Below are positions 1 to 64,000 of a stretch of 64,000 bases of DNA, one piece after another. Location: positions 62,001-126,000 of the forward strand of contig NZ_VORS01000007.1 of the NCBI RefSeq assembly GCF_007997075.1, read 5' to 3'. Numbering within the stretch: the first letter of the stretch is position 1; each line of letters begins with the position of its first letter. This DNA is from Polaribacter sp. IC073 (lineage in GTDB: Bacteria; Bacteroidota; Bacteroidia; Flavobacteriales; Flavobacteriaceae). The translations under genes were made by a program, and so were the position numbers. A model generated the notes under the pieces. The model saw only the letters and a program-made list of their open reading frames with translations. It ran no database searches and was not told where the DNA came from.

Positions 1-1
1 A

Positions 2-133
2 CCAGACAAAATTAATTATGAGTTGTTAGAAAACAGAACTCGTTTGGTTTTTCATACCGCTTGGGAAGTTGCAAACATGGATAAAAGAATTGTTGCTGAT
101 AAAGCTGAAATTAAAAAAGAAGAAACTAAATAG
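2..133 (+). CDS. M28-family metallopeptidase, C-terminal end (partial)
   Basis: The window opens inside this gene; 43 codons and the TAG stop remain. The residues around DKINYELLENRTRLVFHTAW match, from memory, the C-terminal tail of Bacteroidota M28 zinc peptidases, where a DKI(N/D)Y segment is followed by a helix of the form RLVFxTAWEVAN. The metal-binding residues lie upstream of the window. The lysine- and glutamate-rich end is typical of the last residues of such proteins. A strong hairpin terminator follows directly. A decayed second copy of the same 3' end lies about 1.1 kb downstream. The family call is from motif resemblance over a short stretch, so it is moderate. Confidence 0.6.
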   Translation, partial: PDKINYELLENRTRLVFHTAWEVANMDKRIVADKAEIKKEETK

Positions 134-156
134 ATGTTTTCTTACACAGTATACCA

Positions 157-190
157 AAAACCGAGCCTTTGCTCGGTTTTTTTTTGTTTA
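157..190 (+). terminator. Rho-independent terminator of the M28 peptidase gene
   Basis: CCGAGC and GCTCGG arms flank a short CTTT loop and are followed by a run of nine T. The same hairpin recurs with one base change at 1430-1458. Confidence 0.85.
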
Positions 191-388
191 AAATGGTTGT
201 TTATACTTGATGCCTTTCTCCTTAAAAAAATATATCTTAGCTAACACTTATATAACTCATTCTAATGACAACATATTAGTGTTTAAATTAGCTGTAATTA
301 CATAAAAAAAAACCACATAAAAGAAGACCGAAACCCTGTTTAAAATGGGAGAATATTAAAACACGATCAAGTAAAAAAACCTAATAGT

Positions 389-727
389 ATGGAAAATATA
401 GTAAAATTAGCACAGTTGGCTGTAGCAATATCGGTTGCTTATGTATGGATTTTTAGATTTCATAATGTCCTTAAAGAATTTAAACAATTCGGATTAAGTG
501 ATTTAACTCGAAATTTAATAGGAGCAACAAAAATATCTTTAGCTACTTTGCTTGTCGTGGGCATTTGGCATTCAGCATTCGTATTTATTCCATCGGTTCT
601 TATGGGGCTGTTAATGATAGGCGCTCAATATTTTCATTTTAAAATAAGCAATTCGTTTATAAAACGTTTACCCTCTCTAATTCTTTTAATTTTATGCGCT
701 TTTATAGCATTCTTATCAATTCAATAA
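389..727 (+). CDS. DoxX-like small membrane protein
   Basis: A 112-residue protein with about four hydrophobic segments (roughly residues 5-23, 46-64, 66-83 and 93-110). A polar stretch, VLKEFKQFGLSD, follows the first segment. This layout fits the DoxX-like family of small four-helix membrane proteins, whose biochemical role is mostly unknown. It is the first of two genes of equal length separated by 6 bases; both carry an EFK(Q/R)FGL motif at the same place, so they look like a tandem duplicate pair. No clear promoter was identified in the 189 bases upstream. Family assignment is from topology and the shared motif. Confidence 0.6.
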   Translation: MENIVKLAQLAVAISVAYVWIFRFHNVLKEFKQFGLSDLTRNLIGATKISLATLLVVGIWHSAFVFIPSVLMGLLMIGAQYFHFKISNSFIKRLPSLILLILCAFIAFLSIQ

Positions 728-733
728 TCAAAC

Positions 734-1072
734 ATGGATATAGATACAATATGCATTTTAATATCAAGTTTATCCTTTTTTGCTTATGTCCTCTCCTACT
801 TCATCTCACCGTCTATGAAAAAAGAATTTAAACGGTTTGGATTAGAAAAAATTGGTTTATTAACAATAATATTACAATTGATTGGAGCTACAGGTTTGAT
901 TGTAGGACTTAAATTTAATTCAATTTTAACAATTTCATCTTTAGGCCTTGCACTGCTTATGCTATCTGGTCTTATTGTAAGAATAAAATTGAAAGATAGC
1001 CTTTGGATATCTTTGCCAGCTTTATTTTATATGGGATTAAATACTTACATCTTTTGGGAATCAATAAATTAA
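734..1072 (+). CDS. DoxX-like small membrane protein, second of a tandem pair
   Basis: Also 112 residues, with about four predicted membrane segments and the motif KKEFKRFGLEK after the first. It begins 6 bases after the stop of the preceding gene, so the two are almost certainly co-transcribed and translationally close. The sequences have diverged widely outside the FK(Q/R)FGL motif, which suggests an old duplication, or that the two form a hetero-oligomer. Function is unknown. The pair is bracketed by an intact and a ruined copy of the same peptidase 3' end, which suggests both arrived in or were moved by the same rearrangement. Confidence 0.6.
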   Translation: MDIDTICILISSLSFFAYVLSYFISPSMKKEFKRFGLEKIGLLTIILQLIGATGLIVGLKFNSILTISSLGLALLMLSGLIVRIKLKDSLWISLPALFYMGLNTYIFWESIN

Positions 1073-1139
1073 CAGGTCATCTAGAGTTGTAGTTCCGTTA
1101 AATTAGGATTATTTGAAAAGTAAACTGATGAAACTAAAT

Positions 1140-1408
1140 TATTAGATTCTAAGCGTTGTGCTCATTTTTTTAACTACCAACTAGCTATTCGTATATATCT
1201 AACGGAAAATAATGTGCCAATTATTTTCTGTTTTAACGGTGCACTTGCAGCTTACCACATACCTCTAAATACTCCAAACAAAATTAATTATGGGCTATTA
1301 AAAAACAGAATACATTCGGTTTTTTACACAATTCGGGAAGTTGTAAAACCTAGACAAAATAATTGTTGCTGATAAAACTGAAGTTAAAAAGGAGGAAACT
1401 AAATAGTT
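1140..1408 (+). pseudogene. Decayed second copy of the M28 peptidase 3' end
   Basis: From about 1276 to 1406 the DNA aligns base by base with positions 2-133 (shared stretches include CAAAATTAATTATG, AATTGTTGCTGATAAA and GGAAACTAAATAG), but with substitutions and small indels that break the frame. Upstream, a reading frame still gives the residues NNVPIIFCFNGALAAYH followed by IPLNT, which resembles the M28 segment before the C-terminal tail. In the frame of that stretch a TGA ends the reading at about 1370. The 5' limit is uncertain. No start codon or complete reading frame survives. Confidence 0.7.
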
Positions 1409-1429
1409 ATTTTCTAATATAGTATATAA

Positions 1430-1458
1430 AAAACCGAGTCTTTGCTCGGTTTTTTTTG
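1430..1458 (+). terminator. Terminator duplicated together with the peptidase remnant
   Basis: CCGAGT/GCTCGG hairpin with a TTT loop and an eight-T tail. It is the counterpart of the hairpin at 157-190, and the similarity continues about 20 bases beyond the T run (AAAATGGTTGTTT in both). Confidence 0.75.
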
Positions 1459-1559
1459 GTTCAAAATGGTTGTTTTGCTTTTTGAATCTGTTATTGAAAT
1501 AATGTAAATTGGCTTCATCCATTCTCTTTTAAAATAAAAATAGTATCACTAATTTCTTT

Positions 1560-2477
1560 ATGAAAAAACTATTAATTATTGGGATCTTATTCCTCTATTC
1601 AACAAATATTTCATCACAAATAAACCCAAAATATTCAACCGTTCAGGTAGTTGCATATTGGTCAAAATTAGAAAAGCAATCTTATAATATCTCTTATGAA
1701 AAACTGAAAATTAAAAATAACGATACAATTTCTAGAGAAATAATGAAATATGAAGTAGATATAAAAGTTATTGATTCTACGAACAATAGCTACACAAGTG
1801 AATGGTTCTATAAGAACTTTACAATTGACACAGATTACGAATTAGTAAAAAAACTAACGGCAATTTCTAAAGACATTTCCGTAACGATCAAAACAGATGA
1901 ACTTGACACTTTTATTGAAGTTGTTAATTGGGAATAAGTTAGAGACTATTTTAGGAAGGTGGCTAAGAAACTTAGTACAGAACTTAAAGACATTCCTAAT
2001 TCTAAAAAAATAATTGAAGATATTATGGAAATTTATTCCACTAAAGAATCTGTAGAAGCAAATGCAATTAAAGATGCTCTTCAGTTCTACTCTTTTCATG
2101 GTGTAAAATATAAACTTGGAGAAGAATTAGAAGGGAAATTAAAAGTAGCTAATAATTTCGGAGGAAAACCATTTGAAACTGATGTAAGTTTCAGTCTAGA
2201 TGAAATAAATTTAGAAGATGGTAATTCGGTAATTAGAATGAAACAAAATGTAAACTCTGAACAATTGACCAATGAAACTTATAATTACTTGAAAAAAATA
2301 GGAACTTTTGGATCAAATATTCCTAAACGAAAAGATTTTCCTTCATTAACTAATGAAACTTGGACAGCATCTAGGGTTCATGGAGAAACTGGTTGGATTA
2401 TTTAAAGTATTGAAACAAAGGAGGTAAAGGCTAAAGAATTAACAAAAATTGAAGAAAGAATAATAGAAATAAAGTAG
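1560..2477 (+). pseudogene. Exported hypothetical protein gene interrupted by two in-frame TAA codons
   Basis: An ATG at 1560 opens a typical signal peptide (MKKLLIIGILFLYSTNISSQ). The frame stops at a TAA at 1935-1937, continues without any shift for 155 codons, meets a second TAA at 2403-2405, and continues in the same frame to a TAG at 2475-2477. The residues on either side of each stop read as one continuous, highly charged protein of about 305 residues (for instance VVNWE, stop, VRDYFRKVAKKLSTEL, and later WII, stop, SIETKEVKAKELTK). A GTG at 1959 could restart the middle part but has no clear ribosome site. The simplest reading is a recently inactivated gene with two nonsense changes. 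I do not recognise the family. Confidence 0.7.
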
Positions 2478-2546
2478 CTTTAAATCACTTAAATTTTAGA
2501 ACACAAATCTGTGATAATTAGTTATTACAAAAAACTTTAAGACAAA

Positions 2547-2577
2547 AAAAAAGCAACTTCTTCAAGTTGCTTTTTTA
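2547..2577. terminator. Bidirectional terminator between the broken exported gene and msrA
   Basis: Perfect 13-base arms (AAAAAAGCAACTT and AAGTTGCTTTTTT) with a CTTC loop. The A-rich and T-rich ends allow it to work for both converging transcripts. Confidence 0.85.
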
Positions 2578-2596
2578 ATAACTAAATATGTAGTAT

Positions 2597-3262
2597 TTAA
2601 TGATTTCCTTTCTTCAATAATTCTGGAAACTTCTTTTTAAATTTATTTAATCTTGGTACAGAGACCGCTTTTACATAACTTTGGTTCGGATTTCTTCTTT
2701 CAAAATCTTGGTGGTACTCTTCTGCTTTGTAAAACTTCGTGAACTCGGTAACTTCTGTAGCAATTTTACGTTTGTACTCTTCTGCACTTAATTTCTTAAT
2801 TGCATTTTCTATAATATTTTTTTCATTTGCTGTTTTGTAAAAAGCAATAGACCTGTATTGCGACCCGTAATCTGGATGTTGTCCGTTTTTAGTTGTTGGG
2901 TTATGAGAACCGAAAAACACGGTCACTAAAGTCTCAAAACTTATCTTTTTAGGATTGTAATACACAGCAACTGCTTCTGCATGTCCTGTTTTTCCTGTTC
3001 CTATTTTTTCATAAGTAGGATTTAATGTTTTTCCGCCAGCGTAACCAGAAACAGCTTCCTCTACTCCTTCTACACTCTCAAAAACAGCTTCTACACACCA
3101 AAAACATCCGCTTGCGAAATACGCTACCTGAGTATCTTTTTGCGGAATAAATGCTGCTTTTACAACCGCTTCTTTTTTGCTTTCTTCGGTATTGGAAAAA
3201 CCAAAACAGGAAACCAATAAGATTGAAAAACTAACTATTAAAATCGATTTTATAATTTTCAT
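2597..3262 (-). CDS. msrA: Peptide-methionine (S)-S-oxide reductase, lipoprotein form
   Basis: MsrA reduces the S form of methionine sulfoxide in oxidised proteins. The catalytic motif GCFWCVE is present, with the reactive cysteine at about residue 53, followed by the family segments SGYAGG, GTGKTGHAEAV and FGSHNPT. I place the start at 3262, giving MKIIKSILIVSFSILLVSCFG, a lipoprotein signal with a lipobox cysteine; a start 13 codons further upstream would spoil this signal. The protein would therefore be tethered to an envelope membrane and repair periplasmic or outer-membrane proteins. The gene stands alone, divergent from dnaX and converging on the broken gene upstream. No fused MsrB domain is present. 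Confidence 0.93.
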   Translation of the reverse strand: MKIIKSILIVSFSILLVSCFGFSNTEESKKEAVVKAAFIPQKDTQVAYFASGCFWCVEAVFESVEGVEEAVSGYAGGKTLNPTYEKIGTGKTGHAEAVAVYYNPKKISFETLVTVFFGSHNPTTKNGQHPDYGSQYRSIAFYKTANEKNIIENAIKKLSAEEYKRKIATEVTEFTKFYKAEEYHQDFERRNPNQSYVKAVSVPRLNKFKKKFPELLKKGNH

Positions 3263-3439
3263 ACTGCTCTTTTTAATATTTATAATAAAAAATTGTACCA
3301 AAAATAAATTTATAACTTTTGATACAATTTTCCGAACTTTTAATTCAAAATAAATAAAATTCTGAATTACTTGATTGGTCGTAAAATTATGCTTCTTTTT
3401 ACAGATGTTTACAACTTTAGCATTTTGTTAAGAAACCTG

Positions 3440-3487
3440 TTTGTATAAAACGCAATAGATGGTTATTTTTGTTAAATAATTTAACAA
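3440..3487 (+). promoter_or_regulatory. Likely dnaX promoter with an overlapping palindrome
   Basis: A TTTG box at 3440-3443, a 20-base spacer and TATTTTTG at 3464-3471 match the Bacteroidota -33/-7 promoter pattern. The perfect palindrome TTGTTAAATAATTTAACAA (3469-3487) covers the end of the -7 box and the expected transcription start. A second small palindrome, CAAGAAAATTCTTG, overlaps it at 3485-3498. The position suits a repressor site, but no binding protein is known. Confidence 0.5.
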
Positions 3488-3574
3488 GAAAATTCTTGTC
3501 TACTTGAACTTGCAGAAAGGTTTATTTTTCGATTGCGCTCAAACAGACATTTAATCTTATTTAATCTATTATAA

Positions 3575-5281
3575 ATGGAGCATTTTATAGTATCGGCACG
3601 TAAATACCGTCCAAAAAACTTTGAGGATGTTGTTGGGCAACAAGCCATAACAAATACGTTAGAAAATGCTATAAAAAACAATCATCTAGCGCAAGCTTTA
3701 TTGTTTACGGGTCCTCGTGGAGTTGGTAAAACTTCTTGTGCTAGAATTCTGGCCAAGAGAATTAATCAGCAAGATGCAGAAAATGCAGAAGAAGAAGATT
3801 TTGCTTTCAATATTTTTGAACTAGATGCTGCTTCTAACAATTCTGTAGATGACATTCGAAGTTTAACAGACCAAGTTCGCATTCCGCCACAAACTGGTAA
3901 ATACAAAGTATATATTATAGATGAGGTGCACATGTTGTCTCAAGCAGCATTTAATGCGTTTTTAAAAACGTTAGAAGAACCGCCTGCACATGCTATTTTT
4001 ATTTTAGCAACTACAGAGAAACATAAGATTATTCCTACTATTTTATCTCGTTGTCAGATATTCGATTTTAAGAGAATTGGTGTTTTAGATGCAAAAAACT
4101 ATCTAAAAATAATTAGCGAGAAAGAAGGAATTACAGCAGATGATGACGCTTTGCACATTATTGCTCAAAAAGCAGATGGCGCAATGCGAGACGCTTTGTC
4201 TATTTTTGATAGAGTTGTGAGTTTTTCCGGTAAAAACTTAACCAGAGAAGCCGTTACAGAAAACTTAAACGTGTTAGATTATGATACGTATTTCGGAATG
4301 ACAGATTTGTTGTTAGACAATAAAATACCAGACGTTTTAAATGCTTTTAATGTTGTTTTAGGAAAAGGGTTTGAAGGGCATCATTTTATTAATGGTTTGG
4401 CAAGTCATTTTAGAGATTTATTGGTTGCCAAAGACAAAGCTACTTTAGAGCTGTTAGAAGTTGGCGACAATGCAAAAAAGAAGTATTTAGTGCAAGCTAC
4501 CAAAGCAAGCATTCCTTTTTTAATGCAATCGATACAAAAAGCAAATGAATGCGATTTGAATTATAGAGCTTCAAAAAATCAGCGATTGCTGGTGGAATTA
4601 AGTTTAATGCAGATTGCCTCTATCACTTTTGATGGAGAAAAAAAAAAACCAGCTAACTACATAATTCCAGCCACTTTTTTTCAAGCACTTTCACCTGCAA
4701 AAAAGAAAACTACAGAAGTAATAGCTCCGAAGACCGAAACTGCAAAAGCACCCGTTGCTCCTGTTGTTACAGCACCAAAACCTGAAACGCCAAAACCTGT
4801 TTTAAAAAATATGGGGCGTTTGAATAAACAACCCAGTAAATATTCTTTAAAAGGTTTTAATCAGCAGAAAGATGTAAAAAAGACAGTTGTTCAAGAAAAT
4901 TTTGACCAGCACCCGAAAGACATTTTTAAAGAGGAAAGATTGCAAGAACTTTGGAAAGAATATGTAGGTATTTTAATCTCGAAAGGAGAAAGAAGTATGG
5001 CTTCTATTATTGGTACAGACATTCCTAAACTAAACCAAGGCTTTCAAATTTCATTTACAGTTCCTAATAAATTAATGCAAGATCAATTTCACAAAGGGCG
5101 CCCTAAATTATTGGTTTTTTTAAGAGAAAAATTAAATAATTATGGTATTGTTATAACGGTAACCTTAAATGAAGCTGTAGAAAAGAAGTTTGCCTACACA
5201 CCAGACGAGAAATATAATAAACTGAAAGAGAAGAATCCGTTTTTAGAAAAATTGCGTCAGACTTTTGAATTAGATTTGTAA
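3575..5281 (+). CDS. dnaX: DNA polymerase III subunit tau/gamma
   Basis: DnaX is the ATPase core of the clamp loader at the replication fork. Visible features are the N-terminal RKYRPKNFEDVVGQ, Walker A GPRGVGKT near residue 46, DEVHMLS near 116, the sensor-1 stretch ATTEKHKI and the SRC motif before QIFDFKRI. The cysteine-rich zinc module that normally sits between Walker A and the EIDAAS segment is replaced by a short acidic stretch (QQDAENAEEEDFAFN), as I recall for other flavobacteria. The clamp-loader part ends near residue 355, directly at an A11 run; a proline- and alanine-rich linker and a C-terminal tau region follow. At 568 residues the length is normal for the group. Confidence 0.95.
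   Translation: MEHFIVSARKYRPKNFEDVVGQQAITNTLENAIKNNHLAQALLFTGPRGVGKTSCARILAKRINQQDAENAEEEDFAFNIFELDAASNNSVDDIRSLTDQVRIPPQTGKYKVYIIDEVHMLSQAAFNAFLKTLEEPPAHAIFILATTEKHKIIPTILSRCQIFDFKRIGVLDAKNYLKIISEKEGITADDDALHIIAQKADGAMRDALSIFDRVVSFSGKNLTREAVTENLNVLDYDTYFGMTDLLLDNKIPDVLNAFNVVLGKGFEGHHFINGLASHFRDLLVAKDKATLELLEVGDNAKKKYLVQATKASIPFLMQSIQKANECDLNYRASKNQRLLVELSLMQIASITFDGEKKKPANYIIPATFFQALSPAKKKTTEVIAPKTETAKAPVAPVVTAPKPETPKPVLKNMGRLNKQPSKYSLKGFNQQKDVKKTVVQENFDQHPKDIFKEERLQELWKEYVGILISKGERSMASIIGTDIPKLNQGFQISFTVPNKLMQDQFHKGRPKLLVFLREKLNNYGIVITVTLNEAVEKKFAYTPDEKYNKLKEKNPFLEKLRQTFELDL
4638..4648 (+). promoter_or_regulatory. A11 tract, candidate slippage site for a gamma-like DnaX
   Basis: Eleven consecutive A encode E355 to K358 at the end of the clamp-loader domains. 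Adding one A (or a -1 ribosomal shift) gives T, S and then TAA, a protein of 360 residues. Removing one A gives N, Q, L, T, T and then TAA, 362 residues. Both shifted frames thus end within a few codons, as at slippage-controlled dnaX genes elsewhere. Confidence 0.45.
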
Positions 5282-5358
5282 CAAAATATTGTTTTTCGCT
5301 ACTTATGAGTATCTTAAATAATAGTACACATGTTATTATGTAGATTTTAATTTCAATT

Positions 5359-7008
5359 ATGAACTATTTCTTAGGAATCTCATTTATTTTAATTCTATGG
5401 TTTTTAATCAGTAATTACCTGTACAAAAAACGGTTGCTAAAATTAAACGCAAAACTATACAGTAATTGGGGACAACCAAAAAAGAAAGAATACTATAATT
5501 TCTTTGTGATTGGTAAATATTTTGAAAATAACGCACACAAGGAAAATGCCTATCATATTTTATCAGAAAAAAGTAAAATTGATCTTGATATCGATGAAAT
5601 CTTCAAATTTATAGACAGAACCTCCTCTAAAATTGGTCAGCAATATTTATATTTTAAGTTAAGAACAATCGGTTCTATTAATGATTTATTAAAGTTTGAT
5701 GAACTGACTTTATTGTTTCAAAAAAACAAAGAATTAAGTATTTCTTACCAGTTAGAATTATCGAAACTAAACACTTCTAACTCCTATTACCTAGAAGAGC
5801 TTATCAATGGTAAACAAGTTCACAAACCAAAGAATTTATGGGTTGTGCAATTGTTAACTATTTGTTCCATTTTATCTATAGCGCTATCCTTCCTTTCTCC
5901 GATTTTCATTCTTCTTATAGTACCCATTTTTGCAGTAAATTCTGTTTTTCACTATAAAAATAAAGGAAATGTACATTATTATCTTCAGGGCGTTAATCAA
6001 TTATCTAAAAGTCTTAAAGTAGCAAAAAAATTATCTAAACATTTAGCAATAAAAAAACATTTTAACGATTTTTCATTTATAGAAAAAATAAGTACAATCT
6101 TGTTAAAATCTAAATTTATTGGTTTTGAAAAAAGGATTAATAATGATGCACTTTTTTTTATTTGGCTTTTTGTAGAGCTTATTAAAATACTTTTTAATGT
6201 AGAATATTTAGTTTTTTATAGCTTTTTAGAAACCATTACTAAAGAGAAAAAAAGTATCGAAAATATGTTTATTTTTATAGGTAAAATTGATGCTGCAATC
6301 TCAACGGCTTCTTTAAAATCTGGAAACTTAAAAAATTGCACACCTAAGTTTAATAAAGAAAATGAGTTGAAATTTAGCGAAATATTTCACCCCTTAATAG
6401 AAAAATGCGTTACTAATACTGTAAATCTATCAGACAAAAGTATGCTTTTAACGGGGTCTAATATGTCTGGAAAAAGTACTTTTATAAGAACCGTTGCTGT
6501 AAACAGTATTTTAGCGCAAACCTTACATATTTGTTTCGCAGATGCATATACTGCTCCTTTTTACAAAATATATTCTTCCATAAGAATTACAGACGATTTG
6601 ATAGAGAACAAAAGCTACTATCTGCAAGAAGTATTAACTATAAAAGAGTTAATTGATGCCTCTATAGATGAAAACCCTTGTTTATTTGTTTTAGATGAAA
6701 TTTTTAAGGGAACAAATACAATAGAGAGAATTTCTGGCGGAAAAGCCATCTTATCCTATTTAAATCAGAAAAAAAATACTGTTTTAGTTTCTACACATGA
6801 TATAGAGCTGACAGAATTATTAGAAAAAGAGGCGTATAAATTGTATCATTTTAGCGAAGATATAGAAAATAACAACCTCTTTTTTGATCATAAAATTAAA
6901 ACGGGCAAATTAAAAACTAGAAACGCCATTAAAATTCTAGATTTATATGAGTATCCAAAAGAAATTATTAAAGAAGCCAAAGAAATAGAAGAATCTTACT
7001 TTTCTTAA
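5359..7008 (+). CDS. MutS-family ATPase with membrane segments
   Basis: The C-terminal half is a MutS-type ATPase: Walker A GSNMSGKST near residue 366, Walker B LFVLDEIFKGTNTIER, and STHDIEL. The middle resembles the MutS core and lever region (IGQQYLYFKLRTIG). The N-terminal mismatch-recognition domains of true MutS are absent. Instead there is one membrane segment at residues 3-20 and a hydrophobic hairpin at about 165-195. Such membrane-anchored MutS-like proteins are common in Bacteroidota and have no established function; a role in mismatch repair should not be assumed. It follows dnaX by 77 bases on the same strand and may be co-transcribed. Confidence 0.85.
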   Translation: MNYFLGISFILILWFLISNYLYKKRLLKLNAKLYSNWGQPKKKEYYNFFVIGKYFENNAHKENAYHILSEKSKIDLDIDEIFKFIDRTSSKIGQQYLYFKLRTIGSINDLLKFDELTLLFQKNKELSISYQLELSKLNTSNSYYLEELINGKQVHKPKNLWVVQLLTICSILSIALSFLSPIFILLIVPIFAVNSVFHYKNKGNVHYYLQGVNQLSKSLKVAKKLSKHLAIKKHFNDFSFIEKISTILLKSKFIGFEKRINNDALFFIWLFVELIKILFNVEYLVFYSFLETITKEKKSIENMFIFIGKIDAAISTASLKSGNLKNCTPKFNKENELKFSEIFHPLIEKCVTNTVNLSDKSMLLTGSNMSGKSTFIRTVAVNSILAQTLHICFADAYTAPFYKIYSSIRITDDLIENKSYYLQEVLTIKELIDASIDENPCLFVLDEIFKGTNTIERISGGKAILSYLNQKKNTVLVSTHDIELTELLEKEAYKLYHFSEDIENNNLFFDHKIKTGKLKTRNAIKILDLYEYPKEIIKEAKEIEESYFS

Positions 7009-7256
7009 ATTACCGATTTCTCTTATAATTGATATAAATCTAAATCCTCTTTAGCCTCATCCATCTTTTAAAATACTATTATTAAGTAAACTCCGCATCA
7101 CCTTTTTAATAGACAAAGTAATCGATTTTTATTCCTTGAAAATGCCTCTAAAACGTAACTTTATACGGTTCCTGTATCAATTTTAACTCTGTAATTGATG
7201 AAATAATGTATGGCTTCACTTGAATATATAGCATCCACATGAAATGAACAAGTACC

Positions 7257-9107
7257 TTATTCTTCTATAGTTTTATTACTTTCTTTGTTCTCCTCTAAAG
7301 GTTTTCCTAAATAAACCAGCGTGCAATTTTCTTGCGGTTCATCTAACTTTTCAAACTCAGGTATTAGATAAATATTTTCATCTTTTTTAATAAATAATGG
7401 AACAGATCTTGATTCTTTAAAAAGTTTAGAAATTAAGGTATTGTACGCATCATTGGTTTCAATTTCTACCTCGTAAATTTTAGGATTGTCTCTAAAAGCT
7501 TCACTTAAATTAATATAGTCATCTTTTGGTGTCAAATACTTTCTTTTATTATCGTCTGACTTGTTCTTTATCTCTTTAGAAGTTGCCAACCTATAAGCAC
7601 CATGCTCGCCAAAAGTTTTCTCAAAATTATTAATAGCATATTGATTTACAGCTTCACTTCCTGTCATCGCTAAAAGATATCCAACATCATTCAATTCTAT
7701 ATTATCCGTTAAATCCTCATCGTAAATATTAATTGTATAGGCTTCTAGCCCCATATTATTGGCTTCTAAAATAAAGTTTTTATTCGAGTCGATTAAAACC
7801 ACTCTTTTATTATTTTCCTTTAAATAGTGTGCAATTAACCTAGCCGGACTTGATGCTCCAATAATTAAAATTGAATTTGACCTTTTTAAGAAAACACCCA
7901 CCATTTTAGCAAACATTCTTGCTGTTGTTGCATTTAACAAAACGGTTCCTAAAACAATCATAAAAACCAATGGTGTAATGTACTCTGCACCTTCCACGCC
8001 TTGTTTTAACAACTTGCTACCAAATAAAGAAGCAATACCCGCAGCTACAATTCCTCTTGGACCAACCCAACTTATAAACAGTTTTTCGTTTAATTTTAAT
8101 TTGGAATTGTATGTACTTGCAAATACCGCCAAAGGTCTAATTACAAAAACTACAATTGCAAATAAAATAGCAGTTTTCCATGTATACAATAGCATTAGAT
8201 CTTCAATATTGATGTTTGCAGCTAATAAAATAAATAGAATTGAAATTAATAATACACTTAAAGATTCTTTAAAATATAGTAATTCTTTCAGGTTTTTTAA
8301 TTTTCCGTTACCTAAAACCATTCCCATTACCACTACTGCTAAAAGACCAGATTCATGTGCAAACATTTCCGACAATACAAATACTAATAATACAAAAGAT
8401 AAAGAAACTACGTTTAATAAGTAATGTGGAATCAATTTTTTGTTAACAGCATATGCTAAACCATGTGCAAATGTGAATCCGAAAGTAGTTCCGAATAAAA
8501 TAATTTTTCCAAATTCCATTAAAGCCGTTTTTGTAAAACCACTTCCACCACCAACACTAATAAATTCAAAAACCAATACAGCAACCAGTGCTCCTATAGG
8601 ATCTATTAAAATCCCTTCCCATTTTAAAACGGTAGAAATGTCTTTTTTAAGCGGAATATTTCTTAAAATTGGTGTGATTACCGTTGGACCTGTTACAATA
8701 ATTAAACCGGCAAAAAGAAACGAAAGATCCCAACCTAAATCAAATATATAGTGCGCTAAAATTCCAGATCCAAAGAAAGTTATCGCAGAACCTAAAGTTA
8801 TCAACTTTGTAATTACAGGACCTACGTTTTTAATTTCGCTTCTTTTAAGTGTTAAACCTCCTTCAAAAAGAATAATACTAATTGCTAAAGAAACAAAATA
8901 ATACAAACTTTCTCCTGGAAACAAGCCCTTTGTACCATTCCAAATTGGTTCTATCCATTTAGAACCGTCTTCACTTAAGTATGCTGCAGCTATAGGACCA
9001 ACCAGTAAACCAATTAAAATTAAAGGTAAAATTGCTGGAATTTTAAATTTCCAAGCAACCCATTGTGCCAATATCCCTAAAATGATAATTCCTGCTAATT
9101 CAACCAT
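7257..9107 (-). CDS. Cation/proton antiporter with C-terminal TrkA-N domain
   Basis: A 616-residue protein with about twelve membrane segments in the first 410 residues, then a cytosolic Rossmann domain (ILIIGASSPARLIAHYLKEN, about 410-530) and a TrkA-C-like tail. The core carries GPTVITPILR and EGILIDPIGA, motifs of monovalent cation/proton antiporters, and a later GPRGIVAAGIASLFG segment. This arrangement fits CPA1 NhaP-like exchangers with a nucleotide- or K+-responsive domain, for pH and sodium or potassium balance, which suits a marine organism. The transported ion cannot be decided from sequence. It is divergent from the Usp-SulP genes; the 248-base gap downstream holds nothing I recognise. 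Confidence 0.88.
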   Translation of the reverse strand: MVELAGIIILGILAQWVAWKFKIPAILPLILIGLLVGPIAAAYLSEDGSKWIEPIWNGTKGLFPGESLYYFVSLAISIILFEGGLTLKRSEIKNVGPVITKLITLGSAITFFGSGILAHYIFDLGWDLSFLFAGLIIVTGPTVITPILRNIPLKKDISTVLKWEGILIDPIGALVAVLVFEFISVGGGSGFTKTALMEFGKIILFGTTFGFTFAHGLAYAVNKKLIPHYLLNVVSLSFVLLVFVLSEMFAHESGLLAVVVMGMVLGNGKLKNLKELLYFKESLSVLLISILFILLAANINIEDLMLLYTWKTAILFAIVVFVIRPLAVFASTYNSKLKLNEKLFISWVGPRGIVAAGIASLFGSKLLKQGVEGAEYITPLVFMIVLGTVLLNATTARMFAKMVGVFLKRSNSILIIGASSPARLIAHYLKENNKRVVLIDSNKNFILEANNMGLEAYTINIYDEDLTDNIELNDVGYLLAMTGSEAVNQYAINNFEKTFGEHGAYRLATSKEIKNKSDDNKRKYLTPKDDYINLSEAFRDNPKIYEVEIETNDAYNTLISKLFKESRSVPLFIKKDENIYLIPEFEKLDEPQENCTLVYLGKPLEENKESNKTIEE

Positions 9108-9250
9108 TGCTTGTCTTTTAATTAAAAAAAAGTAAATCTAAGAATGTTTCATCAACTGGAAAATAAATTTTATAGTTTTTTTCAATAGTATAAAATTTGT
9201 TGTATTGTTTTATTATATTGTGCAGATAACTCAAATTTTAAACCGACTTC

Positions 9251-10084
9251 TTGCAAAAAATTCATAAAATATTAATTGGTATTGCATTTTCCCCCAACTT
9301 AAAACCTAATTTATTTGAAGCCTTTAGAATTGCCAACTTATTTAATGCAGAATTAATTGGGGTTCATGTTGGTGAAAAAACCACAAAAAAAGAAACTGAT
9401 TTAAATAAAATTATTTCCGAAGCAGACACCTTAAATAAACCGCTAAAAACAATCTGGCAACAAGGAGAGCCTGTTGCTGTAATTTTAGAAACTGCGGCCC
9501 TTCAAAACATAGATTTATTAATTCTAGGTGCCTTACAAAAAGAGAATTTATTAAAATATTATGTAGGTTCTATTGCTAGAAAAATTACAAGAAAAGCTCC
9601 TTGCTCTATTTTATTAATGATTAAACCATCTGTTGAGAAAAAACAATGCAATCACATAGTTGTTAACGGACTAAAAGACGATAGAACAGAAGAAACTATT
9701 AGAACTTCTATCCATTTCTCTAAACATTTACTATGCAAAAAAATGACAATTGTTGAAGAAATTAATCAGAGTGAATTGCAAGTAAGAATTAACGATGATA
9801 AGAGTTTAAGAAAAGCTACTATTGCAAAAGAAAGATTAAAAAACAGAGAAGACCAACGTGTAAATACTATTTTAAAAGATATTAGTTGCGCAGATATTTC
9901 TATAAAAACACAAAGTATTTTTGGTACAAGAGGATATTCTATTGGTCATTATGCAAAAATAAAAAGAGCCGATTTATTAGTAATGAATGCCCCAACCAAG
10001 GTCAATATTTTAGATCGAATTTTTCCGCATGATATTGAATACATTCTTTCTGAATTGCCAACAGATGTTTTAATCGTAAAATAA
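9251..10084 (+). CDS. Tandem universal stress protein (two Usp domains), TTG start
   Basis: Two UspA-like domains lie in tandem: residues about 3-125, beginning KILIGIAFSPNL and ending ARKITRKAPCSILLM, and about 135-277, ending DIEYILSELPTDVLIVK. The G-2x-G-9x-G(S/T) ATP motif is only partly visible (GSIARKI), so nucleotide binding is uncertain. The start must be TTG at 9251: a TAA lies at 9239-9241 in the same frame, and a later start would cut the first beta strand. Its stop touches the ATG of the SulP gene, so the two are translated together. This suggests a regulatory or stress partner of the anion transporter. Confidence 0.85.
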   Translation: MQKIHKILIGIAFSPNLKPNLFEAFRIANLFNAELIGVHVGEKTTKKETDLNKIISEADTLNKPLKTIWQQGEPVAVILETAALQNIDLLILGALQKENLLKYYVGSIARKITRKAPCSILLMIKPSVEKKQCNHIVVNGLKDDRTEETIRTSIHFSKHLLCKKMTIVEEINQSELQVRINDDKSLRKATIAKERLKNREDQRVNTILKDISCADISIKTQSIFGTRGYSIGHYAKIKRADLLVMNAPTKVNILDRIFPHDIEYILSELPTDVLIVK

Positions 10085-12283
10085 ATGAACAAAAAAAATA
10101 CTTTTAAAACATTTTTAAGTGAAATTCCGCAAAACCTTTTTTCTGGGTTTGTAGTTTCTTTAATTGCACTTCCTTTAGGCTTAGGATTGGCTTTAGCATC
10201 TGGTGCACCACCCATTTCTGGAATTATTGCTGCAATTGTTGGTGGTCTTGTGGTTTCTTTAATTGGTGGTTCTAATGTAACAATTACAGGCCCTGGAAAC
10301 GGTTTGGTAGTTGTAATCCTTTCTGCCATTACCATTTTAGGAAACGGAGACATGTATCAAGGCTATTTATTTACACTTGCGGCTATTGTTATTTCTGGTA
10401 TTTTATTGATAATTTTAGGATTTTTAAGAATGGGAGCTTTGGGAGACTTCTTTCCTTCTTCTGCTATTCAAGGAATGTTGGCCGCCATCGGAATTGGAAT
10501 TTTCGCCAAACAAATTCACGTAATGTTTGGCAACTTAGACGCCAAGGGAAGCATTATAGAACTACTTATGCAAGTTCCTAAAGGAATATTCAATTTTATA
10601 AATTCTGCAGGTACAAGCTCATTTTACGCAGGTTTAATAGGTATTATCAGCTTATTGATTATGATTTTTTACAGTAAAATTAGAAATAGATATTTTCAAT
10701 TAATTCCTGCTCCTATGTGGATTGTGGTGTTAAGCGTTGGTTTGTATTATTATTTCGACCTATTTACCACTGCTAAATATCCTATAGACAATAGTTTATT
10801 AATTAATTTGCCCAATGATGTTTTAGCTAATTTTGCATTTCCAGATTTTGGAAAAGTCTACCAATCTGAGTTTATAAGCGCAGTAATCTCAATTACATTA
10901 ATTGCTAGTATCGAGAGTTTACTAAGCATAAAGGCAGTAGATAAATTAGATCCCTTAAAGAGACGTTCTAACGTAAATAAAGACATTAGAGCTTTGGGTT
11001 TGGCAACTGTAATTAGTGGTTTTTTAGGAGGCTTAAATGTAGTTACCGTAATTGCAAGAAGCTCTGTAAATGTAAATAATAAGGGAAGTAATAAGTCTTC
11101 AAATTTCTTTCACGCATTGTTTTTGGTCGCTTTTATTTTACTTTTCGCTACTGAACTGCGTAAGATTCCGCTTGCTGCTTTGGCTGCTATTTTAGTGTTT
11201 ACTGGCTACAAATTAGCGTCTCCAGAGAACATAAAGAAGGTGTTTAGTATTGGCTCTGAACAGTTAATAATATTCACAGTAACACTTTTAATAACAATAG
11301 CTACAAGTCTGATTACAGGAATATTATCTGGTATCATTATCACATTCGCAATTCATATAATCATCAATAAAAGTGTCCTTTTATTTATGAAAAATATTTT
11401 AAAACCAAATGTCTTAATGTTTACCGAAGATGGTAAATATTACGTAAGTGTAAAAAACTTTTCTAGCTTTTTAAATTTCACAAAACTAAAATCTAAGTTA
11501 GATCAAATTCCAGAAACAGAAGAGGCCATTGTAGATTTTTCTTTGTGTGATTTTGTAGATCATTCTGTGATGGAAAACATGAACAACTACTCTGAAACTT
11601 TCGAAAGAAAAGGTGGCCATTTTGAGGTGATTGGTTTAGACGATTCTAAATCTGGTAGCGAGCATCCTTTTGCGCTTCGTAAAATATTACCAAAACAAAA
11701 AGTTCCTAAAGAAGGCGTTTTAACTAAAAGGCAAAAATCTATTCAGAAAATTAGCGAAGAAATGCAGTATTCTTATGATGCTTTTCCTGATGTAGTAATT
11801 GAAGAACTAGCCGGTTTTGGATATTTTAAAACACGAAAAATTGATAAAGTATCAAATGTTTTATCGAAAAACAATTGTACTATTTTTGATGTTCAGTTTT
11901 CTGAAGGAGAAATGATTGCGAAACAAGTGATAAAAGCGACCATGTATCACATTCTTACCACAAAAAAGCTTCCGAAGTTTACCTTAGACCAAGAAGGTGT
12001 TTTTGAGTATATTTTACATTTTGCTGGTTATAAAGACATTGACATTTCTGCGCATCCAGATTTTAGCAAACGTTTTTATTTATCAGGAAAAAATGAAGAA
12101 AAAATTAGAGCCTTTTTTACAGATGAACTAATTTTGTTTTTAGAAAGCAATAAACAGTATCACATAGAAGCTACAAATACTGGTCTTTTAATTCTTAGTA
12201 ATGAAAGATTGGCAAGCGTAAAAGAAATTAAAGCACTCGCCTATTTTGGCGCTAGTTTGCAAAAAATTATAGAAAAATGTTAG
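10085..12283 (+). CDS. SulP-family anion transporter with STAS domain and a long C-terminal extension
   Basis: The protein has 732 residues. The membrane part (about 15-435) starts with the SulP signature (NLFSGFVVSLIALPLGLGLALASG) and continues with GGSNVTITGPGNGLVVV. A STAS domain follows at about 445-530 (EEAIVDFSLCDFVDHSVMENM). The last 180 residues (from about 555) form an additional globular region that I cannot assign. SulP carriers move sulfate, bicarbonate or other anions; the substrate is not predictable here, though bicarbonate is plausible for a Na+-rich habitat. The ATG follows the Usp stop with no gap, and its own stop overlaps the start of miaE, so the three genes form one translationally coupled unit. 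Confidence 0.9.
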   Translation: MNKKNTFKTFLSEIPQNLFSGFVVSLIALPLGLGLALASGAPPISGIIAAIVGGLVVSLIGGSNVTITGPGNGLVVVILSAITILGNGDMYQGYLFTLAAIVISGILLIILGFLRMGALGDFFPSSAIQGMLAAIGIGIFAKQIHVMFGNLDAKGSIIELLMQVPKGIFNFINSAGTSSFYAGLIGIISLLIMIFYSKIRNRYFQLIPAPMWIVVLSVGLYYYFDLFTTAKYPIDNSLLINLPNDVLANFAFPDFGKVYQSEFISAVISITLIASIESLLSIKAVDKLDPLKRRSNVNKDIRALGLATVISGFLGGLNVVTVIARSSVNVNNKGSNKSSNFFHALFLVAFILLFATELRKIPLAALAAILVFTGYKLASPENIKKVFSIGSEQLIIFTVTLLITIATSLITGILSGIIITFAIHIIINKSVLLFMKNILKPNVLMFTEDGKYYVSVKNFSSFLNFTKLKSKLDQIPETEEAIVDFSLCDFVDHSVMENMNNYSETFERKGGHFEVIGLDDSKSGSEHPFALRKILPKQKVPKEGVLTKRQKSIQKISEEMQYSYDAFPDVVIEELAGFGYFKTRKIDKVSNVLSKNNCTIFDVQFSEGEMIAKQVIKATMYHILTTKKLPKFTLDQEGVFEYILHFAGYKDIDISAHPDFSKRFYLSGKNEEKIRAFFTDELILFLESNKQYHIEATNTGLLILSNERLASVKEIKALAYFGASLQKIIEKC

Positions 12284-12858
12284 GATTACAATTTGAAACA
12301 GCAACTTCTTGGGCAGATATTGCCAAAGTAAATTTAGAGCAAATATTAACAGATCACGCTTTTTTAGAGCAAAAAGCAGCATCTAATGCCGTGTCTATTA
12401 TTATTAATTATTCTGAAGAAACAGAACTCGTAAAAGAAATGAGCAACATTGCTATTGAAGAAATGCAACACTTTAAGATGGTGCATTTATTAATGGTAAA
12501 ACGAGGAATGGTTTTAGGACGCGAACAGAAAAATGATTATGCAATTAGACTTCAGAAGTTTTTTAACAAAACAAAAGACAGAACGAATGCTTTGGTACAG
12601 CGTTTGTTAATTGCTGCCTTAATTGAAGCCAGAAGTTGCGAGCGTTTTAAAGTTTTCTCTGAAAATATGGAAGATGAAGAATTGTCTAAATTTTATCAGA
12701 ATTTGATGGTTTCTGAAGCAAACCACTACACAACTTTCTTAAGTTTTGCTCGAAAATACCAAGATAGAGCCATTGTTGATGAAAAGTGGAACGCTTTATT
12801 AGCTTTTGAAGCTGAAATGATGCGTGAACGCGGTAATGTTGCTAAGATACATGGCTAG
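12277..12858 (+). CDS. miaE: tRNA-(ms2io6A37) hydroxylase
   Basis: MiaE is a ferritin-like di-iron enzyme that hydroxylates the isopentenyl group of modified A37 in tRNA. The two helices with iron ligands are visible: DHAFLEQKAAS (E), AIEEMQHFKMV (E and H), LIEARSCERF (E), and EANHYTTFLSFAR (E and H). At 193 residues it has the family length. The ATG overlaps the end of the SulP gene by 7 bases, so it is translationally coupled to a transporter with no obvious functional link. The pairing may simply reflect shared oxygen- or iron-dependent expression. Confidence 0.92.
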   Translation: MLGLQFETATSWADIAKVNLEQILTDHAFLEQKAASNAVSIIINYSEETELVKEMSNIAIEEMQHFKMVHLLMVKRGMVLGREQKNDYAIRLQKFFNKTKDRTNALVQRLLIAALIEARSCERFKVFSENMEDEELSKFYQNLMVSEANHYTTFLSFARKYQDRAIVDEKWNALLAFEAEMMRERGNVAKIHG

Positions 12859-12869
12859 AATTAGTGCTT

Positions 12870-12908
12870 AATTATCATTAAGAAACACCATAAACAATAA
12901 TGATAATT
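12870..12908. repeat. Inverted repeat between miaE and the DUF4268 gene
   Basis: AATTATCATT and AATGATAATT form perfect 10-base arms around 19 bases. A further partial copy, AATTGATAATTGA, follows at about 12921. There is no T tail, so it is more like an operator or an mRNA hairpin than a terminator. Confidence 0.5.
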
Positions 12909-12938
12909 GACAAAAAAAGTAATTGATAATTGATTTAG

Positions 12939-13370
12939 ATGTTTAGCAAAGAAGAAGCTGCTGTATTAAGAAAAGAATTTTGGACAAGCTTTGGAAAGTC
13001 TTTTCCGAGGAAATGGTTGTTGTACAACACAGAGGTAAAAGGGTTCTCTTTTAAATTTGTTGCTGGTAGAAAAAATGCTGCCGTGTGTTTAGATATCGAA
13101 AATCCGGATGAGTTGGTAAACCTACTTTACTTCGACCAAATGTTGTCTTTAAAAGTTTTGTTAGAAACAGAAATTCCTGAAGTAATTTTTGATGCAGTAT
13201 ATGAACTAGAAAGCGGAAAAAAAATTCATAGAATTTACGTTCCGTTTGATGGTAAATTTAGTATTCACAATAAAAATACTTGGCGGGATTGTTTTGAGTT
13301 CTTTATGGAAACAATGCCAAAATTTGAAGATTTTTACCATGAATATGAAGATGTAATTAAGAACATATAG
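12939..13370 (+). CDS. DUF4268 domain protein
   Basis: A 143-residue soluble protein matching, from memory, the DUF4268 family of Bacteroidota (starts MFSKEEAAVLRKEFWTSFG, with FKFVAGRKNAAVCLDIE and a C-terminal WRDCFEFFMETMPKFEDFYHEYEDVI). The fold is reported as related to restriction-endonuclease-like or nuclease-associated proteins, but this stand-alone short form has no proven activity. It follows miaE on the same strand after 80 bases that contain an inverted repeat. Confidence 0.75.
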   Translation: MFSKEEAAVLRKEFWTSFGKSFPRKWLLYNTEVKGFSFKFVAGRKNAAVCLDIENPDELVNLLYFDQMLSLKVLLETEIPEVIFDAVYELESGKKIHRIYVPFDGKFSIHNKNTWRDCFEFFMETMPKFEDFYHEYEDVIKNI

Positions 13371-13420
13371 TTTTTATTGTACGGAGTTCACAGATGATTG
13401 TAACCTTGAAATACTGTTGC

Positions 13421-13480
13421 GCAGAGATGCAAAGAGAAACTCAGAGATTCACAGAGTTTCACAGAGTTTCACAGAGTTTT
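13421..13480. repeat. Six tandem 10-base repeats, consensus nCAGAGwTTC
   Basis: Six consecutive decamers in exact 10-base register: GCAGAGATGC, AAAGAGAAAC, TCAGAGATTC, ACAGAGTTTC, ACAGAGTTTC, ACAGAGTTTT. The core AGAG recurs at position 3 or 4 of each. It lies in a non-coding gap after the DUF4268 gene. Similar CAGAG repeats are dispersed in flavobacterial genomes, to my recollection. Confidence 0.85.
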
Positions 13481-13608
13481 ATGTATTAACGACTTACGAG
13501 TAAACATGTTGAAGTTATCTGTTTCTGAAATAAAACACTACCTTCTTGAAAATTATATTTGATAATAACTATATTTAATTTTAGAACTCTAAAAACGCAT
13601 TAACAAGC

Positions 13609-13699
13609 CTGCGTTAAGGATTGAAGCATTTGTTTGAGCTCTTTTGCGAAGTATGAGCCAAAAGCGAGTGCGGAAAGCCTGACCTGAAAGGGAACGCCC
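13609..13699. ncRNA. Candidate structured repeat element
   Basis: The ends GCGTT and AACGC can pair to close the element. Inside, CTCTTTTG can pair with CAAAAGCGAG, GCTC can pair with GAGC as an alternative, and CCTGAAAGG makes a small hairpin. The GC content is clearly above that of the surrounding gap. I recall related segments scattered in other flavobacterial genomes, but cannot confirm it. It may be a dispersed palindromic repeat or a small RNA. Confidence 0.4.
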
Positions 13700-13713
13700 A
13701 AATGAACAGCCTC

Positions 13714-14052
13714 TTACTGTAAGAATTTTATACTTAAAGGATATTTAGGTTCTTGATTATTACTTACTCTGATAGCATTAATAATTGGAAAAATAAGGTA
13801 GAATATACCAATTATAATAAAACCTACAATGCCTAAACCAAACAGAAAAATTAGCGGAATACACAACAAAAGATAAATAAACATAGAAATTCTAAAGTTT
13901 AGAATCGCTTTTCCGTGTGCGTCCATTCCATAAATTTCATCTTTTTTTGTGAGCCATAAAACTAATGGCACGATGAAGCCACCAATACCGGTTATGAAAT
14001 CTAATAACTGACTTAAATGGGTAATTACCAGTAATTGTTTATCTTCTTTCAT
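13714..14052 (-). CDS. DUF4870 small membrane protein
   Basis: A 112-residue protein with three hydrophobic segments (about 15-36, 53-70 and 72-95). It has the family pattern THLSQLLDFITGIGGFIVPLVLWLTKKDE, followed by DAHGKAILNFRISM, which is characteristic of DUF4870 proteins. Their function is not established. The gene is transcribed towards the structured repeat element and the CAGAG repeats, and away from dps. Confidence 0.85.
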   Translation of the reverse strand: MKEDKQLLVITHLSQLLDFITGIGGFIVPLVLWLTKKDEIYGMDAHGKAILNFRISMFIYLLLCIPLIFLFGLGIVGFIIIGIFYLIFPIINAIRVSNNQEPKYPLSIKFLQ

Positions 14053-14228
14053 TTTTATATAAGGTTTTAGTTGCGTGCTTATTGGACGCTATTTTACTCG
14101 TTTTGTTACAAAAACCAAAATACTAACAATATTTTAAATCTTCATTTGAGTTAAGAAGGAAACTGTTTGAGCAAAGGAAAAACTAAGTTTGATTGTAACT
14201 TTGTAATGAATTTAAAACACATAACAGC

Positions 14229-14729
14229 ATGAATTACTTAAATATAGACAAAGACAAAGTACTACCAGTTGTAACAGAATTAAATGTTTTGTTGGCAGAT
14301 TACCATGTGTATTATCAGAAATTAAGAAATTTTCATTGGAATGTTTTAGGTAAGAATTTCTTTGATTTACATAACAGGTTTGAAGAAATGTATGATGATA
14401 CAAAGGTTAAAATTGATGAGATTGCAGAACGAATTATAACACTAAAATACCATCCTATTAGTAAACTATCTGATTATATTGAAGTTTCTAGAATTAAAGA
14501 ATCTAGCCCATTATTAACAGATGTACAAATGGTTGCTACTATTATAGAAGATCACAAAACGCTAATTGAACAATTAAGTAAAGTAACTGACAGAGCAGAG
14601 AAAGCTAAAGATGAAGGTACAATAGATTTGATTGGCGCTTATATTAGAGCGTTAGAAAAATCTACTTGGATGTTGTGTGCATGGTCTAAAGATACTAAAG
14701 ATGAATTAAATACTAGTTTTGTTGAATAA
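14229..14729 (+). CDS. dps: Dps-family ferritin-like DNA-protection protein
   Basis: Dps proteins form 12-subunit shells that oxidise and store iron with hydrogen peroxide and protect DNA under starvation or oxidative stress. The ferroxidase segments are visible: YYQKLRNFHWNVLGKNFFDLHNRFEEMYDD (His and the downstream Asp/Glu ligands at the subunit interface) and IDEIAERIITL. At 166 residues it has the usual length. A TAACTTTG box at 14196-14203 fits a Bacteroidota -7 element ahead of the start. It is followed 52 bases later by an MscS-type channel gene on the same strand, a plausible stress pairing. Confidence 0.92.
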   Translation: MNYLNIDKDKVLPVVTELNVLLADYHVYYQKLRNFHWNVLGKNFFDLHNRFEEMYDDTKVKIDEIAERIITLKYHPISKLSDYIEVSRIKESSPLLTDVQMVATIIEDHKTLIEQLSKVTDRAEKAKDEGTIDLIGAYIRALEKSTWMLCAWSKDTKDELNTSFVE

Positions 14730-14781
14730 TTTATGCTTTCTTTAATCGTTTTTAGAATATTAAATTAACACAAAATAAAAC

Positions 14782-15663
14782 ATGAATAAAGTAGTTAGTA
14801 AATTACAAGACTGGAAAGATATCTTCATACAAAACATTCCCAACATTGCCATTGCATTAGTGGTGTTATTTATTGCCTATTTTGCTTCTAGAGCAATGAA
14901 TTCTATTGTGAATAAAACGATAGGGAGAAAAATAAGTCAGAAATCTGTTAGAGATTTAGTATCTAGAGTTGCATCTGCTATTACTATTTTAGTAGGTTTG
15001 TATTTAGCAATGACCGTATTAAAATTTGACGACACGTTAAAAACAATTGTATCTGCCGCTGGTGTATCTGGTATTGTTGTTGGTTTAGCGTTACAAGGAA
15101 CATTATCGAACACAATTTCTGGTGTTGTTTTATCTTTTAGAAAAAACTTAAATATTGGTAATTGGATAGAAACAAATGGTTTTTCTGGTGAAGTAATAGA
15201 CATTAATTTAAATTACTTTGTTATTAAAGAATTTGACAATAATATGGTGGTAATTCCTAACAAAACTATTTTAGAAAGTCCGTTTAAGAATTATTCTTTA
15301 ACTACAAAAATGAGAATTGCTATAGAGTGTGGTGTAGAATATGGTGCGGATTTAGAAATGGTTGAAAAACTAACTATAGAAACAATTCGAAACAATTTTA
15401 ACCAAGACGATATTGGTAAAAAAGTGGAGTTTTATTACACCGAATTTGCAGATAGTTCTATTAATTTTCTTTGTAGATTTTGGGTTGATTCTGAAAATGC
15501 CTTAGAAAAACTAAAAGCAAAAAGTAAAGCTATTATAGAAATTAAGAAAGCATTTGACAAAGAGAATATTAATATTCCATTCCCGATGAGAACTTTAGAG
15601 TTTTCAGACAACCAACGATTGAATATTAAAGAAGTTACCAATAGTGAGGGTTCTGTAAATTAA
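14782..15663 (+). CDS. MscS-type small-conductance mechanosensitive channel
   Basis: A 293-residue protein with three membrane helices (about 18-36, 60-80 and 87-115). The pore helix carries the glycine/alanine-rich run GVSGIVVGLALQGTLSNTISG of MscS, and the beta domain follows (GNWIETNGFSGEVIDINLNYFVIKEFDNNMVVIPN). Such channels open under membrane tension to release solutes on osmotic down-shock. The length matches E. coli MscS. A strong terminator follows directly. Confidence 0.93.
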   Translation: MNKVVSKLQDWKDIFIQNIPNIAIALVVLFIAYFASRAMNSIVNKTIGRKISQKSVRDLVSRVASAITILVGLYLAMTVLKFDDTLKTIVSAAGVSGIVVGLALQGTLSNTISGVVLSFRKNLNIGNWIETNGFSGEVIDINLNYFVIKEFDNNMVVIPNKTILESPFKNYSLTTKMRIAIECGVEYGADLEMVEKLTIETIRNNFNQDDIGKKVEFYYTEFADSSINFLCRFWVDSENALEKLKAKSKAIIEIKKAFDKENINIPFPMRTLEFSDNQRLNIKEVTNSEGSVN

Positions 15664-15692
15664 CCTTTATAATTCCCCCGACTATTGCTCGG

Positions 15693-15728
15693 AAAGCTCA
15701 ACACTTTTGTGTTGGGCTTTCTGTTTTT
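15693..15728 (+). terminator. Terminator after the MscS gene
   Basis: Arms AAAGCTCAACAC and GTGTTGGGCTTT (one G-T pair) with a TTTT loop, then CTGTTTTT. Confidence 0.85.
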
Positions 15729-15755
15729 GTATAAAATCTTATGTATTTTTGCAAC

Positions 15756-17150
15756 ATGATTCAAAACGATACTATTATTGCTTTAGCGACTCCTTCTGGT
15801 GTTGGCGCAATTTCTGTAATTAGACTTTCTGGTGAAAATGCTATTTCTTTGGTGGATGCCAATTTTAAATCTATCAAAAAAAATAAAACCTTAAAAAACC
15901 AGAAAACCCATACCATTCATTTAGGTCATATTATAGAGCACAACATTCTTTTAGATGAAGTTCTGGTGTCTGTTTTTAAGAATCCGAATTCTTATACAGG
16001 AGAAAATGTTATTGAAATTTCTTGTCATGGTTCTAGTTTTATTCAGCAAGAAATTATTCAGTTATTTCTACAAAAAGGATGCAGAATGGCAGATAATGGT
16101 GAATTTACTATGCGTGCTTTTTTAAACGGAAAGATGGATTTGAGTCAGGCGGAAGCGGTTGCAGACGTAATTGCCTCTAATTCTGCTGCGAGTCATCAAA
16201 TGGCCATTCAGCAAATGCGTGGAGGAATTGCAAATGAATTGAAAGAATTACGTGCGCAATTATTAGATTTTGCTGCTTTAATTGAATTAGAGTTAGATTT
16301 TTCTGGTGAAGACGTAGAGTTTGCCGATAGAACAAAATTTAAAGAATTAGTGGCGAAAATCACTTTTGTTTTAAAACGATTAATAGATTCTTTTTCTTTT
16401 GGAAATGCCATGAAAAATGGAATTCCGGTTGCTATTATTGGGGAACCAAATGTTGGGAAATCAACCTTATTAAACACTCTTTTAAATGAAGAAAAAGCCA
16501 TTGTTTCTGATATTGCAGGAACCACAAGAGATGCCATTGAAGATGAAATTATTATTGATGGTGTTGCTTTTCGATTTATAGATACTGCAGGAATTAGAGA
16601 AACGGAAGATGTTATAGAAAGTATTGGTATTAAAAAAGCCTACGAAAAAGCAGACAACGCACAGTTGATTATTTTCTTAATTGATTCTAATAAATTTTCT
16701 CATTCTAGTGCAGATTTTTTGCAAGAGATTCAAACGATAAAAACTCGTTTTCCTACGAAACGATTATTAGTAGTCGCTAATAAAGTTGATACTTTATCTT
16801 GTCATGATACTTCTATCTTAGAGTCTGAAATTGATGATTTGATACTATTATCAGCAAAAAGCAAAGCAGGAATTGATGCTTTAAAAACGGAATTAACTTC
16901 GCTTGTTAATATTGGTGCTTTGAGTAATAATGAAACGATTGTGACCAATTCACGTCATTTTGAAGCTTTAAATAATGCGTTAATGGCAATTACCTCTGTT
17001 CAACAAGGAATCGATTTAGAAATTACTACCGATTTATTTTCTATAGATATTCGTGAATGTTTGCGTCATTTAGGTAATATTACCGGAGAGTATGATGTTG
17101 ACAAAGATATTTTGGGTCATATTTTCGGGAACTTTTGTATTGGGAAATAA
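15756..17150 (+). CDS. mnmE: tRNA uridine-5-carboxymethylaminomethyl GTPase MnmE
   Basis: MnmE works with MnmG to modify U34 of several tRNAs. The N-terminal folate-binding domain starts MIQNDTIIALATPSGVGAISVIRLSG. The inserted G domain has GEPNVGKS near residue 229, AGTTRD, DTAGIRETED and NKVD. The C-terminus ends FGNFCIGK, the conserved catalytic-cysteine tail. I chose the ATG at 15756 because it gives the normal family N-terminus; a start five codons earlier adds MYFCN, which is not typical. The length (464) is as expected. A frameshifted gene fragment begins only a few bases after the stop. Confidence 0.95.
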   Translation: MIQNDTIIALATPSGVGAISVIRLSGENAISLVDANFKSIKKNKTLKNQKTHTIHLGHIIEHNILLDEVLVSVFKNPNSYTGENVIEISCHGSSFIQQEIIQLFLQKGCRMADNGEFTMRAFLNGKMDLSQAEAVADVIASNSAASHQMAIQQMRGGIANELKELRAQLLDFAALIELELDFSGEDVEFADRTKFKELVAKITFVLKRLIDSFSFGNAMKNGIPVAIIGEPNVGKSTLLNTLLNEEKAIVSDIAGTTRDAIEDEIIIDGVAFRFIDTAGIRETEDVIESIGIKKAYEKADNAQLIIFLIDSNKFSHSSADFLQEIQTIKTRFPTKRLLVVANKVDTLSCHDTSILESEIDDLILLSAKSKAGIDALKTELTSLVNIGALSNNETIVTNSRHFEALNNALMAITSVQQGIDLEITTDLFSIDIRECLRHLGNITGEYDVDKDILGHIFGNFCIGK

Positions 17151-17153
17151 TAA

Positions 17154-17492
17154 AGGACGCCAAAGGAAGCTATTGAAAATACTATTTGGCATAAACAACA
17201 AGAAGAAAAATGCAAAAGAATTACAAAGGTTGAAAGATGAAGAACTATCTAAATTTGAATCTCTTTTCCTTACAGCAACTAGATGGCATAAATCTCAATA
17301 TATTAGGAATTATATTCAAGAATTTGAAGCTTTTATCATCAAATCAAACAATTTAAATACTAAGGAAAAAGAATGGATAGATTGGGCTAAAGAAAAAGCT
17401 GATTGGTATGACCCATTTATTGAAAAAAAATAGGCCTTTTAGAAGATATTAATAGAGATACTTTAAAAGAAAAAAGTCGCTATAGATATTAA
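17154..17492 (+). pseudogene. C-terminal remnant of a conserved hypothetical protein, two frameshifts
   Basis: Three frames must be joined to recover one protein. The first reads RTPKEAIENTIWHKQQEEK (17154 to about 17210). The second continues AKELQRLKDEELSKFESLFLTATRWHKSQYIRNYIQEFEA and on to KADWYDPFIEKK (to 17430). The third gives GLLEDINRDTLKEKSRYRY and a stop at 17492. I recall the joined pattern, with its WHK and ADWYDPF signatures, as the C-terminal region of a widespread hypothetical protein often found near mobile or accessory genes. The 5' part is missing, and a TAA precedes the first segment. Reading it as an independent 113-residue gene starting inside mnmE would be misleading. 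Confidence 0.65.
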
Positions 17493-17560
17493 ACCACAGC
17501 TAAAAAATATACTAATTTTTCTGACTTATATATTAAAACCTAATAACTCAAAATAAAATT

Positions 17561-17632
17561 TGGGCGATAAAAACAAAATTATAGCTCAAATTATCATTAT
17601 ATTTGAGCTATAAAAACCCTATTTATAGCTCA
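17561..17632 (+). promoter_or_regulatory. Array of four alternating half-sites before the Fic gene
   Basis: Half-sites alternate in direction: TGGGCGATA (17561-17569, degenerate), TATAGCTCA (17580-17588), TGAGCTATA (17604-17612) and TATAGCTCA (17624-17632, overlapping the start codon). The middle two extend to perfect 12-base arms, TATAGCTCAAAT and ATTTGAGCTATA, around 9 bases. Like-oriented half-sites are 43 and 44 bases apart. The overlap with the ATG suggests repression, plausibly by the DNA-binding C-terminus of the Fic protein itself. Confidence 0.65.
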
Positions 17633-18750
17633 TGGTATATAAAAATTGGAATTGGCTACACAAAGAATGGCCTAATTTTACTTATAAAAAAGAGACTCTT
17701 GAACAATTAGAAATGCAATTTTCTAAAAACTCAGGGCTCGTATTGGGTGCCATAAAACATATAGAAGGGGTCTCTAAAGATGATTTATTAGTAGAAATAC
17801 TTAGTGAAGAAGCTATAAAAACTTCAGAAATTGAAGGAGAAATTTTGAACAGAGAAAGTGTGCAATCTTCCATTAAAAAAAATCTTGGTTTTGCTACGGA
17901 CAAAAGAAAAATAGCACCTGCAGAACTTGGCATTTCTAAAATGATGGTCGATTTGTATCATAACTTCAATAAACCATTAAGTCATGATCTACTATTTGAT
18001 TGGCATAAAATGTTAACCAATGGTAGAAGAGATTTAGCAAATATTGGTAGCTATAGAACACACACAGATCCAATGCAAGTTATTTCTGGAAGATTGGATA
18101 GACCTATTATCCATTTTGAAGCCCCTCCATCGGACAAGGTACCTATTGAAATGGAACAATTTATTCTATGGTTCAATAAAGTTCATCATCCAAATAATAC
18201 AAATATATTACCACTTGCAAAAGCTAGCATTACGCATTTATATTTTGTCTGTATCCACCCTTTTGAAGATGGAAATGGAAGAATTGCTAGAGCATTAGCT
18301 GAAAAATCTATTGCCATCAGTTCTAAACAGCCTACATTAAGTTCATTATCGCATACCATAGAAGGTAATAGAAAAATGTATTACACATCACTTGAAATCA
18401 ACAATACAACATTAGAAATTACAAACTGGTTACAATACTTTAGTGAAACTATTTTAAATGCTCAAGAAAATACTTTAAAACGTGTAGATTTTATTGTAGA
18501 AAAAGCTAAGTTTTTTGAACGATATAAAAATCAATTAAACGAACGACAACATAAAGTGCTGTTAAGAATCTTTGAAGCTGGGCATACTGGTTTTATAGGC
18601 GGATTAAGTGCCGAAAAATACACCAAAATTGCTAAAATATCTGCTTCTACGGCTACAAGAGATTTAAAAGATATGGTGGATAAAGGAGTTTTAACAAAAA
18701 CAGGAACTTTAAAAAGCAGTCGTTATGAATTGAATATAAAAACCATTTAA
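17632..18750 (+). CDS. Fic-domain protein with inhibitory helix and winged-helix C-terminus
   Basis: Fic enzymes usually transfer AMP from ATP to a target protein hydroxyl. The catalytic loop HPFEDGNGRIAR is complete, with His near residue 209. An N-terminal inhibitory motif of the (S/T)xxxE(G/N) type is present at T64 to G69 (TSEIEG), so this is a self-inhibited class II Fic. The N-terminal part resembles the DUF4172 Fic partner domain. The last 75 residues (NERQHKVLLRIFE, then a SASTATRDLKDMVDKG helix) look like a winged helix. An array of palindromic half-sites overlaps the start codon, which suggests autoregulation. No separate antitoxin gene is adjacent. Confidence 0.9.
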   Translation: MVYKNWNWLHKEWPNFTYKKETLEQLEMQFSKNSGLVLGAIKHIEGVSKDDLLVEILSEEAIKTSEIEGEILNRESVQSSIKKNLGFATDKRKIAPAELGISKMMVDLYHNFNKPLSHDLLFDWHKMLTNGRRDLANIGSYRTHTDPMQVISGRLDRPIIHFEAPPSDKVPIEMEQFILWFNKVHHPNNTNILPLAKASITHLYFVCIHPFEDGNGRIARALAEKSIAISSKQPTLSSLSHTIEGNRKMYYTSLEINNTTLEITNWLQYFSETILNAQENTLKRVDFIVEKAKFFERYKNQLNERQHKVLLRIFEAGHTGFIGGLSAEKYTKIAKISASTATRDLKDMVDKGVLTKTGTLKSSRYELNIKTI

Positions 18751-19219
18751 TTTCATATTTGCTTTCCTTTAGTTGATTTCTCATTATCTGACAATTCTCA
18801 ACAAATACGACAGCGGCATTATTTATTCAAATAAGATATCTTATTATGAATCTTTAAATTCAGTTATGTAATATGACTGTCAAAGGGTTGCATTCTAAAT
18901 ATAAAAAAATCCTATATCCATAATTCGGAAATAATTTAGAAAAGAAACAGACAGAATATTACACTCAAATGAAAAACATTCTTCTAGTTTGAGATCAGGT
19001 GTGGTTTTTAATCCAAGAGATTTTAATGAGAGTTGATTTAAAACAAGTTTCGGATACGTTATTTGTTACATGAACTCCTGCACCAACCGTATTAAAACAT
19101 CAAAACCAATAAAAAATACTTTTAAAATGGAGAAATATACACCATTAATAAAAAATTGAAGAACCAAAGTGTTAAGAAAGCAGATAATCCTGTTTTAATG
19201 CTGATAAAAATATAACAAA
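18751..19219. other. Long gap without a recognisable gene
   Basis: About 470 bases between the Fic gene and the amylase block. Short open stretches exist on the plus strand, for example after ATGs at 18969 and 19070, but each is cut by stops within 10-30 codons and shows no known motif. It could be worn-out coding DNA. I see no promoter, RNA or repeat that I can defend. Confidence 0.5.
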
Positions 19220-20869
19220 TTATACTTTCTCTAATAAGACAATCTTAAATTCTGAATTTACACTTACTTTTCCGTCTTTCACTGCTACAACTTGAGAAGA
19301 ATAAAAATCACTCAACTTGTCACCATTATTAAAAATTGAAGAAACATCAAGCGTCTTCTCTCCTGCTGGTAATTTAATTCCAATAACTACTTTATCTTCA
19401 TTTCTAACTCTTGAAAAAATCAATCCGTTTTCATCTGAGATTAAAGCATGTCTTCCTGCGCCTACTGCCATGTGATTTGCTCTAAACTGACCTAATTTCT
19501 GCCAGTGAGCTAAAATCTTCTGAGTTTCTTCTTTAGTCTGAATTTCATCCCAATTCATAAAAGAACGCAACGTTGCATCACCAACAGTTCCTTCGATTGT
19601 TAAGTTTCTTGCAGATTCGTCTCCATAATAAACCTGAGCAGTTCCGGGTGTTAAAAACAACATGGTCGCTGTTTTGTATGACATTTTTCTTTCTTTATCA
19701 AAAGGTTGTCCGTCATCATGAGACGTCATATAATTTAAAATTCCGTAATTTTTTAATTCAGTATTTAAAATTGAATCATATTTGTAAAAAACAGCTTTTT
19801 CTTCCATTTGCTTCACATTCCATTTTAGTTCAAAATTGATCAAACTATTGAATGCTTTGTCAAAATAATTGACTTTTTTATCCCCAAAACTATAAGCTTT
19901 TCCGTTAGAGATCGCATAATTATACACCTCTCCAACCAAATAGAAACTATTATTATCTAACACTTTATCCACGTTATTTTTCTTGTAGGTTGCAAAAGCA
20001 ACATCACATTCAGCTTTAAATTCTTGCCAAACAAATTCTTCTGTATGTTTTACAGTATCCACTCTATAACCATCAATTCCGAATTCTGTAATATAATCTG
20101 TAAGCCATTTCATAATATAAAAACGAGGCGCTCTAGGGTGTCCTGTTCGTTCAAAAAAGGCCTCTAATTCTTTCAATTCTTGCGCATAACGTCCTTCTGC
20201 TTTCCACTTTGCAACCAATTGAGGAGGCAATGCGACCGCTTCGTTACTTTCCGTTTTAATATCTGGTAAATTTTTTACCAACGTACACGTAATCGTATTT
20301 TCGTAATTGTCATGAGAACACTCCGGACCAGTTCTTACCCAATCACTTGGCCAAACAGGGTCTTTATCTGTTACAGGACCTGTATGATTGATGACTGCAT
20401 CTAATAAAATACGAATTCCGTTTTTATGAGCAATTGTAACCAATTCTTTCAAATCTTCTTTTGTTCCAAAGTTAGGGTCAATACTAGTCCAATCTTTTGT
20501 CCAATAGCCATGATATCCATAAGAAACACCTGTTCCTTCATCTGTTTCTCCATGAACTTGCTCTACAACAGGCGTCATCCAAATGGCATTAATTCCCAAT
20601 TTTGTAAAATATCCTTCTTTAATTTTTTGAGTAACCCCTTTGATATCTCCTCCTTCAAAACCACGTAATTCTCCCGTTTCTTTGGTTCTCTCAAAATTGA
20701 TATCATTCGAAGTATCGCCATTATTAAAACGATCTGTTAACAAGAAATAGATATTTGCTCCTTCCCAAACAAACTCTTTTGCTTCCATTTTTGCTTCTTT
20801 TTTGGTTGATGTCTTTTCTTGACAACAAATTAAGCTTATTAAACTGATGATAAATATGATATTTTTCAT
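19220..20869 (-). CDS. GH13 alpha-amylase, lipoprotein, MalS-like
   Basis: A lipoprotein signal (MKNIIFIISLISLICCQ) leads into a GH13 catalytic barrel. The four conserved regions are present: DAVINH, GYRVDTVKH (nucleophile Asp), LVGEVYN (acid/base Glu) and MTSHDD. The start of the barrel (GANIYFLLTDRFNNGD, then GGDIKGVTQKI) and the loop HGETDEGTGVSYGYHGYWTKDWT resemble the periplasmic amylase MalS of enterobacteria. It probably releases maltodextrins from alpha-1,4-glucan at the cell surface or in the periplasm. It is the last gene of the minus-strand block and follows the next GH13 gene after 11 bases. Confidence 0.92.
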   Translation of the reverse strand: MKNIIFIISLISLICCQEKTSTKKEAKMEAKEFVWEGANIYFLLTDRFNNGDTSNDINFERTKETGELRGFEGGDIKGVTQKIKEGYFTKLGINAIWMTPVVEQVHGETDEGTGVSYGYHGYWTKDWTSIDPNFGTKEDLKELVTIAHKNGIRILLDAVINHTGPVTDKDPVWPSDWVRTGPECSHDNYENTITCTLVKNLPDIKTESNEAVALPPQLVAKWKAEGRYAQELKELEAFFERTGHPRAPRFYIMKWLTDYITEFGIDGYRVDTVKHTEEFVWQEFKAECDVAFATYKKNNVDKVLDNNSFYLVGEVYNYAISNGKAYSFGDKKVNYFDKAFNSLINFELKWNVKQMEEKAVFYKYDSILNTELKNYGILNYMTSHDDGQPFDKERKMSYKTATMLFLTPGTAQVYYGDESARNLTIEGTVGDATLRSFMNWDEIQTKEETQKILAHWQKLGQFRANHMAVGAGRHALISDENGLIFSRVRNEDKVVIGIKLPAGEKTLDVSSIFNNGDKLSDFYSSQVVAVKDGKVSVNSEFKIVLLEKV

Positions 20870-20880
20870 AATAGTACTTT

Positions 20881-22758
20881 TTACTTCTTAACTTTTAAAA
20901 TGAACGACTCTAAAGGTTGTAACTCAACTCTAAGTTTTGCTTGACCATTTTTAACATTTAACACGGTTGTATATTCTTTGTATAATTGATCTTCTAAATG
21001 ATATTCACCATCTTTAAAATTCCATTTTTTTATAATTTCTGAAGGTATTTTTAATTGAAAATCATATATTTCTTTATCATCAAAATTAGATATAATTATT
21101 AATTTTTCATTTTCTGAATAGCGAACAAAAGATAAAACTTTAGCATTATAATGCTCTGTATTTTTTCTATTATATCGATGAATATCTTCATATCCCCCCA
21201 TTAAAGCATCACTTTTAATCGTAAAATTTAACAAGCGTTTGTAAAAATCTCTTAATTCTAATTCTTCTTTGGTCGATTTTCCGCCATCAAAATTTTTATT
21301 GTTTACCCAACGTTGCAAAGCAGGAACTCCCACATAATCGAAAATTGAAGTTCTAGACGGCGTTCCAAAACCTGCGTTTTCAGAACCATCCTCACCAAAC
21401 TCTTGTCCGAAATAAACCATCGTTGGCGCTGTAGAGATTGTGGTAGAAACAACCATTGCAGGTTTTCCTTTTAAAGCATTTCCGGCAAATTCCGGACTTG
21501 CAATTCTTTGCTCATCATGATTCTCTAAAAAATGCAACATATGGTGCTCAATATCTTTTAAATCTTTTTGAATTGGCGGAATGTTATCTGTCAAACCCTT
21601 TCCTTGCATTACATTTTTAATCGTATCATACAACTGAACTTTATCATACAAATAATCCATTTTTCCTTTTTTGATATACGCTCTATACATTTTAGGATTG
21701 TACACCTCAGCCAATAAAAAAGCAGCTGGATTTTCCATTTTTATGGACGAATTCATAAAACTCCAAAATTCCACAGGCACCATTTCTGCCATGTCATATC
21801 TAAAACCATCTACTCCTTTTTCGATCCAATACAACGCAATATCTCTAAATTTAATCCAAGAATTTGGCACTATTTTATCTTGCCAAAAAGCAAAATGTTT
21901 TTTATAATCTTCATTTTCAAAACCTACAGGTAATTCATCAAAGTCCTTTTTTCCTTCAGGAGAAACCCCATAATTCACTTTTACAGTTTCATACCAATCA
22001 TAAAAACCTGGCTTTGGAGAACGTGAACCATTTCCAGTCCATTTAGACGGATTCTCATTAAATTTACCATCAGATAAAGGATTCTTTTCTCCTCCTAAAG
22101 GCAAATAATCATTTAAAAAATCTGGAACTTGAAAAGCTTTATTAGGTGTATAATAAAAATTATTATTTACAGCATACACAACAGAAGTATTATCATCTGT
22201 ACCAAAATCTTTAGTTCCTTCCGGATTTGTTAAACTTTGGTAATTTCTTGCAACGTGATTTGGCACAATATCAATAAGTACTTTCAAATGGTTTTTATGA
22301 GAACGTTCTATTAAAGCCTCAAACTCTTCTAATCTCTTTTCAACATTTACTGCCAAATCCGGATTCACATTGTAATAATCTTTAACCGCATACGGCGATC
22401 CTGCTCTCCCCTTTACAACATCAGGATCATCATTTGAAATACCAAATTCGGTATAATCACGAATTACATCATGATGCGGAACACCTGTGTACCAAATATG
22501 AGTAACTCCTAAACCTTTAATTTCAGTTAATGCTTTGTCTGTAAAATCGTTAAATTTACCAACACCATTTTCTTCAATAGTTCCCCAAGGCTTATTTGTG
22601 GTATTTGTATTCCCAAACAAACGTGTAAACACCTGATAAACAACTATTTTTTTCTTTGACGTTGAAATCTCCATTTTATTTTTTGATGTTTTTTCTGCTG
22701 AACAACCAATTAATATTGATAAAATTAAAACAGGTAAAATGCGGTATACTTTTCTCAT
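20881..22758 (-). CDS. GH13 alpha-amylase-family enzyme, lipoprotein
   Basis: The signal MRKVYRILPVLILSILIGCS ends in a lipobox. The GH13 regions are complete: DIVPNH, GFRYDMAEM (nucleophile), LLAEVYNP (acid/base) and LENHDEQR. A long insertion between the first two regions (KAFQVPDFLNDYLPLGGEKN and following) and a C-terminal beta domain separate it from its neighbour, so the two GH13 genes are not recent copies. Its specificity (alpha-1,4 hydrolase, transferase or branching-point action) cannot be read from sequence. It sits in the minus-strand block 9 bases after the GH31 gene. Confidence 0.9.
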   Translation of the reverse strand: MRKVYRILPVLILSILIGCSAEKTSKNKMEISTSKKKIVVYQVFTRLFGNTNTTNKPWGTIEENGVGKFNDFTDKALTEIKGLGVTHIWYTGVPHHDVIRDYTEFGISNDDPDVVKGRAGSPYAVKDYYNVNPDLAVNVEKRLEEFEALIERSHKNHLKVLIDIVPNHVARNYQSLTNPEGTKDFGTDDNTSVVYAVNNNFYYTPNKAFQVPDFLNDYLPLGGEKNPLSDGKFNENPSKWTGNGSRSPKPGFYDWYETVKVNYGVSPEGKKDFDELPVGFENEDYKKHFAFWQDKIVPNSWIKFRDIALYWIEKGVDGFRYDMAEMVPVEFWSFMNSSIKMENPAAFLLAEVYNPKMYRAYIKKGKMDYLYDKVQLYDTIKNVMQGKGLTDNIPPIQKDLKDIEHHMLHFLENHDEQRIASPEFAGNALKGKPAMVVSTTISTAPTMVYFGQEFGEDGSENAGFGTPSRTSIFDYVGVPALQRWVNNKNFDGGKSTKEELELRDFYKRLLNFTIKSDALMGGYEDIHRYNRKNTEHYNAKVLSFVRYSENEKLIIISNFDDKEIYDFQLKIPSEIIKKWNFKDGEYHLEDQLYKEYTTVLNVKNGQAKLRVELQPLESFILKVKK

Positions 22759-22767
22759 AATTGGTCT

Positions 22768-25191
22768 TTATTTTAATGATACTTTCACTGTTATTTTATC
22801 TTTTACATTCCATTTAAAGGGAATTCTAAGTATCTTTTTCTCTGATAAAATGCGTTTTCTTTTCCCATCAACCTTTACCTTTTCAGGATTCCAATTCATG
22901 TTGTGAATTACCAGAGTAATCTCTTTATTTTCTGCCTTCCAATGCTTTCCAAATTTAGCTTCAAAATCAATTTTTAAGAAACGTTTTGTAATTTCAGCTT
23001 CAAATGCTAGTATTTCAGACTTCCCTTTTTCGAAAGCTTGCGAAAGTAACCCGTTATCATTATACATTTTTCGTCTACTTTCCTTTGTAGAAGCATCAAA
23101 ATAATAATGAATTTCTAAATGATTACCATCATAATTATCTGTTGTTTGCACCAATTTTGTCATCGGAATAAAAGAACCACCTCTTACATAAGTAGGTATT
23201 GAATTTTCTTTAACTTGTATTATTTTCGTTTGTCCCCCTTCAACTTTTTCGTCCGTATAAAAATTAAACCAATTCCCCGTTTTGGGAAAATAAATTGCTT
23301 TCGTTTTTACTGAATCTTTTAAAATTGGCGTGATCAAAAAATCTTTCCCCCAAAAATAGGTCGTTGAATTACTCATTAATTTATCGTTATCTTCTTCAAA
23401 GAAAATAGGACGCATTAATGGCGTTCCTTTTTGATTGTTTTCGAATGCTAAATTGTAATTATAAGGCAATAATTTATAGCGTAATTCTATCGATTTTTTT
23501 GCTTGTTTTTTTGCTTTTTCACTTCTATAAACAGGCTCGCTTGGTACATCTTCTTGTGCATGAGGTCTAAATATTGGTTGAAAAACACCATACTGCAACC
23601 AACGTGTGTATAAATTATCATCTAAATTAGCGCCTGCAAATCCGCCTAAATCAGAGTGCATATACCCCAAACCTTGCATGCCCATTTGTAAGGCAATTTC
23701 TGGTTGTGATTGCAAACCGCCCCAAGTTCTATTAACGTCTCCAGACCAAGGTATCATACCGAATCTTTGCGAACCCGCTGCACCAGCACGCATTAAGATA
23801 AAAGGCCTTTCATTTGAAAATTCTTTTGTATATCCTTCAAAAATTAAGCGCGCCCAATCGTGCCCATATATATTATGGATTTCATCTGCTTTTTTATTCT
23901 TAAAATTCACCCAAGAAGGCAACACTTCTGGCTCTCCTAAATCTCCCCAAAGTCCTTTTGCCCCAAGATTAATTAGTCCTTTATAAATATTCCAAAACCA
24001 CTCCTTTCCTGTTGTTTTGTAAATATCTACAATACCTGTATTTCCGAAATAGAAATCATATTTTGCAGCGTTTCCAATAGAATCTGTCGCTAAAACTTCT
24101 TTCTCTACTGCTTCGTTCCATTTTTTAGAATTCGAGACTATAAAAGGCTCAGTAATTAAAACGGTTTTAACTCCTTTGTCTTTTAAACGCCCAATCATTC
24201 CTTTCATATCAGGAAAAGAATCTTTGTCAACTTCTAAATTCCCCATCGTTCCTTTCACCGTTTTACCAAACCAATACAAATCTAAAATAATAGCATCTAC
24301 AGGAATTTCTTCCTCCTGAAACTTTGCAATTGTAGCTTCCGTTTCTTTCTGAGAATGATACCCAAATCTGCTGGAAAAATTACCGAAAGTCCATCTAGGT
24401 GGCAAAGGTTGCTTTCCTGTTAAGTCTGTATAATTATTTACCAAATCTAACCAAGAATCACCAACAATAACTTGATACGTTTTACGACCAGAAATAGTTT
24501 CATAGGTTAAAGAGTTATCCTTTTTACTATCTAAATCTAGATATCCTATTGGGGCATTGTCAAAATGAAGCATGTATTTTTTGGAAGAAATTACAATTGG
24601 TAAAGTAAAATTCATCAATTCTGCATGTGCTTCGTAACCATATTGTGCTCTGTTATATAAAGCTAAACGATTTCCTCTTCTATTCATTCCTAAAGCCCTT
24701 GCTCCTGCCCCGTACAAAACCTCATCTGATGTTAAATTGAATGCTATTTTCTCTGTTTCTTCAGTTACAATATTTCCTTTAACGAGTTCTAAAGGAATAT
24801 GCTTAGACTTAAAATACCCTTGTTTTTCTGAAGTAATTTCTGCTCCTTTATAGAAGTAAGAGATTTTAAAAGGTTTTTTTTGAATTTTTACTACTATTCC
24901 TTTTGAAGTATAATCTACAGAATTCAATGTTTCATTAAATTTAATATCTATTGCATTTGGTTCTAAAACTACCGCGTGAGAATTCACGTTAAACGTTTCT
25001 CCATTCGGAATGAAAGACGTTTCTATAATTTTAGAATTGTAGAATTTAATTTGATAAGCGCCATCATTTACTTCAATATTTAAGACCTCATTACTTTGTA
25101 AAGAAGCATTTTTAAAAATTCTATTTGAATTTTGTGCAAAGGATAACGTTGAAATGAAAAGGAATAAAAATAATATTTTGGTATTCTTCAT
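22768..25191 (-). CDS. GH31 alpha-glucosidase or 4-alpha-glucosyltransferase
   Basis: A cleaved signal peptide (MKNTKILFLFLFISTLSFAQ) exports this 807-residue GH31 enzyme. The nucleophile lies in GLWGDLGEPE at D417 and the acid/base in WSGDVNRTW at D485. The stretch LYWFGKTVKGTMGNLEVDKDSFPDMKGMI resembles the Cellvibrio oligosaccharide 4-alpha-D-glucosyltransferase type, whose catalytic residues lie at similar positions. It may therefore remodel short maltodextrins rather than simply cut glucose from the end. It lies in the middle of the minus-strand alpha-glucan block. Confidence 0.92.
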   Translation of the reverse strand: MKNTKILFLFLFISTLSFAQNSNRIFKNASLQSNEVLNIEVNDGAYQIKFYNSKIIETSFIPNGETFNVNSHAVVLEPNAIDIKFNETLNSVDYTSKGIVVKIQKKPFKISYFYKGAEITSEKQGYFKSKHIPLELVKGNIVTEETEKIAFNLTSDEVLYGAGARALGMNRRGNRLALYNRAQYGYEAHAELMNFTLPIVISSKKYMLHFDNAPIGYLDLDSKKDNSLTYETISGRKTYQVIVGDSWLDLVNNYTDLTGKQPLPPRWTFGNFSSRFGYHSQKETEATIAKFQEEEIPVDAIILDLYWFGKTVKGTMGNLEVDKDSFPDMKGMIGRLKDKGVKTVLITEPFIVSNSKKWNEAVEKEVLATDSIGNAAKYDFYFGNTGIVDIYKTTGKEWFWNIYKGLINLGAKGLWGDLGEPEVLPSWVNFKNKKADEIHNIYGHDWARLIFEGYTKEFSNERPFILMRAGAAGSQRFGMIPWSGDVNRTWGGLQSQPEIALQMGMQGLGYMHSDLGGFAGANLDDNLYTRWLQYGVFQPIFRPHAQEDVPSEPVYRSEKAKKQAKKSIELRYKLLPYNYNLAFENNQKGTPLMRPIFFEEDNDKLMSNSTTYFWGKDFLITPILKDSVKTKAIYFPKTGNWFNFYTDEKVEGGQTKIIQVKENSIPTYVRGGSFIPMTKLVQTTDNYDGNHLEIHYYFDASTKESRRKMYNDNGLLSQAFEKGKSEILAFEAEITKRFLKIDFEAKFGKHWKAENKEITLVIHNMNWNPEKVKVDGKRKRILSEKKILRIPFKWNVKDKITVKVSLK

Positions 25192-25282
25192 ATTAAGTAT
25201 TAAAGTGTTCTCGATACAATTCTAATAAAAAACCAGTGTCATTCGAACTGATAGACGGTTATAAAAAGGATTCGGTTTTAAC

Positions 25283-26251
25283 TTATTTTTTCAATAAAAA
25301 AGTTAATGGAAAGTCTAATCTTTTTTGCCAAGACAATTCTGAATGATCTGTTCCTTCAAAAAATAAATTTTGAAAATTTGAAGCATTATATCCTCCTTTT
25401 TTAAAGATTGAATCTACTTTTGGCGCATACTTTGGATAAAAAGCATCCAAGGTTTTATTCCCATAATCAAAATACATTTTGTGTGATTCCGCAGCTGGTA
25501 AATTCGCCTCTAAATAGCTAAAAATTGCTGCTGGTAAAGGGTTTTCTTCTTTTGGTGTTCCGCCAACCCAGTGGGTAGAAAAGCAAGCTGCTCCTGCAAA
25601 AATTGTTGGGTATTCTGCTACTGCATACATAGACATTAAACCGCCCATTGAGGAACCTGCAACAAAAGTATTTTCTTTATTTGAATGCACAGAATAGGTA
25701 TTATCTATGTATGGTTTTAACTCTTCAACCATGAATTTCAAATACTCATCTCCTTTTAAATCAGTACTAAAACTGTTCTTTTTTGCTTCTGAATAAATTG
25801 CATCTTTATCTTCTTTTGACAGGAAATCCATGGCTTTTTCTGGAAATAAATCTTGCCAACGAATTTTAGGTATATTATGAATTGCAACTACAATAAAGTC
25901 TCTTGTAATGCCTTCTTTCATTAATTTTGAAGCTACTTCGTCAATCATCCATTCTTGTTTATTCCACGTTGTAGTTGCATCAAATAAATTCTGACCATCA
26001 TGCATGTATAAAACTGCATATTTTTTTTCTGACGAATAATTTTCTGGCAACCATACATCTACTGGTCTTGGCACAATGTTTTTAGATGGAAAAGAGGCTA
26101 CCCTTATTAATTTTCCGCTCGCTAAAACTGCTTTTTCTAAGACGGTTGCTGTTATATTAGCATAACTGTTCTCTTTTGGTTTTACTTCTTGTTTTTGTGT
26201 TTTACAAGAAATTATTAGAAGTATTAGAAATAAAAATAGTAGCTTTTTCAT
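25283..26251 (-). CDS. Esterase-like alpha/beta-hydrolase lipoprotein
   Basis: Lipoprotein signal MKKLLFLFLILLIISCK. The alpha/beta-hydrolase fold of the esterase D or carbohydrate-esterase 1 kind is indicated by RPVDVWLPENYSSEKKYAVLYMHDGQNLFD, the nucleophile elbow GSSMGG, and a C-terminal GTDHSE with the catalytic His. In marine bacteria such enzymes can remove acyl groups from sugars, but storage alpha-glucans are not normally acylated, so the substrate in this locus is an open question. It lies between the SusA-like GH13 and the GH31 gene, behind an intra-operon hairpin at about 26266-26300. Confidence 0.8.
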   Translation of the reverse strand: MKKLLFLFLILLIISCKTQKQEVKPKENSYANITATVLEKAVLASGKLIRVASFPSKNIVPRPVDVWLPENYSSEKKYAVLYMHDGQNLFDATTTWNKQEWMIDEVASKLMKEGITRDFIVVAIHNIPKIRWQDLFPEKAMDFLSKEDKDAIYSEAKKNSFSTDLKGDEYLKFMVEELKPYIDNTYSVHSNKENTFVAGSSMGGLMSMYAVAEYPTIFAGAACFSTHWVGGTPKEENPLPAAIFSYLEANLPAAESHKMYFDYGNKTLDAFYPKYAPKVDSIFKKGGYNASNFQNLFFEGTDHSELSWQKRLDFPLTFLLKK

Positions 26252-26265
26252 GTTTGGTGTTTTTA

Positions 26266-26300
26266 TTCCTCACAGGTTTTAAAAATATGTGAGATTTTTT
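26266..26300. repeat. Hairpin inside the alpha-glucan operon
   Basis: CCTCACAGGTTTTAAAA and TATGTGAGATT form an imperfect palindrome. In the minus (operon) direction no T tail follows, so it is not a classic terminator for the operon; in the plus direction a T-rich tail follows. It shares the core TTTTAAAACCTGTGAGG with the terminator at 58346-58384, so it belongs to a dispersed hairpin family. Confidence 0.55.
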
Positions 26301-26312
26301 CTTTTATCTAAA

Positions 26313-28268
26313 TTACTTTTTTGTGGTTAATAGAATACTTCCTTTTTCCGATAAATGCATTTGATTTCCCCAAACAAACTCTTCTCTAGTAATTATATTT
26401 TTCAACGTTTTTCCCTGCAATTCCATTTCCGAATAGTGCTTTAAATCGATGGTTATTGGTTTATCATTTTTATTAATGATATTTACAACAATTTCATCTT
26501 CTAAAACTCTAAATAGAAAGTAGGTTCCTTTAAATGGTGCAAAATGAACTGTTTTACCTTCATGAATTGCTTTCGAGTTTTTACGATAATTTAAAACCTT
26601 TTTCAGATAAGATTGCATGTTTCTTTGCTTTGCACTTAAACCTTCACCTATAAAAGCATTCGTTTTATCATCTTTAAATCCTCCGGGGAAATCTGTACGA
26701 ATTAAACCATGATCTCCAGGGTTCTTAAAATCTTCCATCAAAACCTCTGTTCCGTAATAAATTTGCGGAATTCTAGGCAATGTTAAATATAAAGACAACG
26801 CCATTTTTGTTTTCTCGATATCTCCTTTTAGTTGCGTATAAATTCGGCTCATATCATGATTGTCTGCAAAAATCAACATATCTTTTGGTGTTGCATAATG
26901 AAAATCATTTGCCAAACCTTCGTATATTTTTACCAAACCTGTATCCCAAGTTTCTTCCTCATTTAAAGCGTTTACAACATTTTGTTGCATTGCAAAATCC
27001 ATCGTAGACTTTAAATTAGACTCATAACCGTCTTTATTATTTGCTCCTTTTTGCCAGTAACCAATTAATAACGGATTGTAACTCCATTCTTCTCCTACTA
27101 TAGAAAAATTAGGATATTCATTCATAATGGAACCTGCCCAATTACTCATAAAGTCTTTATCAGGATATGGATAGGTATCTTGCCGAATTCCGCTTAACCC
27201 AATGGTTTCAATCCACCAAATACTATTCTGAATAATGTATTTTGCCATAAAAGGGTTTTTCTGATTCAAGTCTGGCATTGTAGACACAAACCAACCATCT
27301 GACATTCCTTTTTTATCTGCTTTAGAAGCATAGATATCTTGATTCGAAGTTCTTCTATGATTTGAAGTGATTAAATCGCCTTTATTCTCGAAATTCTCTT
27401 GATGATTTACCCAGTCTTTAAAAGGCAAATCTTTCATCCACCAATGTTCGCTACCACAATGATTGGCAACTTGATCCATAATTAACTTCAATCCTTTTTC
27501 TCTTGATACATCCGCCAATTCTCTATAATCGGCTAAGGTTCCAAAACGAGGATCTATTTCATACAAATCTGTAATTGCATACCCATGATAGGATTGTTTT
27601 GGCATGTCGTTTGTTAATAAAGGGCTAGACCAAATTGCAGTAAAACCCATTTCATCTATATACGCTAAATGATTTGTAATTCCCTTAATATCGCCACCAT
27701 GTCTGGCATAATCATCTGTTCTATTAATGGTGTTTTCTTTTAAAAAGTGAACAGAAGTTCCCTTTTCATTCTTTTTTGTAATTCTATTATCAACATCATT
27801 TGAAGTATCTGCATTTGCAAAACGATCTGGTGTTATTAAATAAATAGCATCAGAACTATCAAAACCAATGTAATCATTCGCAGATTTTTCTCTTGATTTT
27901 AATTCGTAAGTGTGTGCTTTTTTTGTTCCATCATCAAACGTAAAAACGATATCGAATTTACCTGCTTTTGTTGACTTATCAATATTTAAATCTAAAAACA
28001 AATAATTTTTACTGTTCGCTTTGTTTACTTTTTTTATAGAAACTCCTGCATAAGAAATGGAAGGTTCTGAGTTTCCTATATTTTCTTCCTTTACCAATAA
28101 TTGTAGCGAAGTGTCTTTAAAACTAATCCACCAATTTGGCGGTTCTACTCTTTCTATAGAAGTATTTGAAATTGAAACCTCAGAAACATTTTTTTTGGTT
28201 GCTGTATTGCTACAAGAAATAAAAAAGAAAATTGATGATAAATAAAAAATGTTTCTGATATGTTTCAT
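26313..28268 (-). CDS. SusA-like GH13 neopullulanase or cyclomaltodextrinase
   Basis: The lipoprotein signal MKHIRNIFYLSSIFFFISCS precedes an N-terminal beta-sandwich (about 35-130, VEPPNWWISFKDTSLQLLV), then the GH13 barrel. The catalytic regions are DQVANH, GIRQDTYPY (nucleophile), IVGEEW (acid/base) and ADNHDMSR. The sequence HGGDIKGITNHLAYIDEMGFTAIW and the GIRQDTYPY motif are those of Bacteroidota SusA, a periplasmic enzyme that breaks imported maltodextrins. It follows GH65 after 10 bases. This is the third GH13 in the minus-strand block. Confidence 0.92.
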   Translation of the reverse strand: MKHIRNIFYLSSIFFFISCSNTATKKNVSEVSISNTSIERVEPPNWWISFKDTSLQLLVKEENIGNSEPSISYAGVSIKKVNKANSKNYLFLDLNIDKSTKAGKFDIVFTFDDGTKKAHTYELKSREKSANDYIGFDSSDAIYLITPDRFANADTSNDVDNRITKKNEKGTSVHFLKENTINRTDDYARHGGDIKGITNHLAYIDEMGFTAIWSSPLLTNDMPKQSYHGYAITDLYEIDPRFGTLADYRELADVSREKGLKLIMDQVANHCGSEHWWMKDLPFKDWVNHQENFENKGDLITSNHRRTSNQDIYASKADKKGMSDGWFVSTMPDLNQKNPFMAKYIIQNSIWWIETIGLSGIRQDTYPYPDKDFMSNWAGSIMNEYPNFSIVGEEWSYNPLLIGYWQKGANNKDGYESNLKSTMDFAMQQNVVNALNEEETWDTGLVKIYEGLANDFHYATPKDMLIFADNHDMSRIYTQLKGDIEKTKMALSLYLTLPRIPQIYYGTEVLMEDFKNPGDHGLIRTDFPGGFKDDKTNAFIGEGLSAKQRNMQSYLKKVLNYRKNSKAIHEGKTVHFAPFKGTYFLFRVLEDEIVVNIINKNDKPITIDLKHYSEMELQGKTLKNIITREEFVWGNQMHLSEKGSILLTTKK

Positions 28269-28278
28269 AATACCTGTT

Positions 28279-30585
28279 TTAAACAGTTAATAAATTATTC
28301 GGAGAGACTGTAACAGCTTCACCGTTTACTAAAATATTGATTTCTTGTTTTCCCTCTAACTCAAAATGAGTTTCGTTTTGAGAAACATTTACAGTAATCA
28401 CTTGATGTCTAAAATTTACTTTAAATGAATACGACATCCATCCTTTAGGAATTTTTGGCGAAAAAGAAAGGGTGTTATTCTGCACTCTCATTCCTCCAAA
28501 ACCTTCTACAATACTCATCCAAGTTCCTGCCATAGAAGTGGTATGTAAACCTTCTTCGACTTCGTGATTGTAATCATCTAAATCTAAACGAGAAGTTCTT
28601 AGATAGAATTCATACGCTTGATCCATCCTACCCAACTTTGCTGCTTGAATACTGTGTACACAAGGAGAAAGAGAACTTTCGTGCACTGTAAAAGGTTCAT
28701 AGAAATCGAAATGACGTTCTAATTCTTCCGTAGAAAAATCACTTTCAAACATATAGAAACCTTGTAACGTATCTGCTTGTTTTATATAGGGTGAACGTAA
28801 AATTCTATCCCAACTCCATTTTTGATTGATAGGTCTTTGACTCAACTCTAAATCTGCAACGGTAATTAATTCTTTGTCTAAGAAACCATCTTGCTGTAAG
28901 AAAACATTGTGCTTTTCTGAATATGGAAAATACATAGTGTCTGCAACTTTCTTCCAACCCATTAATTCTTCATCAGAGAAATTTACTTTTCCTTTAATTC
29001 TGTTATATTCTGAAGCATGCTCTTTTTTTACAATTTCAATATTTTCTAATGCATAATTTATACACCATTTTGCAATATAATTTGTATAAAAATTATTGTT
29101 GATGTTGTTTTCATATTCATTCGGACCAGTTACGCCCAAAATCATGAATTTATTTTTATTTGTTGAAAAAGTTGCTCTTTGATGCCAAAAACGTGCAATC
29201 GCAATTAAAACTTCCAATCCTTTTTCTGGAATGTAAGAATAATCATCTGTAAAACGATAATAGTTAAAAATAGCAAAAGCAATGGCTCCGTTTCTATGAA
29301 TTTCTTCAAATGTAATTTCCCATTCATTATGGCATTCTTCCCCATTCATAGTCACCATTGGATATAATGCTGCTCCATTTTTAAAACCAAGTTTCTCCGC
29401 ATTTTCAATCGCTTTCCCTAAATGATTGTACCGATATTCTAACAACGTTCTTGCAACCGACTGGTCTTTGGTAGCCATGTAAAAAGGAATACAATAGGCT
29501 TCTGTATCCCAATAGGTACTTCCTCCGTATTTTTCTCCTGTAAAACCTTTAGGGCCAATATTCAAAGAAGCATCAGTTCCTAAATACGTCTGATTTAGTT
29601 GAAAAATATTAAAACGAATTCCTTGTTGTGCTTTTACATCACCTTCTATGGTAATGTCTGACATGCTCCAGATTTGTGCCCAAGATTGCTTTTGCATTGC
29701 TAATAATGCATCAAAACCAAGACGAACAGCTTTGTCTAAAACTTCTTTTGCAGCAGCAACTAATTCACTTTTATCATGATTTCTATCCACTACATAACCT
29801 CCAAATTTATGAATTGTGTAGGTTTGATTTTGTTTAATTTCTTGCTGATAGCTGCAAGATGTGTAATTTGAAGTTTGCTCATTATTACAATCTGTAACAA
29901 CTGCTTCATTATTTATAAACAAACGAGATTCCATAAAGGTACACGTGTAAAAGTGTGTTTTCATGGTTCTTGCTTCAATATAAGATTGCTTATTATTTTG
30001 AGAAACTTCTAAAACATCCCAAAATTGGTCATCCCAATTGGTATCTTCATTCGTAATTCCTGCATCTATATAAGGAATATAGGTGATTTTTGCATCCGAA
30101 TTTAAAGGCGTTACACTATAACTAATCGCCCCAACCTCATCTAACTCTAAACTTAAAAAACGCTTGGCCTCCACTTTAATTTCGATTCCGTTTTGTAAAA
30201 AAGCTTCAAAACTTCGAGACAACCAACCTTCTTTCATGTTGAGTTCTCTTTTAAATTTAGAAACCTCTTTACAAGTATGTAAATCTAGTTTTTCATCATT
30301 TATTAAAACGTTAATTCCTATCCAATTAGGTGCATTTAAAACTTTTGCAAAATACTCTGGATATCCGTTTTTCCACCATCCAACACGTGTTTTATCAGGA
30401 TAATAAACACCTGCAATATAATTTCCTTGAAAAGTTTTTCCTGTATATTGTTCTTCAAAATTAGCACGTTGTCCCATAGCACCGTTACCAATGCTAAACA
30501 AACTTTCTGAAGATTTTACCTTTTGAGCATCAAACCCCACTTCTAGGATAGACCATTCATTGGGTTGTATATAATCTTGATTCAT
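28279..30585 (-). CDS. GH65 glycoside phosphorylase (probable maltose phosphorylase)
   Basis: No signal peptide is present, so the enzyme is cytosolic. It is a 768-residue GH65 protein: N-terminal beta-sandwich (SLFSIGNGAMGQRANFEEQY), then an alpha/alpha barrel with VTGPNEYEN, whose Glu at about residue 490 is the expected catalytic acid. Maltose phosphorylases split maltose with phosphate to glucose and beta-glucose-1-phosphate. Adjacent beta-phosphoglucomutase and an importer support maltose as substrate; kojibiose, nigerose or trehalose phosphorylases of the same family cannot be excluded from sequence alone. Confidence 0.92.
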   Translation of the reverse strand: MNQDYIQPNEWSILEVGFDAQKVKSSESLFSIGNGAMGQRANFEEQYTGKTFQGNYIAGVYYPDKTRVGWWKNGYPEYFAKVLNAPNWIGINVLINDEKLDLHTCKEVSKFKRELNMKEGWLSRSFEAFLQNGIEIKVEAKRFLSLELDEVGAISYSVTPLNSDAKITYIPYIDAGITNEDTNWDDQFWDVLEVSQNNKQSYIEARTMKTHFYTCTFMESRLFINNEAVVTDCNNEQTSNYTSCSYQQEIKQNQTYTIHKFGGYVVDRNHDKSELVAAAKEVLDKAVRLGFDALLAMQKQSWAQIWSMSDITIEGDVKAQQGIRFNIFQLNQTYLGTDASLNIGPKGFTGEKYGGSTYWDTEAYCIPFYMATKDQSVARTLLEYRYNHLGKAIENAEKLGFKNGAALYPMVTMNGEECHNEWEITFEEIHRNGAIAFAIFNYYRFTDDYSYIPEKGLEVLIAIARFWHQRATFSTNKNKFMILGVTGPNEYENNINNNFYTNYIAKWCINYALENIEIVKKEHASEYNRIKGKVNFSDEELMGWKKVADTMYFPYSEKHNVFLQQDGFLDKELITVADLELSQRPINQKWSWDRILRSPYIKQADTLQGFYMFESDFSTEELERHFDFYEPFTVHESSLSPCVHSIQAAKLGRMDQAYEFYLRTSRLDLDDYNHEVEEGLHTTSMAGTWMSIVEGFGGMRVQNNTLSFSPKIPKGWMSYSFKVNFRHQVITVNVSQNETHFELEGKQEINILVNGEAVTVSPNNLLTV

Positions 30586-30595
30586 TTTTTTATTT

Positions 30596-30676
30596 TTTGA
30601 GAGAAAAGAATAGAGAGAAAAGAATATTGAAGTTTTTAAACTGTCTCTTGTCTTGTTTCTATCTTCTCGTTTCTTA
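30596..30676. repeat. Purine-rich direct repeat and complementary tract between GH65 and pgmB
   Basis: GAGAGAAAAGAAT occurs twice in direct repeat at 30599-30625. A pyrimidine-rich, partly complementary stretch (CTTGTTTCTATCTTCTC) follows. It can form a weak hairpin inside the operon transcript. Role unknown. Confidence 0.4.
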
Positions 30677-31330
30677 TTACCCTTCTATTAACTTTTGTAT
30701 AAAATTATTACTGATTTCTGTAAAATCTGTAAAATTAAATTGCGCTTCAGAAAGCACATTTTCATCTCCAATACCTATGCTAATCATGTTTGCTGTATTT
30801 GCAGCTTCTACACCTGCAACTGCATCTTCAAAAACAACACAATCTTCTGCTTTAACATTTAATTCTTTCGCTGCCAACAGAAAAACTTCTGGGTCTGGTT
30901 TTGCTTTTGTCACATTATTCCCGTCTACGATCGCATCGAAATAGTGTATTAAATTCACTTTTTCTAAAATTGGTCGTGCATTTTTACTTGCTGACCCTAG
31001 AGCAATTGGAATGTTATTTGCTTTCAAAAATTGTAATATTCTAGGAACATCTGGCAGAATTTCTGATGCATCCATATTTTCTATGTACGCTAAATAGTCT
31101 ACATTTTTTTCGACCATCCAAGTATCAAATTCTTCTTGTGTTGCCTCTCTATTTCCTATTTCTAACAAAATTTCTAAACAACGTTTTCTACTAACGCCTT
31201 TAAACAATTCGTTCTGTTCTTTGGTAAAATCGAAACCTAATTGGTTTGCAAGTTTTTTCCATGCTAAATAATGATATTTGGCAGTATCAACGATGACACC
31301 GTCCAAATCGAATATAAATCCTTTTGTCAT
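30677..31330 (-). CDS. pgmB: Beta-phosphoglucomutase
   Basis: This HAD-family enzyme converts beta-glucose-1-phosphate to glucose-6-phosphate. The N-terminal FDLDGVIVDT provides the nucleophile D8 and the acid/base D10, positions identical to the well-studied Lactococcus enzyme. The cap domain and the later motifs ALGSASKNA, KAKPDPEVF and VVFEDAVAGVEAA are intact. The length (217) is standard. It lies between the GH65 phosphorylase and the transporter, so it carries the phosphorolysis product into glycolysis without spending ATP. Confidence 0.95.
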   Translation of the reverse strand: MTKGFIFDLDGVIVDTAKYHYLAWKKLANQLGFDFTKEQNELFKGVSRKRCLEILLEIGNREATQEEFDTWMVEKNVDYLAYIENMDASEILPDVPRILQFLKANNIPIALGSASKNARPILEKVNLIHYFDAIVDGNNVTKAKPDPEVFLLAAKELNVKAEDCVVFEDAVAGVEAANTANMISIGIGDENVLSEAQFNFTDFTEISNNFIQKLIEG

Positions 31331-31344
31331 TCTAAATTTTAATT

Positions 31345-32709
31345 TTATTCTTGGTAACTAATTGCATTTTTATTGGTAATAAGTAAATTACATAAGCCTG
31401 CAATTATTAAACTAATTCCTGCAACTGTCATGGCATGAATAGCTTCTTCACCTAATAAACTCGATACATAATTGATTCCTCCTAGTGCAGCAATAATTTG
31501 CGGAATTACAATAAACATATTAAAAATCCCCATAATTACACCCATTTTCTTTGGATCTACGGAACTCGATAACATCGCATAAGGCATTGATAAAATACTA
31601 CCCCAGGCAAAACCTATCAATACAAAACAGTATTTTAAGTTTTCTGGCGAAGCATAACTCATCAATAAAAACCCGATACCTCCAACAATTAAAGAAAACA
31701 TGTGTACGTATTTTCTGTTGATGTTTCTTTTTGAAGTATATAAGGTTAGTAGTAAGGCAAATACCATTGAAGATAAACCATAGATTCCCATGGCAGAACC
31801 AACTGAATTAGAAGATTCTTGAAATTTAGTATTGGCAATTTTAAAAGCTTCTGCTTGTACAGTATCTGCCATATTAAAAGCAGTTTCTATTGGTGCAGGA
31901 CTATGAAAAACATGTTCTGTTAAAGCAGGGTTTGCCAAAGACCACATGGTAAAAAAAGCAAACCAAGAGAAAAATTGAATCACGCCCAATTTCTTCATGG
32001 TCATTGGCATACTACCAATATTTTCTAGAATATCTGGAATGAAGTTGTTCTTCTTTGCTTTCTCTTGTTCGAACTCTTCCATGTCTTCTGGCGGATATTC
32101 ATCCGTAGTAAAAACGGTATACAAAATACTTGCTAGAAAGACAAAGGCTCCAATTGCAAAGGCCACCTTTACAGACATTGAAACAACACCAGCTTCTCCT
32201 GTATTACTAATACCAAACTGAGAAACCATCCAAGGTAAATTACTTGCAACCCAAGTTCCGATTCCTATAATAAGTGTTTGAACAACAAAACCATAAGATC
32301 TTTGAGATTCTGGTAATTTATCTGCTACTAAAGCTCTAAACGGCTCCATAGATATATTTATAGAGGCATCTAAGATCCATAAAAAACCAGCGGCAACCCA
32401 TAAAGCAGGAGAATGCGGAACAAAAAATAATGCTAAAGAGCTTAAAATCGCTCCTACTAAAAAGTAAGGTCTTCTTCTACCCCATTTTACACTCCAAGTT
32501 CTATCACTCATATAGCCAATAATTGGTTGTACAAGTAAACCTGTTAAGGGTGCAGCTATCCAAAGCAAAGGAATTTCGTCTTTCCCTGCCCCTAGATCTT
32601 GAAAAATTCTTGACATAAATCCACCTTGTAGGGCGAATCCAAATTGTATACCTAGAAATCCGAAACTCATGTTCCAAATTTGCCAGAAGCTTAACTTACG
32701 CTTTTCCAT
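31345..32709 (-). CDS. MFS sugar transporter, SLC45-like (probable maltose/H+ symporter)
   Basis: About twelve membrane helices in 454 residues. The start LSFWQIWNMSFGFLGIQFGFALQGG and the loop GYMSDRTWSVKWGRRRPYFLVGA match the sugar/proton symporter group related to SLC45, which in Bacteroidota alpha-glucan loci carries maltose or small maltodextrins over the inner membrane. It is the first gene of the minus-strand block, and the following pgmB starts 14 bases later. A TATATTTG box on the minus strand at 32807-32814 is a likely promoter for the whole block. Confidence 0.9.
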   Translation of the reverse strand: MEKRKLSFWQIWNMSFGFLGIQFGFALQGGFMSRIFQDLGAGKDEIPLLWIAAPLTGLLVQPIIGYMSDRTWSVKWGRRRPYFLVGAILSSLALFFVPHSPALWVAAGFLWILDASINISMEPFRALVADKLPESQRSYGFVVQTLIIGIGTWVASNLPWMVSQFGISNTGEAGVVSMSVKVAFAIGAFVFLASILYTVFTTDEYPPEDMEEFEQEKAKKNNFIPDILENIGSMPMTMKKLGVIQFFSWFAFFTMWSLANPALTEHVFHSPAPIETAFNMADTVQAEAFKIANTKFQESSNSVGSAMGIYGLSSMVFALLLTLYTSKRNINRKYVHMFSLIVGGIGFLLMSYASPENLKYCFVLIGFAWGSILSMPYAMLSSSVDPKKMGVIMGIFNMFIVIPQIIAALGGINYVSSLLGEEAIHAMTVAGISLIIAGLCNLLITNKNAISYQE

Positions 32710-32806
32710 TATCGAATATTATAAATGAATATTACGACAAGTGCTTAGACTTATCAATTAATAAATTTTGTGGAATGTAATTTATTGATAAATCTTAATA
32801 TGGTAA

Positions 32807-32814
32807 CAAATATA
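32807..32814 (-). promoter_or_regulatory. Likely -7 box of the minus-strand alpha-glucan operon
   Basis: TATATTTG on the minus strand fits the Bacteroidota TAnnTTTG consensus, about 97 bases before the transporter start codon. A clear -33 box is not visible, which would fit an activator-dependent promoter. Confidence 0.45.
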
Positions 32815-32853
32815 TGTTTTTTTTACATAGTTGATAAAAAAACACGCTAAAAT

Positions 32854-32871
32854 CTACGACGACGGTTTCGT
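32854..32871 (-). promoter_or_regulatory. Operator-like site over the lacI stop codon
   Basis: Read on the minus strand, ACGAAACCGTCGTCGTAG matches the site before susC (ACGAAACCGATTTCGTAG) at 15 of 18 bases. It has the same orientation relative to the downstream genes and ends about 39 bases before the presumed -7 box of the transporter operon. The last three bases are the lacI stop codon. Confidence 0.55.
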
Positions 32872-33876
32872 AGATTCTCGTAACTTTAAGTCGCTAGAAA
32901 TCACAATCTTTTTGGGTTTGTAAACTTCAGATTCATTTTCTATTCTTTCTATTAAAACCTCAACAGCTTGTTTTCCCATAGTAAAGCCGTGTTGTGCAAT
33001 TGTAGTGATTGATGGCGATGAATATTCTGAGATTAACCCATCAGTAAAACCTATGATTGAGATCTCTTCAGGTATTTTCAAACCTTTCTCTTTTGCTATT
33101 CTCATTGAGTTTGCTGCATAAATTTCATTCACTGCAAAAACGGCATCAATGTCTTGTTCGAAGACTTTTTCTATTTGTTTTTTAATGTCTTTTTTTTCAT
33201 CAATCTCCATAATTAAACTTTTGTCTGTTTTAATATATTCTTCAATTAATGCTTTCTCATACCCTTGCCTTCTTAAAGCGCCAACATTCACATGATTTGG
33301 AGTTGTAATTAAAGCAATTCTTTTTCTACCATTTTCTAACAAATGCTTTGTGGCCTTGTAACCAGCGCCAACATCATCTACAACTACTTTGTCGCACATA
33401 ATTTCATCTACAACTCTATCAAATAAAACAAAAGGAATTTCTTCTGAAACCAATTCTTTAATATGATTAAAGTCTTTATTTTTAAGTGTTTCACTAGCTA
33501 CAGACATAATAATTCCGTCTACACTTCCGTTCGATAAAACCTTTAATGTTTCTACTTCTTTCTTATAAGATTCATTTGAGAAACAAACCATTATGTTGTA
33601 TCCTTTTTTATTAGCTCCTTCTTCTATTCCCATAATTACTGTTGAGAAAAAATGATGCACTATTTTAGGTAGAATAACTCCGATCACTTTTGTTCTTTGG
33701 TTGCGTAACTGAAGCGCTAAATGGTTTGGTTTGTAGTTATAGAGGTCTGCATAGGCCTGAATCTTTTTTTTAGTTTCAACACTAATTTCATGACTATCCT
33801 TTAGAGCCTTAGAAACCGTTGAAGTAGAAACACCTAATTCTTTGGCGATTGTTTTTATGGTAATTTTTTGCTTCAT
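32854..33876 (-). CDS. LacI-family regulator of the alpha-glucan locus
   Basis: An N-terminal helix-turn-helix (ITIKTIAKELGVSTSTVSKALKD, residues about 4-26) and a periplasmic-binding-like effector domain (from IGVILPKIVHHFFSTVIMGIEEGA) give the standard LacI architecture at 340 residues. It lies between the two divergent blocks of the locus. A perfect LacI-style palindrome, ACGAAACCGATTTCGT, sits between its start and susC; a near copy covers its own stop. Related regulators of Bacteroidota respond to maltose or other alpha-glucosides. Whether it activates or represses is not decided, but both sites lie upstream of the expected -33 regions, which favours activation. Confidence 0.9.
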   Translation of the reverse strand: MKQKITIKTIAKELGVSTSTVSKALKDSHEISVETKKKIQAYADLYNYKPNHLALQLRNQRTKVIGVILPKIVHHFFSTVIMGIEEGANKKGYNIMVCFSNESYKKEVETLKVLSNGSVDGIIMSVASETLKNKDFNHIKELVSEEIPFVLFDRVVDEIMCDKVVVDDVGAGYKATKHLLENGRKRIALITTPNHVNVGALRRQGYEKALIEEYIKTDKSLIMEIDEKKDIKKQIEKVFEQDIDAVFAVNEIYAANSMRIAKEKGLKIPEEISIIGFTDGLISEYSSPSITTIAQHGFTMGKQAVEVLIERIENESEVYKPKKIVISSDLKLRESTKPSS

Positions 33877-33948
33877 ATTTTATTAAAAGACAAATATTAA
33901 AGTTAATTTTTATCAATATGATGATTTTTAAATAAAAAAGTTGTCAAC

Positions 33949-33966
33949 ACGAAACCGATTTCGTAG
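33949..33966 (+). promoter_or_regulatory. LacI-type operator before susC
   Basis: ACGAAACCGATTTCGT is a 16-base palindrome (arms ACGAAA and TTTCGT) with the central CG typical of LacI sites. A TTG at 33978-33980 and TATATTTA at 34000-34007, 19 bases apart, form a plausible promoter just downstream, so the site lies upstream of the -33 box. Confidence 0.7.
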
Positions 33967-34075
33967 TTTTTATCATATTGGAAATGTATCCCTTATATAT
34001 ATATTTACAAAGTGGAATGTAAATTTATTGTTAAGTCCAAATCCAAATTTACAGTTATTATTTAACAAATTATAC

Positions 34076-36994
34076 ATGAAAAAATTTAAATTATTCTTAA
34101 TAGGAATTCTTTTAACCTCATCATTTACAATGTTTGCACAACAAACAGTAAAAGGGGTTGTAAAAGAAAAAACAACAGGCGAACCTTTACCTGGTGTTAG
34201 TGTAGTGGTTAAAGGCACAACAAGAGGAGCTGAAACCGACTTTAATGGAAACTTCTCTATTGATAAAGTAAAAACAGCAGATATTCTTGTATTTAGATAC
34301 TTAGGGTATGCAGATAAAGAAATTGTAATTGGTACTAACTATAACTTAACCGTTTCGTTAGACCAATCTACAGAACAACTAAATGAAATAGTTATAGTAG
34401 GTTACGGTACAACAACCGTAAAAGATGCAACAGGCTCTGTTGAATCTATTACGGCAAAAGATTTTACAAAAGGAAATATCGTAACACCCGAAAACTTATT
34501 AAGCGGAAGAGTTTCTGGTGTTAATGTTACTACAAGTGGTGCGCCAGGTTCTGGGTCTCAAATTACAATTCGTGGTGGCTCTTCTATTGGAGCTTCTAAC
34601 AACCCATTAATTATTATTGATGGTTTACCTATTGAAGAAAACGGAGTTGCAGGATCTAGAGGTGTATTGGCTAGTATTAACCCAAGTGATATCGAATCTT
34701 TTTCGGTTTTAAAAGATGCTTCTGCAACGGCTATTTACGGTTCTAGAGCTTCTAACGGTGTTATTATTATAACGACTAAGAAGGGTAGAAAAGAATATAC
34801 TTTAGATTTAGACATGCAATATACTTTTGGTGAAGTATTAGACAGAGTAAATGTTTTTTCTGCCGATGAATTTAGAAATTTAATTACGCAAAGAAGACCT
34901 AGTGATGTTGGTTTATTAGGAAGTGCCAACACCAACTGGCAAGATCAAATTTTACGTTCTACAGTATCTTCTTTGTACAACTTAACTGCTAAAGGAGAAA
35001 TATTTGGTGCAATACCAACAAGGTTATCTTTAGGTTTTGCAAATCAAGAAGGAGCGGTTTTGACTTCTCAATTTGATAGAAAAACAATTTCTCTTTCTAT
35101 GAACCCGTCTTTATTTCAAGATCATTTGAAAATAAATTTAAACTACAACAGGGCTTTTGAAGACAGTCGTTTTGGTGATTCTGGACAAATTGGTGCAGCA
35201 TTGCGTTATGACCCTACGCAACCCGTATACGATGCTAGTTCTCCTTTTGCTGGGTATTTTCAGCACAGAAATGGAAATGTAGTTTCTAACGGAACACAAA
35301 ACCCAGTAGCCTCTTTATTGTTAGCAAATAACACTGGTTTCAACTTTAGACAATACGGAAATTTAAACTTCGATTATCAGTTTCATTTTTTACCAGAATT
35401 AAGAGCCGTTGTAAATATTGGCTTTGATAAAACAAAAGGTTCTACAGAAAATTTAAATAGATTTCAAATAGGTAATGCAGATTTAATAAAGCAATTTGCT
35501 GGTTCAGAATCTAGCGGAACTCAAGAAAGATCTAACGAATTATTTGATAGTTACTTTAATTATGTAAAAGTATTAGAAGATCTTAAATTAGATTTAACAG
35601 CTGGTTATTCTTACCAACGCTTTAAAAATTTTGGAGGTAATACAGGGAACATAAGAGATGCAGATTCATTTGCAACAACATTTGCAGACCCTGATGTGGT
35701 AAATATTGGTTTCTTTGGTAGAGCTAAATTCTCATATCTTAAAAAGTATTTGTTAACGCTTAACTTTAGAAGAGATGGTACTTCTCGTTTTAGTGAAAAC
35801 AATAGATGGGGTAACTTTGGTGGGGCTGCAGTTGCTTGGAATATTAGTGATGAAGATTTCTTAAAAAATTCTAAAATAGTTTCTAACCTAAAATTAAGAG
35901 CTAGTTACGGTTTAACTGGGCAACAAAATCTACCTGGGGTTAATGACTTGTATTTAGATAGATATCGTTTTGGTAATGAAAACTCTAGATACTTATTTGG
36001 CAACAACGCAGTACAGTCAACAATTCCTTCGGTTGTAAACCCAGATTTAAAATGGGAACAAACAACTACTATTGAGTTTGGTGTAGACTATGGTTTATTT
36101 GACGATAGGTTTAGCGGTTCTGTAAGTGCTTTTAGAAAAATATCTGATGATTTATTATTTAATGCTGCTTTAGCCGATGGAACAAACTTTGGAAACAGCG
36201 CAATTCAGAATATTGGACAACTACAAATTAACGGTTTAGAATTTACCTTAAATGGAGATATTCTTAAAAGTGAAGACTATAATTGGAACTTTACCTTTAA
36301 TGCTACTTATTTAGACAGAGAAATCACAGAACTTGCAAACAATCAAGATGTAAGAACTGGTGGAACTTCTGGTGGTACAGGAAATACAATTCAACTATTA
36401 AGAGAAGGTTTTGCGCCTAATTCTTTTCATGTATACAAACAATTATACAACGCAGCTGGTGAACCAATTGAAGGTGGTTATGCAGATTTAAATGGTGATA
36501 ATATTATAAATGATGATGATCGTTATTTAAAGGAAAATCCGAATGCAGATATTACTTTAGGTTTCCAATCTAGCTTTAATTACAAAGATTTCGATTTGGC
36601 TTTTAACTTAAGAGCAAGTCTTGGTAATTATGTTTATAACAATGTAAACTCTTCTAGAGCTCAATACGAGTTATTACAAGATAATGCTGTTTTAGGAAAC
36701 ATACCAACTGCTGTTTTAAATACAAACTTCTTAAGAACTTCAGATGTTATTAATTCTGATATCTATATAGAAAATGCTTCTTATTTAAGAATGGACAATG
36801 TTACATTAGGATACACCTTTAACAACCCTATTAAGAAATTTTCTTACAGTAATATAAGAATATGGGCGGGTGTTCAAAACGTATTTACTTGGACAAACTA
36901 CTCTGGTTTAGATCCAGAAGTATTTAACGGGATTGATAATTTAATTTATCCAAGATCTAGAAACTTCTTAGTTGGAGCTAATATTAAATTTTAA
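34076..36994 (+). CDS. susC: SusC-like TonB-dependent outer-membrane transporter
   Basis: The 22-stranded barrel imports maltodextrins with SusD as lid, powered by TonB. I place the start at 34076, giving the signal MKKFKLFLIGILLTSSFTMFAQ; starting 45 codons earlier would bury this signal. A carboxypeptidase-like domain follows (VKGVVKEKTTGEPLPGVSVVVKGTTRG), then the SusC signature around NEIVIVGYGTTTVKDATGS, the plug (SGRVSGVNVTTSGAPGSGSQITIRGG), and barrel strands to the end (PRSRNFLVGANIKF). The mature length is normal. It is the first gene of the plus-strand block, and susD starts 11 bases after its stop. Confidence 0.96.
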   Translation: MKKFKLFLIGILLTSSFTMFAQQTVKGVVKEKTTGEPLPGVSVVVKGTTRGAETDFNGNFSIDKVKTADILVFRYLGYADKEIVIGTNYNLTVSLDQSTEQLNEIVIVGYGTTTVKDATGSVESITAKDFTKGNIVTPENLLSGRVSGVNVTTSGAPGSGSQITIRGGSSIGASNNPLIIIDGLPIEENGVAGSRGVLASINPSDIESFSVLKDASATAIYGSRASNGVIIITTKKGRKEYTLDLDMQYTFGEVLDRVNVFSADEFRNLITQRRPSDVGLLGSANTNWQDQILRSTVSSLYNLTAKGEIFGAIPTRLSLGFANQEGAVLTSQFDRKTISLSMNPSLFQDHLKINLNYNRAFEDSRFGDSGQIGAALRYDPTQPVYDASSPFAGYFQHRNGNVVSNGTQNPVASLLLANNTGFNFRQYGNLNFDYQFHFLPELRAVVNIGFDKTKGSTENLNRFQIGNADLIKQFAGSESSGTQERSNELFDSYFNYVKVLEDLKLDLTAGYSYQRFKNFGGNTGNIRDADSFATTFADPDVVNIGFFGRAKFSYLKKYLLTLNFRRDGTSRFSENNRWGNFGGAAVAWNISDEDFLKNSKIVSNLKLRASYGLTGQQNLPGVNDLYLDRYRFGNENSRYLFGNNAVQSTIPSVVNPDLKWEQTTTIEFGVDYGLFDDRFSGSVSAFRKISDDLLFNAALADGTNFGNSAIQNIGQLQINGLEFTLNGDILKSEDYNWNFTFNATYLDREITELANNQDVRTGGTSGGTGNTIQLLREGFAPNSFHVYKQLYNAAGEPIEGGYADLNGDNIINDDDRYLKENPNADITLGFQSSFNYKDFDLAFNLRASLGNYVYNNVNSSRAQYELLQDNAVLGNIPTAVLNTNFLRTSDVINSDIYIENASYLRMDNVTLGYTFNNPIKKFSYSNIRIWAGVQNVFTWTNYSGLDPEVFNGIDNLIYPRSRNFLVGANIKF

Positions 36995-37005
36995 TATAAA
37001 ACAAG

Positions 37006-38619
37006 ATGAAAAAATATATAAAAACAATCAAAAATCTATTCGTTGTTGTTTTGTTAACATCAATAGTTACTTCTTGTACAAAAGATTTAGACATTGTACC
37101 AGAAGATGATCAAACTGTTTTAAGTGATGCACTGTTTGAAGATGAAAATGCTTATTTAGACGTTTTAGCAGGAGCTTACGCTAACCTATCTTTAACAGGA
37201 GTTGATGGACCAGGAAGTTCAAATATTCAAGGATTAGATGCAGGTACTAGTCAATATGGTAGAACATTACTGTACCTACAAACACTTTCTGCAGATCAAA
37301 TGATTTGGTCTTATGAAAATGATCCTGGTACTAGAGAAATACAACGTAATATTTGGACGGCTCAAAACCCAGTTATATTAGGAATGTTTAGTAGAGCGAT
37401 GGTTTCAGTAGCATTTGCAAACAATTTTTTACGTGAAACAACTACAGAAAAATTAGATGCAAGAAATGTAACAACTGCTACAAGAGCAGAAATTGTAACA
37501 TTTAGAGCAGAGGCAAGATTATTAAGAGCTTTATCTTACTATCATATTATGGATTTATATGGGAAAGCACCTATGGTTTTAGAAACAGACCCAATTGCTG
37601 GTTTCAATCCCCCACAAGTTGGAAGAGCGGAATTATTTACTTTCATAGAAAGCGAATTATTAGCAATTGAAGGAGATTTAATGGCTCCGAAAACCAATCA
37701 ACACGGTAGAGCAGACAAAGCTGTTTCTTGGATGATTTTAGCAAAAATGTACTTAAATGCAGAAGTTTATATTGGCGAAGCTAAATACACTGAAGCTATC
37801 GATAACTGTAAAAAAATTATTGGAGGTGGTTATTCATTAGCAACCAATTATGCACATCTATTTATGGCAGACAACAATACAAATTCTGCAAATAACGAAA
37901 TCATATTTCCTTTAATTTCAGATGGTTTAATTACACAAAGTTACGGCCCAACAACTGTTATGATAAATGGTGAAATTGGCAGTTTAGAAGCTAACGGTGA
38001 AGCTTTAGGTGTTGGTGCTGCTGGCTGGGGAGGCGCTATAAGAGTTAGAAAACAATTTGCTCAATTATTTGATGGCGGCATCTATTCTGGAGATTCTAGA
38101 AATACAATCATTTCTGGAACCAGAGATATTAATATTACAGATATTTCTGATAAAGACCAAGGGTATATCATCGAGAAATATTCGAATGCAACCTCAACAG
38201 GTACATTTGGTGCTGATCAAACTTTTGTAGATACAGATTTTCCTTTATTTAGATTGGGAGATGTATATTTAATGTATGCTGAAGCACATTTAAGAGGTGG
38301 TTCTGGTGGTTCTAATGCAGACATGGAAACTTATATTAATAGCTTAAGAACTAGAGCGAACAATCCTCAAGATAACTTCACTGCTGCAGACATCACTTTA
38401 GATTTTATTATTGATGAAAGAGCAAGAGAGTTACATTGGGAAGCTCATAGAAGACAAGATTTAATTCGTTACAATCTATTTACAGGAGGTAATTATAATT
38501 GGGCTTGGAAAGGAAATGGTAGCAACGGTATTTCTTTGCCTGCACACATGAAATTGTACCCAATACCCTCTGCAAGTTTAGCTTCTAACCCTAATTTAAC
38601 TCAAAATGTTGGTTATTAA
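37006..38619 (+). CDS. susD: SusD-like starch-binding outer-membrane lipoprotein
   Basis: Signal peptide with lipobox: MKKYIKTIKNLFVVVLLTSIVTSC. The SusD fold is shown by DENAYLDVLAGAYANLS, the TPR-like segment FRAEARLLRALSYYHIMDLYGKAPMV, and the C-terminal IIDERARELHWEAHRRQDLIRYNLF, which is diagnostic of RagB/SusD proteins. It forms the hinged lid on SusC and binds alpha-glucan at the surface. The closing segment (LYPIPSASLASNPNLTQNVGY) is also characteristic. The gene is directly downstream of susC. Confidence 0.96.
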   Translation: MKKYIKTIKNLFVVVLLTSIVTSCTKDLDIVPEDDQTVLSDALFEDENAYLDVLAGAYANLSLTGVDGPGSSNIQGLDAGTSQYGRTLLYLQTLSADQMIWSYENDPGTREIQRNIWTAQNPVILGMFSRAMVSVAFANNFLRETTTEKLDARNVTTATRAEIVTFRAEARLLRALSYYHIMDLYGKAPMVLETDPIAGFNPPQVGRAELFTFIESELLAIEGDLMAPKTNQHGRADKAVSWMILAKMYLNAEVYIGEAKYTEAIDNCKKIIGGGYSLATNYAHLFMADNNTNSANNEIIFPLISDGLITQSYGPTTVMINGEIGSLEANGEALGVGAAGWGGAIRVRKQFAQLFDGGIYSGDSRNTIISGTRDINITDISDKDQGYIIEKYSNATSTGTFGADQTFVDTDFPLFRLGDVYLMYAEAHLRGGSGGSNADMETYINSLRTRANNPQDNFTAADITLDFIIDERARELHWEAHRRQDLIRYNLFTGGNYNWAWKGNGSNGISLPAHMKLYPIPSASLASNPNLTQNVGY

Positions 38620-38638
38620 TTTAAAAAATAAATTACAA

Positions 38639-39778
38639 ATGATGAAAAACATAAAAAGATTTTCAGCAGTTAGTATCATTGGACTAGTACTTTTATGCTT
38701 CCAATCTTGCAATGACACTTCTGATACATTCACAATATCAGAACCAATAGCCCCTGTTTTAGCAGAATTAAATTTTGCGAAATTAGAACTAGACGCTGTA
38801 AATACTTCAAACCCAGCTTTAACATTAAACTGGGATGAAGCAAATTACGGTATTCAAGCTGCTGTAAATTATGCCATTCAATTTTCTAAAGATGATACTT
38901 TTACAGCCCCTATAACTGCTTCAACTATTACAGGTCAAACTTCGGTTACGTTATCTATTAGTGAAGTAAATGCAGCTGCTGGTAACGCAGGAGTAAATCC
39001 TTTTAATTGGTCAGACATTTATATCAGAATTGTTGCTTCTTTAGGAACACAAAATAATACAACTGCTGCCTCTAACACCATTCAATTTAGTGTGTACCCT
39101 TACTTTAATTACACTTTTAAAGATTATTATATCATTGGGAATGCAACAGCCCCTGGTTGGGATAATTTTGAAACAGGAAATAACCCCGCTTTATTTAGAG
39201 ACGAAACAGATAGTAATACTTTTTACTATACAGGTTATTTTGAAAAAGCTACTGCAGATGATGGTGAAGGTCGTTTTAAAGTAATTGAAAATAAAGGATC
39301 TTGGTCAGACCAATGGGGAACAACATACCCAGACAACGAAGACCCAATAGAAACGGAAGGTGACATCGCTGGGAATCCAGGAACACAAGAAGCAGATCCA
39401 GGAAGATTTGGTGTAAATGCTGCCGGTTTTTATACATTTAAAATAAACTTTGCTTCTAAAAAGTTTTCTATTAAAACTTTTGATACCGCTGGTATTACAA
39501 GTCCAACATCATTAGAAATACAAGGATCTAGTACTGCAAATGTGGCAATGACTCCTTTAGCTTTTGATGGTCATATTTGGTTTGCTACTGCAATCCATTT
39601 AACACCAGGTAACCTAGAGTTTGTAACAGATACTAGTGCTAATTGGGGAAGTTCAACTTCTTTTACTGGTGTGGCAACCGATGGCGGTGGTGCAATTCCA
39701 GTAATTGTAGAAGATGATTATGATGTTTGGTTTAATGACTTAACAGGTCGTTATATCTTAATCCCTTTAAATTTATAA
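38639..39778 (+). CDS. susE: SusE-like surface glucan-binding lipoprotein
   Basis: Two neighbouring ATGs (38639 and 38642) give MMKNIKRFSAVSIIGLVLLCFQSCNDT, a lipoprotein signal; an earlier ATG inside the end of susD is unlikely. An N-terminal Ig-like SusE domain (ALTLNWDEANYGIQAAVNYAIQFSKDDTF) is followed by one or two beta modules. One of these (FKDYYIIGNATAPGWDNFETGN to GSWSDQWGTTYPDN) looks like the starch-binding modules of SusE/SusF. It is a surface protein that helps hold alpha-glucan near SusCD. Sequence identity between SusE proteins is low, so the assignment rests on position and domain pattern. Confidence 0.85.
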   Translation: MMKNIKRFSAVSIIGLVLLCFQSCNDTSDTFTISEPIAPVLAELNFAKLELDAVNTSNPALTLNWDEANYGIQAAVNYAIQFSKDDTFTAPITASTITGQTSVTLSISEVNAAAGNAGVNPFNWSDIYIRIVASLGTQNNTTAASNTIQFSVYPYFNYTFKDYYIIGNATAPGWDNFETGNNPALFRDETDSNTFYYTGYFEKATADDGEGRFKVIENKGSWSDQWGTTYPDNEDPIETEGDIAGNPGTQEADPGRFGVNAAGFYTFKINFASKKFSIKTFDTAGITSPTSLEIQGSSTANVAMTPLAFDGHIWFATAIHLTPGNLEFVTDTSANWGSSTSFTGVATDGGGAIPVIVEDDYDVWFNDLTGRYILIPLNL

Positions 39779-39806
39779 TATCAGTTTAACTTATAATAGA
39801 TAAAAT

Positions 39807-41483
39807 ATGAAAATTTATTTAAAAAGAGTAAGCTTCTTATTCTTGTCACTAATACTATTATTTGGTGCTTGTGATACCGAAGAAAGCTTAACAATAACTA
39901 GTCCAGATCCTGAATTTAAATTAATTGCACCAGGAATTAGTAATGTGTTTTTAAACTTTGCTTTACCAGACAATCCTGCATTTACAATTACTTGGATTGA
40001 TGAAATTAATGCATCTGCAACCTACGCCGTAGAAATGTCTGTAGAAGATACTTTTGCTGCTCCTATTCAATTAGGAAACACAGATAAAAAGAACTTTACA
40101 ATGACAGTTGGAGAGTTGAACCAAAAATTAGACAATGCTTCAGTAAAATCTTATTCAGCTACAGCTATTTATGTAAGGTTAAATACAGGAAGTTCAATTT
40201 CTAATGTTGTTTTATTTCAAGTGTCTAAATTTGCTGTAAAACCTCCTGTAATTACAAGTCCAGATACTTCTTTCTCACAAGTATTGTCTGATGTTAATCC
40301 AGATGATACTGCGTTAACAATCTCTTGGAATGACCCTGAAATTGGAGCAACAAGTAGCGTTAGTATAACTTACGAAGTAGAGATGGCCGTTGAAGGAACC
40401 GATTTTGCTTCTCCAACAAATATTGGAACAGCTACCACTACTACATTTGAAATTTCTCATGATAATTTAAATGACTTGGTAATTGCTAGTGGAGCAAAAG
40501 CAACTATTGCTTCAAACTTAGATTTTAGAATCAAAGCAATTGCGAAATCTGCATCGGGTGATTTAACTAGAACTTCAGATCCTATTACAATTTCATTAAC
40601 CGCATTTAAAGCAGCAATACCAGATAATTTATTCATGGTAGGTGCTCATAATGGATGGAATAATGCAGATGCAACGCAACAGTTTTTTAATGACGGTAAT
40701 GGTGTATTTGCAAAAGTACAAGCTTTTACTGCTGGAGAAGAATTTAAAATGATTCCTACTTCTGGTGCTTGGGATGGAGATTATGGTGAAGACAAAAATA
40801 ATCCTGGTAAAATAGTACAAGATGATGAACAAAACATCAAAATAGCTACTACAGGGAATTATGTTGTAATAGTAGATTTTAATACCTTAAGTTTTAAGTT
40901 ACAAAACATAGACACTATGTTTATGGTTGGTGCTCATAATGGTTGGAATAATGCTGACGAAACTCAACAATTCTTTACATCAGGAAATGGAGTGTTTATA
41001 AAAGTGCAAACGTTTACTCAAGGTGAAGAGTTTAAAATCTTACCTAATTCTGGTTCTTGGGACGGAGATTGGGGTGAGAATAAAACAACTCCTAATAGAT
41101 TAGAGCAAGATGATGAGCAAAACATCAAAATAGATGCTACTGGTACTTTTATGGTTTCATTAGATTTTAACACATTGTCTTTTAACCTTACAGAAGTTCC
41201 TACAGATTTACATTTGGTTGGTTCTCCTAATGGTTGGGACAATACAACAGCACCTGCTTTTACAAAAATCTCTGAAGGTTTATTTGAACTAACTCTAACT
41301 TTAACAGCTTCTGATGAATTTAAATTTTTACCTGTGCAAGGTTCTTGGGACAATGACTGGGGAGAAAGCAAAGTATATTCTAGAATGCTAACTAGAGATA
41401 ATGAAAACAATGTAAAATCTCCAGGAGATGGTACTTATAAAATTACGGTAGATTATAATAAAGGAACTATAACTATTCAGTAA
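39807..41483 (+). CDS. susF: SusF/SusE-like lipoprotein with three tandem glucan-binding modules
   Basis: A lipobox signal (MKIYLKRVSFLFLSLILLFGAC) is followed by two Ig-like domains (about 30-140 and 145-265) and three C-terminal modules starting near residues 274, 370 and 467. The first two modules share MVGAHNGWNNAD and TQQFF and are in exact 288-base register, indicating a fairly recent internal duplication; the third (HLVGSPNGWDN) is older. Each repeats an EFK(M/I/F)(I/L)P pattern followed by G(A/S)WD(G/N)D(Y/W)GE. The tryptophans are the expected stacking residues for alpha-glucan. It is the fourth gene of the plus-strand block, with a terminator immediately after it. Confidence 0.88.
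   Translation: MKIYLKRVSFLFLSLILLFGACDTEESLTITSPDPEFKLIAPGISNVFLNFALPDNPAFTITWIDEINASATYAVEMSVEDTFAAPIQLGNTDKKNFTMTVGELNQKLDNASVKSYSATAIYVRLNTGSSISNVVLFQVSKFAVKPPVITSPDTSFSQVLSDVNPDDTALTISWNDPEIGATSSVSITYEVEMAVEGTDFASPTNIGTATTTTFEISHDNLNDLVIASGAKATIASNLDFRIKAIAKSASGDLTRTSDPITISLTAFKAAIPDNLFMVGAHNGWNNADATQQFFNDGNGVFAKVQAFTAGEEFKMIPTSGAWDGDYGEDKNNPGKIVQDDEQNIKIATTGNYVVIVDFNTLSFKLQNIDTMFMVGAHNGWNNADETQQFFTSGNGVFIKVQTFTQGEEFKILPNSGSWDGDWGENKTTPNRLEQDDEQNIKIDATGTFMVSLDFNTLSFNLTEVPTDLHLVGSPNGWDNTTAPAFTKISEGLFELTLTLTASDEFKFLPVQGSWDNDWGESKVYSRMLTRDNENNVKSPGDGTYKITVDYNKGTITIQ
40635..41483 (+). repeat. Three tandem module repeats inside the SusF-like gene
   Basis: Corresponding codons fall at 40635, 40923 and 41214, periods of 288 and 291 bases. 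The first two units are alike at DNA level (for example TGGTGCTCATAATGG or a one-base variant in each). Confidence 0.85.
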
Positions 41484-41497
41484 TCTTATTAATTTAT

Positions 41498-41533
41498 ACA
41501 AAGGCTGCCTTTCTTAGGTGGCCTTTGTTTTTT
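41498..41533 (+). terminator. Terminator between the SusF-like gene and the secreted amylase
   Basis: ACAAAGGC and GCCTTTGT arms, then a run of T. It probably lets only part of the transcript continue into the amylase gene 14 bases downstream, an arrangement that sets relative levels. Confidence 0.75.
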
Positions 41534-41546
41534 AAAAATATCTTTT

Positions 41547-44321
41547 ATGAAAAAAATTACTTTTCTATTATTACTCATAACCTCTTTCGGATTTAGTCAA
41601 GTTACTATTACTCCAAGTTCTTTTGAAGTAACACAATCAATTACTATAAGTTTAGATGCCAACAGTACAGCTACAGATTGTAACGGGCTAAATAATCCTA
41701 CAAAAGTATACCTGCATTCTGGTGTTGGAACTGACACAAATGCTTTTGGCACCAGTGTAGTTGGTAATTGGGGACAAGACGATGGCATTGGGGAAATGAT
41801 ATTAAATACATCTAATAATCGTTGGGAAATTACTTTAATACCAAAGACATATTATTCTTTAACAGACGCACAAGCTACTAATGTTACAAAAATAGGGTTG
41901 GTTTTTAGAAACGCTGCTGGCTCAAAAGAAATGAAAGGGAATGGTTGTGCCGATTTTATATTTAATGTTGGTTCTTTTCAATTAACATTAAACACTCCCT
42001 CTACGACAACAACAGTTTTAAACTCAGGTGAAACAGTATCAATAAGCGCTTCAACATCACTAACAGCAAATTTTACTTTAATCGCAAATGGAACTGTTAT
42101 TGACCAAAAAACAAATATTACAACATATAGCTTCTCTCCTACTGTTACAGAAAACACAAATTATACTTTAGAAGCTACAAATAACGGAGAAACTAAAAGC
42201 ACAACATTTAATGCAATTGTAAGACCCACGGTTACTCAAGCTTCAATTCCTTCAGGAATGAAAGATGGAATTAACTTAAATCCGTCAGATAACACAAAAG
42301 CCACTTTGGTATTTTATGCACCCGGAAAAGATTTTATTCATCTTATTGGAAGCTTTAATAATTGGGAAATAAATGACACCTATCTACTAAAAAAAGACCC
42401 AGTTGAAAATCGTTTTTGGATAGAACTTACTGGTTTAACAGCACAAACAGATTACGCTTATCAGTATATTATTAATGCAGATTTAAGAGTTGCAGACCCA
42501 TACTCTACTATTATTCTAACAGAATCTAATGATCAGTATATAGATGCTACAACATACCCGAATTTACCAAGTTATCCCTCTGGAAAAACAAACCACGCAG
42601 TAACTTTATTAAGAACTGGTGATGCAGCTTATAATTGGCAAACAACAAATTTTCAAAAACCAGCAAAAACAGACTTGGTTATTTATGAGCTTTTAATTAG
42701 AGATTTTGATGCGCTACATAGTTATGATGCTGTAAAAGCAAGGTTAGATTATTTAGAAGAGTTAGGTATAAATGCCATAGAGTTAATGCCAGTAATGGAA
42801 TTTGATGGGAATGAATCTTGGGGGTATAATCCTTCGTTTCACATGGCTTTAGATAAGTATTACGGCAATGCTACCTCTTTTAAACAGTTTATTGATGAGT
42901 GCCATAGAAGAGGAATTGCTGTTATTTTAGACGTTGCTTTTAATCATGCAAGTGGCCAAAATCCATATTATAGAATGTGGAATTCAGACAATGGTGGTTA
43001 CGGAGGTCAAGCAAGTGCAGATAGTCCGTTTTTTAATCAAACAGCAACGCATTCTTACAGTGTTTTTAATGATTACAATCACTCTAAACAAGCTGTAAAA
43101 GACTATGTAAAAAGGGTTTCTCAATATTGGATTGAGGAATATAAAATTGACGGATTTAGATGGGATTTAACAAAAGGCTTCACACAAAATTGTGCTTCAG
43201 GAGAAGCTTGTACAAATGCATATCAGCAAGATAGAGTTGATATTTTAAAAGCATACGCAGACAATCAATGGGCAATCGACCCTAATTTCTATATTATTTT
43301 CGAACATTTAGGTAGTAATAATGAAGAAACTCAATGGGTAAATTATAGATTGAATGAAGGAAAAGGAATTATGGTTTGGGGAAACCACAATCATCAATAC
43401 AACCAAGCAACAATGGGCTTTGGCAGCGATGCAGATTTTTCTTGGATTTCTTATAAAAACAGAGGTTGGTCTGTTCCTGCAAATGTTAGCTACATGCAAA
43501 GTCATGATGAAGAGCGATTGATGTATAAAAACCTTCAATTCGGTAACTCTAATGGAACCTACAGCGTAAAAAACATAGATACGGCTTTAGAAAGAATGGA
43601 ATTAGCAGGCGCTTTTTACTTTACTGTTCCTGGTCCTAAAATGATTTGGCAATTTGACGAATTAGGGTATGATATTTCTATAGATCAAAATGGTAGAATT
43701 GGTAACAAACCTATTTTATGGAACTATTTAGCAGATGAAAAGAGAAGAAAAGTAAAAGAAACTTGGGCTAAATTGATTCAACTAAAACTACAGTATGATA
43801 TTTTTGAAACATCAGATTTCACTATGGATGTTGGGAACTCAAACGGGTTAAATAAAATTCATTTGACTCATACTTCTTCATCAGAAATACAATATGTAAC
43901 CATTATTGGTAATTTTGGACTCACAACTCAGAATATAATTCCTAGCTTTCAGGAAACAGGAACTTGGTATGATCTATTAGAAAATAATGCCGAAATAATT
44001 GTCAATAATACAAATTCATTTATTAATCTAGCACCAGGAGAATTTAAAGTGTATGGTAATAACGCAGCAACACTTTCTACTGATGTTCTTTTTAATACAA
44101 TCGATAAAATAGTTACCTACCCTAATCCGACAGAAAATTCATTTAAAATAAATAAGGAAACTAACCATTTAAAAATATTTGATATTACTGGTAAAAAAGT
44201 AAAAGAATTTAAAGGTAATTTCAATAAATCTGCTACTTTCTCTATAAAAAATTTACAAAAAGGGGTTTATTTTATAAAACTAGAGGGATTAAATCACGCG
44301 CTAAAAATAATGAAAATCTAG
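41547..44321 (+). CDS. Secreted GH13 alpha-amylase with type IX secretion sorting domain
   Basis: A 924-residue multidomain protein. After the signal MKKITFLLLLITSFGFSQ come beta domains, including an N-terminal glucan-binding-like segment (VYLHSGVGTDTNAFGTSVVGNWGQDDGIG), a CBM48-like or early-set domain (LVFYAPGKDFIHLIGSFNNWE, near residue 250), and the GH13 barrel (DVAFNH, GFRWDLTKG nucleophile, IIFEHLG acid/base, MQSHDEER). The C-terminal 80 residues (KIVTYPNPTENSFKI, then GVYFIKLE) are a type A T9SS sorting domain, so the enzyme leaves through the outer membrane. It would make the first cut in insoluble or large alpha-glucan. The last gene of the plus-strand block, it ends at a strong terminator. 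Confidence 0.93.
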   Translation: MKKITFLLLLITSFGFSQVTITPSSFEVTQSITISLDANSTATDCNGLNNPTKVYLHSGVGTDTNAFGTSVVGNWGQDDGIGEMILNTSNNRWEITLIPKTYYSLTDAQATNVTKIGLVFRNAAGSKEMKGNGCADFIFNVGSFQLTLNTPSTTTTVLNSGETVSISASTSLTANFTLIANGTVIDQKTNITTYSFSPTVTENTNYTLEATNNGETKSTTFNAIVRPTVTQASIPSGMKDGINLNPSDNTKATLVFYAPGKDFIHLIGSFNNWEINDTYLLKKDPVENRFWIELTGLTAQTDYAYQYIINADLRVADPYSTIILTESNDQYIDATTYPNLPSYPSGKTNHAVTLLRTGDAAYNWQTTNFQKPAKTDLVIYELLIRDFDALHSYDAVKARLDYLEELGINAIELMPVMEFDGNESWGYNPSFHMALDKYYGNATSFKQFIDECHRRGIAVILDVAFNHASGQNPYYRMWNSDNGGYGGQASADSPFFNQTATHSYSVFNDYNHSKQAVKDYVKRVSQYWIEEYKIDGFRWDLTKGFTQNCASGEACTNAYQQDRVDILKAYADNQWAIDPNFYIIFEHLGSNNEETQWVNYRLNEGKGIMVWGNHNHQYNQATMGFGSDADFSWISYKNRGWSVPANVSYMQSHDEERLMYKNLQFGNSNGTYSVKNIDTALERMELAGAFYFTVPGPKMIWQFDELGYDISIDQNGRIGNKPILWNYLADEKRRKVKETWAKLIQLKLQYDIFETSDFTMDVGNSNGLNKIHLTHTSSSEIQYVTIIGNFGLTTQNIIPSFQETGTWYDLLENNAEIIVNNTNSFINLAPGEFKVYGNNAATLSTDVLFNTIDKIVTYPNPTENSFKINKETNHLKIFDITGKKVKEFKGNFNKSATFSIKNLQKGVYFIKLEGLNHALKIMKI

Positions 44322-44341
44322 ATTTTTTTTTATCAGCATTT

Positions 44342-44379
44342 AAAAATAGGTAACAAAAAAAACGTTGCCTATTTTTTTT
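44342..44379 (+). terminator. Terminator at the end of the alpha-glucan locus
   Basis: AAAATAGGTAAC and GTTGCCTATTTT arms (one G-T pair), an A-rich loop and eight T. Confidence 0.88.
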
Positions 44380-44543
44380 GGTTAATACATACCGTTTCGC
44401 CTGTATATAAAATACTAAATCATGTAAAAAAGAACTATTTTCACTTCTTTTAAAATTAGTTTTTAAAGTAGAAGGTTAAATTATTTTTATCTTCTTAAGA
44501 CATTATCTACTTTTGGCAATTCAACTTAAAAAGGACGTTAAAA

Positions 44544-45701
44544 ATGAAACAACCATTATCTAATTCAGTATTGTATTTAATGAGTATTACTGCTGGTTTA
44601 GTTGTCGCAAATTTATATTACAGTCAACCGCTTTTACACCTTATTTCTGTTGAATTTAACGTCTCTGAATCTGCGGTTAGTAATGTTGCTTTATTTACAC
44701 AGTTAGGATATGCACTAGGTTTATTATTTATTATTCCTTTAGGAGACAAAATATCTAATCATAAAATATTAAAATATGATTTTCTATTAATGATTACTGC
44801 CTTAATTGCCACAGCTTTTTCAAACTCCTTATTCCTATTAATTCTTAGTAGTTTTTTTGTTGGTTTTACTTCTGCTATTCCCCAACTATTTGTACCAATG
44901 GCTGCTCAATTAAGCGATGCTAAGAATAGAGGTCGTGCAATTGGCGTTGTAATGAGTGGTTTATTAATTGGAATTTTAGGTAGTAGAATTATTAGTGGTT
45001 TTGTTGGTGAAATTTATGGTTGGCGTGTTATGTATTTTTCCGCATCAGCAATTATGTTTTTTTTATTTTTGATTCTAATGCTAAAATTACCTAAACTATC
45101 TCCTAACTATAAAGGAAGTTACGCTAGCTTAATGCAATCTCTTTGGTACTACTTCAAAAAAGAACCTTCACTAAGATTGGCTACTTTAAGAGGTGCTTTG
45201 GCTTTTGCCGGTTTAAGCGCTTTTTGGACAACCCTAGTTTTTTTAATGGAAGAAAACTTTAACTACGGAAGTAGTGTCACTGGTGCTTTTGGCTTATTTG
45301 GTATTGTTGGAGCTTTGGGAGCAACCATTGTTGGAAAACTAAATAACACAGTTGGTAAGAATAAGATTATTGCTTTTTCCGCCATTTTATTAGTCATTTC
45401 TTGGATTATATTTCTAGTGTCTGAAAACTCTTTAATAGGTATCGCAATTGGTGTTGTTTTGGTAGATTTAGGTTTACAAGCCCTACATGTAACCAATCAA
45501 AATATCATTTTCTCTAGAAATGAAGAAGCTAGAAATAGAGTAAATACTATTTATATGGTTGGTTTTTTTATTGGTGGTGCACTCGGCACAACTTTAGGTG
45601 CAATGATGTGGCAGCATTTTAAATGGACTGGTGTTTCTACTTTGGGAATAATCTTGTCACTATTAATATTTATTGTTCATCAATTCTCTAAAAAGTTATA
45701 A
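44544..45701 (+). CDS. MFS efflux transporter
   Basis: A 385-residue protein with about twelve membrane helices and MFS loop motifs (GDKISNHKILKYDFL after the second helix, AKNRGRAIGVVMSG in the fifth region). It resembles drug or metabolite exporters of the DHA1 type (start NLYYSQPLLHLISVEFNVSESAVSNV). The substrate is not predictable. It is separated from the alpha-glucan locus by a terminator and is not part of it. The metallo-hydrolase gene follows 21 bases later on the same strand. Confidence 0.85.
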   Translation: MKQPLSNSVLYLMSITAGLVVANLYYSQPLLHLISVEFNVSESAVSNVALFTQLGYALGLLFIIPLGDKISNHKILKYDFLLMITALIATAFSNSLFLLILSSFFVGFTSAIPQLFVPMAAQLSDAKNRGRAIGVVMSGLLIGILGSRIISGFVGEIYGWRVMYFSASAIMFFLFLILMLKLPKLSPNYKGSYASLMQSLWYYFKKEPSLRLATLRGALAFAGLSAFWTTLVFLMEENFNYGSSVTGAFGLFGIVGALGATIVGKLNNTVGKNKIIAFSAILLVISWIIFLVSENSLIGIAIGVVLVDLGLQALHVTNQNIIFSRNEEARNRVNTIYMVGFFIGGALGTTLGAMMWQHFKWTGVSTLGIILSLLIFIVHQFSKKL

Positions 45702-45722
45702 ATTAGTAGAAAACTAGAGAAA

Positions 45723-46580
45723 ATGGAGAAAGCAGTTTGGAATGTAAAACTATATGGCGGAAGAGGTTCTACTCCGGTTTGTGAATCAGATTTTCAAAAA
45801 TATGGAGGGAATACAACCTGTATTTACATTGATTTATTAATTAATAATCACAGTAAATTGATGGTTATTTTTGATGCAGGTACAGGAATAAGACAGCTTG
45901 CAAATGATATTGAAACAGGTAGTATACCAAAAGCAGATTTTATCCTATTAATTTTTACGCATCTCCATTGGGACCATATTCAAGGCTTTCCTTTTTTCTC
46001 ACCTTTGTATAATCCAAATCAGAAAATTGGAGTTGTATATCCGAAGAAAAATCTTAAAATTAAGGATGTTGAAGATCTTTTTGCGCTACAAATGCAAAAG
46101 GAGTTTTTTCCCGTTCAATTAGAAAATATGGGCTCCGATTTACAATTTATAAACTATAAAGATGCAGAAGCTTTATTAAGTGAAGATGGTTTGGTTACCT
46201 TCAGTTTTAGAGAACACAATCACCCAGGTGGTGCTTTTAGTTATAAATTAGAAGCTGGTGGAAAATCTATTGTTATATCTACAGACTTAGAACATGGCAA
46301 AGAGATTGACAAAGATGTTGTTGATTTCTGTAAAAATGCAGACTTATTAATTCATGATGCACAATACACGGATGAAGAACTAGCACTTTATGAAGGTTGG
46401 GGACATAGTAGTTTTAACCAAGCAATAGAAACTGCAGCATTAGCAAACGTTAAAAACCTTGTACTCACACATCATGATCCTTCACACGATGACACCTTTT
46501 TATCTGCTATTGAAAAAGAATGTAAAAGTAAATTTAAAAACTCACAACTCGCAAAAGAAGGAATGGAGTTTAATATTTAG
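45723..46580 (+). CDS. MBL-fold metallo-hydrolase
   Basis: The beta-lactamase-fold metal motif THLHWDHIQG is complete, and further ligands are seen in FREHNHPGGAF, STDLEH and LTHHDPSHDD. The N-terminus GGRGSTPVCESDFQKYGGNTTC is typical of a group annotated as phosphodiesterase-like MBL hydrolases. The natural substrate is unknown; a cyclic-nucleotide or other phosphodiester is possible. It probably shares a transcript with the preceding MFS gene. Confidence 0.85.
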   Translation: MEKAVWNVKLYGGRGSTPVCESDFQKYGGNTTCIYIDLLINNHSKLMVIFDAGTGIRQLANDIETGSIPKADFILLIFTHLHWDHIQGFPFFSPLYNPNQKIGVVYPKKNLKIKDVEDLFALQMQKEFFPVQLENMGSDLQFINYKDAEALLSEDGLVTFSFREHNHPGGAFSYKLEAGGKSIVISTDLEHGKEIDKDVVDFCKNADLLIHDAQYTDEELALYEGWGHSSFNQAIETAALANVKNLVLTHHDPSHDDTFLSAIEKECKSKFKNSQLAKEGMEFNI

Positions 46581-46583
46581 TAT

Positions 46584-47603
46584 TTACAGCTCCCAACCAA
46601 AAGAGGTTTGAAAAACATAATCATACTTATTATTTAAATTTACAGAATTATTGTCATAATTTACAGTAAACCCTAATTTTATAAAAAAATCTAACGGCAA
46701 ATCATATTTTACATCTACATTTCCGTCAAAACGAAAACGCCCAGATTCTGAAATTCCTGGATATGTAATAATTTTTGTCAAAAGACTTAAATCATCAACA
46801 TTATAGAGGTTTAATTCGGAACCAATAAAGCCCTCTAAACTATTTTGAGTCTTGGCATCATTCAAAGTAAAACGTTCATTATTATAAGAAATACCTGCTT
46901 GTAAACCCCAATATAACTTATTTGTTCTAGCTAAATATTTTCCGATTCCTAATTTAGAAACAGTTCTTAACTTAATATCTTGCTCGGTGTTAGACAACCA
47001 ATTTATTTCTACCAATGGAAACCAATCGTGTTTTAAAAAATAGTGATAAGACAAAGCAGCATCTGTTCTTTCAATAGGTGCTGTGTTATTTTGATTCGAT
47101 GAAATTCCGTTATAACTTGTCTGAATAGACCAGTTTTTAGATTCGTATAAGAAATTACTTCTCAAACTAAATTGTCTAAAATTATTAGATTTAGTAAAGT
47201 TAAAACCTAAAGCAACAGACGCCGAAACTCTATCCCAGAACTTCGTTTTATATGTTTTAAAATGAACAATGTCTTTTAAAGTTAAGCTAGCAATAGTATC
47301 ATTTATAACATAAACAAATACCTTATTACTAGTTAATACTCGAAACTCACCTTCATAACGGTCACCTTTATCTGTAGAAATTATAAATTTAGTTTTAGAG
47401 TATAATTGTTTTATCTCTTTCCATTTTATAGAAAAATCACTATCACTATATCCCGTTTTTATTTTTAAAATGCCTTTATTCATTCCTTTAATTTCGCCAA
47501 TAATCATGTCGTTATTATTAGCTACAATGGTATCATTTTGAGCAGCAAGCCAAAAAGAGTTCATTACTATGAATAGTAATAAAAAAGTACTTTTCTTTAT
47601 CAA
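46584..47603 (-). CDS. DUF481 outer-membrane beta-barrel protein
   Basis: Signal peptide MIKKSTFLLLFIVMNSFWLAAQ. An N-terminal region of about 100 residues (MIIGEIKGMNKGILKIKTGYSDSDFSIKWKEIKQL) is followed by alternating beta strands (SASVALGFNFTKSNNFRQFSL and onwards), ending FQTSFGWEL with a terminal aromatic-rich strand, as in outer-membrane barrels. The C-terminal region matches DUF481 (YdiY-like) proteins, for which no activity is firmly established. The gene converges on the metallo-hydrolase gene with only 3 bases between stops. Confidence 0.82.
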   Translation of the reverse strand: MIKKSTFLLLFIVMNSFWLAAQNDTIVANNNDMIIGEIKGMNKGILKIKTGYSDSDFSIKWKEIKQLYSKTKFIISTDKGDRYEGEFRVLTSNKVFVYVINDTIASLTLKDIVHFKTYKTKFWDRVSASVALGFNFTKSNNFRQFSLRSNFLYESKNWSIQTSYNGISSNQNNTAPIERTDAALSYHYFLKHDWFPLVEINWLSNTEQDIKLRTVSKLGIGKYLARTNKLYWGLQAGISYNNERFTLNDAKTQNSLEGFIGSELNLYNVDDLSLLTKIITYPGISESGRFRFDGNVDVKYDLPLDFFIKLGFTVNYDNNSVNLNNKYDYVFQTSFGWEL

Positions 47604-47713
47604 AAAATAATCTATTAAAAATTAGTTTACAAATATACAAACTATACAAAAGTATGCGAATATGAAAACCACTTTTTAGAATCTAAATATTTTTAAGAGA
47701 ACTTTAATACAGA

Positions 47714-47748
47714 TTAGTTCGTTTAATTACGAACTAAGTGTATTTTTA
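47714..47748 (+). promoter_or_regulatory. Operator 1 with promoter before the GbsR/MarR gene
   Basis: TTAGTTCGT-N6-ACGAACTAA, perfect 9-base arms (47714-47737), ends 3 bases before TATTTTTA (47741-47748), a likely -7 box. TTCG within the left arm lies 19 bases before that box and can serve as -33. It lies directly before the regulator gene. Confidence 0.75.
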
Positions 47749-47769
47749 CATTCTAAATATATATATTAA

Positions 47770-48261
47770 ATGTCTAAGTCTAAAAATAAAGAGTTATTAG
47801 AACTAATAGAAAAATTAGGATTTGATATAGAAGAGCGTCTACGCCTATCTCCCCTAGCGTCTAGAATTTATGCTTTATTAATTCTATCCTCTTATGATGG
47901 TGTAACTTTCGAAGAAGTAAAAGAAACCATAAAAGCCAGTAAAAGTTCTATATCTGTAAATATAAATGTATTAATACAACTTGGGTATATTACTTTTATA
48001 ACAAAACCTGGAGATAGAAAAAGATATTTTAAGATTGCAAAATACTCTTCGATACTCTCTTTAGAAATCTATCTACAAAGTATAGATAATGAAATGAAAA
48101 TAGTTAATAGAATTAATAAATTCAATCAAGAATACCATCCAGAAAAATATATTAATGAAAAATCTCTCGGTAATATATTTCAAAACTACTTAGAACAAAA
48201 AGAGCAATTAGTTAAAGAAACCATTCTTAAGATGTCTAACTTTAGAAAGTTAGACAAATAA
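47770..48261 (+). CDS. GbsR/MarR-family transcriptional regulator
   Basis: A 163-residue winged-helix protein. The recognition region is VTFEEVKETIKASKSSISVNINVLIQLGYI, and the wing KPGDRKRYFKIA. The layout (IEKLGFDIEERLRLSPLASRIYALLILSS) is that of the GbsR branch of the MarR superfamily, common in Bacteroidota ahead of efflux operons. Its own promoter is covered by a perfect palindrome, and near copies precede the META-domain gene downstream and the TolC/EmrA operon at 61.8 kb. It is the best candidate for the protein that binds them, probably as a repressor. Confidence 0.88.
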   Translation: MSKSKNKELLELIEKLGFDIEERLRLSPLASRIYALLILSSYDGVTFEEVKETIKASKSSISVNINVLIQLGYITFITKPGDRKRYFKIAKYSSILSLEIYLQSIDNEMKIVNRINKFNQEYHPEKYINEKSLGNIFQNYLEQKEQLVKETILKMSNFRKLDK

Positions 48262-48319
48262 TACTTATATTTTATGAGTATATTGATATCTTAGAACTTT
48301 AACAATACTTTAAATATTA

Positions 48320-48354
48320 CTAGTTCGTTATGTTGTGAACTAAACATATATTTG
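48320..48354 (+). promoter_or_regulatory. Operator 2 with promoter before the META-domain gene
   Basis: CTAGTTCGT-N6-GTGAACTAA (48320-48343) ends 3 bases before TATATTTG (48347-48354), a consensus -7 box. It has the same spacing as operators 1 and 3, with a few mismatches in the arms. Confidence 0.72.
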
Positions 48355-48380
48355 CGGTACTATTAATTAAAAAACTATTT

Positions 48381-49193
48381 ATGAAAACTAAAATATTTTT
48401 ATTCTCATTATTAGCAACAACAATAATGAGTTGTAATTTAGGTAAGAAAACAACTACAGAAACAAATAGCAAAAATTCATCAGAAAAAATGTCAATAGAA
48501 AACACAAAATGGATTCTAAATTCATTTGAAGGTGAAAATATACAGGCTAACGGACAAGCTATTTATTTCTCCTTAGATTCAAAAACAAACCGTATTAGTG
48601 GAAACTCGGGGTGTAATACTTTTATGGGGACTTATAAGTTAGAAGAGAATAACAGCATTTCTTTTACTAAACTAGCGTTAACTAGAATGATGTGCCCAGA
48701 TATAGCAATTAACGAATCTAAGGTTATAAGTATTTTTGAATTAGCTGATAATTTTACTATAACAAATGGCGAATTAGCACTAAATAAAGCAAAAATGGCA
48801 CCCTTAGCAACATTTAAAAAAGCAATAACTTCTAACAACCAAATTGTTGAGAAATACTGGAAATTAAAAACATTAGAAGGTAAGGATATTAAAATGGCAG
48901 ACAATCAAGAGCGTGAAATTTTCTTTACTTTAAAGACAGATGAAAATAGAGTAACTGGTTTTGCAGGTTGTAATGCTATTTCTGGAGATTATACATTAGA
49001 AGACGGTAATAGAATCCGTTTTAAAAACATGGCAACCACTTTAATGGCGTGTCCGGATGTTGATGTGAATGAAAGTGACTTTTTAAAGATTTTTGAATTG
49101 ACAGATAATTATACAATTAATAATGATGTTTTATCATTAAACGCAGGTAGAAGAGCTCCTTTAGCTGTTTTTGAAGCTGTTTACATGCAATAA
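48381..49193 (+). CDS. Lipoprotein with two META (HslJ-like) domains
   Basis: Lipobox signal MKTKIFLFSLLATTIMSC. Two META domains of about 110 residues each are visible: one around NTKWILNSFEGENIQANGQ, SGNSGCNTFMGTYKLEE and MMCPD; the second around KYWKLKTLEGKDIKM, TGFAGCNAISGDYTLED and LMACPD. META domains occur in HslJ, a heat-shock-related protein linked to novobiocin resistance in E. coli, but their biochemical role is unclear. The paired cysteines (GCN and MCP/ACP) may form disulfides in the envelope. The gene carries operator 2 and is therefore a likely target of the adjacent regulator. Confidence 0.88.
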   Translation: MKTKIFLFSLLATTIMSCNLGKKTTTETNSKNSSEKMSIENTKWILNSFEGENIQANGQAIYFSLDSKTNRISGNSGCNTFMGTYKLEENNSISFTKLALTRMMCPDIAINESKVISIFELADNFTITNGELALNKAKMAPLATFKKAITSNNQIVEKYWKLKTLEGKDIKMADNQEREIFFTLKTDENRVTGFAGCNAISGDYTLEDGNRIRFKNMATTLMACPDVDVNESDFLKIFELTDNYTINNDVLSLNAGRRAPLAVFEAVYMQ

Positions 49194-49364
49194 TATCAAT
49201 TGAGAAAGAAGAATTAGAACTACTAAACGCATATAGGAAATCATATTATTGGTTGATTGTGGTTGGTTAATACCATTTAAGTGATTTCTGTTTGGTAGTT
49301 CTTTTTAATACAAATTATTTCTAAAATAGGAAAGACTAGTAACTCTCTAGAAAAAAGTCCTCTT

Positions 49365-50372
49365 ATGTTAAAGACAAAAATTTTAATTACTGGTGCTTCT
49401 GGTACCGTTGGCTTTGAAGTCTTAAAACAATTATCTAAAAAAGAATCTTATCATCTTACTATTTTTGATAAGAAAACAAAACTTTCTCTTGAAAAGTTAA
49501 AACCTTTTGAATCTAAAATCGATTTAATTTATGGTGATATTTCAAAGAATATAGACTTAGAACAAATAAAAGGGATAGATGTAGTAATTCATTTGGCTGC
49601 AATTATTCCGCCATTGGCAGACGAATTACAAGAGTTGGCTTATAATGTAAATGTTTTAGGCACTCAAAATTTAATTAGACAATTAGAATTACACTCACCA
49701 AATGCTTTTTTAATGTATAGTTCTAGCATTTCTGTTTACGGAGATCGTATTAAAAAACCTTATATAAAAGTAACAGATAAATTACAACCAAGTGATGGTG
49801 ATGCTTATGGAGAAACAAAAATAACCGCAGAAAAATGTGTTTCAGAAAGTAATTTAGATTGGTCTATCTTTAGACTTGCAGCTATTATGGGCAATCATAA
49901 AATGTCTAAATTAATGTTTCATCAACCTTTAAATACGGCTTTAGAAATAGCAACTCCAAAAGATACTGCAAGAGCATTTGTAAACGGTATTGAAAAACAA
50001 AAACAATTATCTAAACAGGTATTTAATTTGGGTGGTGGTGAATCTTGTAGAATTAGTTACCAACATTTTTTAGAGCGTTCATTTGCAATTTTTGGGTTGG
50101 GAAAATTAAACTTTCCTAAACATAGTTTTGCTGATAAAAATTTTCATTGTGGTTATTATGCTGACGGAGATAACTTAGAAAACATCGTGCATTTTAGACA
50201 AGATAATTTAGAAGATTATTTTAAAATGGAAGCAAAAAAAGTAACATTCATCAAGAAATTTGCTGCATCCGTTCTTAAAAAACCAATTAAATGGTTTCTA
50301 TTAAAAAAATCTGAACCGTATGAAGCCTATAAAAATAAAAATGTGAAACAGATGAAGCATTACTTTAATTAA
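49365..50372 (+). CDS. NAD-dependent epimerase/dehydratase-family protein (extended SDR)
   Basis: The N-terminal Rossmann motif TGASGTVGFEVL, the HLAA segment, and a YGETK motif with an upstream SSSISVYG mark an extended short-chain dehydrogenase/reductase. Such enzymes act on nucleotide sugars or other alcohols; the substrate is not indicated. The C-terminus ends in a basic stretch. It is followed within 12 bases by a DUF2141 gene, and then by a chain of closely spaced genes. Confidence 0.82.
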   Translation: MLKTKILITGASGTVGFEVLKQLSKKESYHLTIFDKKTKLSLEKLKPFESKIDLIYGDISKNIDLEQIKGIDVVIHLAAIIPPLADELQELAYNVNVLGTQNLIRQLELHSPNAFLMYSSSISVYGDRIKKPYIKVTDKLQPSDGDAYGETKITAEKCVSESNLDWSIFRLAAIMGNHKMSKLMFHQPLNTALEIATPKDTARAFVNGIEKQKQLSKQVFNLGGGESCRISYQHFLERSFAIFGLGKLNFPKHSFADKNFHCGYYADGDNLENIVHFRQDNLEDYFKMEAKKVTFIKKFAASVLKKPIKWFLLKKSEPYEAYKNKNVKQMKHYFN

Positions 50373-50384
50373 TAATACAAAATA

Positions 50385-50801
50385 ATGAATAGTATTTTTT
50401 TATACATCGCACTTTTAACAACAATGTTCTCTTCTAATAATCCGCAGTTAACGCTTCATATTTCCAATATTGAAAAGATGGAAGGCAAGATAAGAATTGG
50501 TGTATTTAATAAAAAGGAAGGCTTTTTAAAAGAAGGAAAATCATTTAAAGCTTACTTAATAGAAGTTGATGAAAATTCAGAAACTATCATAATTAGAGAT
50601 TTACCAAAAGGAGCATATGCTATTTCTTTGTATCATGATGTAAATTCCGACAATGTGTGCAATCGTAATTTCTTTGGCATTCCAAAAGAAAAGTATGGTT
50701 TTTCAAATAATATCAAACCAAAATTATCAGCACCAAAATACAAAGACTGTAAATTTTTACTTAAAAGTGATACCATTTTAGATATAACATTATTAAACTA
50801 A
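50385..50801 (+). CDS. DUF2141 exported protein
   Basis: A 138-residue protein with a short N-terminal hydrophobic stretch (MNSIFLYIALLTTMFSS) and the family pattern KIRIGVFNKKEGFL, PKGAYAISLYHDVNSDN, FGIPKEKYGFSNN. DUF2141 proteins are small secreted beta proteins without known function. The gene is closely spaced between the SDR and HdeD genes. Confidence 0.8.
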   Translation: MNSIFLYIALLTTMFSSNNPQLTLHISNIEKMEGKIRIGVFNKKEGFLKEGKSFKAYLIEVDENSETIIIRDLPKGAYAISLYHDVNSDNVCNRNFFGIPKEKYGFSNNIKPKLSAPKYKDCKFLLKSDTILDITLLN

Positions 50802-50824
50802 GATTAACTTAAAACAAATTAATT

Positions 50825-51463
50825 ATGGACTCAGCATTTCTAAAAACAATTAAAAACACTATTAAACATTGGTATATTCCTTTACTAGTGGGAATTTTCT
50901 TTATTATTGTTAGTATTGTTTCTTTTACAGCACCCCTAAATTCTTTGCTTACATTATCTATTTTATTTGCACTATCATTTTTGTTTGGTGGTCTTTCAGA
51001 GATAATTTTTTCTATAGCAAACAAACATCAATTAGAAAATTGGGGGTGGTCTTTGGCATTCGGAATTATTACTTTCTTAGCTGGTTTTTCATTAGTAATT
51101 CATCCCGCTTTATCTATTAGCATTCTAGCTTTTTACATCGGTTTTACAGTATTGCTTAGATCTATAGCTGCTATTAGTTTTGCATTAGACATTAAAAGTT
51201 ACGGTAATAAAAATTATGGTACTTTACTAGTATTCGGTATTTTAGGTGCATTATTTTCATTTATATTAATATGGAATCCTGTGTTTGCAGGCATGAGTGT
51301 TGTTATTCTTATTGCTATTAGTTTTCTATTTGCTGGCTTGTTTAGCATCTTTTTAGCTTTTCAATTAAGAAAATTACACAAATCTTCTAAGACTATTTCT
51401 ACCAAGTTAAAAGCAAGATATGATGATATATTAGAAGAGATTCATAATGAATGGAACGATTGA
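50825..51463 (+). CDS. HdeD/DUF308-family membrane protein
   Basis: A 212-residue protein with six membrane segments and the repeated pattern of DUF308 (WYIPLLVGIFFIIVSIVSFTAPLNSLLTLSILFALSFLFGGLSEI, repeated twice with variation). E. coli HdeD contributes to acid resistance at high cell density; in other bacteria the role is not established. A charged, coiled tail (STKLKARYDDILEEIHNEWND) faces the cytosol. The next gene starts 9 bases later. Confidence 0.85.
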   Translation: MDSAFLKTIKNTIKHWYIPLLVGIFFIIVSIVSFTAPLNSLLTLSILFALSFLFGGLSEIIFSIANKHQLENWGWSLAFGIITFLAGFSLVIHPALSISILAFYIGFTVLLRSIAAISFALDIKSYGNKNYGTLLVFGILGALFSFILIWNPVFAGMSVVILIAISFLFAGLFSIFLAFQLRKLHKSSKTISTKLKARYDDILEEIHNEWND

Positions 51464-51472
51464 TATATAAAA

Positions 51473-51925
51473 ATGAGGAAGGACAAACTTATAAAAGGTG
51501 CCATAACGAATGGGGTTATTAACGGAATTATAAATGTCGGAATTCAATATTTTTTATTAAAAGAGAGTGCTCCTATTGCTATTTCTGTAGACTCAATAAC
51601 AAATACAGCACATACCGTTTTAGGTGAAGCCGTTTTTCTAGCAATTACATTGGCTTTAATAACTACAATAATTGGCTATTTTACTATTAAAGAAGAAAAA
51701 GTACCTTTCTTCCCTACCGCATTTTGGTTGACTATTAAACATGGTTTTTTTACTTTTGGTGTGGTAACTTCTTTGGCTGTTTTATGGCAAAAATATTTTG
51801 GTACTGTTGAAGTTTCATTAATAACAGCTTTATTTATTATAGGAGCAATTGCCAGTATCGTTGCTGGTGTTGTAAATTATTTAACCTTAAAAAGTAGTTT
51901 AAAATTAAGCCATGGCAACAATTAA
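51473..51925 (+). CDS. Hypothetical four-helix membrane protein
   Basis: A 150-residue protein with four predicted membrane segments (about 13-30, 51-71, 88-107 and 112-136) and the motif NTAHTVLGEAVFLAITLALITT. I do not recognise a characterised family. The 3' end overlaps the acetyltransferase gene by 14 bases, so they are translationally coupled. It sits in a row of small membrane and stress genes. Confidence 0.7.
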   Translation: MRKDKLIKGAITNGVINGIINVGIQYFLLKESAPIAISVDSITNTAHTVLGEAVFLAITLALITTIIGYFTIKEEKVPFFPTAFWLTIKHGFFTFGVVTSLAVLWQKYFGTVEVSLITALFIIGAIASIVAGVVNYLTLKSSLKLSHGNN

Positions 51926-52358
51926 TAAAGTAGTTTTAAAAGATTTAAACGATATTTTAAAAATAGAAAAACATGTATTTAAAACAGACAGTTATCCGCC
52001 TTTTGTAATTAGACAATTATTTGACATTTCTGGCAATTATTTTATTGCTGCCAAAGAAGATGGTGAAATTTTAGGATACGCAATTGGCGGTATTAAAACA
52101 GCAGATAATCAAGGTTGGATTTTATCTCTGGGTGTGCATGAAAATGCGAGAGGAAAAGGACTTGGAAAACAATTAACAAAAAAATTAATTGAGATTTTAA
52201 AAGAACAACATACAACACAAATCTCCTTAACCGTATACCCTACAAATGCTTCTGCAATTAAAATATATAAAGACTTGGGCTTTGTAGGCAATGAAATTTT
52301 AGACAATTATTTCTTGGATCATGAAAAACGAATTGTAATGACATTAAATACTAATTAA
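51912..52358 (+). CDS. GNAT-family N-acetyltransferase
   Basis: A 148-residue GCN5-type acetyltransferase. The acetyl-CoA site is seen as LSLGVHENARGKGLGKQLTKKLI (R/Q-x-x-G-x-G/A motif), followed by VYPTNASAIKIYKDLGF, which is characteristic of RimI-like enzymes. The substrate may be a protein N-terminus or a small molecule. It overlaps the membrane protein gene by 14 bases, and a lipoprotein gene follows 2 bases later. Confidence 0.9.
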   Translation: MATINKVVLKDLNDILKIEKHVFKTDSYPPFVIRQLFDISGNYFIAAKEDGEILGYAIGGIKTADNQGWILSLGVHENARGKGLGKQLTKKLIEILKEQHTTQISLTVYPTNASAIKIYKDLGFVGNEILDNYFLDHEKRIVMTLNTN

Positions 52359-52360
52359 TC

Positions 52361-52927
52361 ATGAAAAAACATATAATACTATTGCTTCTAATTTTTATAG
52401 GTTTATTGATAAATGCTTGTAAAAAAAATAAAGCAGATACTAGAGAAGAATTTACGACTCCTTTTTCAAAACAAAATACGGATGATGAAATGTCCAAAAA
52501 AATTAAAACTTTCTTAACTACCAAATTTTTAACAGCAGCAGATGTAAGGGCTATTGATAATAATCAAAGAAAATTTCAATTCTATAAAGTAGATTTGAAT
52601 AATGATGGAAAAGAAGAAATTTTTATAAAATTGATGACCTCTTATTTTTGTGGATCTGACGGATGCACACTTTTACTTTTAGATAATAATCTTAATCTAA
52701 TCAATAGATTTAGTCCTACTCAAACATTTTATATAGATGAAAACATTGAGAATGATTGGAATATTTTAATAACAAAAACCGAAGGGAATTGGAGAAAACT
52801 AGTCTATAAAAGTGGTGCTTACCCATCAAACCCGACTTTGGTAGAGAAAATAAATGAAAAGCAGCGTAAAAACGGACAAATAATATTTGATAAAAAGAAT
52901 AACAAAGCAAAAACATACACCTTTTAA
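52361..52927 (+). CDS. Hypothetical lipoprotein
   Basis: Lipobox signal MKKHIILLLLIFIGLLINAC. The middle contains DLNNDGKEEIFIKL, a calcium-loop-like or FG-GAP-like motif, and FCGSDGCTLLLLD, with a pair of cysteines. The remainder shows no recognisable domain. It is the fourth or fifth member of a closely spaced group beginning near 49365. The 3' end lies 13 bases before the amidohydrolase start. Confidence 0.7.
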   Translation: MKKHIILLLLIFIGLLINACKKNKADTREEFTTPFSKQNTDDEMSKKIKTFLTTKFLTAADVRAIDNNQRKFQFYKVDLNNDGKEEIFIKLMTSYFCGSDGCTLLLLDNNLNLINRFSPTQTFYIDENIENDWNILITKTEGNWRKLVYKSGAYPSNPTLVEKINEKQRKNGQIIFDKKNNKAKTYTF

Positions 52928-52940
52928 AAACCAACCAAAT

Positions 52941-54656
52941 ATGAAAAGAATACTAACCTTGTTATTCGTTACATCTATTTTACTTGGCTGTAAAAACACA
53001 GACAAATCGGTTAACCAAACAGGACAACTGTTTTTTAATGGAGACATTATTACCATGGAATCTGAAAATGCAATTTATGCAGAAGCTGTAGTAGAAAATA
53101 ATGGTAAAATTATTTTTGTTGGAAGTAAAAAAGAGGCTGAATCTCAATTTTCAAAAGCTAAAAAAATTGATTTACAAGGAAAAACATTGTTGCCAGGGTT
53201 TATAGATACTCACAGTCATTTTGGGATGGTTTCTAATACGATGGGACAAGTAGATTTAAATCCAGAACCTGTTGGAACTGTAAAAAATATTGATGATATT
53301 TTAACGCTTTTAAAAAAATGTAAAGAAGAGAATAACATTGCAGATGGCGAATGGATTTTTGGTTGGGGGTATGATGACGGTCAATTAGTCGAAAACAGTC
53401 ATCCAACGAGAAAAGATATTGATAAAGTTTTACCAAACAATCCAGTGTATTTACAGCATACAAGTGGTCATATGGGCGTTGCAAATACTTTAGGGTTAGC
53501 AGAATTAAAAGTTTCTTCGGAAAGTAAAAACCCTGATGGAGGAACCATCGTTCGTTTTAAAAATACGCAAGATCCAACAGGTTTGGTTCAGGAAACAGCA
53601 ATGTACCCTTTTGTACGTTTAATGATGGAGAAATTAGACTCTAAACAAGCAAAATTCTTTGATACCACACAAGATTACTACGCTTCAAACGGCATTACAA
53701 CTGCCCAAGATGGAATGACAAGTAGAGAATCAATCAAGTTTTTTCAAACGCAAGCAGATGCAGGTAAATTTAAAATTGATTTAGTTGCATTGGCAGGATA
53801 TTCTGAATTAGAAAACAATTTAAAAGATACTTCACTTGTTTTTAAAACCTATAAAAACGGATTCAAAGTTCAAGGAACAAAAATTGTTGCAGATGGTTCT
53901 CCGCAGGGGAAAACTGCTTTTTTTAGCAAACCTTTTTTAACAGAAGTTCCTGGTTGTCATCACGATTGTAGAGGGCTGCCGAGTCTAACGCAAGAAGCCA
54001 TTAATAATTTATTTGTAATAGGGTATGAAAAAGACAATCAACTTTTTATTCACTGTAATGGCGATGCAACGGTAGATATGATTATTGAAGCGCATGAAAA
54101 TGCCTGTAAAATTTTAGATCAACCTTTAAATAAAGACAGAAGAACCATTATTATTCATGCTCAATTTGCAAGACCAGAACAATTAGAAACATTTAAAAAA
54201 TATAATATGGAGCCTTCATTTTTTACAAATCACGCTTTCTTTTGGGGAGATATTCATGTAAAAAATTTAGGGAAAGAAAGAGCTTATTTTTTAAGTCCGA
54301 TGGCAAGTGCTATCAAATTAGGTTTAAAACCAACCAATCATTCAGATGCTACAGTAACACCAATCGATCCAATTTTTACAATTTGGACAGCCGTAAATCG
54401 TGTTTCTAGATCAGGCGAAATTATTGGTGAAGCAGAAAGAATATCCCCTTATCAAGCAATTCAAGCCATTACAACAAATGCCGCTTATGAGTTATTTGAC
54501 GAAGATTTAAAAGGAACTTTATCCGAAGGAAAATTAGCAGATTTTGTTATTTTAGATAAAAATCCGTTAAAAGTAGCAGCAATGGATATTAAAAACATCA
54601 AAGTTGTAGAAACGATAAAAGAAGGTAAAACGGTTTATAAAAAAGTGAATTTTTAG
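52941..54656 (+). CDS. Amidohydrolase-family lipoprotein (YtcJ-like)
   Basis: The start at 52941 gives the lipoprotein signal MKRILTLLFVTSILLGC; a start 18 codons upstream would overlap the previous gene and hide the signal. The amidohydrolase metal motif DTHSH is followed by HTSGHMG, IHCNGDATVDM, IIHAQF and TNHSDATVTP, matching the YtcJ-like branch of the superfamily. The C-terminal EGKLADFVILDKNPL is typical. It would hydrolyse an amide or related bond in the periplasm; substrate unknown. It ends the run of closely spaced genes. Confidence 0.85.
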   Translation: MKRILTLLFVTSILLGCKNTDKSVNQTGQLFFNGDIITMESENAIYAEAVVENNGKIIFVGSKKEAESQFSKAKKIDLQGKTLLPGFIDTHSHFGMVSNTMGQVDLNPEPVGTVKNIDDILTLLKKCKEENNIADGEWIFGWGYDDGQLVENSHPTRKDIDKVLPNNPVYLQHTSGHMGVANTLGLAELKVSSESKNPDGGTIVRFKNTQDPTGLVQETAMYPFVRLMMEKLDSKQAKFFDTTQDYYASNGITTAQDGMTSRESIKFFQTQADAGKFKIDLVALAGYSELENNLKDTSLVFKTYKNGFKVQGTKIVADGSPQGKTAFFSKPFLTEVPGCHHDCRGLPSLTQEAINNLFVIGYEKDNQLFIHCNGDATVDMIIEAHENACKILDQPLNKDRRTIIIHAQFARPEQLETFKKYNMEPSFFTNHAFFWGDIHVKNLGKERAYFLSPMASAIKLGLKPTNHSDATVTPIDPIFTIWTAVNRVSRSGEIIGEAERISPYQAIQAITTNAAYELFDEDLKGTLSEGKLADFVILDKNPLKVAAMDIKNIKVVETIKEGKTVYKKVNF

Positions 54657-54795
54657 ACGTAAGATTAACTGACGTAAACTTAAAGACGCTGTTTAATTCA
54701 ACCATAAAGGTTCATTATTTTCAATAAAAACTTAAAGATTTATGTAAAACAGTCATAAATCATCACATAAAATCATCATTTAAAAAAAAAACAAT

Positions 54796-55575
54796 ATGGA
54801 TACATCAAAATTTTTCGATTTAAAAGGAAAAACAGCTATTATTACAGGTGGCGCAAACGGAATAGGAAAAGCAAGTTGCGAAATACTAGCCGCTTATGGA
54901 GCTAAAGTAGTTGTTTCAGATTATAATTTAGAAGCAGCAGAAAAAACAGCCAAAGAAATTAATGATAAGGGAGGAAAAGCTATTGCAATAGATTGTAATG
55001 TTCTAGAAGATGATGCTTTGGTAAATTTAGTAGACCAAACCGTTAAAGAATTCGGTAGTATAGAAATTTTGGTAAACAATGTTGGTGGCGGTGGCGCTGG
55101 CAAAGAAAGTCCTTATGATATTGAAGTAGCACAATTTAAAAAGGTTTTTGATATGAATGTTTTTAGTATGTGGAGATTATGCCAGTTGGTTGCACCACAC
55201 ATGAAGAAAGCAGGTTATGGTAGTATTATTAACATGTCTTCAATGGCATCTATAAATAAAAGTCCTGCAATTAGTGCGTATGCATCTTCAAAAGCTGCCA
55301 TTAATCATATGACCCGAAATTTGGCGTACGATTTTGGACCTGATAATATTAGAATGAATGCAATAGGGCCTGGTGCAACAAAAACAGCTGCTTTAAAAAC
55401 TGTTTTAACTCCAGATTTAGAAAAAGCAATGTTAAAACATACACCAATTAAAAGATTAGGTGAAGCAGAAGATATTGCAGGAGCAGTATTGTATTTTGCA
55501 GCACCAATTTCTAGTTGGACGAGTGGGCAAGTTATCTTTATTAATGGAGGTGGCGAGCAAACTTTAGATATGTAG
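54796..55575 (+). CDS. Short-chain dehydrogenase, 7-alpha-hydroxysteroid-dehydrogenase-like
   Basis: A classical SDR of 259 residues. The cofactor motif is TGGANGIGKAS, the catalytic residues are in NMSSMAS and YASSKAA (Ser, Tyr, Lys), and NNVGGGG replaces the usual NNAG. The segments SYxSMAS, HTPIKRLGEAEDI and WTSGQVIFINGGGEQTL resemble E. coli HdhA, which oxidises bile acids. In a free-living marine bacterium a sterol, bile-acid-like or other alcohol is more likely than gut bile acid. A strong hairpin follows before the EamA gene. Confidence 0.87.
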   Translation: MDTSKFFDLKGKTAIITGGANGIGKASCEILAAYGAKVVVSDYNLEAAEKTAKEINDKGGKAIAIDCNVLEDDALVNLVDQTVKEFGSIEILVNNVGGGGAGKESPYDIEVAQFKKVFDMNVFSMWRLCQLVAPHMKKAGYGSIINMSSMASINKSPAISAYASSKAAINHMTRNLAYDFGPDNIRMNAIGPGATKTAALKTVLTPDLEKAMLKHTPIKRLGEAEDIAGAVLYFAAPISSWTSGQVIFINGGGEQTLDM

Positions 55576-55685
55576 AAAAACGGCGTTTATGAATTCAATT
55601 TTTCTTATATTTGAAAGAATTAAATGTTTGCTTTAAAACTAAAAGATCTTTAGTTTTAAAGCAGGAAACACTAGAATATTTTACA

Positions 55686-55713
55686 AAAGCAGCTATTTTT
55701 TAATAGCTGCTTT
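55686..55713 (+). terminator. Hairpin after the SDR gene
   Basis: Perfect 12-base arms AAAGCAGCTATT and AATAGCTGCTTT with a TTTT loop. It lies only 14 bases before the next start codon, so it may also act as an attenuator. Confidence 0.72.
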
Positions 55714-55727
55714 ACTACTTTTAAATT

Positions 55728-56630
55728 ATGATGAAATTTTTAAATAACAAATGGTTTTTATTATTTGTAATCGCATTAACTTGGGGAAGCTCATTTATGT
55801 TGATAAAAAAATCTTTAGTGGCTTTTACACCATATGAAATAGGTGCAATACGCGTTGTAGGATCCGGGCTTTTATTCGCTTTTATTGGTATTCCTGCTTT
55901 ATTTAAAATGTCTAGAAAAACAATTATTTGGGTTACAATTGCTGGTTTTTTCGGTAATTTTTTACCCATGTTTTTATTTCCAATAGCACAAACAGAGGTA
56001 AGTAGTTCTTTGGCTGGTATTTTAGATTCTTTAGTTCCTGTTTTTGTAATGGTCTTTGGTTTTTTACTCTTTGGAATTAAAAGTAAGAAATCACAAGTAA
56101 TTGGTGCAATTATTGGTTTTTTAGGAGCTACAAGTTTAATTTATTTTTCTGAAGGAAATACAGAAGATTCTAAATTTTGGTATACAATGCTAGTTGTTTT
56201 AGCGGGTGCCTCTTACGGTGTAAATGCTGTAGTTATAAAAGAACGAATTCCGAATTTAAATGCCATAAAATTAACAGCTGCAGTGTATTCTATTTGGGCA
56301 GTTCCTGCCTTGGTTATCTTATATTTTACAGGGCTTGTTCAAAATTTTGAGATGAAACCAGCATACACAGAGCCTATCGGTTATTTAGTGTTTTTAACAT
56401 TTTTTGGTACTGCCATCGCGATGTTATTATATTTTAAATTAATACAAGATACCTCTGCCGTTTTTGCAAGTACTGCAAGTTACTTATTGCCAATTGTTGC
56501 TGTTATTTGGGGTGTTTTAGATGGTGAGATATTTTCATTTTGGTATGTTTTTGGTGGCGCTTTAATTTTAATCGGAATTTATTTAATCCGTGAGAAAAAG
56601 AAAAATCCGAAATTAGTTCCTCGTGGATAA
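55728..56630 (+). CDS. EamA/DMT-family transporter
   Basis: A 300-residue protein with ten membrane helices in two EamA repeats (first repeat FLLFVIALTWGSSFMLIKKSL, second from WYTMLVVLAGASYGVNAVVIKE). Two ATGs occur at 55728 and 55731; either is possible. DMT transporters export or import small metabolites; substrate not predictable. Next on the same strand, after about 290 bases, is the Tmm gene. A functional link (methylated-amine or product transport) is possible but unsupported. Confidence 0.88.
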   Translation: MMKFLNNKWFLLFVIALTWGSSFMLIKKSLVAFTPYEIGAIRVVGSGLLFAFIGIPALFKMSRKTIIWVTIAGFFGNFLPMFLFPIAQTEVSSSLAGILDSLVPVFVMVFGFLLFGIKSKKSQVIGAIIGFLGATSLIYFSEGNTEDSKFWYTMLVVLAGASYGVNAVVIKERIPNLNAIKLTAAVYSIWAVPALVILYFTGLVQNFEMKPAYTEPIGYLVFLTFFGTAIAMLLYFKLIQDTSAVFASTASYLLPIVAVIWGVLDGEIFSFWYVFGGALILIGIYLIREKKKNPKLVPRG

Positions 56631-56641
56631 GTTATACCAGT

Positions 56642-56676
56642 ATACAGCTGTTTTACAATCAATAAAACAGCTGTAT
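56642..56676. repeat. Perfect inverted repeat after the EamA gene
   Basis: ATACAGCTGTTTT and AAAACAGCTGTAT form 13-base perfect arms around ACAATCAAT. No T tail follows the right arm, so a terminator call is not clear; it could be an operator or an RNA hairpin. The rest of the 290-base gap to Tmm shows nothing I recognise. Confidence 0.6.
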
Positions 56677-56893
56677 CTATCGTATTATTCGATGTTATTA
56701 TTAGTCAAATCCCTATAAAAACAGTATCTTTGTAACTTCTGGAAAAACAACCTTCATTCCATAGAAAAAGCATTTTTAATACTGCTTAAATTCAATCTAA
56801 ATGGGTTTTGTGTTATTTCCTATGCTACAAAAACGTAGCTACATACTAAAATTATAAATGAACAATTGTTTGTGCTATTTTCTTTAAAATTAG

Positions 56894-58315
<1,422 letters not shown>

Positions 58316-58345
58316 ATTTTATTCTATTGATAAATCTTTACATTT

Positions 58346-58384
58346 AAACCCCACAGATTTTAAAACCTGTGAGGTTTTTTTTTA
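58346..58384 (+). terminator. Terminator after tmm
   Basis: AAACCCCACAG and CCTGTGAGGTTT arms around ATTTTAAAA, ending in a long T run. It shares its core with the intra-operon hairpin at 26266-26300. Confidence 0.85.
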
Positions 58385-58500
58385 TCAAATTTTATAGCTA
58401 AATTGATGTTTCTTACAGGAATAAAAGCACTCTATTTTAAACCTATATAGTAAGTAACAAGTTTGGTTGGTTATTCTTTAAAGATTTAAAATTATTCATT

Positions 58501-60111
58501 TTGAAAAAAATACGTTTATTTATTCTCACTTTTTTATTAGTAACATCTTGCATCACAAGTAAAAAAAATAAAGAACAAACAACCGCTACAGAAAAGCCCA
58601 ATATCGTACTTATTATGTGTGATGATATGGGGTTTTCTGATTTAGGGAGTTATGGTGGCGAAATAAAAACACCAAATATTGATGTTTTGGCAACTCAAGG
58701 CATTCGTTTCAGTCAGTTTAAAAATACTGGGCGTTGTTGCCCAAGTAGAGCCGCTTTGCTTACTGGTCGAAATCAGTTTGCTGCAGAAATGGGATGGATG
58801 ACTGCTGTAGATGAACATCGGGAAGCATATCGAGGTCAACTTTCTGCTACGATTCCTACAATTGCAGAAATCTTAAAAGACAACAATTATTACACCTATT
58901 TATCGGGAAAATGGCATTTAACACTTGATGATTCGTATAAGTTAGGTGCTGTTAAACCCAATGGGAGTTGGCCTTTTGAACGTGGTTTTAACGAATCATA
59001 CGCAGGATTACCTGGTGGTGGAAGTTACTATAAAGTAAATGGTTTGGTAAAAAATGAAACTGTTATTAAAGATTTTCCAGCCAATTATTATTACACAGAT
59101 GCCATTACAGAAAATGCGGTTGGTTTTATTAAAAAACACAATACAGAAAAACCAATGTTTTTGTATTTGGCGCATTATGCACCTCACAGACCATTGGAGG
59201 CTCCTAAAGATAGAATTGATAAATGTCGTGAAAGATACCAAGTTGGTTATGACGTTTTGAGAGCGCAACGTTATGAGAATTTAAAGAAAAAAGGATTGAT
59301 CTCTACACTAGAAGGATTGCCAATTCATGAACGAGAATACCATAATAAACGTCCTTCTTGGGTTTCTTTACCTAAAAAGAAGAAAGAAGAATGGATTACT
59401 GAAATGGCAACCTATGCTGCTATGATAGAAATTATGGATGATGGTATTGGAGAAGTAATTAAAGCAACCAAAGAAAAAGGAATTTATGAAAACACCGTGT
59501 TTCTTTTTTTAAGTGATAATGGCGCTACTAAAGAAGGTGGTGATATTTCACAACTTACGGCAGATTTGAGTAATACACCCTATCGAGATTATAAAATATC
59601 TACGTATATGGGAGGCACTAGTTCTCCTTTAATTATACATTATCCTGAGAAATTTGCTAAATATAAAGGTGAAATAAGAACAGATTTAACACATATTACA
59701 GATATTCTACCGACTTGTTTAGACATTGCAGGAATTGAATACCCAACATCCTTTCATCAAAAAAAAATACCTCAATTTGAAGGGAAAAGCTTAATTACCG
59801 TATTAGAAAAAAACAAACTAGAGAAACGTGATCTTTTTTTTCAGCATGAACAAAGTTGTGCTATTATATCTGATAATTGGAAACTTGTTCGTGGAAATAT
59901 TTCCGAACCTTGGGAGTTGATCAACTTGACAAAAGACTCTTTTGAACAATACAATGTTGCTGCAAATTTTCCTAAAAAAGTCTTAGAACTCGAAAAAAAG
60001 TGGAATATTTGGGCTAAAGAAAACAACGTATTGCCCATAGAAAAAAGAGCTTGGTCTGCTAGAATAAAACATTATAACGGATTAAATACTGACAAAAGTA
60101 AGATTAATTAA
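58501..60111 (+). CDS. Type I (formylglycine) sulfatase, lipoprotein, TTG start
   Basis: The formylglycine motif is C79-C-P-S-R followed by AALLTG, in the family form CxPSRxxLLTG. The N-terminal metal site NIVLIMCDDMGFSDLG, SGKWHL and the later FLFLSDNGATKE complete the sulfatase core. The only start giving the lipoprotein signal (MKKIRLFILTFLLVTSC) is TTG at 58501; no ATG precedes it in frame after the nearest stops. The enzyme would remove sulfate from a sulfated sugar or other ester at the cell surface. No other sulfated-polysaccharide gene is nearby. A maturase (anaerobic type or FGE) must be encoded elsewhere. Confidence 0.9.
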   Translation: MKKIRLFILTFLLVTSCITSKKNKEQTTATEKPNIVLIMCDDMGFSDLGSYGGEIKTPNIDVLATQGIRFSQFKNTGRCCPSRAALLTGRNQFAAEMGWMTAVDEHREAYRGQLSATIPTIAEILKDNNYYTYLSGKWHLTLDDSYKLGAVKPNGSWPFERGFNESYAGLPGGGSYYKVNGLVKNETVIKDFPANYYYTDAITENAVGFIKKHNTEKPMFLYLAHYAPHRPLEAPKDRIDKCRERYQVGYDVLRAQRYENLKKKGLISTLEGLPIHEREYHNKRPSWVSLPKKKKEEWITEMATYAAMIEIMDDGIGEVIKATKEKGIYENTVFLFLSDNGATKEGGDISQLTADLSNTPYRDYKISTYMGGTSSPLIIHYPEKFAKYKGEIRTDLTHITDILPTCLDIAGIEYPTSFHQKKIPQFEGKSLITVLEKNKLEKRDLFFQHEQSCAIISDNWKLVRGNISEPWELINLTKDSFEQYNVAANFPKKVLELEKKWNIWAKENNVLPIEKRAWSARIKHYNGLNTDKSKIN

Positions 60112-60251
60112 CCCTTATAATTCTTTTATAAAAATTAATAATTTTACTAACCTATGCCCTACTTTTAATTTGTTTATTATTTTAAAACTATTATTCTTTA
60201 CTTTCGATAAGACTGCTGTGTAACACCCCTGTTTTGTTATAAAACCTAATT

Positions 60252-61706
60252 ATGAATTGGATTATTGCTTTACAAATCACCTATATACTCTTAATAATTT
60301 TAGTTATTGTAAGAGTATTATACGATACCAGAAGTAGTACAAAAGCTTTGGCGTACATACTATTTATTGTGTTTGTTCCTATTATTGGTGTCTTATTTTA
60401 TTTTTATTTCGGAATTAATTATCGCAAAAGAAAACTGTATTCTAAAAAAATTGTACAAGATGCACCACTTCGAAGACTCATAAAATCAGAAATAAAAACG
60501 TATTCAGATGCTATTTCAAAATCCAATTTGGTTGATCATAAATATCAAAATTTAATTGAATTTCTTCGGAATTCAGGTAATAGCCCGCTCACCACAAATG
60601 CTGAAGTAAAATTATTAATAAATGGTGAAGAAAAATTTCCAGAATTATTAAAAGCCTTAAAAAAAGCAACTTCACATATTCATCTAGAATATTATATCTA
60701 CGAAAATGATATTACAGGAAATGAAGTTGCAGCGATCTTAATAAGAAAAGCAAAAGAAGGCGTTGAAGTCCGCTTTATGTATGATGATTTTGGCAGTCAT
60801 TCATTAGGAAAAAAATTCATTAAAAAATTAAATGCTGCTGGTGTTTTAACTGCACCTTTCTACAAAATAAGATGGTATGCTTTTGCGAATAGAATTAACT
60901 ACAGAAACCATAGAAAAATTGTAATTATTGATGGCGATACATGTTTTATTGGTGGCATAAATATGAGTGACACTTATAGAAATGACTTAAATAAAAAAGA
61001 GCATTTGTATTGGAGAGATACACATTTAATGATCAAAGGGCAAGCCTCTTCTTACTTGCAATACTTGTTTTTATGTGACTGGAATTTTTGTAGCAATTCA
61101 CCTTTAGAATATTCCGAAATATATTTCCCTATCAATTCAAAACAAGCAACCACACAAAATGAGGTTGTGCAAATTGCAGCTTCTGGGCCAGATAGCTCGC
61201 ATCCTGTTATTTTCTATTCGTTATTAGAAGCAATTAGCGCTGCCAAAAAAAGCATTTATATTACGAGTCCGTATTTTATTCCTGGAGAAAGTTTAATGGA
61301 CGCATTAATTATTGCCATTCAAAGTGGATTGGATGTGAAAATAATTATTCCTGGTATTTCCGACTCTAAAATGGTAGACGCAGCTGCGAGTGCTTATTAC
61401 ACCGAGCTATTAGAATGTGGTGCAAAAATATACAAGTATAATAAAGGGTTTGTACATGCAAAAACAATGGTTGTAGATGATGATTTGGCCATTATTGGTT
61501 CTGCAAATATGGATTTTAGAAGTTTCGATTTAAACTTTGAAGTAAATGCGATGCTTTACAGCAAAAGAATTGCAGAACAATTAAAAGAAGCCTTTAACAA
61601 CGATTTAAAAGTATCTCACCAAATTAATGCCATAACTTGGTTAAATAGACCAAAATACATCCATTTATGGGAAAAATTAGTGCGTTTATTATCTCCTTTT
61701 TTATAA
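60252..61706 (+). CDS. cls: Cardiolipin synthase
   Basis: Two HKD (phospholipase D) motifs are present: HRKIVIIDGD, starting near residue 220, and HAKTMVVDDD, starting near 402, each followed by GG(I)NM or GSANMD. The N-terminus has two membrane helices (MNWIIALQITYILLIILVIV and LAYILFIVFVPIIGVLFYFYFG). Cls condenses two phosphatidylglycerols to cardiolipin at the inner membrane. The length (484) fits the ClsA type. The gene stands alone. Confidence 0.93.
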   Translation: MNWIIALQITYILLIILVIVRVLYDTRSSTKALAYILFIVFVPIIGVLFYFYFGINYRKRKLYSKKIVQDAPLRRLIKSEIKTYSDAISKSNLVDHKYQNLIEFLRNSGNSPLTTNAEVKLLINGEEKFPELLKALKKATSHIHLEYYIYENDITGNEVAAILIRKAKEGVEVRFMYDDFGSHSLGKKFIKKLNAAGVLTAPFYKIRWYAFANRINYRNHRKIVIIDGDTCFIGGINMSDTYRNDLNKKEHLYWRDTHLMIKGQASSYLQYLFLCDWNFCSNSPLEYSEIYFPINSKQATTQNEVVQIAASGPDSSHPVIFYSLLEAISAAKKSIYITSPYFIPGESLMDALIIAIQSGLDVKIIIPGISDSKMVDAAASAYYTELLECGAKIYKYNKGFVHAKTMVVDDDLAIIGSANMDFRSFDLNFEVNAMLYSKRIAEQLKEAFNNDLKVSHQINAITWLNRPKYIHLWEKLVRLLSPFL

Positions 61707-61749
61707 ACAATCATAAGTATTAATAAAATTAACGTAAATTTATTAATAT

Positions 61750-61784
61750 TTGGTTCGTTATGTTACGAACTAATTGTATTTTTA
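61750..61784 (+). promoter_or_regulatory. Operator 3 with promoter before the TolC/EmrA efflux operon
   Basis: TTGGTTCGT-N6-ACGAACTAA (61750-61773) ends 3 bases before TATTTTTA (61777-61784), the same spacing as operators 1 and 2 at 47.7 and 48.3 kb. Confidence 0.75.
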
Positions 61785-61852
61785 AATATTATTCAAAATA
61801 AAGGAGATAACTAATTAATATAAACCTGTATTTCTAAACAACAGAAAACGAT

Positions 61853-63175
61853 ATGAATATTTTAAACAAAACGGGTATTGTACTTTTAGCTCTATTGGGT
61901 TTAAGCAGTCAGATTGTATCTTCACAAGAGATGCCAAAACGCAGCATGACCATACAAGAGCTTGCTAAAAAGGTACAAGATAATAATATTCAATTAAAAA
62001 TAGCAACAATATCTGTTGCTATCGCAGAAGCAAAAATTGAAGCAATAAAAACCAATAGACTACCAGATATAAGTGCAGACGTAAGTGCTTTTTACTTGAG
62101 TGATGTTCGTATTTATGATACTAGTTTTAAAAAATTACAAACGGTAAATTTGCCGAATTTTGGAAATCAATTCAATCTAAATGCAAATCAATTAATTTTT
62201 GCTGGCGGCAAAATAAATAAATCAATTGCACTTTCTGAACTTAGTAAAACACTCAGCGAAAACCAATTAGACAACACTGTACAAGCAGTTAAATTAAGTG
62301 CCACAGAGTTATATATAAATCTTTACAACCTTCAAAATCAAAAGAAAATTTTAGAAAGTAATAAAGATTTAGCTATCGAACGTACAAAAAACACAAGACT
62401 GTTTTACAAACAAAATATGATTACTAAAAATGAGGTTTTACGTGCCGAAGTTTTAGAAAGACAATTACAACAAAGTATTTTACAAGTTGAAAATGCGATT
62501 TTAATTACAAATAAAAATTTAACCCTTTTTGCCGGTATTGAAGAGACCGTTTTAATCATTCCTGATGTAGAGAATATTAACCATAGTATACGCAAGCAAG
62601 ATGAAAACTTCTATCGCGAAATTGCGTACGAAAAAAACCCACAATTAAGTGCAAGCGATACACAAATAGCTATTGCAAACAAAAATTTAGAACTTACAAA
62701 ATCAGATAGAGCACCAATATTAGCTGCCTTTGCTGGTTATAATGCAAATAGACCACAGACTTCTGGCACACCTGCAGACTTATATTCGAATACCTACCAA
62801 GCAGGGTTGAGCCTTTCGTATAATATTGAATCCATTTTTAAAAATCGAAAAAAAGAGGCAGTTGATAAAATTTTAATAGACCAAGTAACTTTAGCCAAAG
62901 AAGCTGTTAGACAACAAGTTGAAGCAGACGTAAATGCTGCTTATAAAAATTACCATCAAGCAGTTGAGCAGCGTGAAGTAAGTGTTAAAAACAAAAATGC
63001 TGCAGATGAAAATTATCGTATTAACGAGTTAAAGTACAAGAACCAGTTGGTTACGTACATAGAAATTATTGATGCAGCAAATATTAAATTACAAGCAGAA
63101 TTGCAAATGCTCGATGATCAAACAAATATTATTTTAAATTACGTGAAACTTTTGCGCATAACAGGACAACTATAA
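61853..63175 (+). CDS. TolC-family outer-membrane efflux protein
   Basis: Signal peptide MNILNKTGIVLLALLGLSSQIVSSQ. The protein is mostly helical, with the TolC repeat: MTIQELAKKVQDNNIQLKIATISVAIAEAKIEAIKTNRLPDI near the N-terminus, and the second copy (REIAYEKNPQLSASDTQIAIANKNLELTKSDRAPIL) near residue 255. A periplasmic hairpin region (ILESNKDLAIERTKNTRLFYKQNMITKNEVLRAEV) follows the first. TolC proteins form the outer-membrane exit duct. An EmrA-like adaptor follows 24 bases after the stop, and operator 3 sits upstream. Confidence 0.9.
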   Translation: MNILNKTGIVLLALLGLSSQIVSSQEMPKRSMTIQELAKKVQDNNIQLKIATISVAIAEAKIEAIKTNRLPDISADVSAFYLSDVRIYDTSFKKLQTVNLPNFGNQFNLNANQLIFAGGKINKSIALSELSKTLSENQLDNTVQAVKLSATELYINLYNLQNQKKILESNKDLAIERTKNTRLFYKQNMITKNEVLRAEVLERQLQQSILQVENAILITNKNLTLFAGIEETVLIIPDVENINHSIRKQDENFYREIAYEKNPQLSASDTQIAIANKNLELTKSDRAPILAAFAGYNANRPQTSGTPADLYSNTYQAGLSLSYNIESIFKNRKKEAVDKILIDQVTLAKEAVRQQVEADVNAAYKNYHQAVEQREVSVKNKNAADENYRINELKYKNQLVTYIEIIDAANIKLQAELQMLDDQTNIILNYVKLLRITGQL

Positions 63176-63199
63176 CAACCATTACTTAAAAAAAATAAC

Positions 63200-64000
63200 A
63201 TGGCAGCACAGGCACCAGAATCAACTTCAACAACAAAAGTTAAGAAAAAAAACAAACTGTATTTAGCTCTTTTAAATGCCTTTGTTTTTATCATAACACT
63301 ACTCGTTATTTGGTATGTAATTAAAAATTACTTACATATTAATGACGATACTTACGTAAGTGATGCACAAGTAAAAGCATACATAAGTCCCATAAACTCA
63401 AGAGTACCTGGGTATATTAGTGAAATTCATTTTGAAGAACACCAAAAGGTAAAAAAGGGAGATACACTTCTTATACTTGACAAAACAGAATTTAAAATTG
63501 CAATTTCACAAGCTGAAGCAGGCTTAAGTCAGGCTAAAGCAGGAAAAGCAGCAACTATGTCTTCTGTTGTTAGGGTTGGTAGTGGAGAAAGTACCGTGCA
63601 GGCAAATATGTACGGAGTTAAAGCTCAATTAAACAACGCTAAAGCAGATTTAGCGCGTTACAAGAATTTATTAGAAAATGATGCCGTTACGCTACAACAA
63701 TATCAACAAATTGAAACGCAAGTAAAAACTTTACAAGCACAATATAATGCATTAAGTAAACAGAAAAACACCGCTAAGTTATCTACAAATGAAACTGAGT
63801 CTCAATTAGCCATAAGTGATGCACAAATTAAGGCTGCAGAAGCTGGTTTAGAAAGAGCTCAGTTAAACCTTAAATACACTGCAATTACCGCTCCGGAAGA
63901 TGGTGTAATGGGAAGAAGAACAATTACCGAAGGGCAATACATTCAACCAGGACAACAAATTTCTGCATTGGTACAAGAAAACACAAAGTGGGTAGAAGCT
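63200..64000 (+). CDS. HlyD/EmrA-type membrane-fusion protein (partial, cut by window end)
   Basis: Starts at ATG 63200 and is open to the end of the window (267 codons). One N-terminal membrane helix (YLALLNAFVFIITLLVIWYVI) is followed by the first half of a lipoyl-like domain (AQVKAYISPINSRVPGYISEIHFEEHQKVKKGDTLLILD), a coiled hairpin, and the second half (LKYTAITAPEDGVMGRRTITEGQYIQPGQQI). This is the adaptor of an EmrAB-TolC-like tripartite efflux pump. An EmrB-type transporter is expected beyond the window. The shared promoter and operator are those before the TolC gene. Confidence 0.92.
   Translation, partial: MAAQAPESTSTTKVKKKNKLYLALLNAFVFIITLLVIWYVIKNYLHINDDTYVSDAQVKAYISPINSRVPGYISEIHFEEHQKVKKGDTLLILDKTEFKIAISQAEAGLSQAKAGKAATMSSVVRVGSGESTVQANMYGVKAQLNNAKADLARYKNLLENDAVTLQQYQQIETQVKTLQAQYNALSKQKNTAKLSTNETESQLAISDAQIKAAEAGLERAQLNLKYTAITAPEDGVMGRRTITEGQYIQPGQQISALVQENTKWVEA

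Follow-up and report, generated by a model that had tools for sequence, protein, structure and literature searches.

Three near-identical palindromes in a 64-kb stretch of the Polaribacter sp. IC073 genome (the window, meaning the whole of the DNA analysed) very probably serve as operators of a GbsR-type repressor encoded at 47770, each covering the -33 region of a promoter: that of the regulator gene itself, that of a META lipoprotein gene and that of an efflux pump operon (Table 1). This reading of the sequence agrees with the single regulon of regulator, META protein and pump put forward in a first-pass annotation, and conservation of the sites and recurrence of the targets lend it support. 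We infer binding, repression, an inducer and a signal shared by the META protein and the pump. The system in the window forms one branch of a wider pattern in the family, where such regulators as a rule stand at the head of an RND efflux operon.

Table 1. Features of the putative regulon, numbered by position in the window unless a locus is given
Feature	Position	Strand	Evidence
O1, candidate operator before the regulator gene, TTAGTTCGT-N6-ACGAACTAA	47714..47737	+	0 mismatches; 40.0 bits
-33-like TTCG within the left arm of O1	47718..47721	+	sequence reading; presumed role
-7-like box TATTTTTA, 3 bases past O1	47741..47748	+	5/6 letters
GbsR-type regulator, MarR superfamily, 163 aa	47770..48261	+	HTH_34 and MarR_2 profiles; 4nb5 and 1ku9/MJ223 matches
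O2, candidate operator before the META lipoprotein gene	48320..48343	+	3 mismatches; 42.5 bits
-7 box TATATTTG, 3 bases past O2	48347..48354	+	6/6 letters
Two-META-domain protein, 270 aa	48381..49193	+	PF03724, 159.5 bits, 2 stretches
O3, candidate operator before the efflux operon	61750..61773	+	1 mismatch; 42.6 bits
-7-like box TATTTTTA, 3 bases past O3	61777..61784	+	5/6 letters
TolC-type outer membrane efflux protein, 440 aa	61853..63175	+	PF02321, 167.3 bits
EmrA/HlyD-type adaptor, 359 aa	63200..64000, on to 64279 past the window edge	+	PF16576, PF13437
MFS-like transporter, 537 aa, after the EmrA gene outside the window	L035:6283-7896		MFS_1 below cut-off

Three palindromes at a fixed promoter spacing

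The perfect palindrome at O1 and its near-copies at O2 and O3 were recovered both by reading the sequence and by pattern search, with mismatches counted against TTAGTTCGT-N6-ACGAACTAA and bit scores taken from a PWM trained on relatives only. With up to three mismatches allowed, the pattern occurred in the window at O1-O3 and at no fourth site, and a PWM scan of the window and 13 kb beyond it gave nothing above 6 bits besides the reverse strands of O1-O3. Dinucleotide shuffles of the window (100) held a mean of 0.02 matches and in no case three. The first-pass annotation called the promoters unlinked, which does not hold, as O1 and O2 are neighbours 606 b apart and O3 lies 14 kb off on the same strand.

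Both spacings claimed at the outset were confirmed by position at all three sites: exactly 3 bases separate the palindrome from the -7-like box downstream of it, and 19 bases separate the TTCG of its left arm from the box. Passages of PMC9723704 give TAnnTTTG as the Bacteroidota sigma-A -7 consensus, to which the O2 box conforms fully and those of O1 and O3 in all letters except one. The 24-mer reaches from about -39 to -16 and thus takes in both the -33 element and the spacer, where a bound dimer would keep RNA polymerase off the promoter. A homodimer of the GbsR-type winged-helix protein would most likely occupy two GTTCG half-sites, 13 bp apart from centre to centre, and by excluding the polymerase from the -33 element and spacer would sterically repress the regulator gene, the META lipoprotein gene and the TolC-EmrA-MFS operon. 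It would be released by an inducer, for which a toxic small molecule exported by the pump is the probable candidate.

A placement over and between the -33 and -7 elements, with a left-arm TTCG that makes a poor -33 element, would also suit an activator working in the manner of MerR. Such a role is distinctly unlikely, however, for a protein that is MarR/GbsR-like in profile and fold, and GbsR, OpcR, OpuAR and CydE are described as repressors in passages of PMC6207618 and PMC7396694; we keep to repression in what follows.

The regulator, its presumed targets and known systems

The first-pass annotation had named the three units as a GbsR/MarR regulator, an adjacent two-META-domain lipoprotein and a TolC/EmrA efflux operon, and all three assignments were borne out by the matches in Table 1. 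For the regulator, the sequence match to 1ku9 (E 2.6e-6) is joined by a fold match to the same structure and by fold matches to MepR, MarR and an EmrR-family protein. Its predicted model (mean pLDDT 94.2) has a winged helix, with the recognition helix at residues 58-71, and two long C-terminal helices, and this monomer fold resembles the GbsR-type arrangement of MJ223, with its N-terminal winged-helix-turn-helix head and long C-terminal helices. The regulator scores 27.6 bits on the CudC equivalog model NF047500 (NCBIfam) against a cut-off of 218 and so is not a CudC equivalog.

EmrR/MprA, MexR and MepR are MarR-family repressors of efflux pumps. Like them, the window's regulator is presumably an autoregulated repressor of a multidrug-type pump, with candidate operators that overlap its own promoter and that of the pump; unlike them, it belongs to the GbsR-type branch, has no RND operon at its side and has the adjoining META lipoprotein gene as a putative target. 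With the GbsR-type proteins (GbsR, OpcR, OpuAR, CydE; MJ223/1ku9) it shares the MarR-superfamily winged helix and the long C-terminal helices, but their targets are osmoprotectant or cydAB genes, whereas here the putative targets are efflux and envelope genes and the operator is a GTTCG-based palindrome. In Bacillus subtilis, according to passages of PMC7396694, OpcR sterically blocks the -35 region and GbsR acts as a roadblock; the presumed block from the operator described here would be analogous to that of OpcR. The osmostress subgroup has an aromatic cage for choline/betaine-type inducers, and Bacteroidetes gene neighbourhoods give no consistent picture in the passages of a 2018 survey of GbsR-type proteins that report both points (PMC6207618). 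A searchable operator, a nearly fixed promoter geometry and RND efflux as the usual putative target give the present regulator group such a picture, META lipoproteins and an MFS pump being further putative targets. This opens a direct way of locating intrinsic efflux control, and of putting it to the test, across a large group of environmental bacteria.

The META protein has a lipobox-like N-terminus (read by eye). It matches the META domain itself and falls short of the NCBIfam HslJ equivalog model (68.2 bits, cut-off 168). It shares the PF03724 domain with Acinetobacter HslJ, a periplasmic protein tied to oxidative stress and cell-surface properties in PMC11724541, but differs from it in having two META domains and the lipobox-like start. 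In the picture set out above, two-META-domain lipoproteins are placed in a regulatory context for the first time.

The pump genes stand in a row, TolC-type, HlyD/EmrA-type and MFS-like, as in the tripartite EmrAB-TolC pump; OEP and HlyD models are matched, but, unlike in EmrAB-TolC, the MFS_1 match (21.6 bits) lies under the cut-off of 33.4. Few Polaribacter genomes have the TolC gene (2 of 146 at E 1e-40). In Aequorivita todarodis (L136:14300) a homologous TolC-EmrA-MFS operon has an operator in front of it, and in Flavobacterium antarcticum (L139:13474) an operator is followed by a universal stress protein gene and then by the homologous operon. Each of these operons is followed by a second regulator gene of its own, and it may be this regulator for which the operator at the pump evolved; none was seen behind the window's own pump operon, and in genome G250 cls adjoins nhaA, with the pump operon missing between them. 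These features would fit O3 being a relic, left by an operon that came with its operator and without its own regulator, the window's regulator not controlling the pump today. We consider this unlikely, because an unselected relic should decay, whereas the inner arm letters of O3 match those of O1 and its score is the highest of the three. Control of the pump from 47770 is the reading we retain.

Candidate operators in the same genome and across the family

In the window's own genome, the pattern was found at two places with up to two mismatches (reversed control, none) and at four with up to three (reversed control, three), the fourth being inside an ORF. The looser core RGTTCGN8CGAACY, with up to one mismatch, gave seven places against four in the control, namely O1-O3 and four inside ORFs, one of which (C49) lies at an ORF end with the next ORF close. 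None of these four exceeds 12.5 bits, whereas O1-O3 lie at 40.0 to 42.6. The genome scan proposed with the first-pass annotation thus came out in favour of the regulon, further matches being few, in ORFs and low-scoring.

A different regulator might act on O1-O3, above all a paralogue (G000:C19:414639) that is 35% identical to the window's regulator and falls into its protein group. This paralogue heads an RND operon and its operator is of a related kind. In three Polaribacter genomes (G231, G234, G235), strong operators lie at single-META genes and the paralogue type is the sole one among the matches listed. We regard this alternative as very improbable, however: in this genome the paralogue's own operator carries a symmetric change in both arms (TTCTG..CAGAA), and O1 stands directly before the window's regulator, an arrangement kept in most close orthologues. 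The product of 47770 is the preferred candidate.

A family-wide sample of 67 genomes, one per genus, gave 70 regulator loci. It took in matches from about 53 bits upward, with second copies in G087 and G039 omitted; G115, where the contig ends, and the genome of the window itself were left aside. Retention of the operator in relatives that keep the regulator had been set out as a check, and it was seen in most: 68 of the 70 loci had an operator (at most two mismatches) just upstream, against 0/70 for reversed controls, and HlyD and RND genes came next at 64. A box of at least 5/6 letters lay exactly 3 bases downstream at 49 of the 68 sites. The 76 named loci (1.428 Mb) contained 63 exact cores, none being found in 20 Markov-1 simulations, and a site with zero or one mismatch within 250 b accompanied 65 of the 86 regulator genes that could be tested and 15 of 19 META genes. 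In the same loci, a TAnnTTTG-like box (at least 5/6) started exactly 3 bases downstream of 80 of 93 operator sites (101 sites minus one stray in L149 and seven between regulator and HlyD genes, in L177, L181, L187, L192, L194, L202 and L203).

Operator and box together, with up to two mismatches, gave 46 matches in 16 whole genomes (19 perfect) against 15 in the reversed control, a background that is not negligible. Thirteen matches lay away from regulator loci, and eight of these were examined: six lead to a GbsR-type regulator and an HlyD gene, one to a META gene and one to an outer-membrane-barrel-like protein. META and MFS-pump targets recur behind operators in other genera, mostly at the same spacing. 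The notion that the palindromes are chance or structural repeats of no regulatory meaning could draw on the own-genome count at three mismatches, but conservation across genera already contradicts it, as do the window shuffles, the Markov-1 simulations, the box spacing, the 16-genome scan and the 70-locus sample, and we hold it to be next to impossible.

Regulator phylogeny and a wider reading of the operator

The regulator tree (from which L103, a fragment of 96 aa, L102 and L104, duplicates of L132 and L140, and the truncated L148_2 were omitted) places the window's regulator in a clade of 28 (support 99), whose members have no RND operon immediately after them and of which 20 are META-linked. 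Counting against the proposed regulon, sites with up to two mismatches were missing for 10 of the 99 regulators, including the META-side ones of five Arenibacter and the one of Mesonia profundi. META genes lacked a strong operator in 9 of 15 cases in Polaribacter (16.0 bits or less) and in 8 of 11 in the family sample, where a ninth has a partial site only; regulator searches of the genomes with operator-poor META genes returned no orphan-clade regulator, and several have an RND-type one. The window's regulator is related to the presumed repressors that head RND operons across the family, its own clade probably using the operator system for other targets.

On a wider view, which we judge about evenly poised, the Bacteroidota share an efflux-and-envelope stress code not yet described, in which duplication of an RND repressor gave rise to orphan regulators that took on META lipoproteins and an MFS pump. 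GbsR-type repressors of this code would read TTTRGTTC-N10-GAACYAAA, which in Flavobacteriaceae ends 3 bases short of the -7 box, and after duplication the inner half-site letters of the orphan regulators would have changed from GTTCGG to GTTCGT. If true, META proteins would be dedicated efflux partners in the phylum, and the operator would answer what role GbsR-type proteins have in Bacteroidetes. No prior description of this regulon appeared among the open-access papers listed; a paper on a Riemerella RND pump was set aside as prior art, the regulator there being TetR-type in the passages concerned (PMC5727081).

Residue 63, in the recognition helix, is the best column of 163 for covariation with the operator letter after GTTCG, being T in 54 of 60 GC-type rows and V, S or N in all 29 AT-type rows. 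On the tree, one of five independent pairs, taken on starred branches, changes in the same way, none in the opposite way and four show no difference, which is not significant; as this is essentially one shift, with one informative pair in five, the covariation is not claimed as proof. A further point against the proposed regulon comes from G250, whose regulator is broken, yet both operators persist there.

Putative operators O1 to O3 in the window and in the genome of Polaribacter sp. IC073

The three 24-base palindromes that the first-pass annotation had placed before the GbsR-type regulator gene (O1), the META gene (O2) and the TolC/EmrA efflux operon (O3) were all recovered by sequence and by pattern search, each followed after exactly 3 bases by a -7-like box and with 19 bases between the TTCG of the left arm and that box, as had been proposed. 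The description of their promoters as unlinked has to be given up, two of them adjoining at 606 b and the third lying 14 kb off on the same strand.

Putative operators, promoter boxes and genes of the three units (window positions)
Feature	Position	Strand	Detail
O1 palindrome	47714-47737	+	perfect, 0 mismatches; pattern search
-7-like box after O1	47741-47748	+	TATTTTTA
Winged-helix regulator, 163 aa	47770-48261	+	Pfam HTH_34 35.9 bits, MarR_2 28.9 bits (cut-off 27, both above)
O2 palindrome	48320-48343	+	3 mismatches; pattern search
-7-like box after O2	48347-48354	+	TATATTTG
Two-META-stretch protein, 270 aa, lipobox-like start	48381-49193	+	PF03724, 159.5 bits
O3 palindrome	61750-61773	+	1 mismatch; pattern search
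-7-like box after O3	61777-61784	+	TATTTTTA
TolC-type protein	61853-63175	+	profile match
EmrA/HlyD-type adaptor	63200-64279	+	directly behind TolC-type gene; end beyond window

At up to 3 mismatches O1 to O3 are the sole matches to the pattern in the 64-kb window, for which dinucleotide shuffles gave a mean of 0.02 matches each and three matches in 0 of 100. In the whole genome (3.76 Mb) this threshold returned four places, the fourth within an ORF, against three for a reversed-pattern control, and at up to 2 mismatches two places against none. The looser core RGTTCGN8CGAACY (up to 1 mismatch) was found at seven places (control, four), namely O1 to O3 and four within ORFs, one of these at an ORF end with the next ORF directly after. 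A weight matrix of 40 columns, trained on 54 sites from other genomes, scored the window sites at 42.6, 42.5 and 40.0 bits (reversed-window maximum, 8.0 bits), and apart from O1 to O3 read on the opposite strand (21.3 bits or less) nothing else in the window or the following 13 kb exceeded 6 bits. The genome scan that the first-pass annotation had called for thus yielded few extra matches, all within ORFs, the four looser-core places among them scoring 12.5 bits or less.

The best solved relatives of the regulator are 4nb5 and 1ku9 (MJ223) by sequence, and 4nb5, 5jbr and 1ku9 by a fold search with the predicted model; MJ223 has served as the template for GbsR models. The confident structure model (mean pLDDT 94.2) predicts a recognition helix at residues 58-71, a wing with strands at 74-78 and 85-89, and a pair of long helices at the C-terminus.

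Distribution and promoter placement of the putative operator

Regulator matches came from 93 of 199 family genomes, which almost all represent different genera, and 70 loci from 67 of these 93 were checked over 220 b of upstream sequence or the initial 30 b. The operator core was present at 68 of the 70 (51 exact, 9 with one mismatch, 8 with two), compared with 0 of 70 in reversed upstream sequence at up to 2 mismatches. HlyD-type and AcrB-type RND genes lie behind the regulator at 64 of these loci, and the ordinary member of the group is therefore the head of an RND efflux operon. The best 76 of 299 relatives' loci (1.428 Mb) hold 63 exact and 38 one-mismatch cores, with no exact core in 20 Markov-1 simulations. 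Of the regulator genes in these loci that could be tested, 65 of 86 have a site with 0 or 1 mismatch within 250 b, as do 15 of 19 META genes, and all eight exact sites that precede no regulator, META or TolC gene lie some 3 kb or less from a regulator gene. Retention of the site by relatives that keep the regulator, as the first-pass regulon implies, proved general but not complete, since at up to 2 mismatches the site is present at 89 of 99 regulators and absent at 10. In the 16 whole genomes reached via named loci, operator plus box at fixed distance (up to 2 mismatches) gave 46 matches (one the reverse reading of another; 19 perfect) versus 15 in the reversed control. Eight matches away from known regulator loci were characterised, five further ones (four with 2 mismatches) being outside that count: six lead into a GbsR-type regulator and HlyD gene, one into a two-META protein 13 kb from an RND regulator in Winogradskyella epiphytica, and one into an outer-membrane-barrel-like protein, judged by eye, in Nonlabens antarcticus.

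Spacing was counted at 93 of the 101 sites in the best 76 of 299 loci, excluding one stray and seven located between the regulator and the HlyD gene; a match to 5 or more of the 6 letters of TAnnTTTG was taken as a box. The box starts 3 bases after the 24-mer at 80 sites, 4 at seven, 5 at two and elsewhere at four. A genus sample (n=68) had it at 3 bases in 49 cases and at 4 in 11, and the 3-base spacing is not universal, as 5 bases are common in RND-type Polaribacter paralogues. In Flavobacterium psychrophilum TAnnTTTG is the mapped sigma-A box at -12 to -5 (PMC9723704), so the window operators would cover about -39 to -16. Of two related GbsR-type repressors in Bacillus subtilis, OpcR acts through a block of the -35 region and GbsR as a roadblock (PMC7396694). 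Given this placement and precedent, we infer steric repression as the most economical reading, in which regulator bound at O1 to O3 would obstruct the promoters.

Seven loci of Kriegella, Maribacter, Arenibacter, Zobellia and Euzebyella carry a second palindrome between regulator stop and HlyD gene (near 10476-10499 in L177, L181, L187, L192, L194, L202 and L203), which suggests a putative operator inside the RND operon in these five genera. In other families of the phylum (L311, L320, L325-L329) GbsR-type genes have TTTRGTTC-N10-GAACYAAA palindromes with different inner letters and no evident box at 3 bases; in one family of the same order (f2) the RND link is kept at 6 of 6 loci, with an operator core of 0 to 2 mismatches.

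The orphan regulator clade and META genes

MarR-type efflux repressors are a known kind of regulator. No description of the present operator or regulon was found in the open-licence literature, and for the GbsR-type proteins of Bacteroidetes a 2018 survey draws no consistent picture from gene neighbourhoods (PMC6207618). On a tree of 99 regulators (quick method, midpoint root) the window regulator falls within a 28-member clade (support 99) classed as META-linked in 20 cases, MFS-linked in 2 and other in 6, with no RND genes within 2.5 kb behind any of its regulators; at several of these loci a second regulator's RND operon lies further downstream. No more than two changes on the tree account for the RND label (shuffled mean, 27.2), and midpoint rooting places this orphan clade inside the RND regulators. 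The clade's sister group has 17 members, 13 of them RND-linked, with half-sites mostly of GTTCGT- or GTTCGA-type; elsewhere on the tree left GTTCGG or right CCGAAC prevails. Residue 63, in the recognition helix, is the column best associated with the operator letter among all 163; this covariation was rejected as independent evidence because it amounts in essence to a single shift on the tree and lacks statistical independence.

Polaribacter sp. IC066 has, one after another, an orphan regulator, a META gene, nhaA and an RND regulator of the sister group; operators precede META and each of the two regulators. The RND-operon paralogue has an operator changed symmetrically to TTCTG..CAGAA in the window genome (L117:9530) and in another Polaribacter, G250 (L330, G250:C1:2494500-2498500), both containing a window-type regulator (broken in G250); at 27 other Polaribacter loci the double change occurs in none and half of it in two, and L065 is without a recognisable site. 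The change may insulate the window-type regulator from the RND paralogue, but it probably arose only once, among close relatives.

Ulvibacter, Maribacter, Nonlabens, Psychroflexus, Bizionia and Gelidibacter have META operators with 3-base spacing. Oceanihabitans and Winogradskyella have them too, near RND regulators, and four Arenibacter show a spacing of 4 bases instead. Strong operators precede 6 of 15 Polaribacter META genes (G000, the window's own genome, G250, G342, G235, G234 and G231), the other nine reaching no more than 16.0 bits; among the 11 genes of the family sample the window's and G080 genes have one, one G093 gene a partial one and eight genes none. Regulator searches found no orphan-clade regulator in genomes holding operator-less META genes, and an RND-type one in several. 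In G250 several stops interrupt the gene of the orphan regulator (L103, G250:C1:1078000-1097900, at 9640-10245), and both its upstream operator and that of META are intact. G235 (L210), G234 (L211) and G231 (L212) have single-domain META genes with strong operators, an RND-type paralogue being the sole regulator found.

The pump operon and other genes behind putative operators

Beyond the window the adaptor gene is followed, in order, by genes for an MFS-like transporter, an NhaA antiporter, a ZIP-like protein and an MscS-type channel. The TolC-EmrA-MFS operon recurs in Aequorivita todarodis, at 77 to 86% identity and with an operator at L136:14300, and in Flavobacterium antarcticum, at 74 to 84% identity and behind operator L139:13474, whose first gene encodes a universal stress protein. 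In both, the pump has its own second GbsR-type regulator gene of the sister clade behind it (in the stretches L136:16853-19021 and L139:16866-19015); none was seen behind the window genome's operon. In G250 cls and nhaA, the genes on either side of the pump in the window genome, lie next to each other with no pump between, so the window operon looks like an insertion that brought its operator along. The weight matrix detected no operator at a 42%-identical TolC gene in G235. O3 may have arisen to serve a regulator belonging to the pump itself, missing in the window genome; because its inner arm letters and spacing are those of O1, we retain for O3 the first-pass reading of one regulon uniting an autoregulating repressor, a META lipoprotein and an efflux operon.

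Between META and pump, the weight matrix found no own operator at 50825-51463 or 51473-54656. In relatives, genes standing first behind an operator encode a DUF308 protein (identity to that of 50825-51463, 65 and 67%), a small protein with an amidohydrolase after it (identity to 51473-51925 and 52887-54656, 70 and 72%), and PepSY-like, universal stress and Cons_hypoth698 proteins. The homologues of the DUF308 and amidohydrolase units stand first behind an operator in F. antarcticum, Mesonia profundi and A. todarodis.
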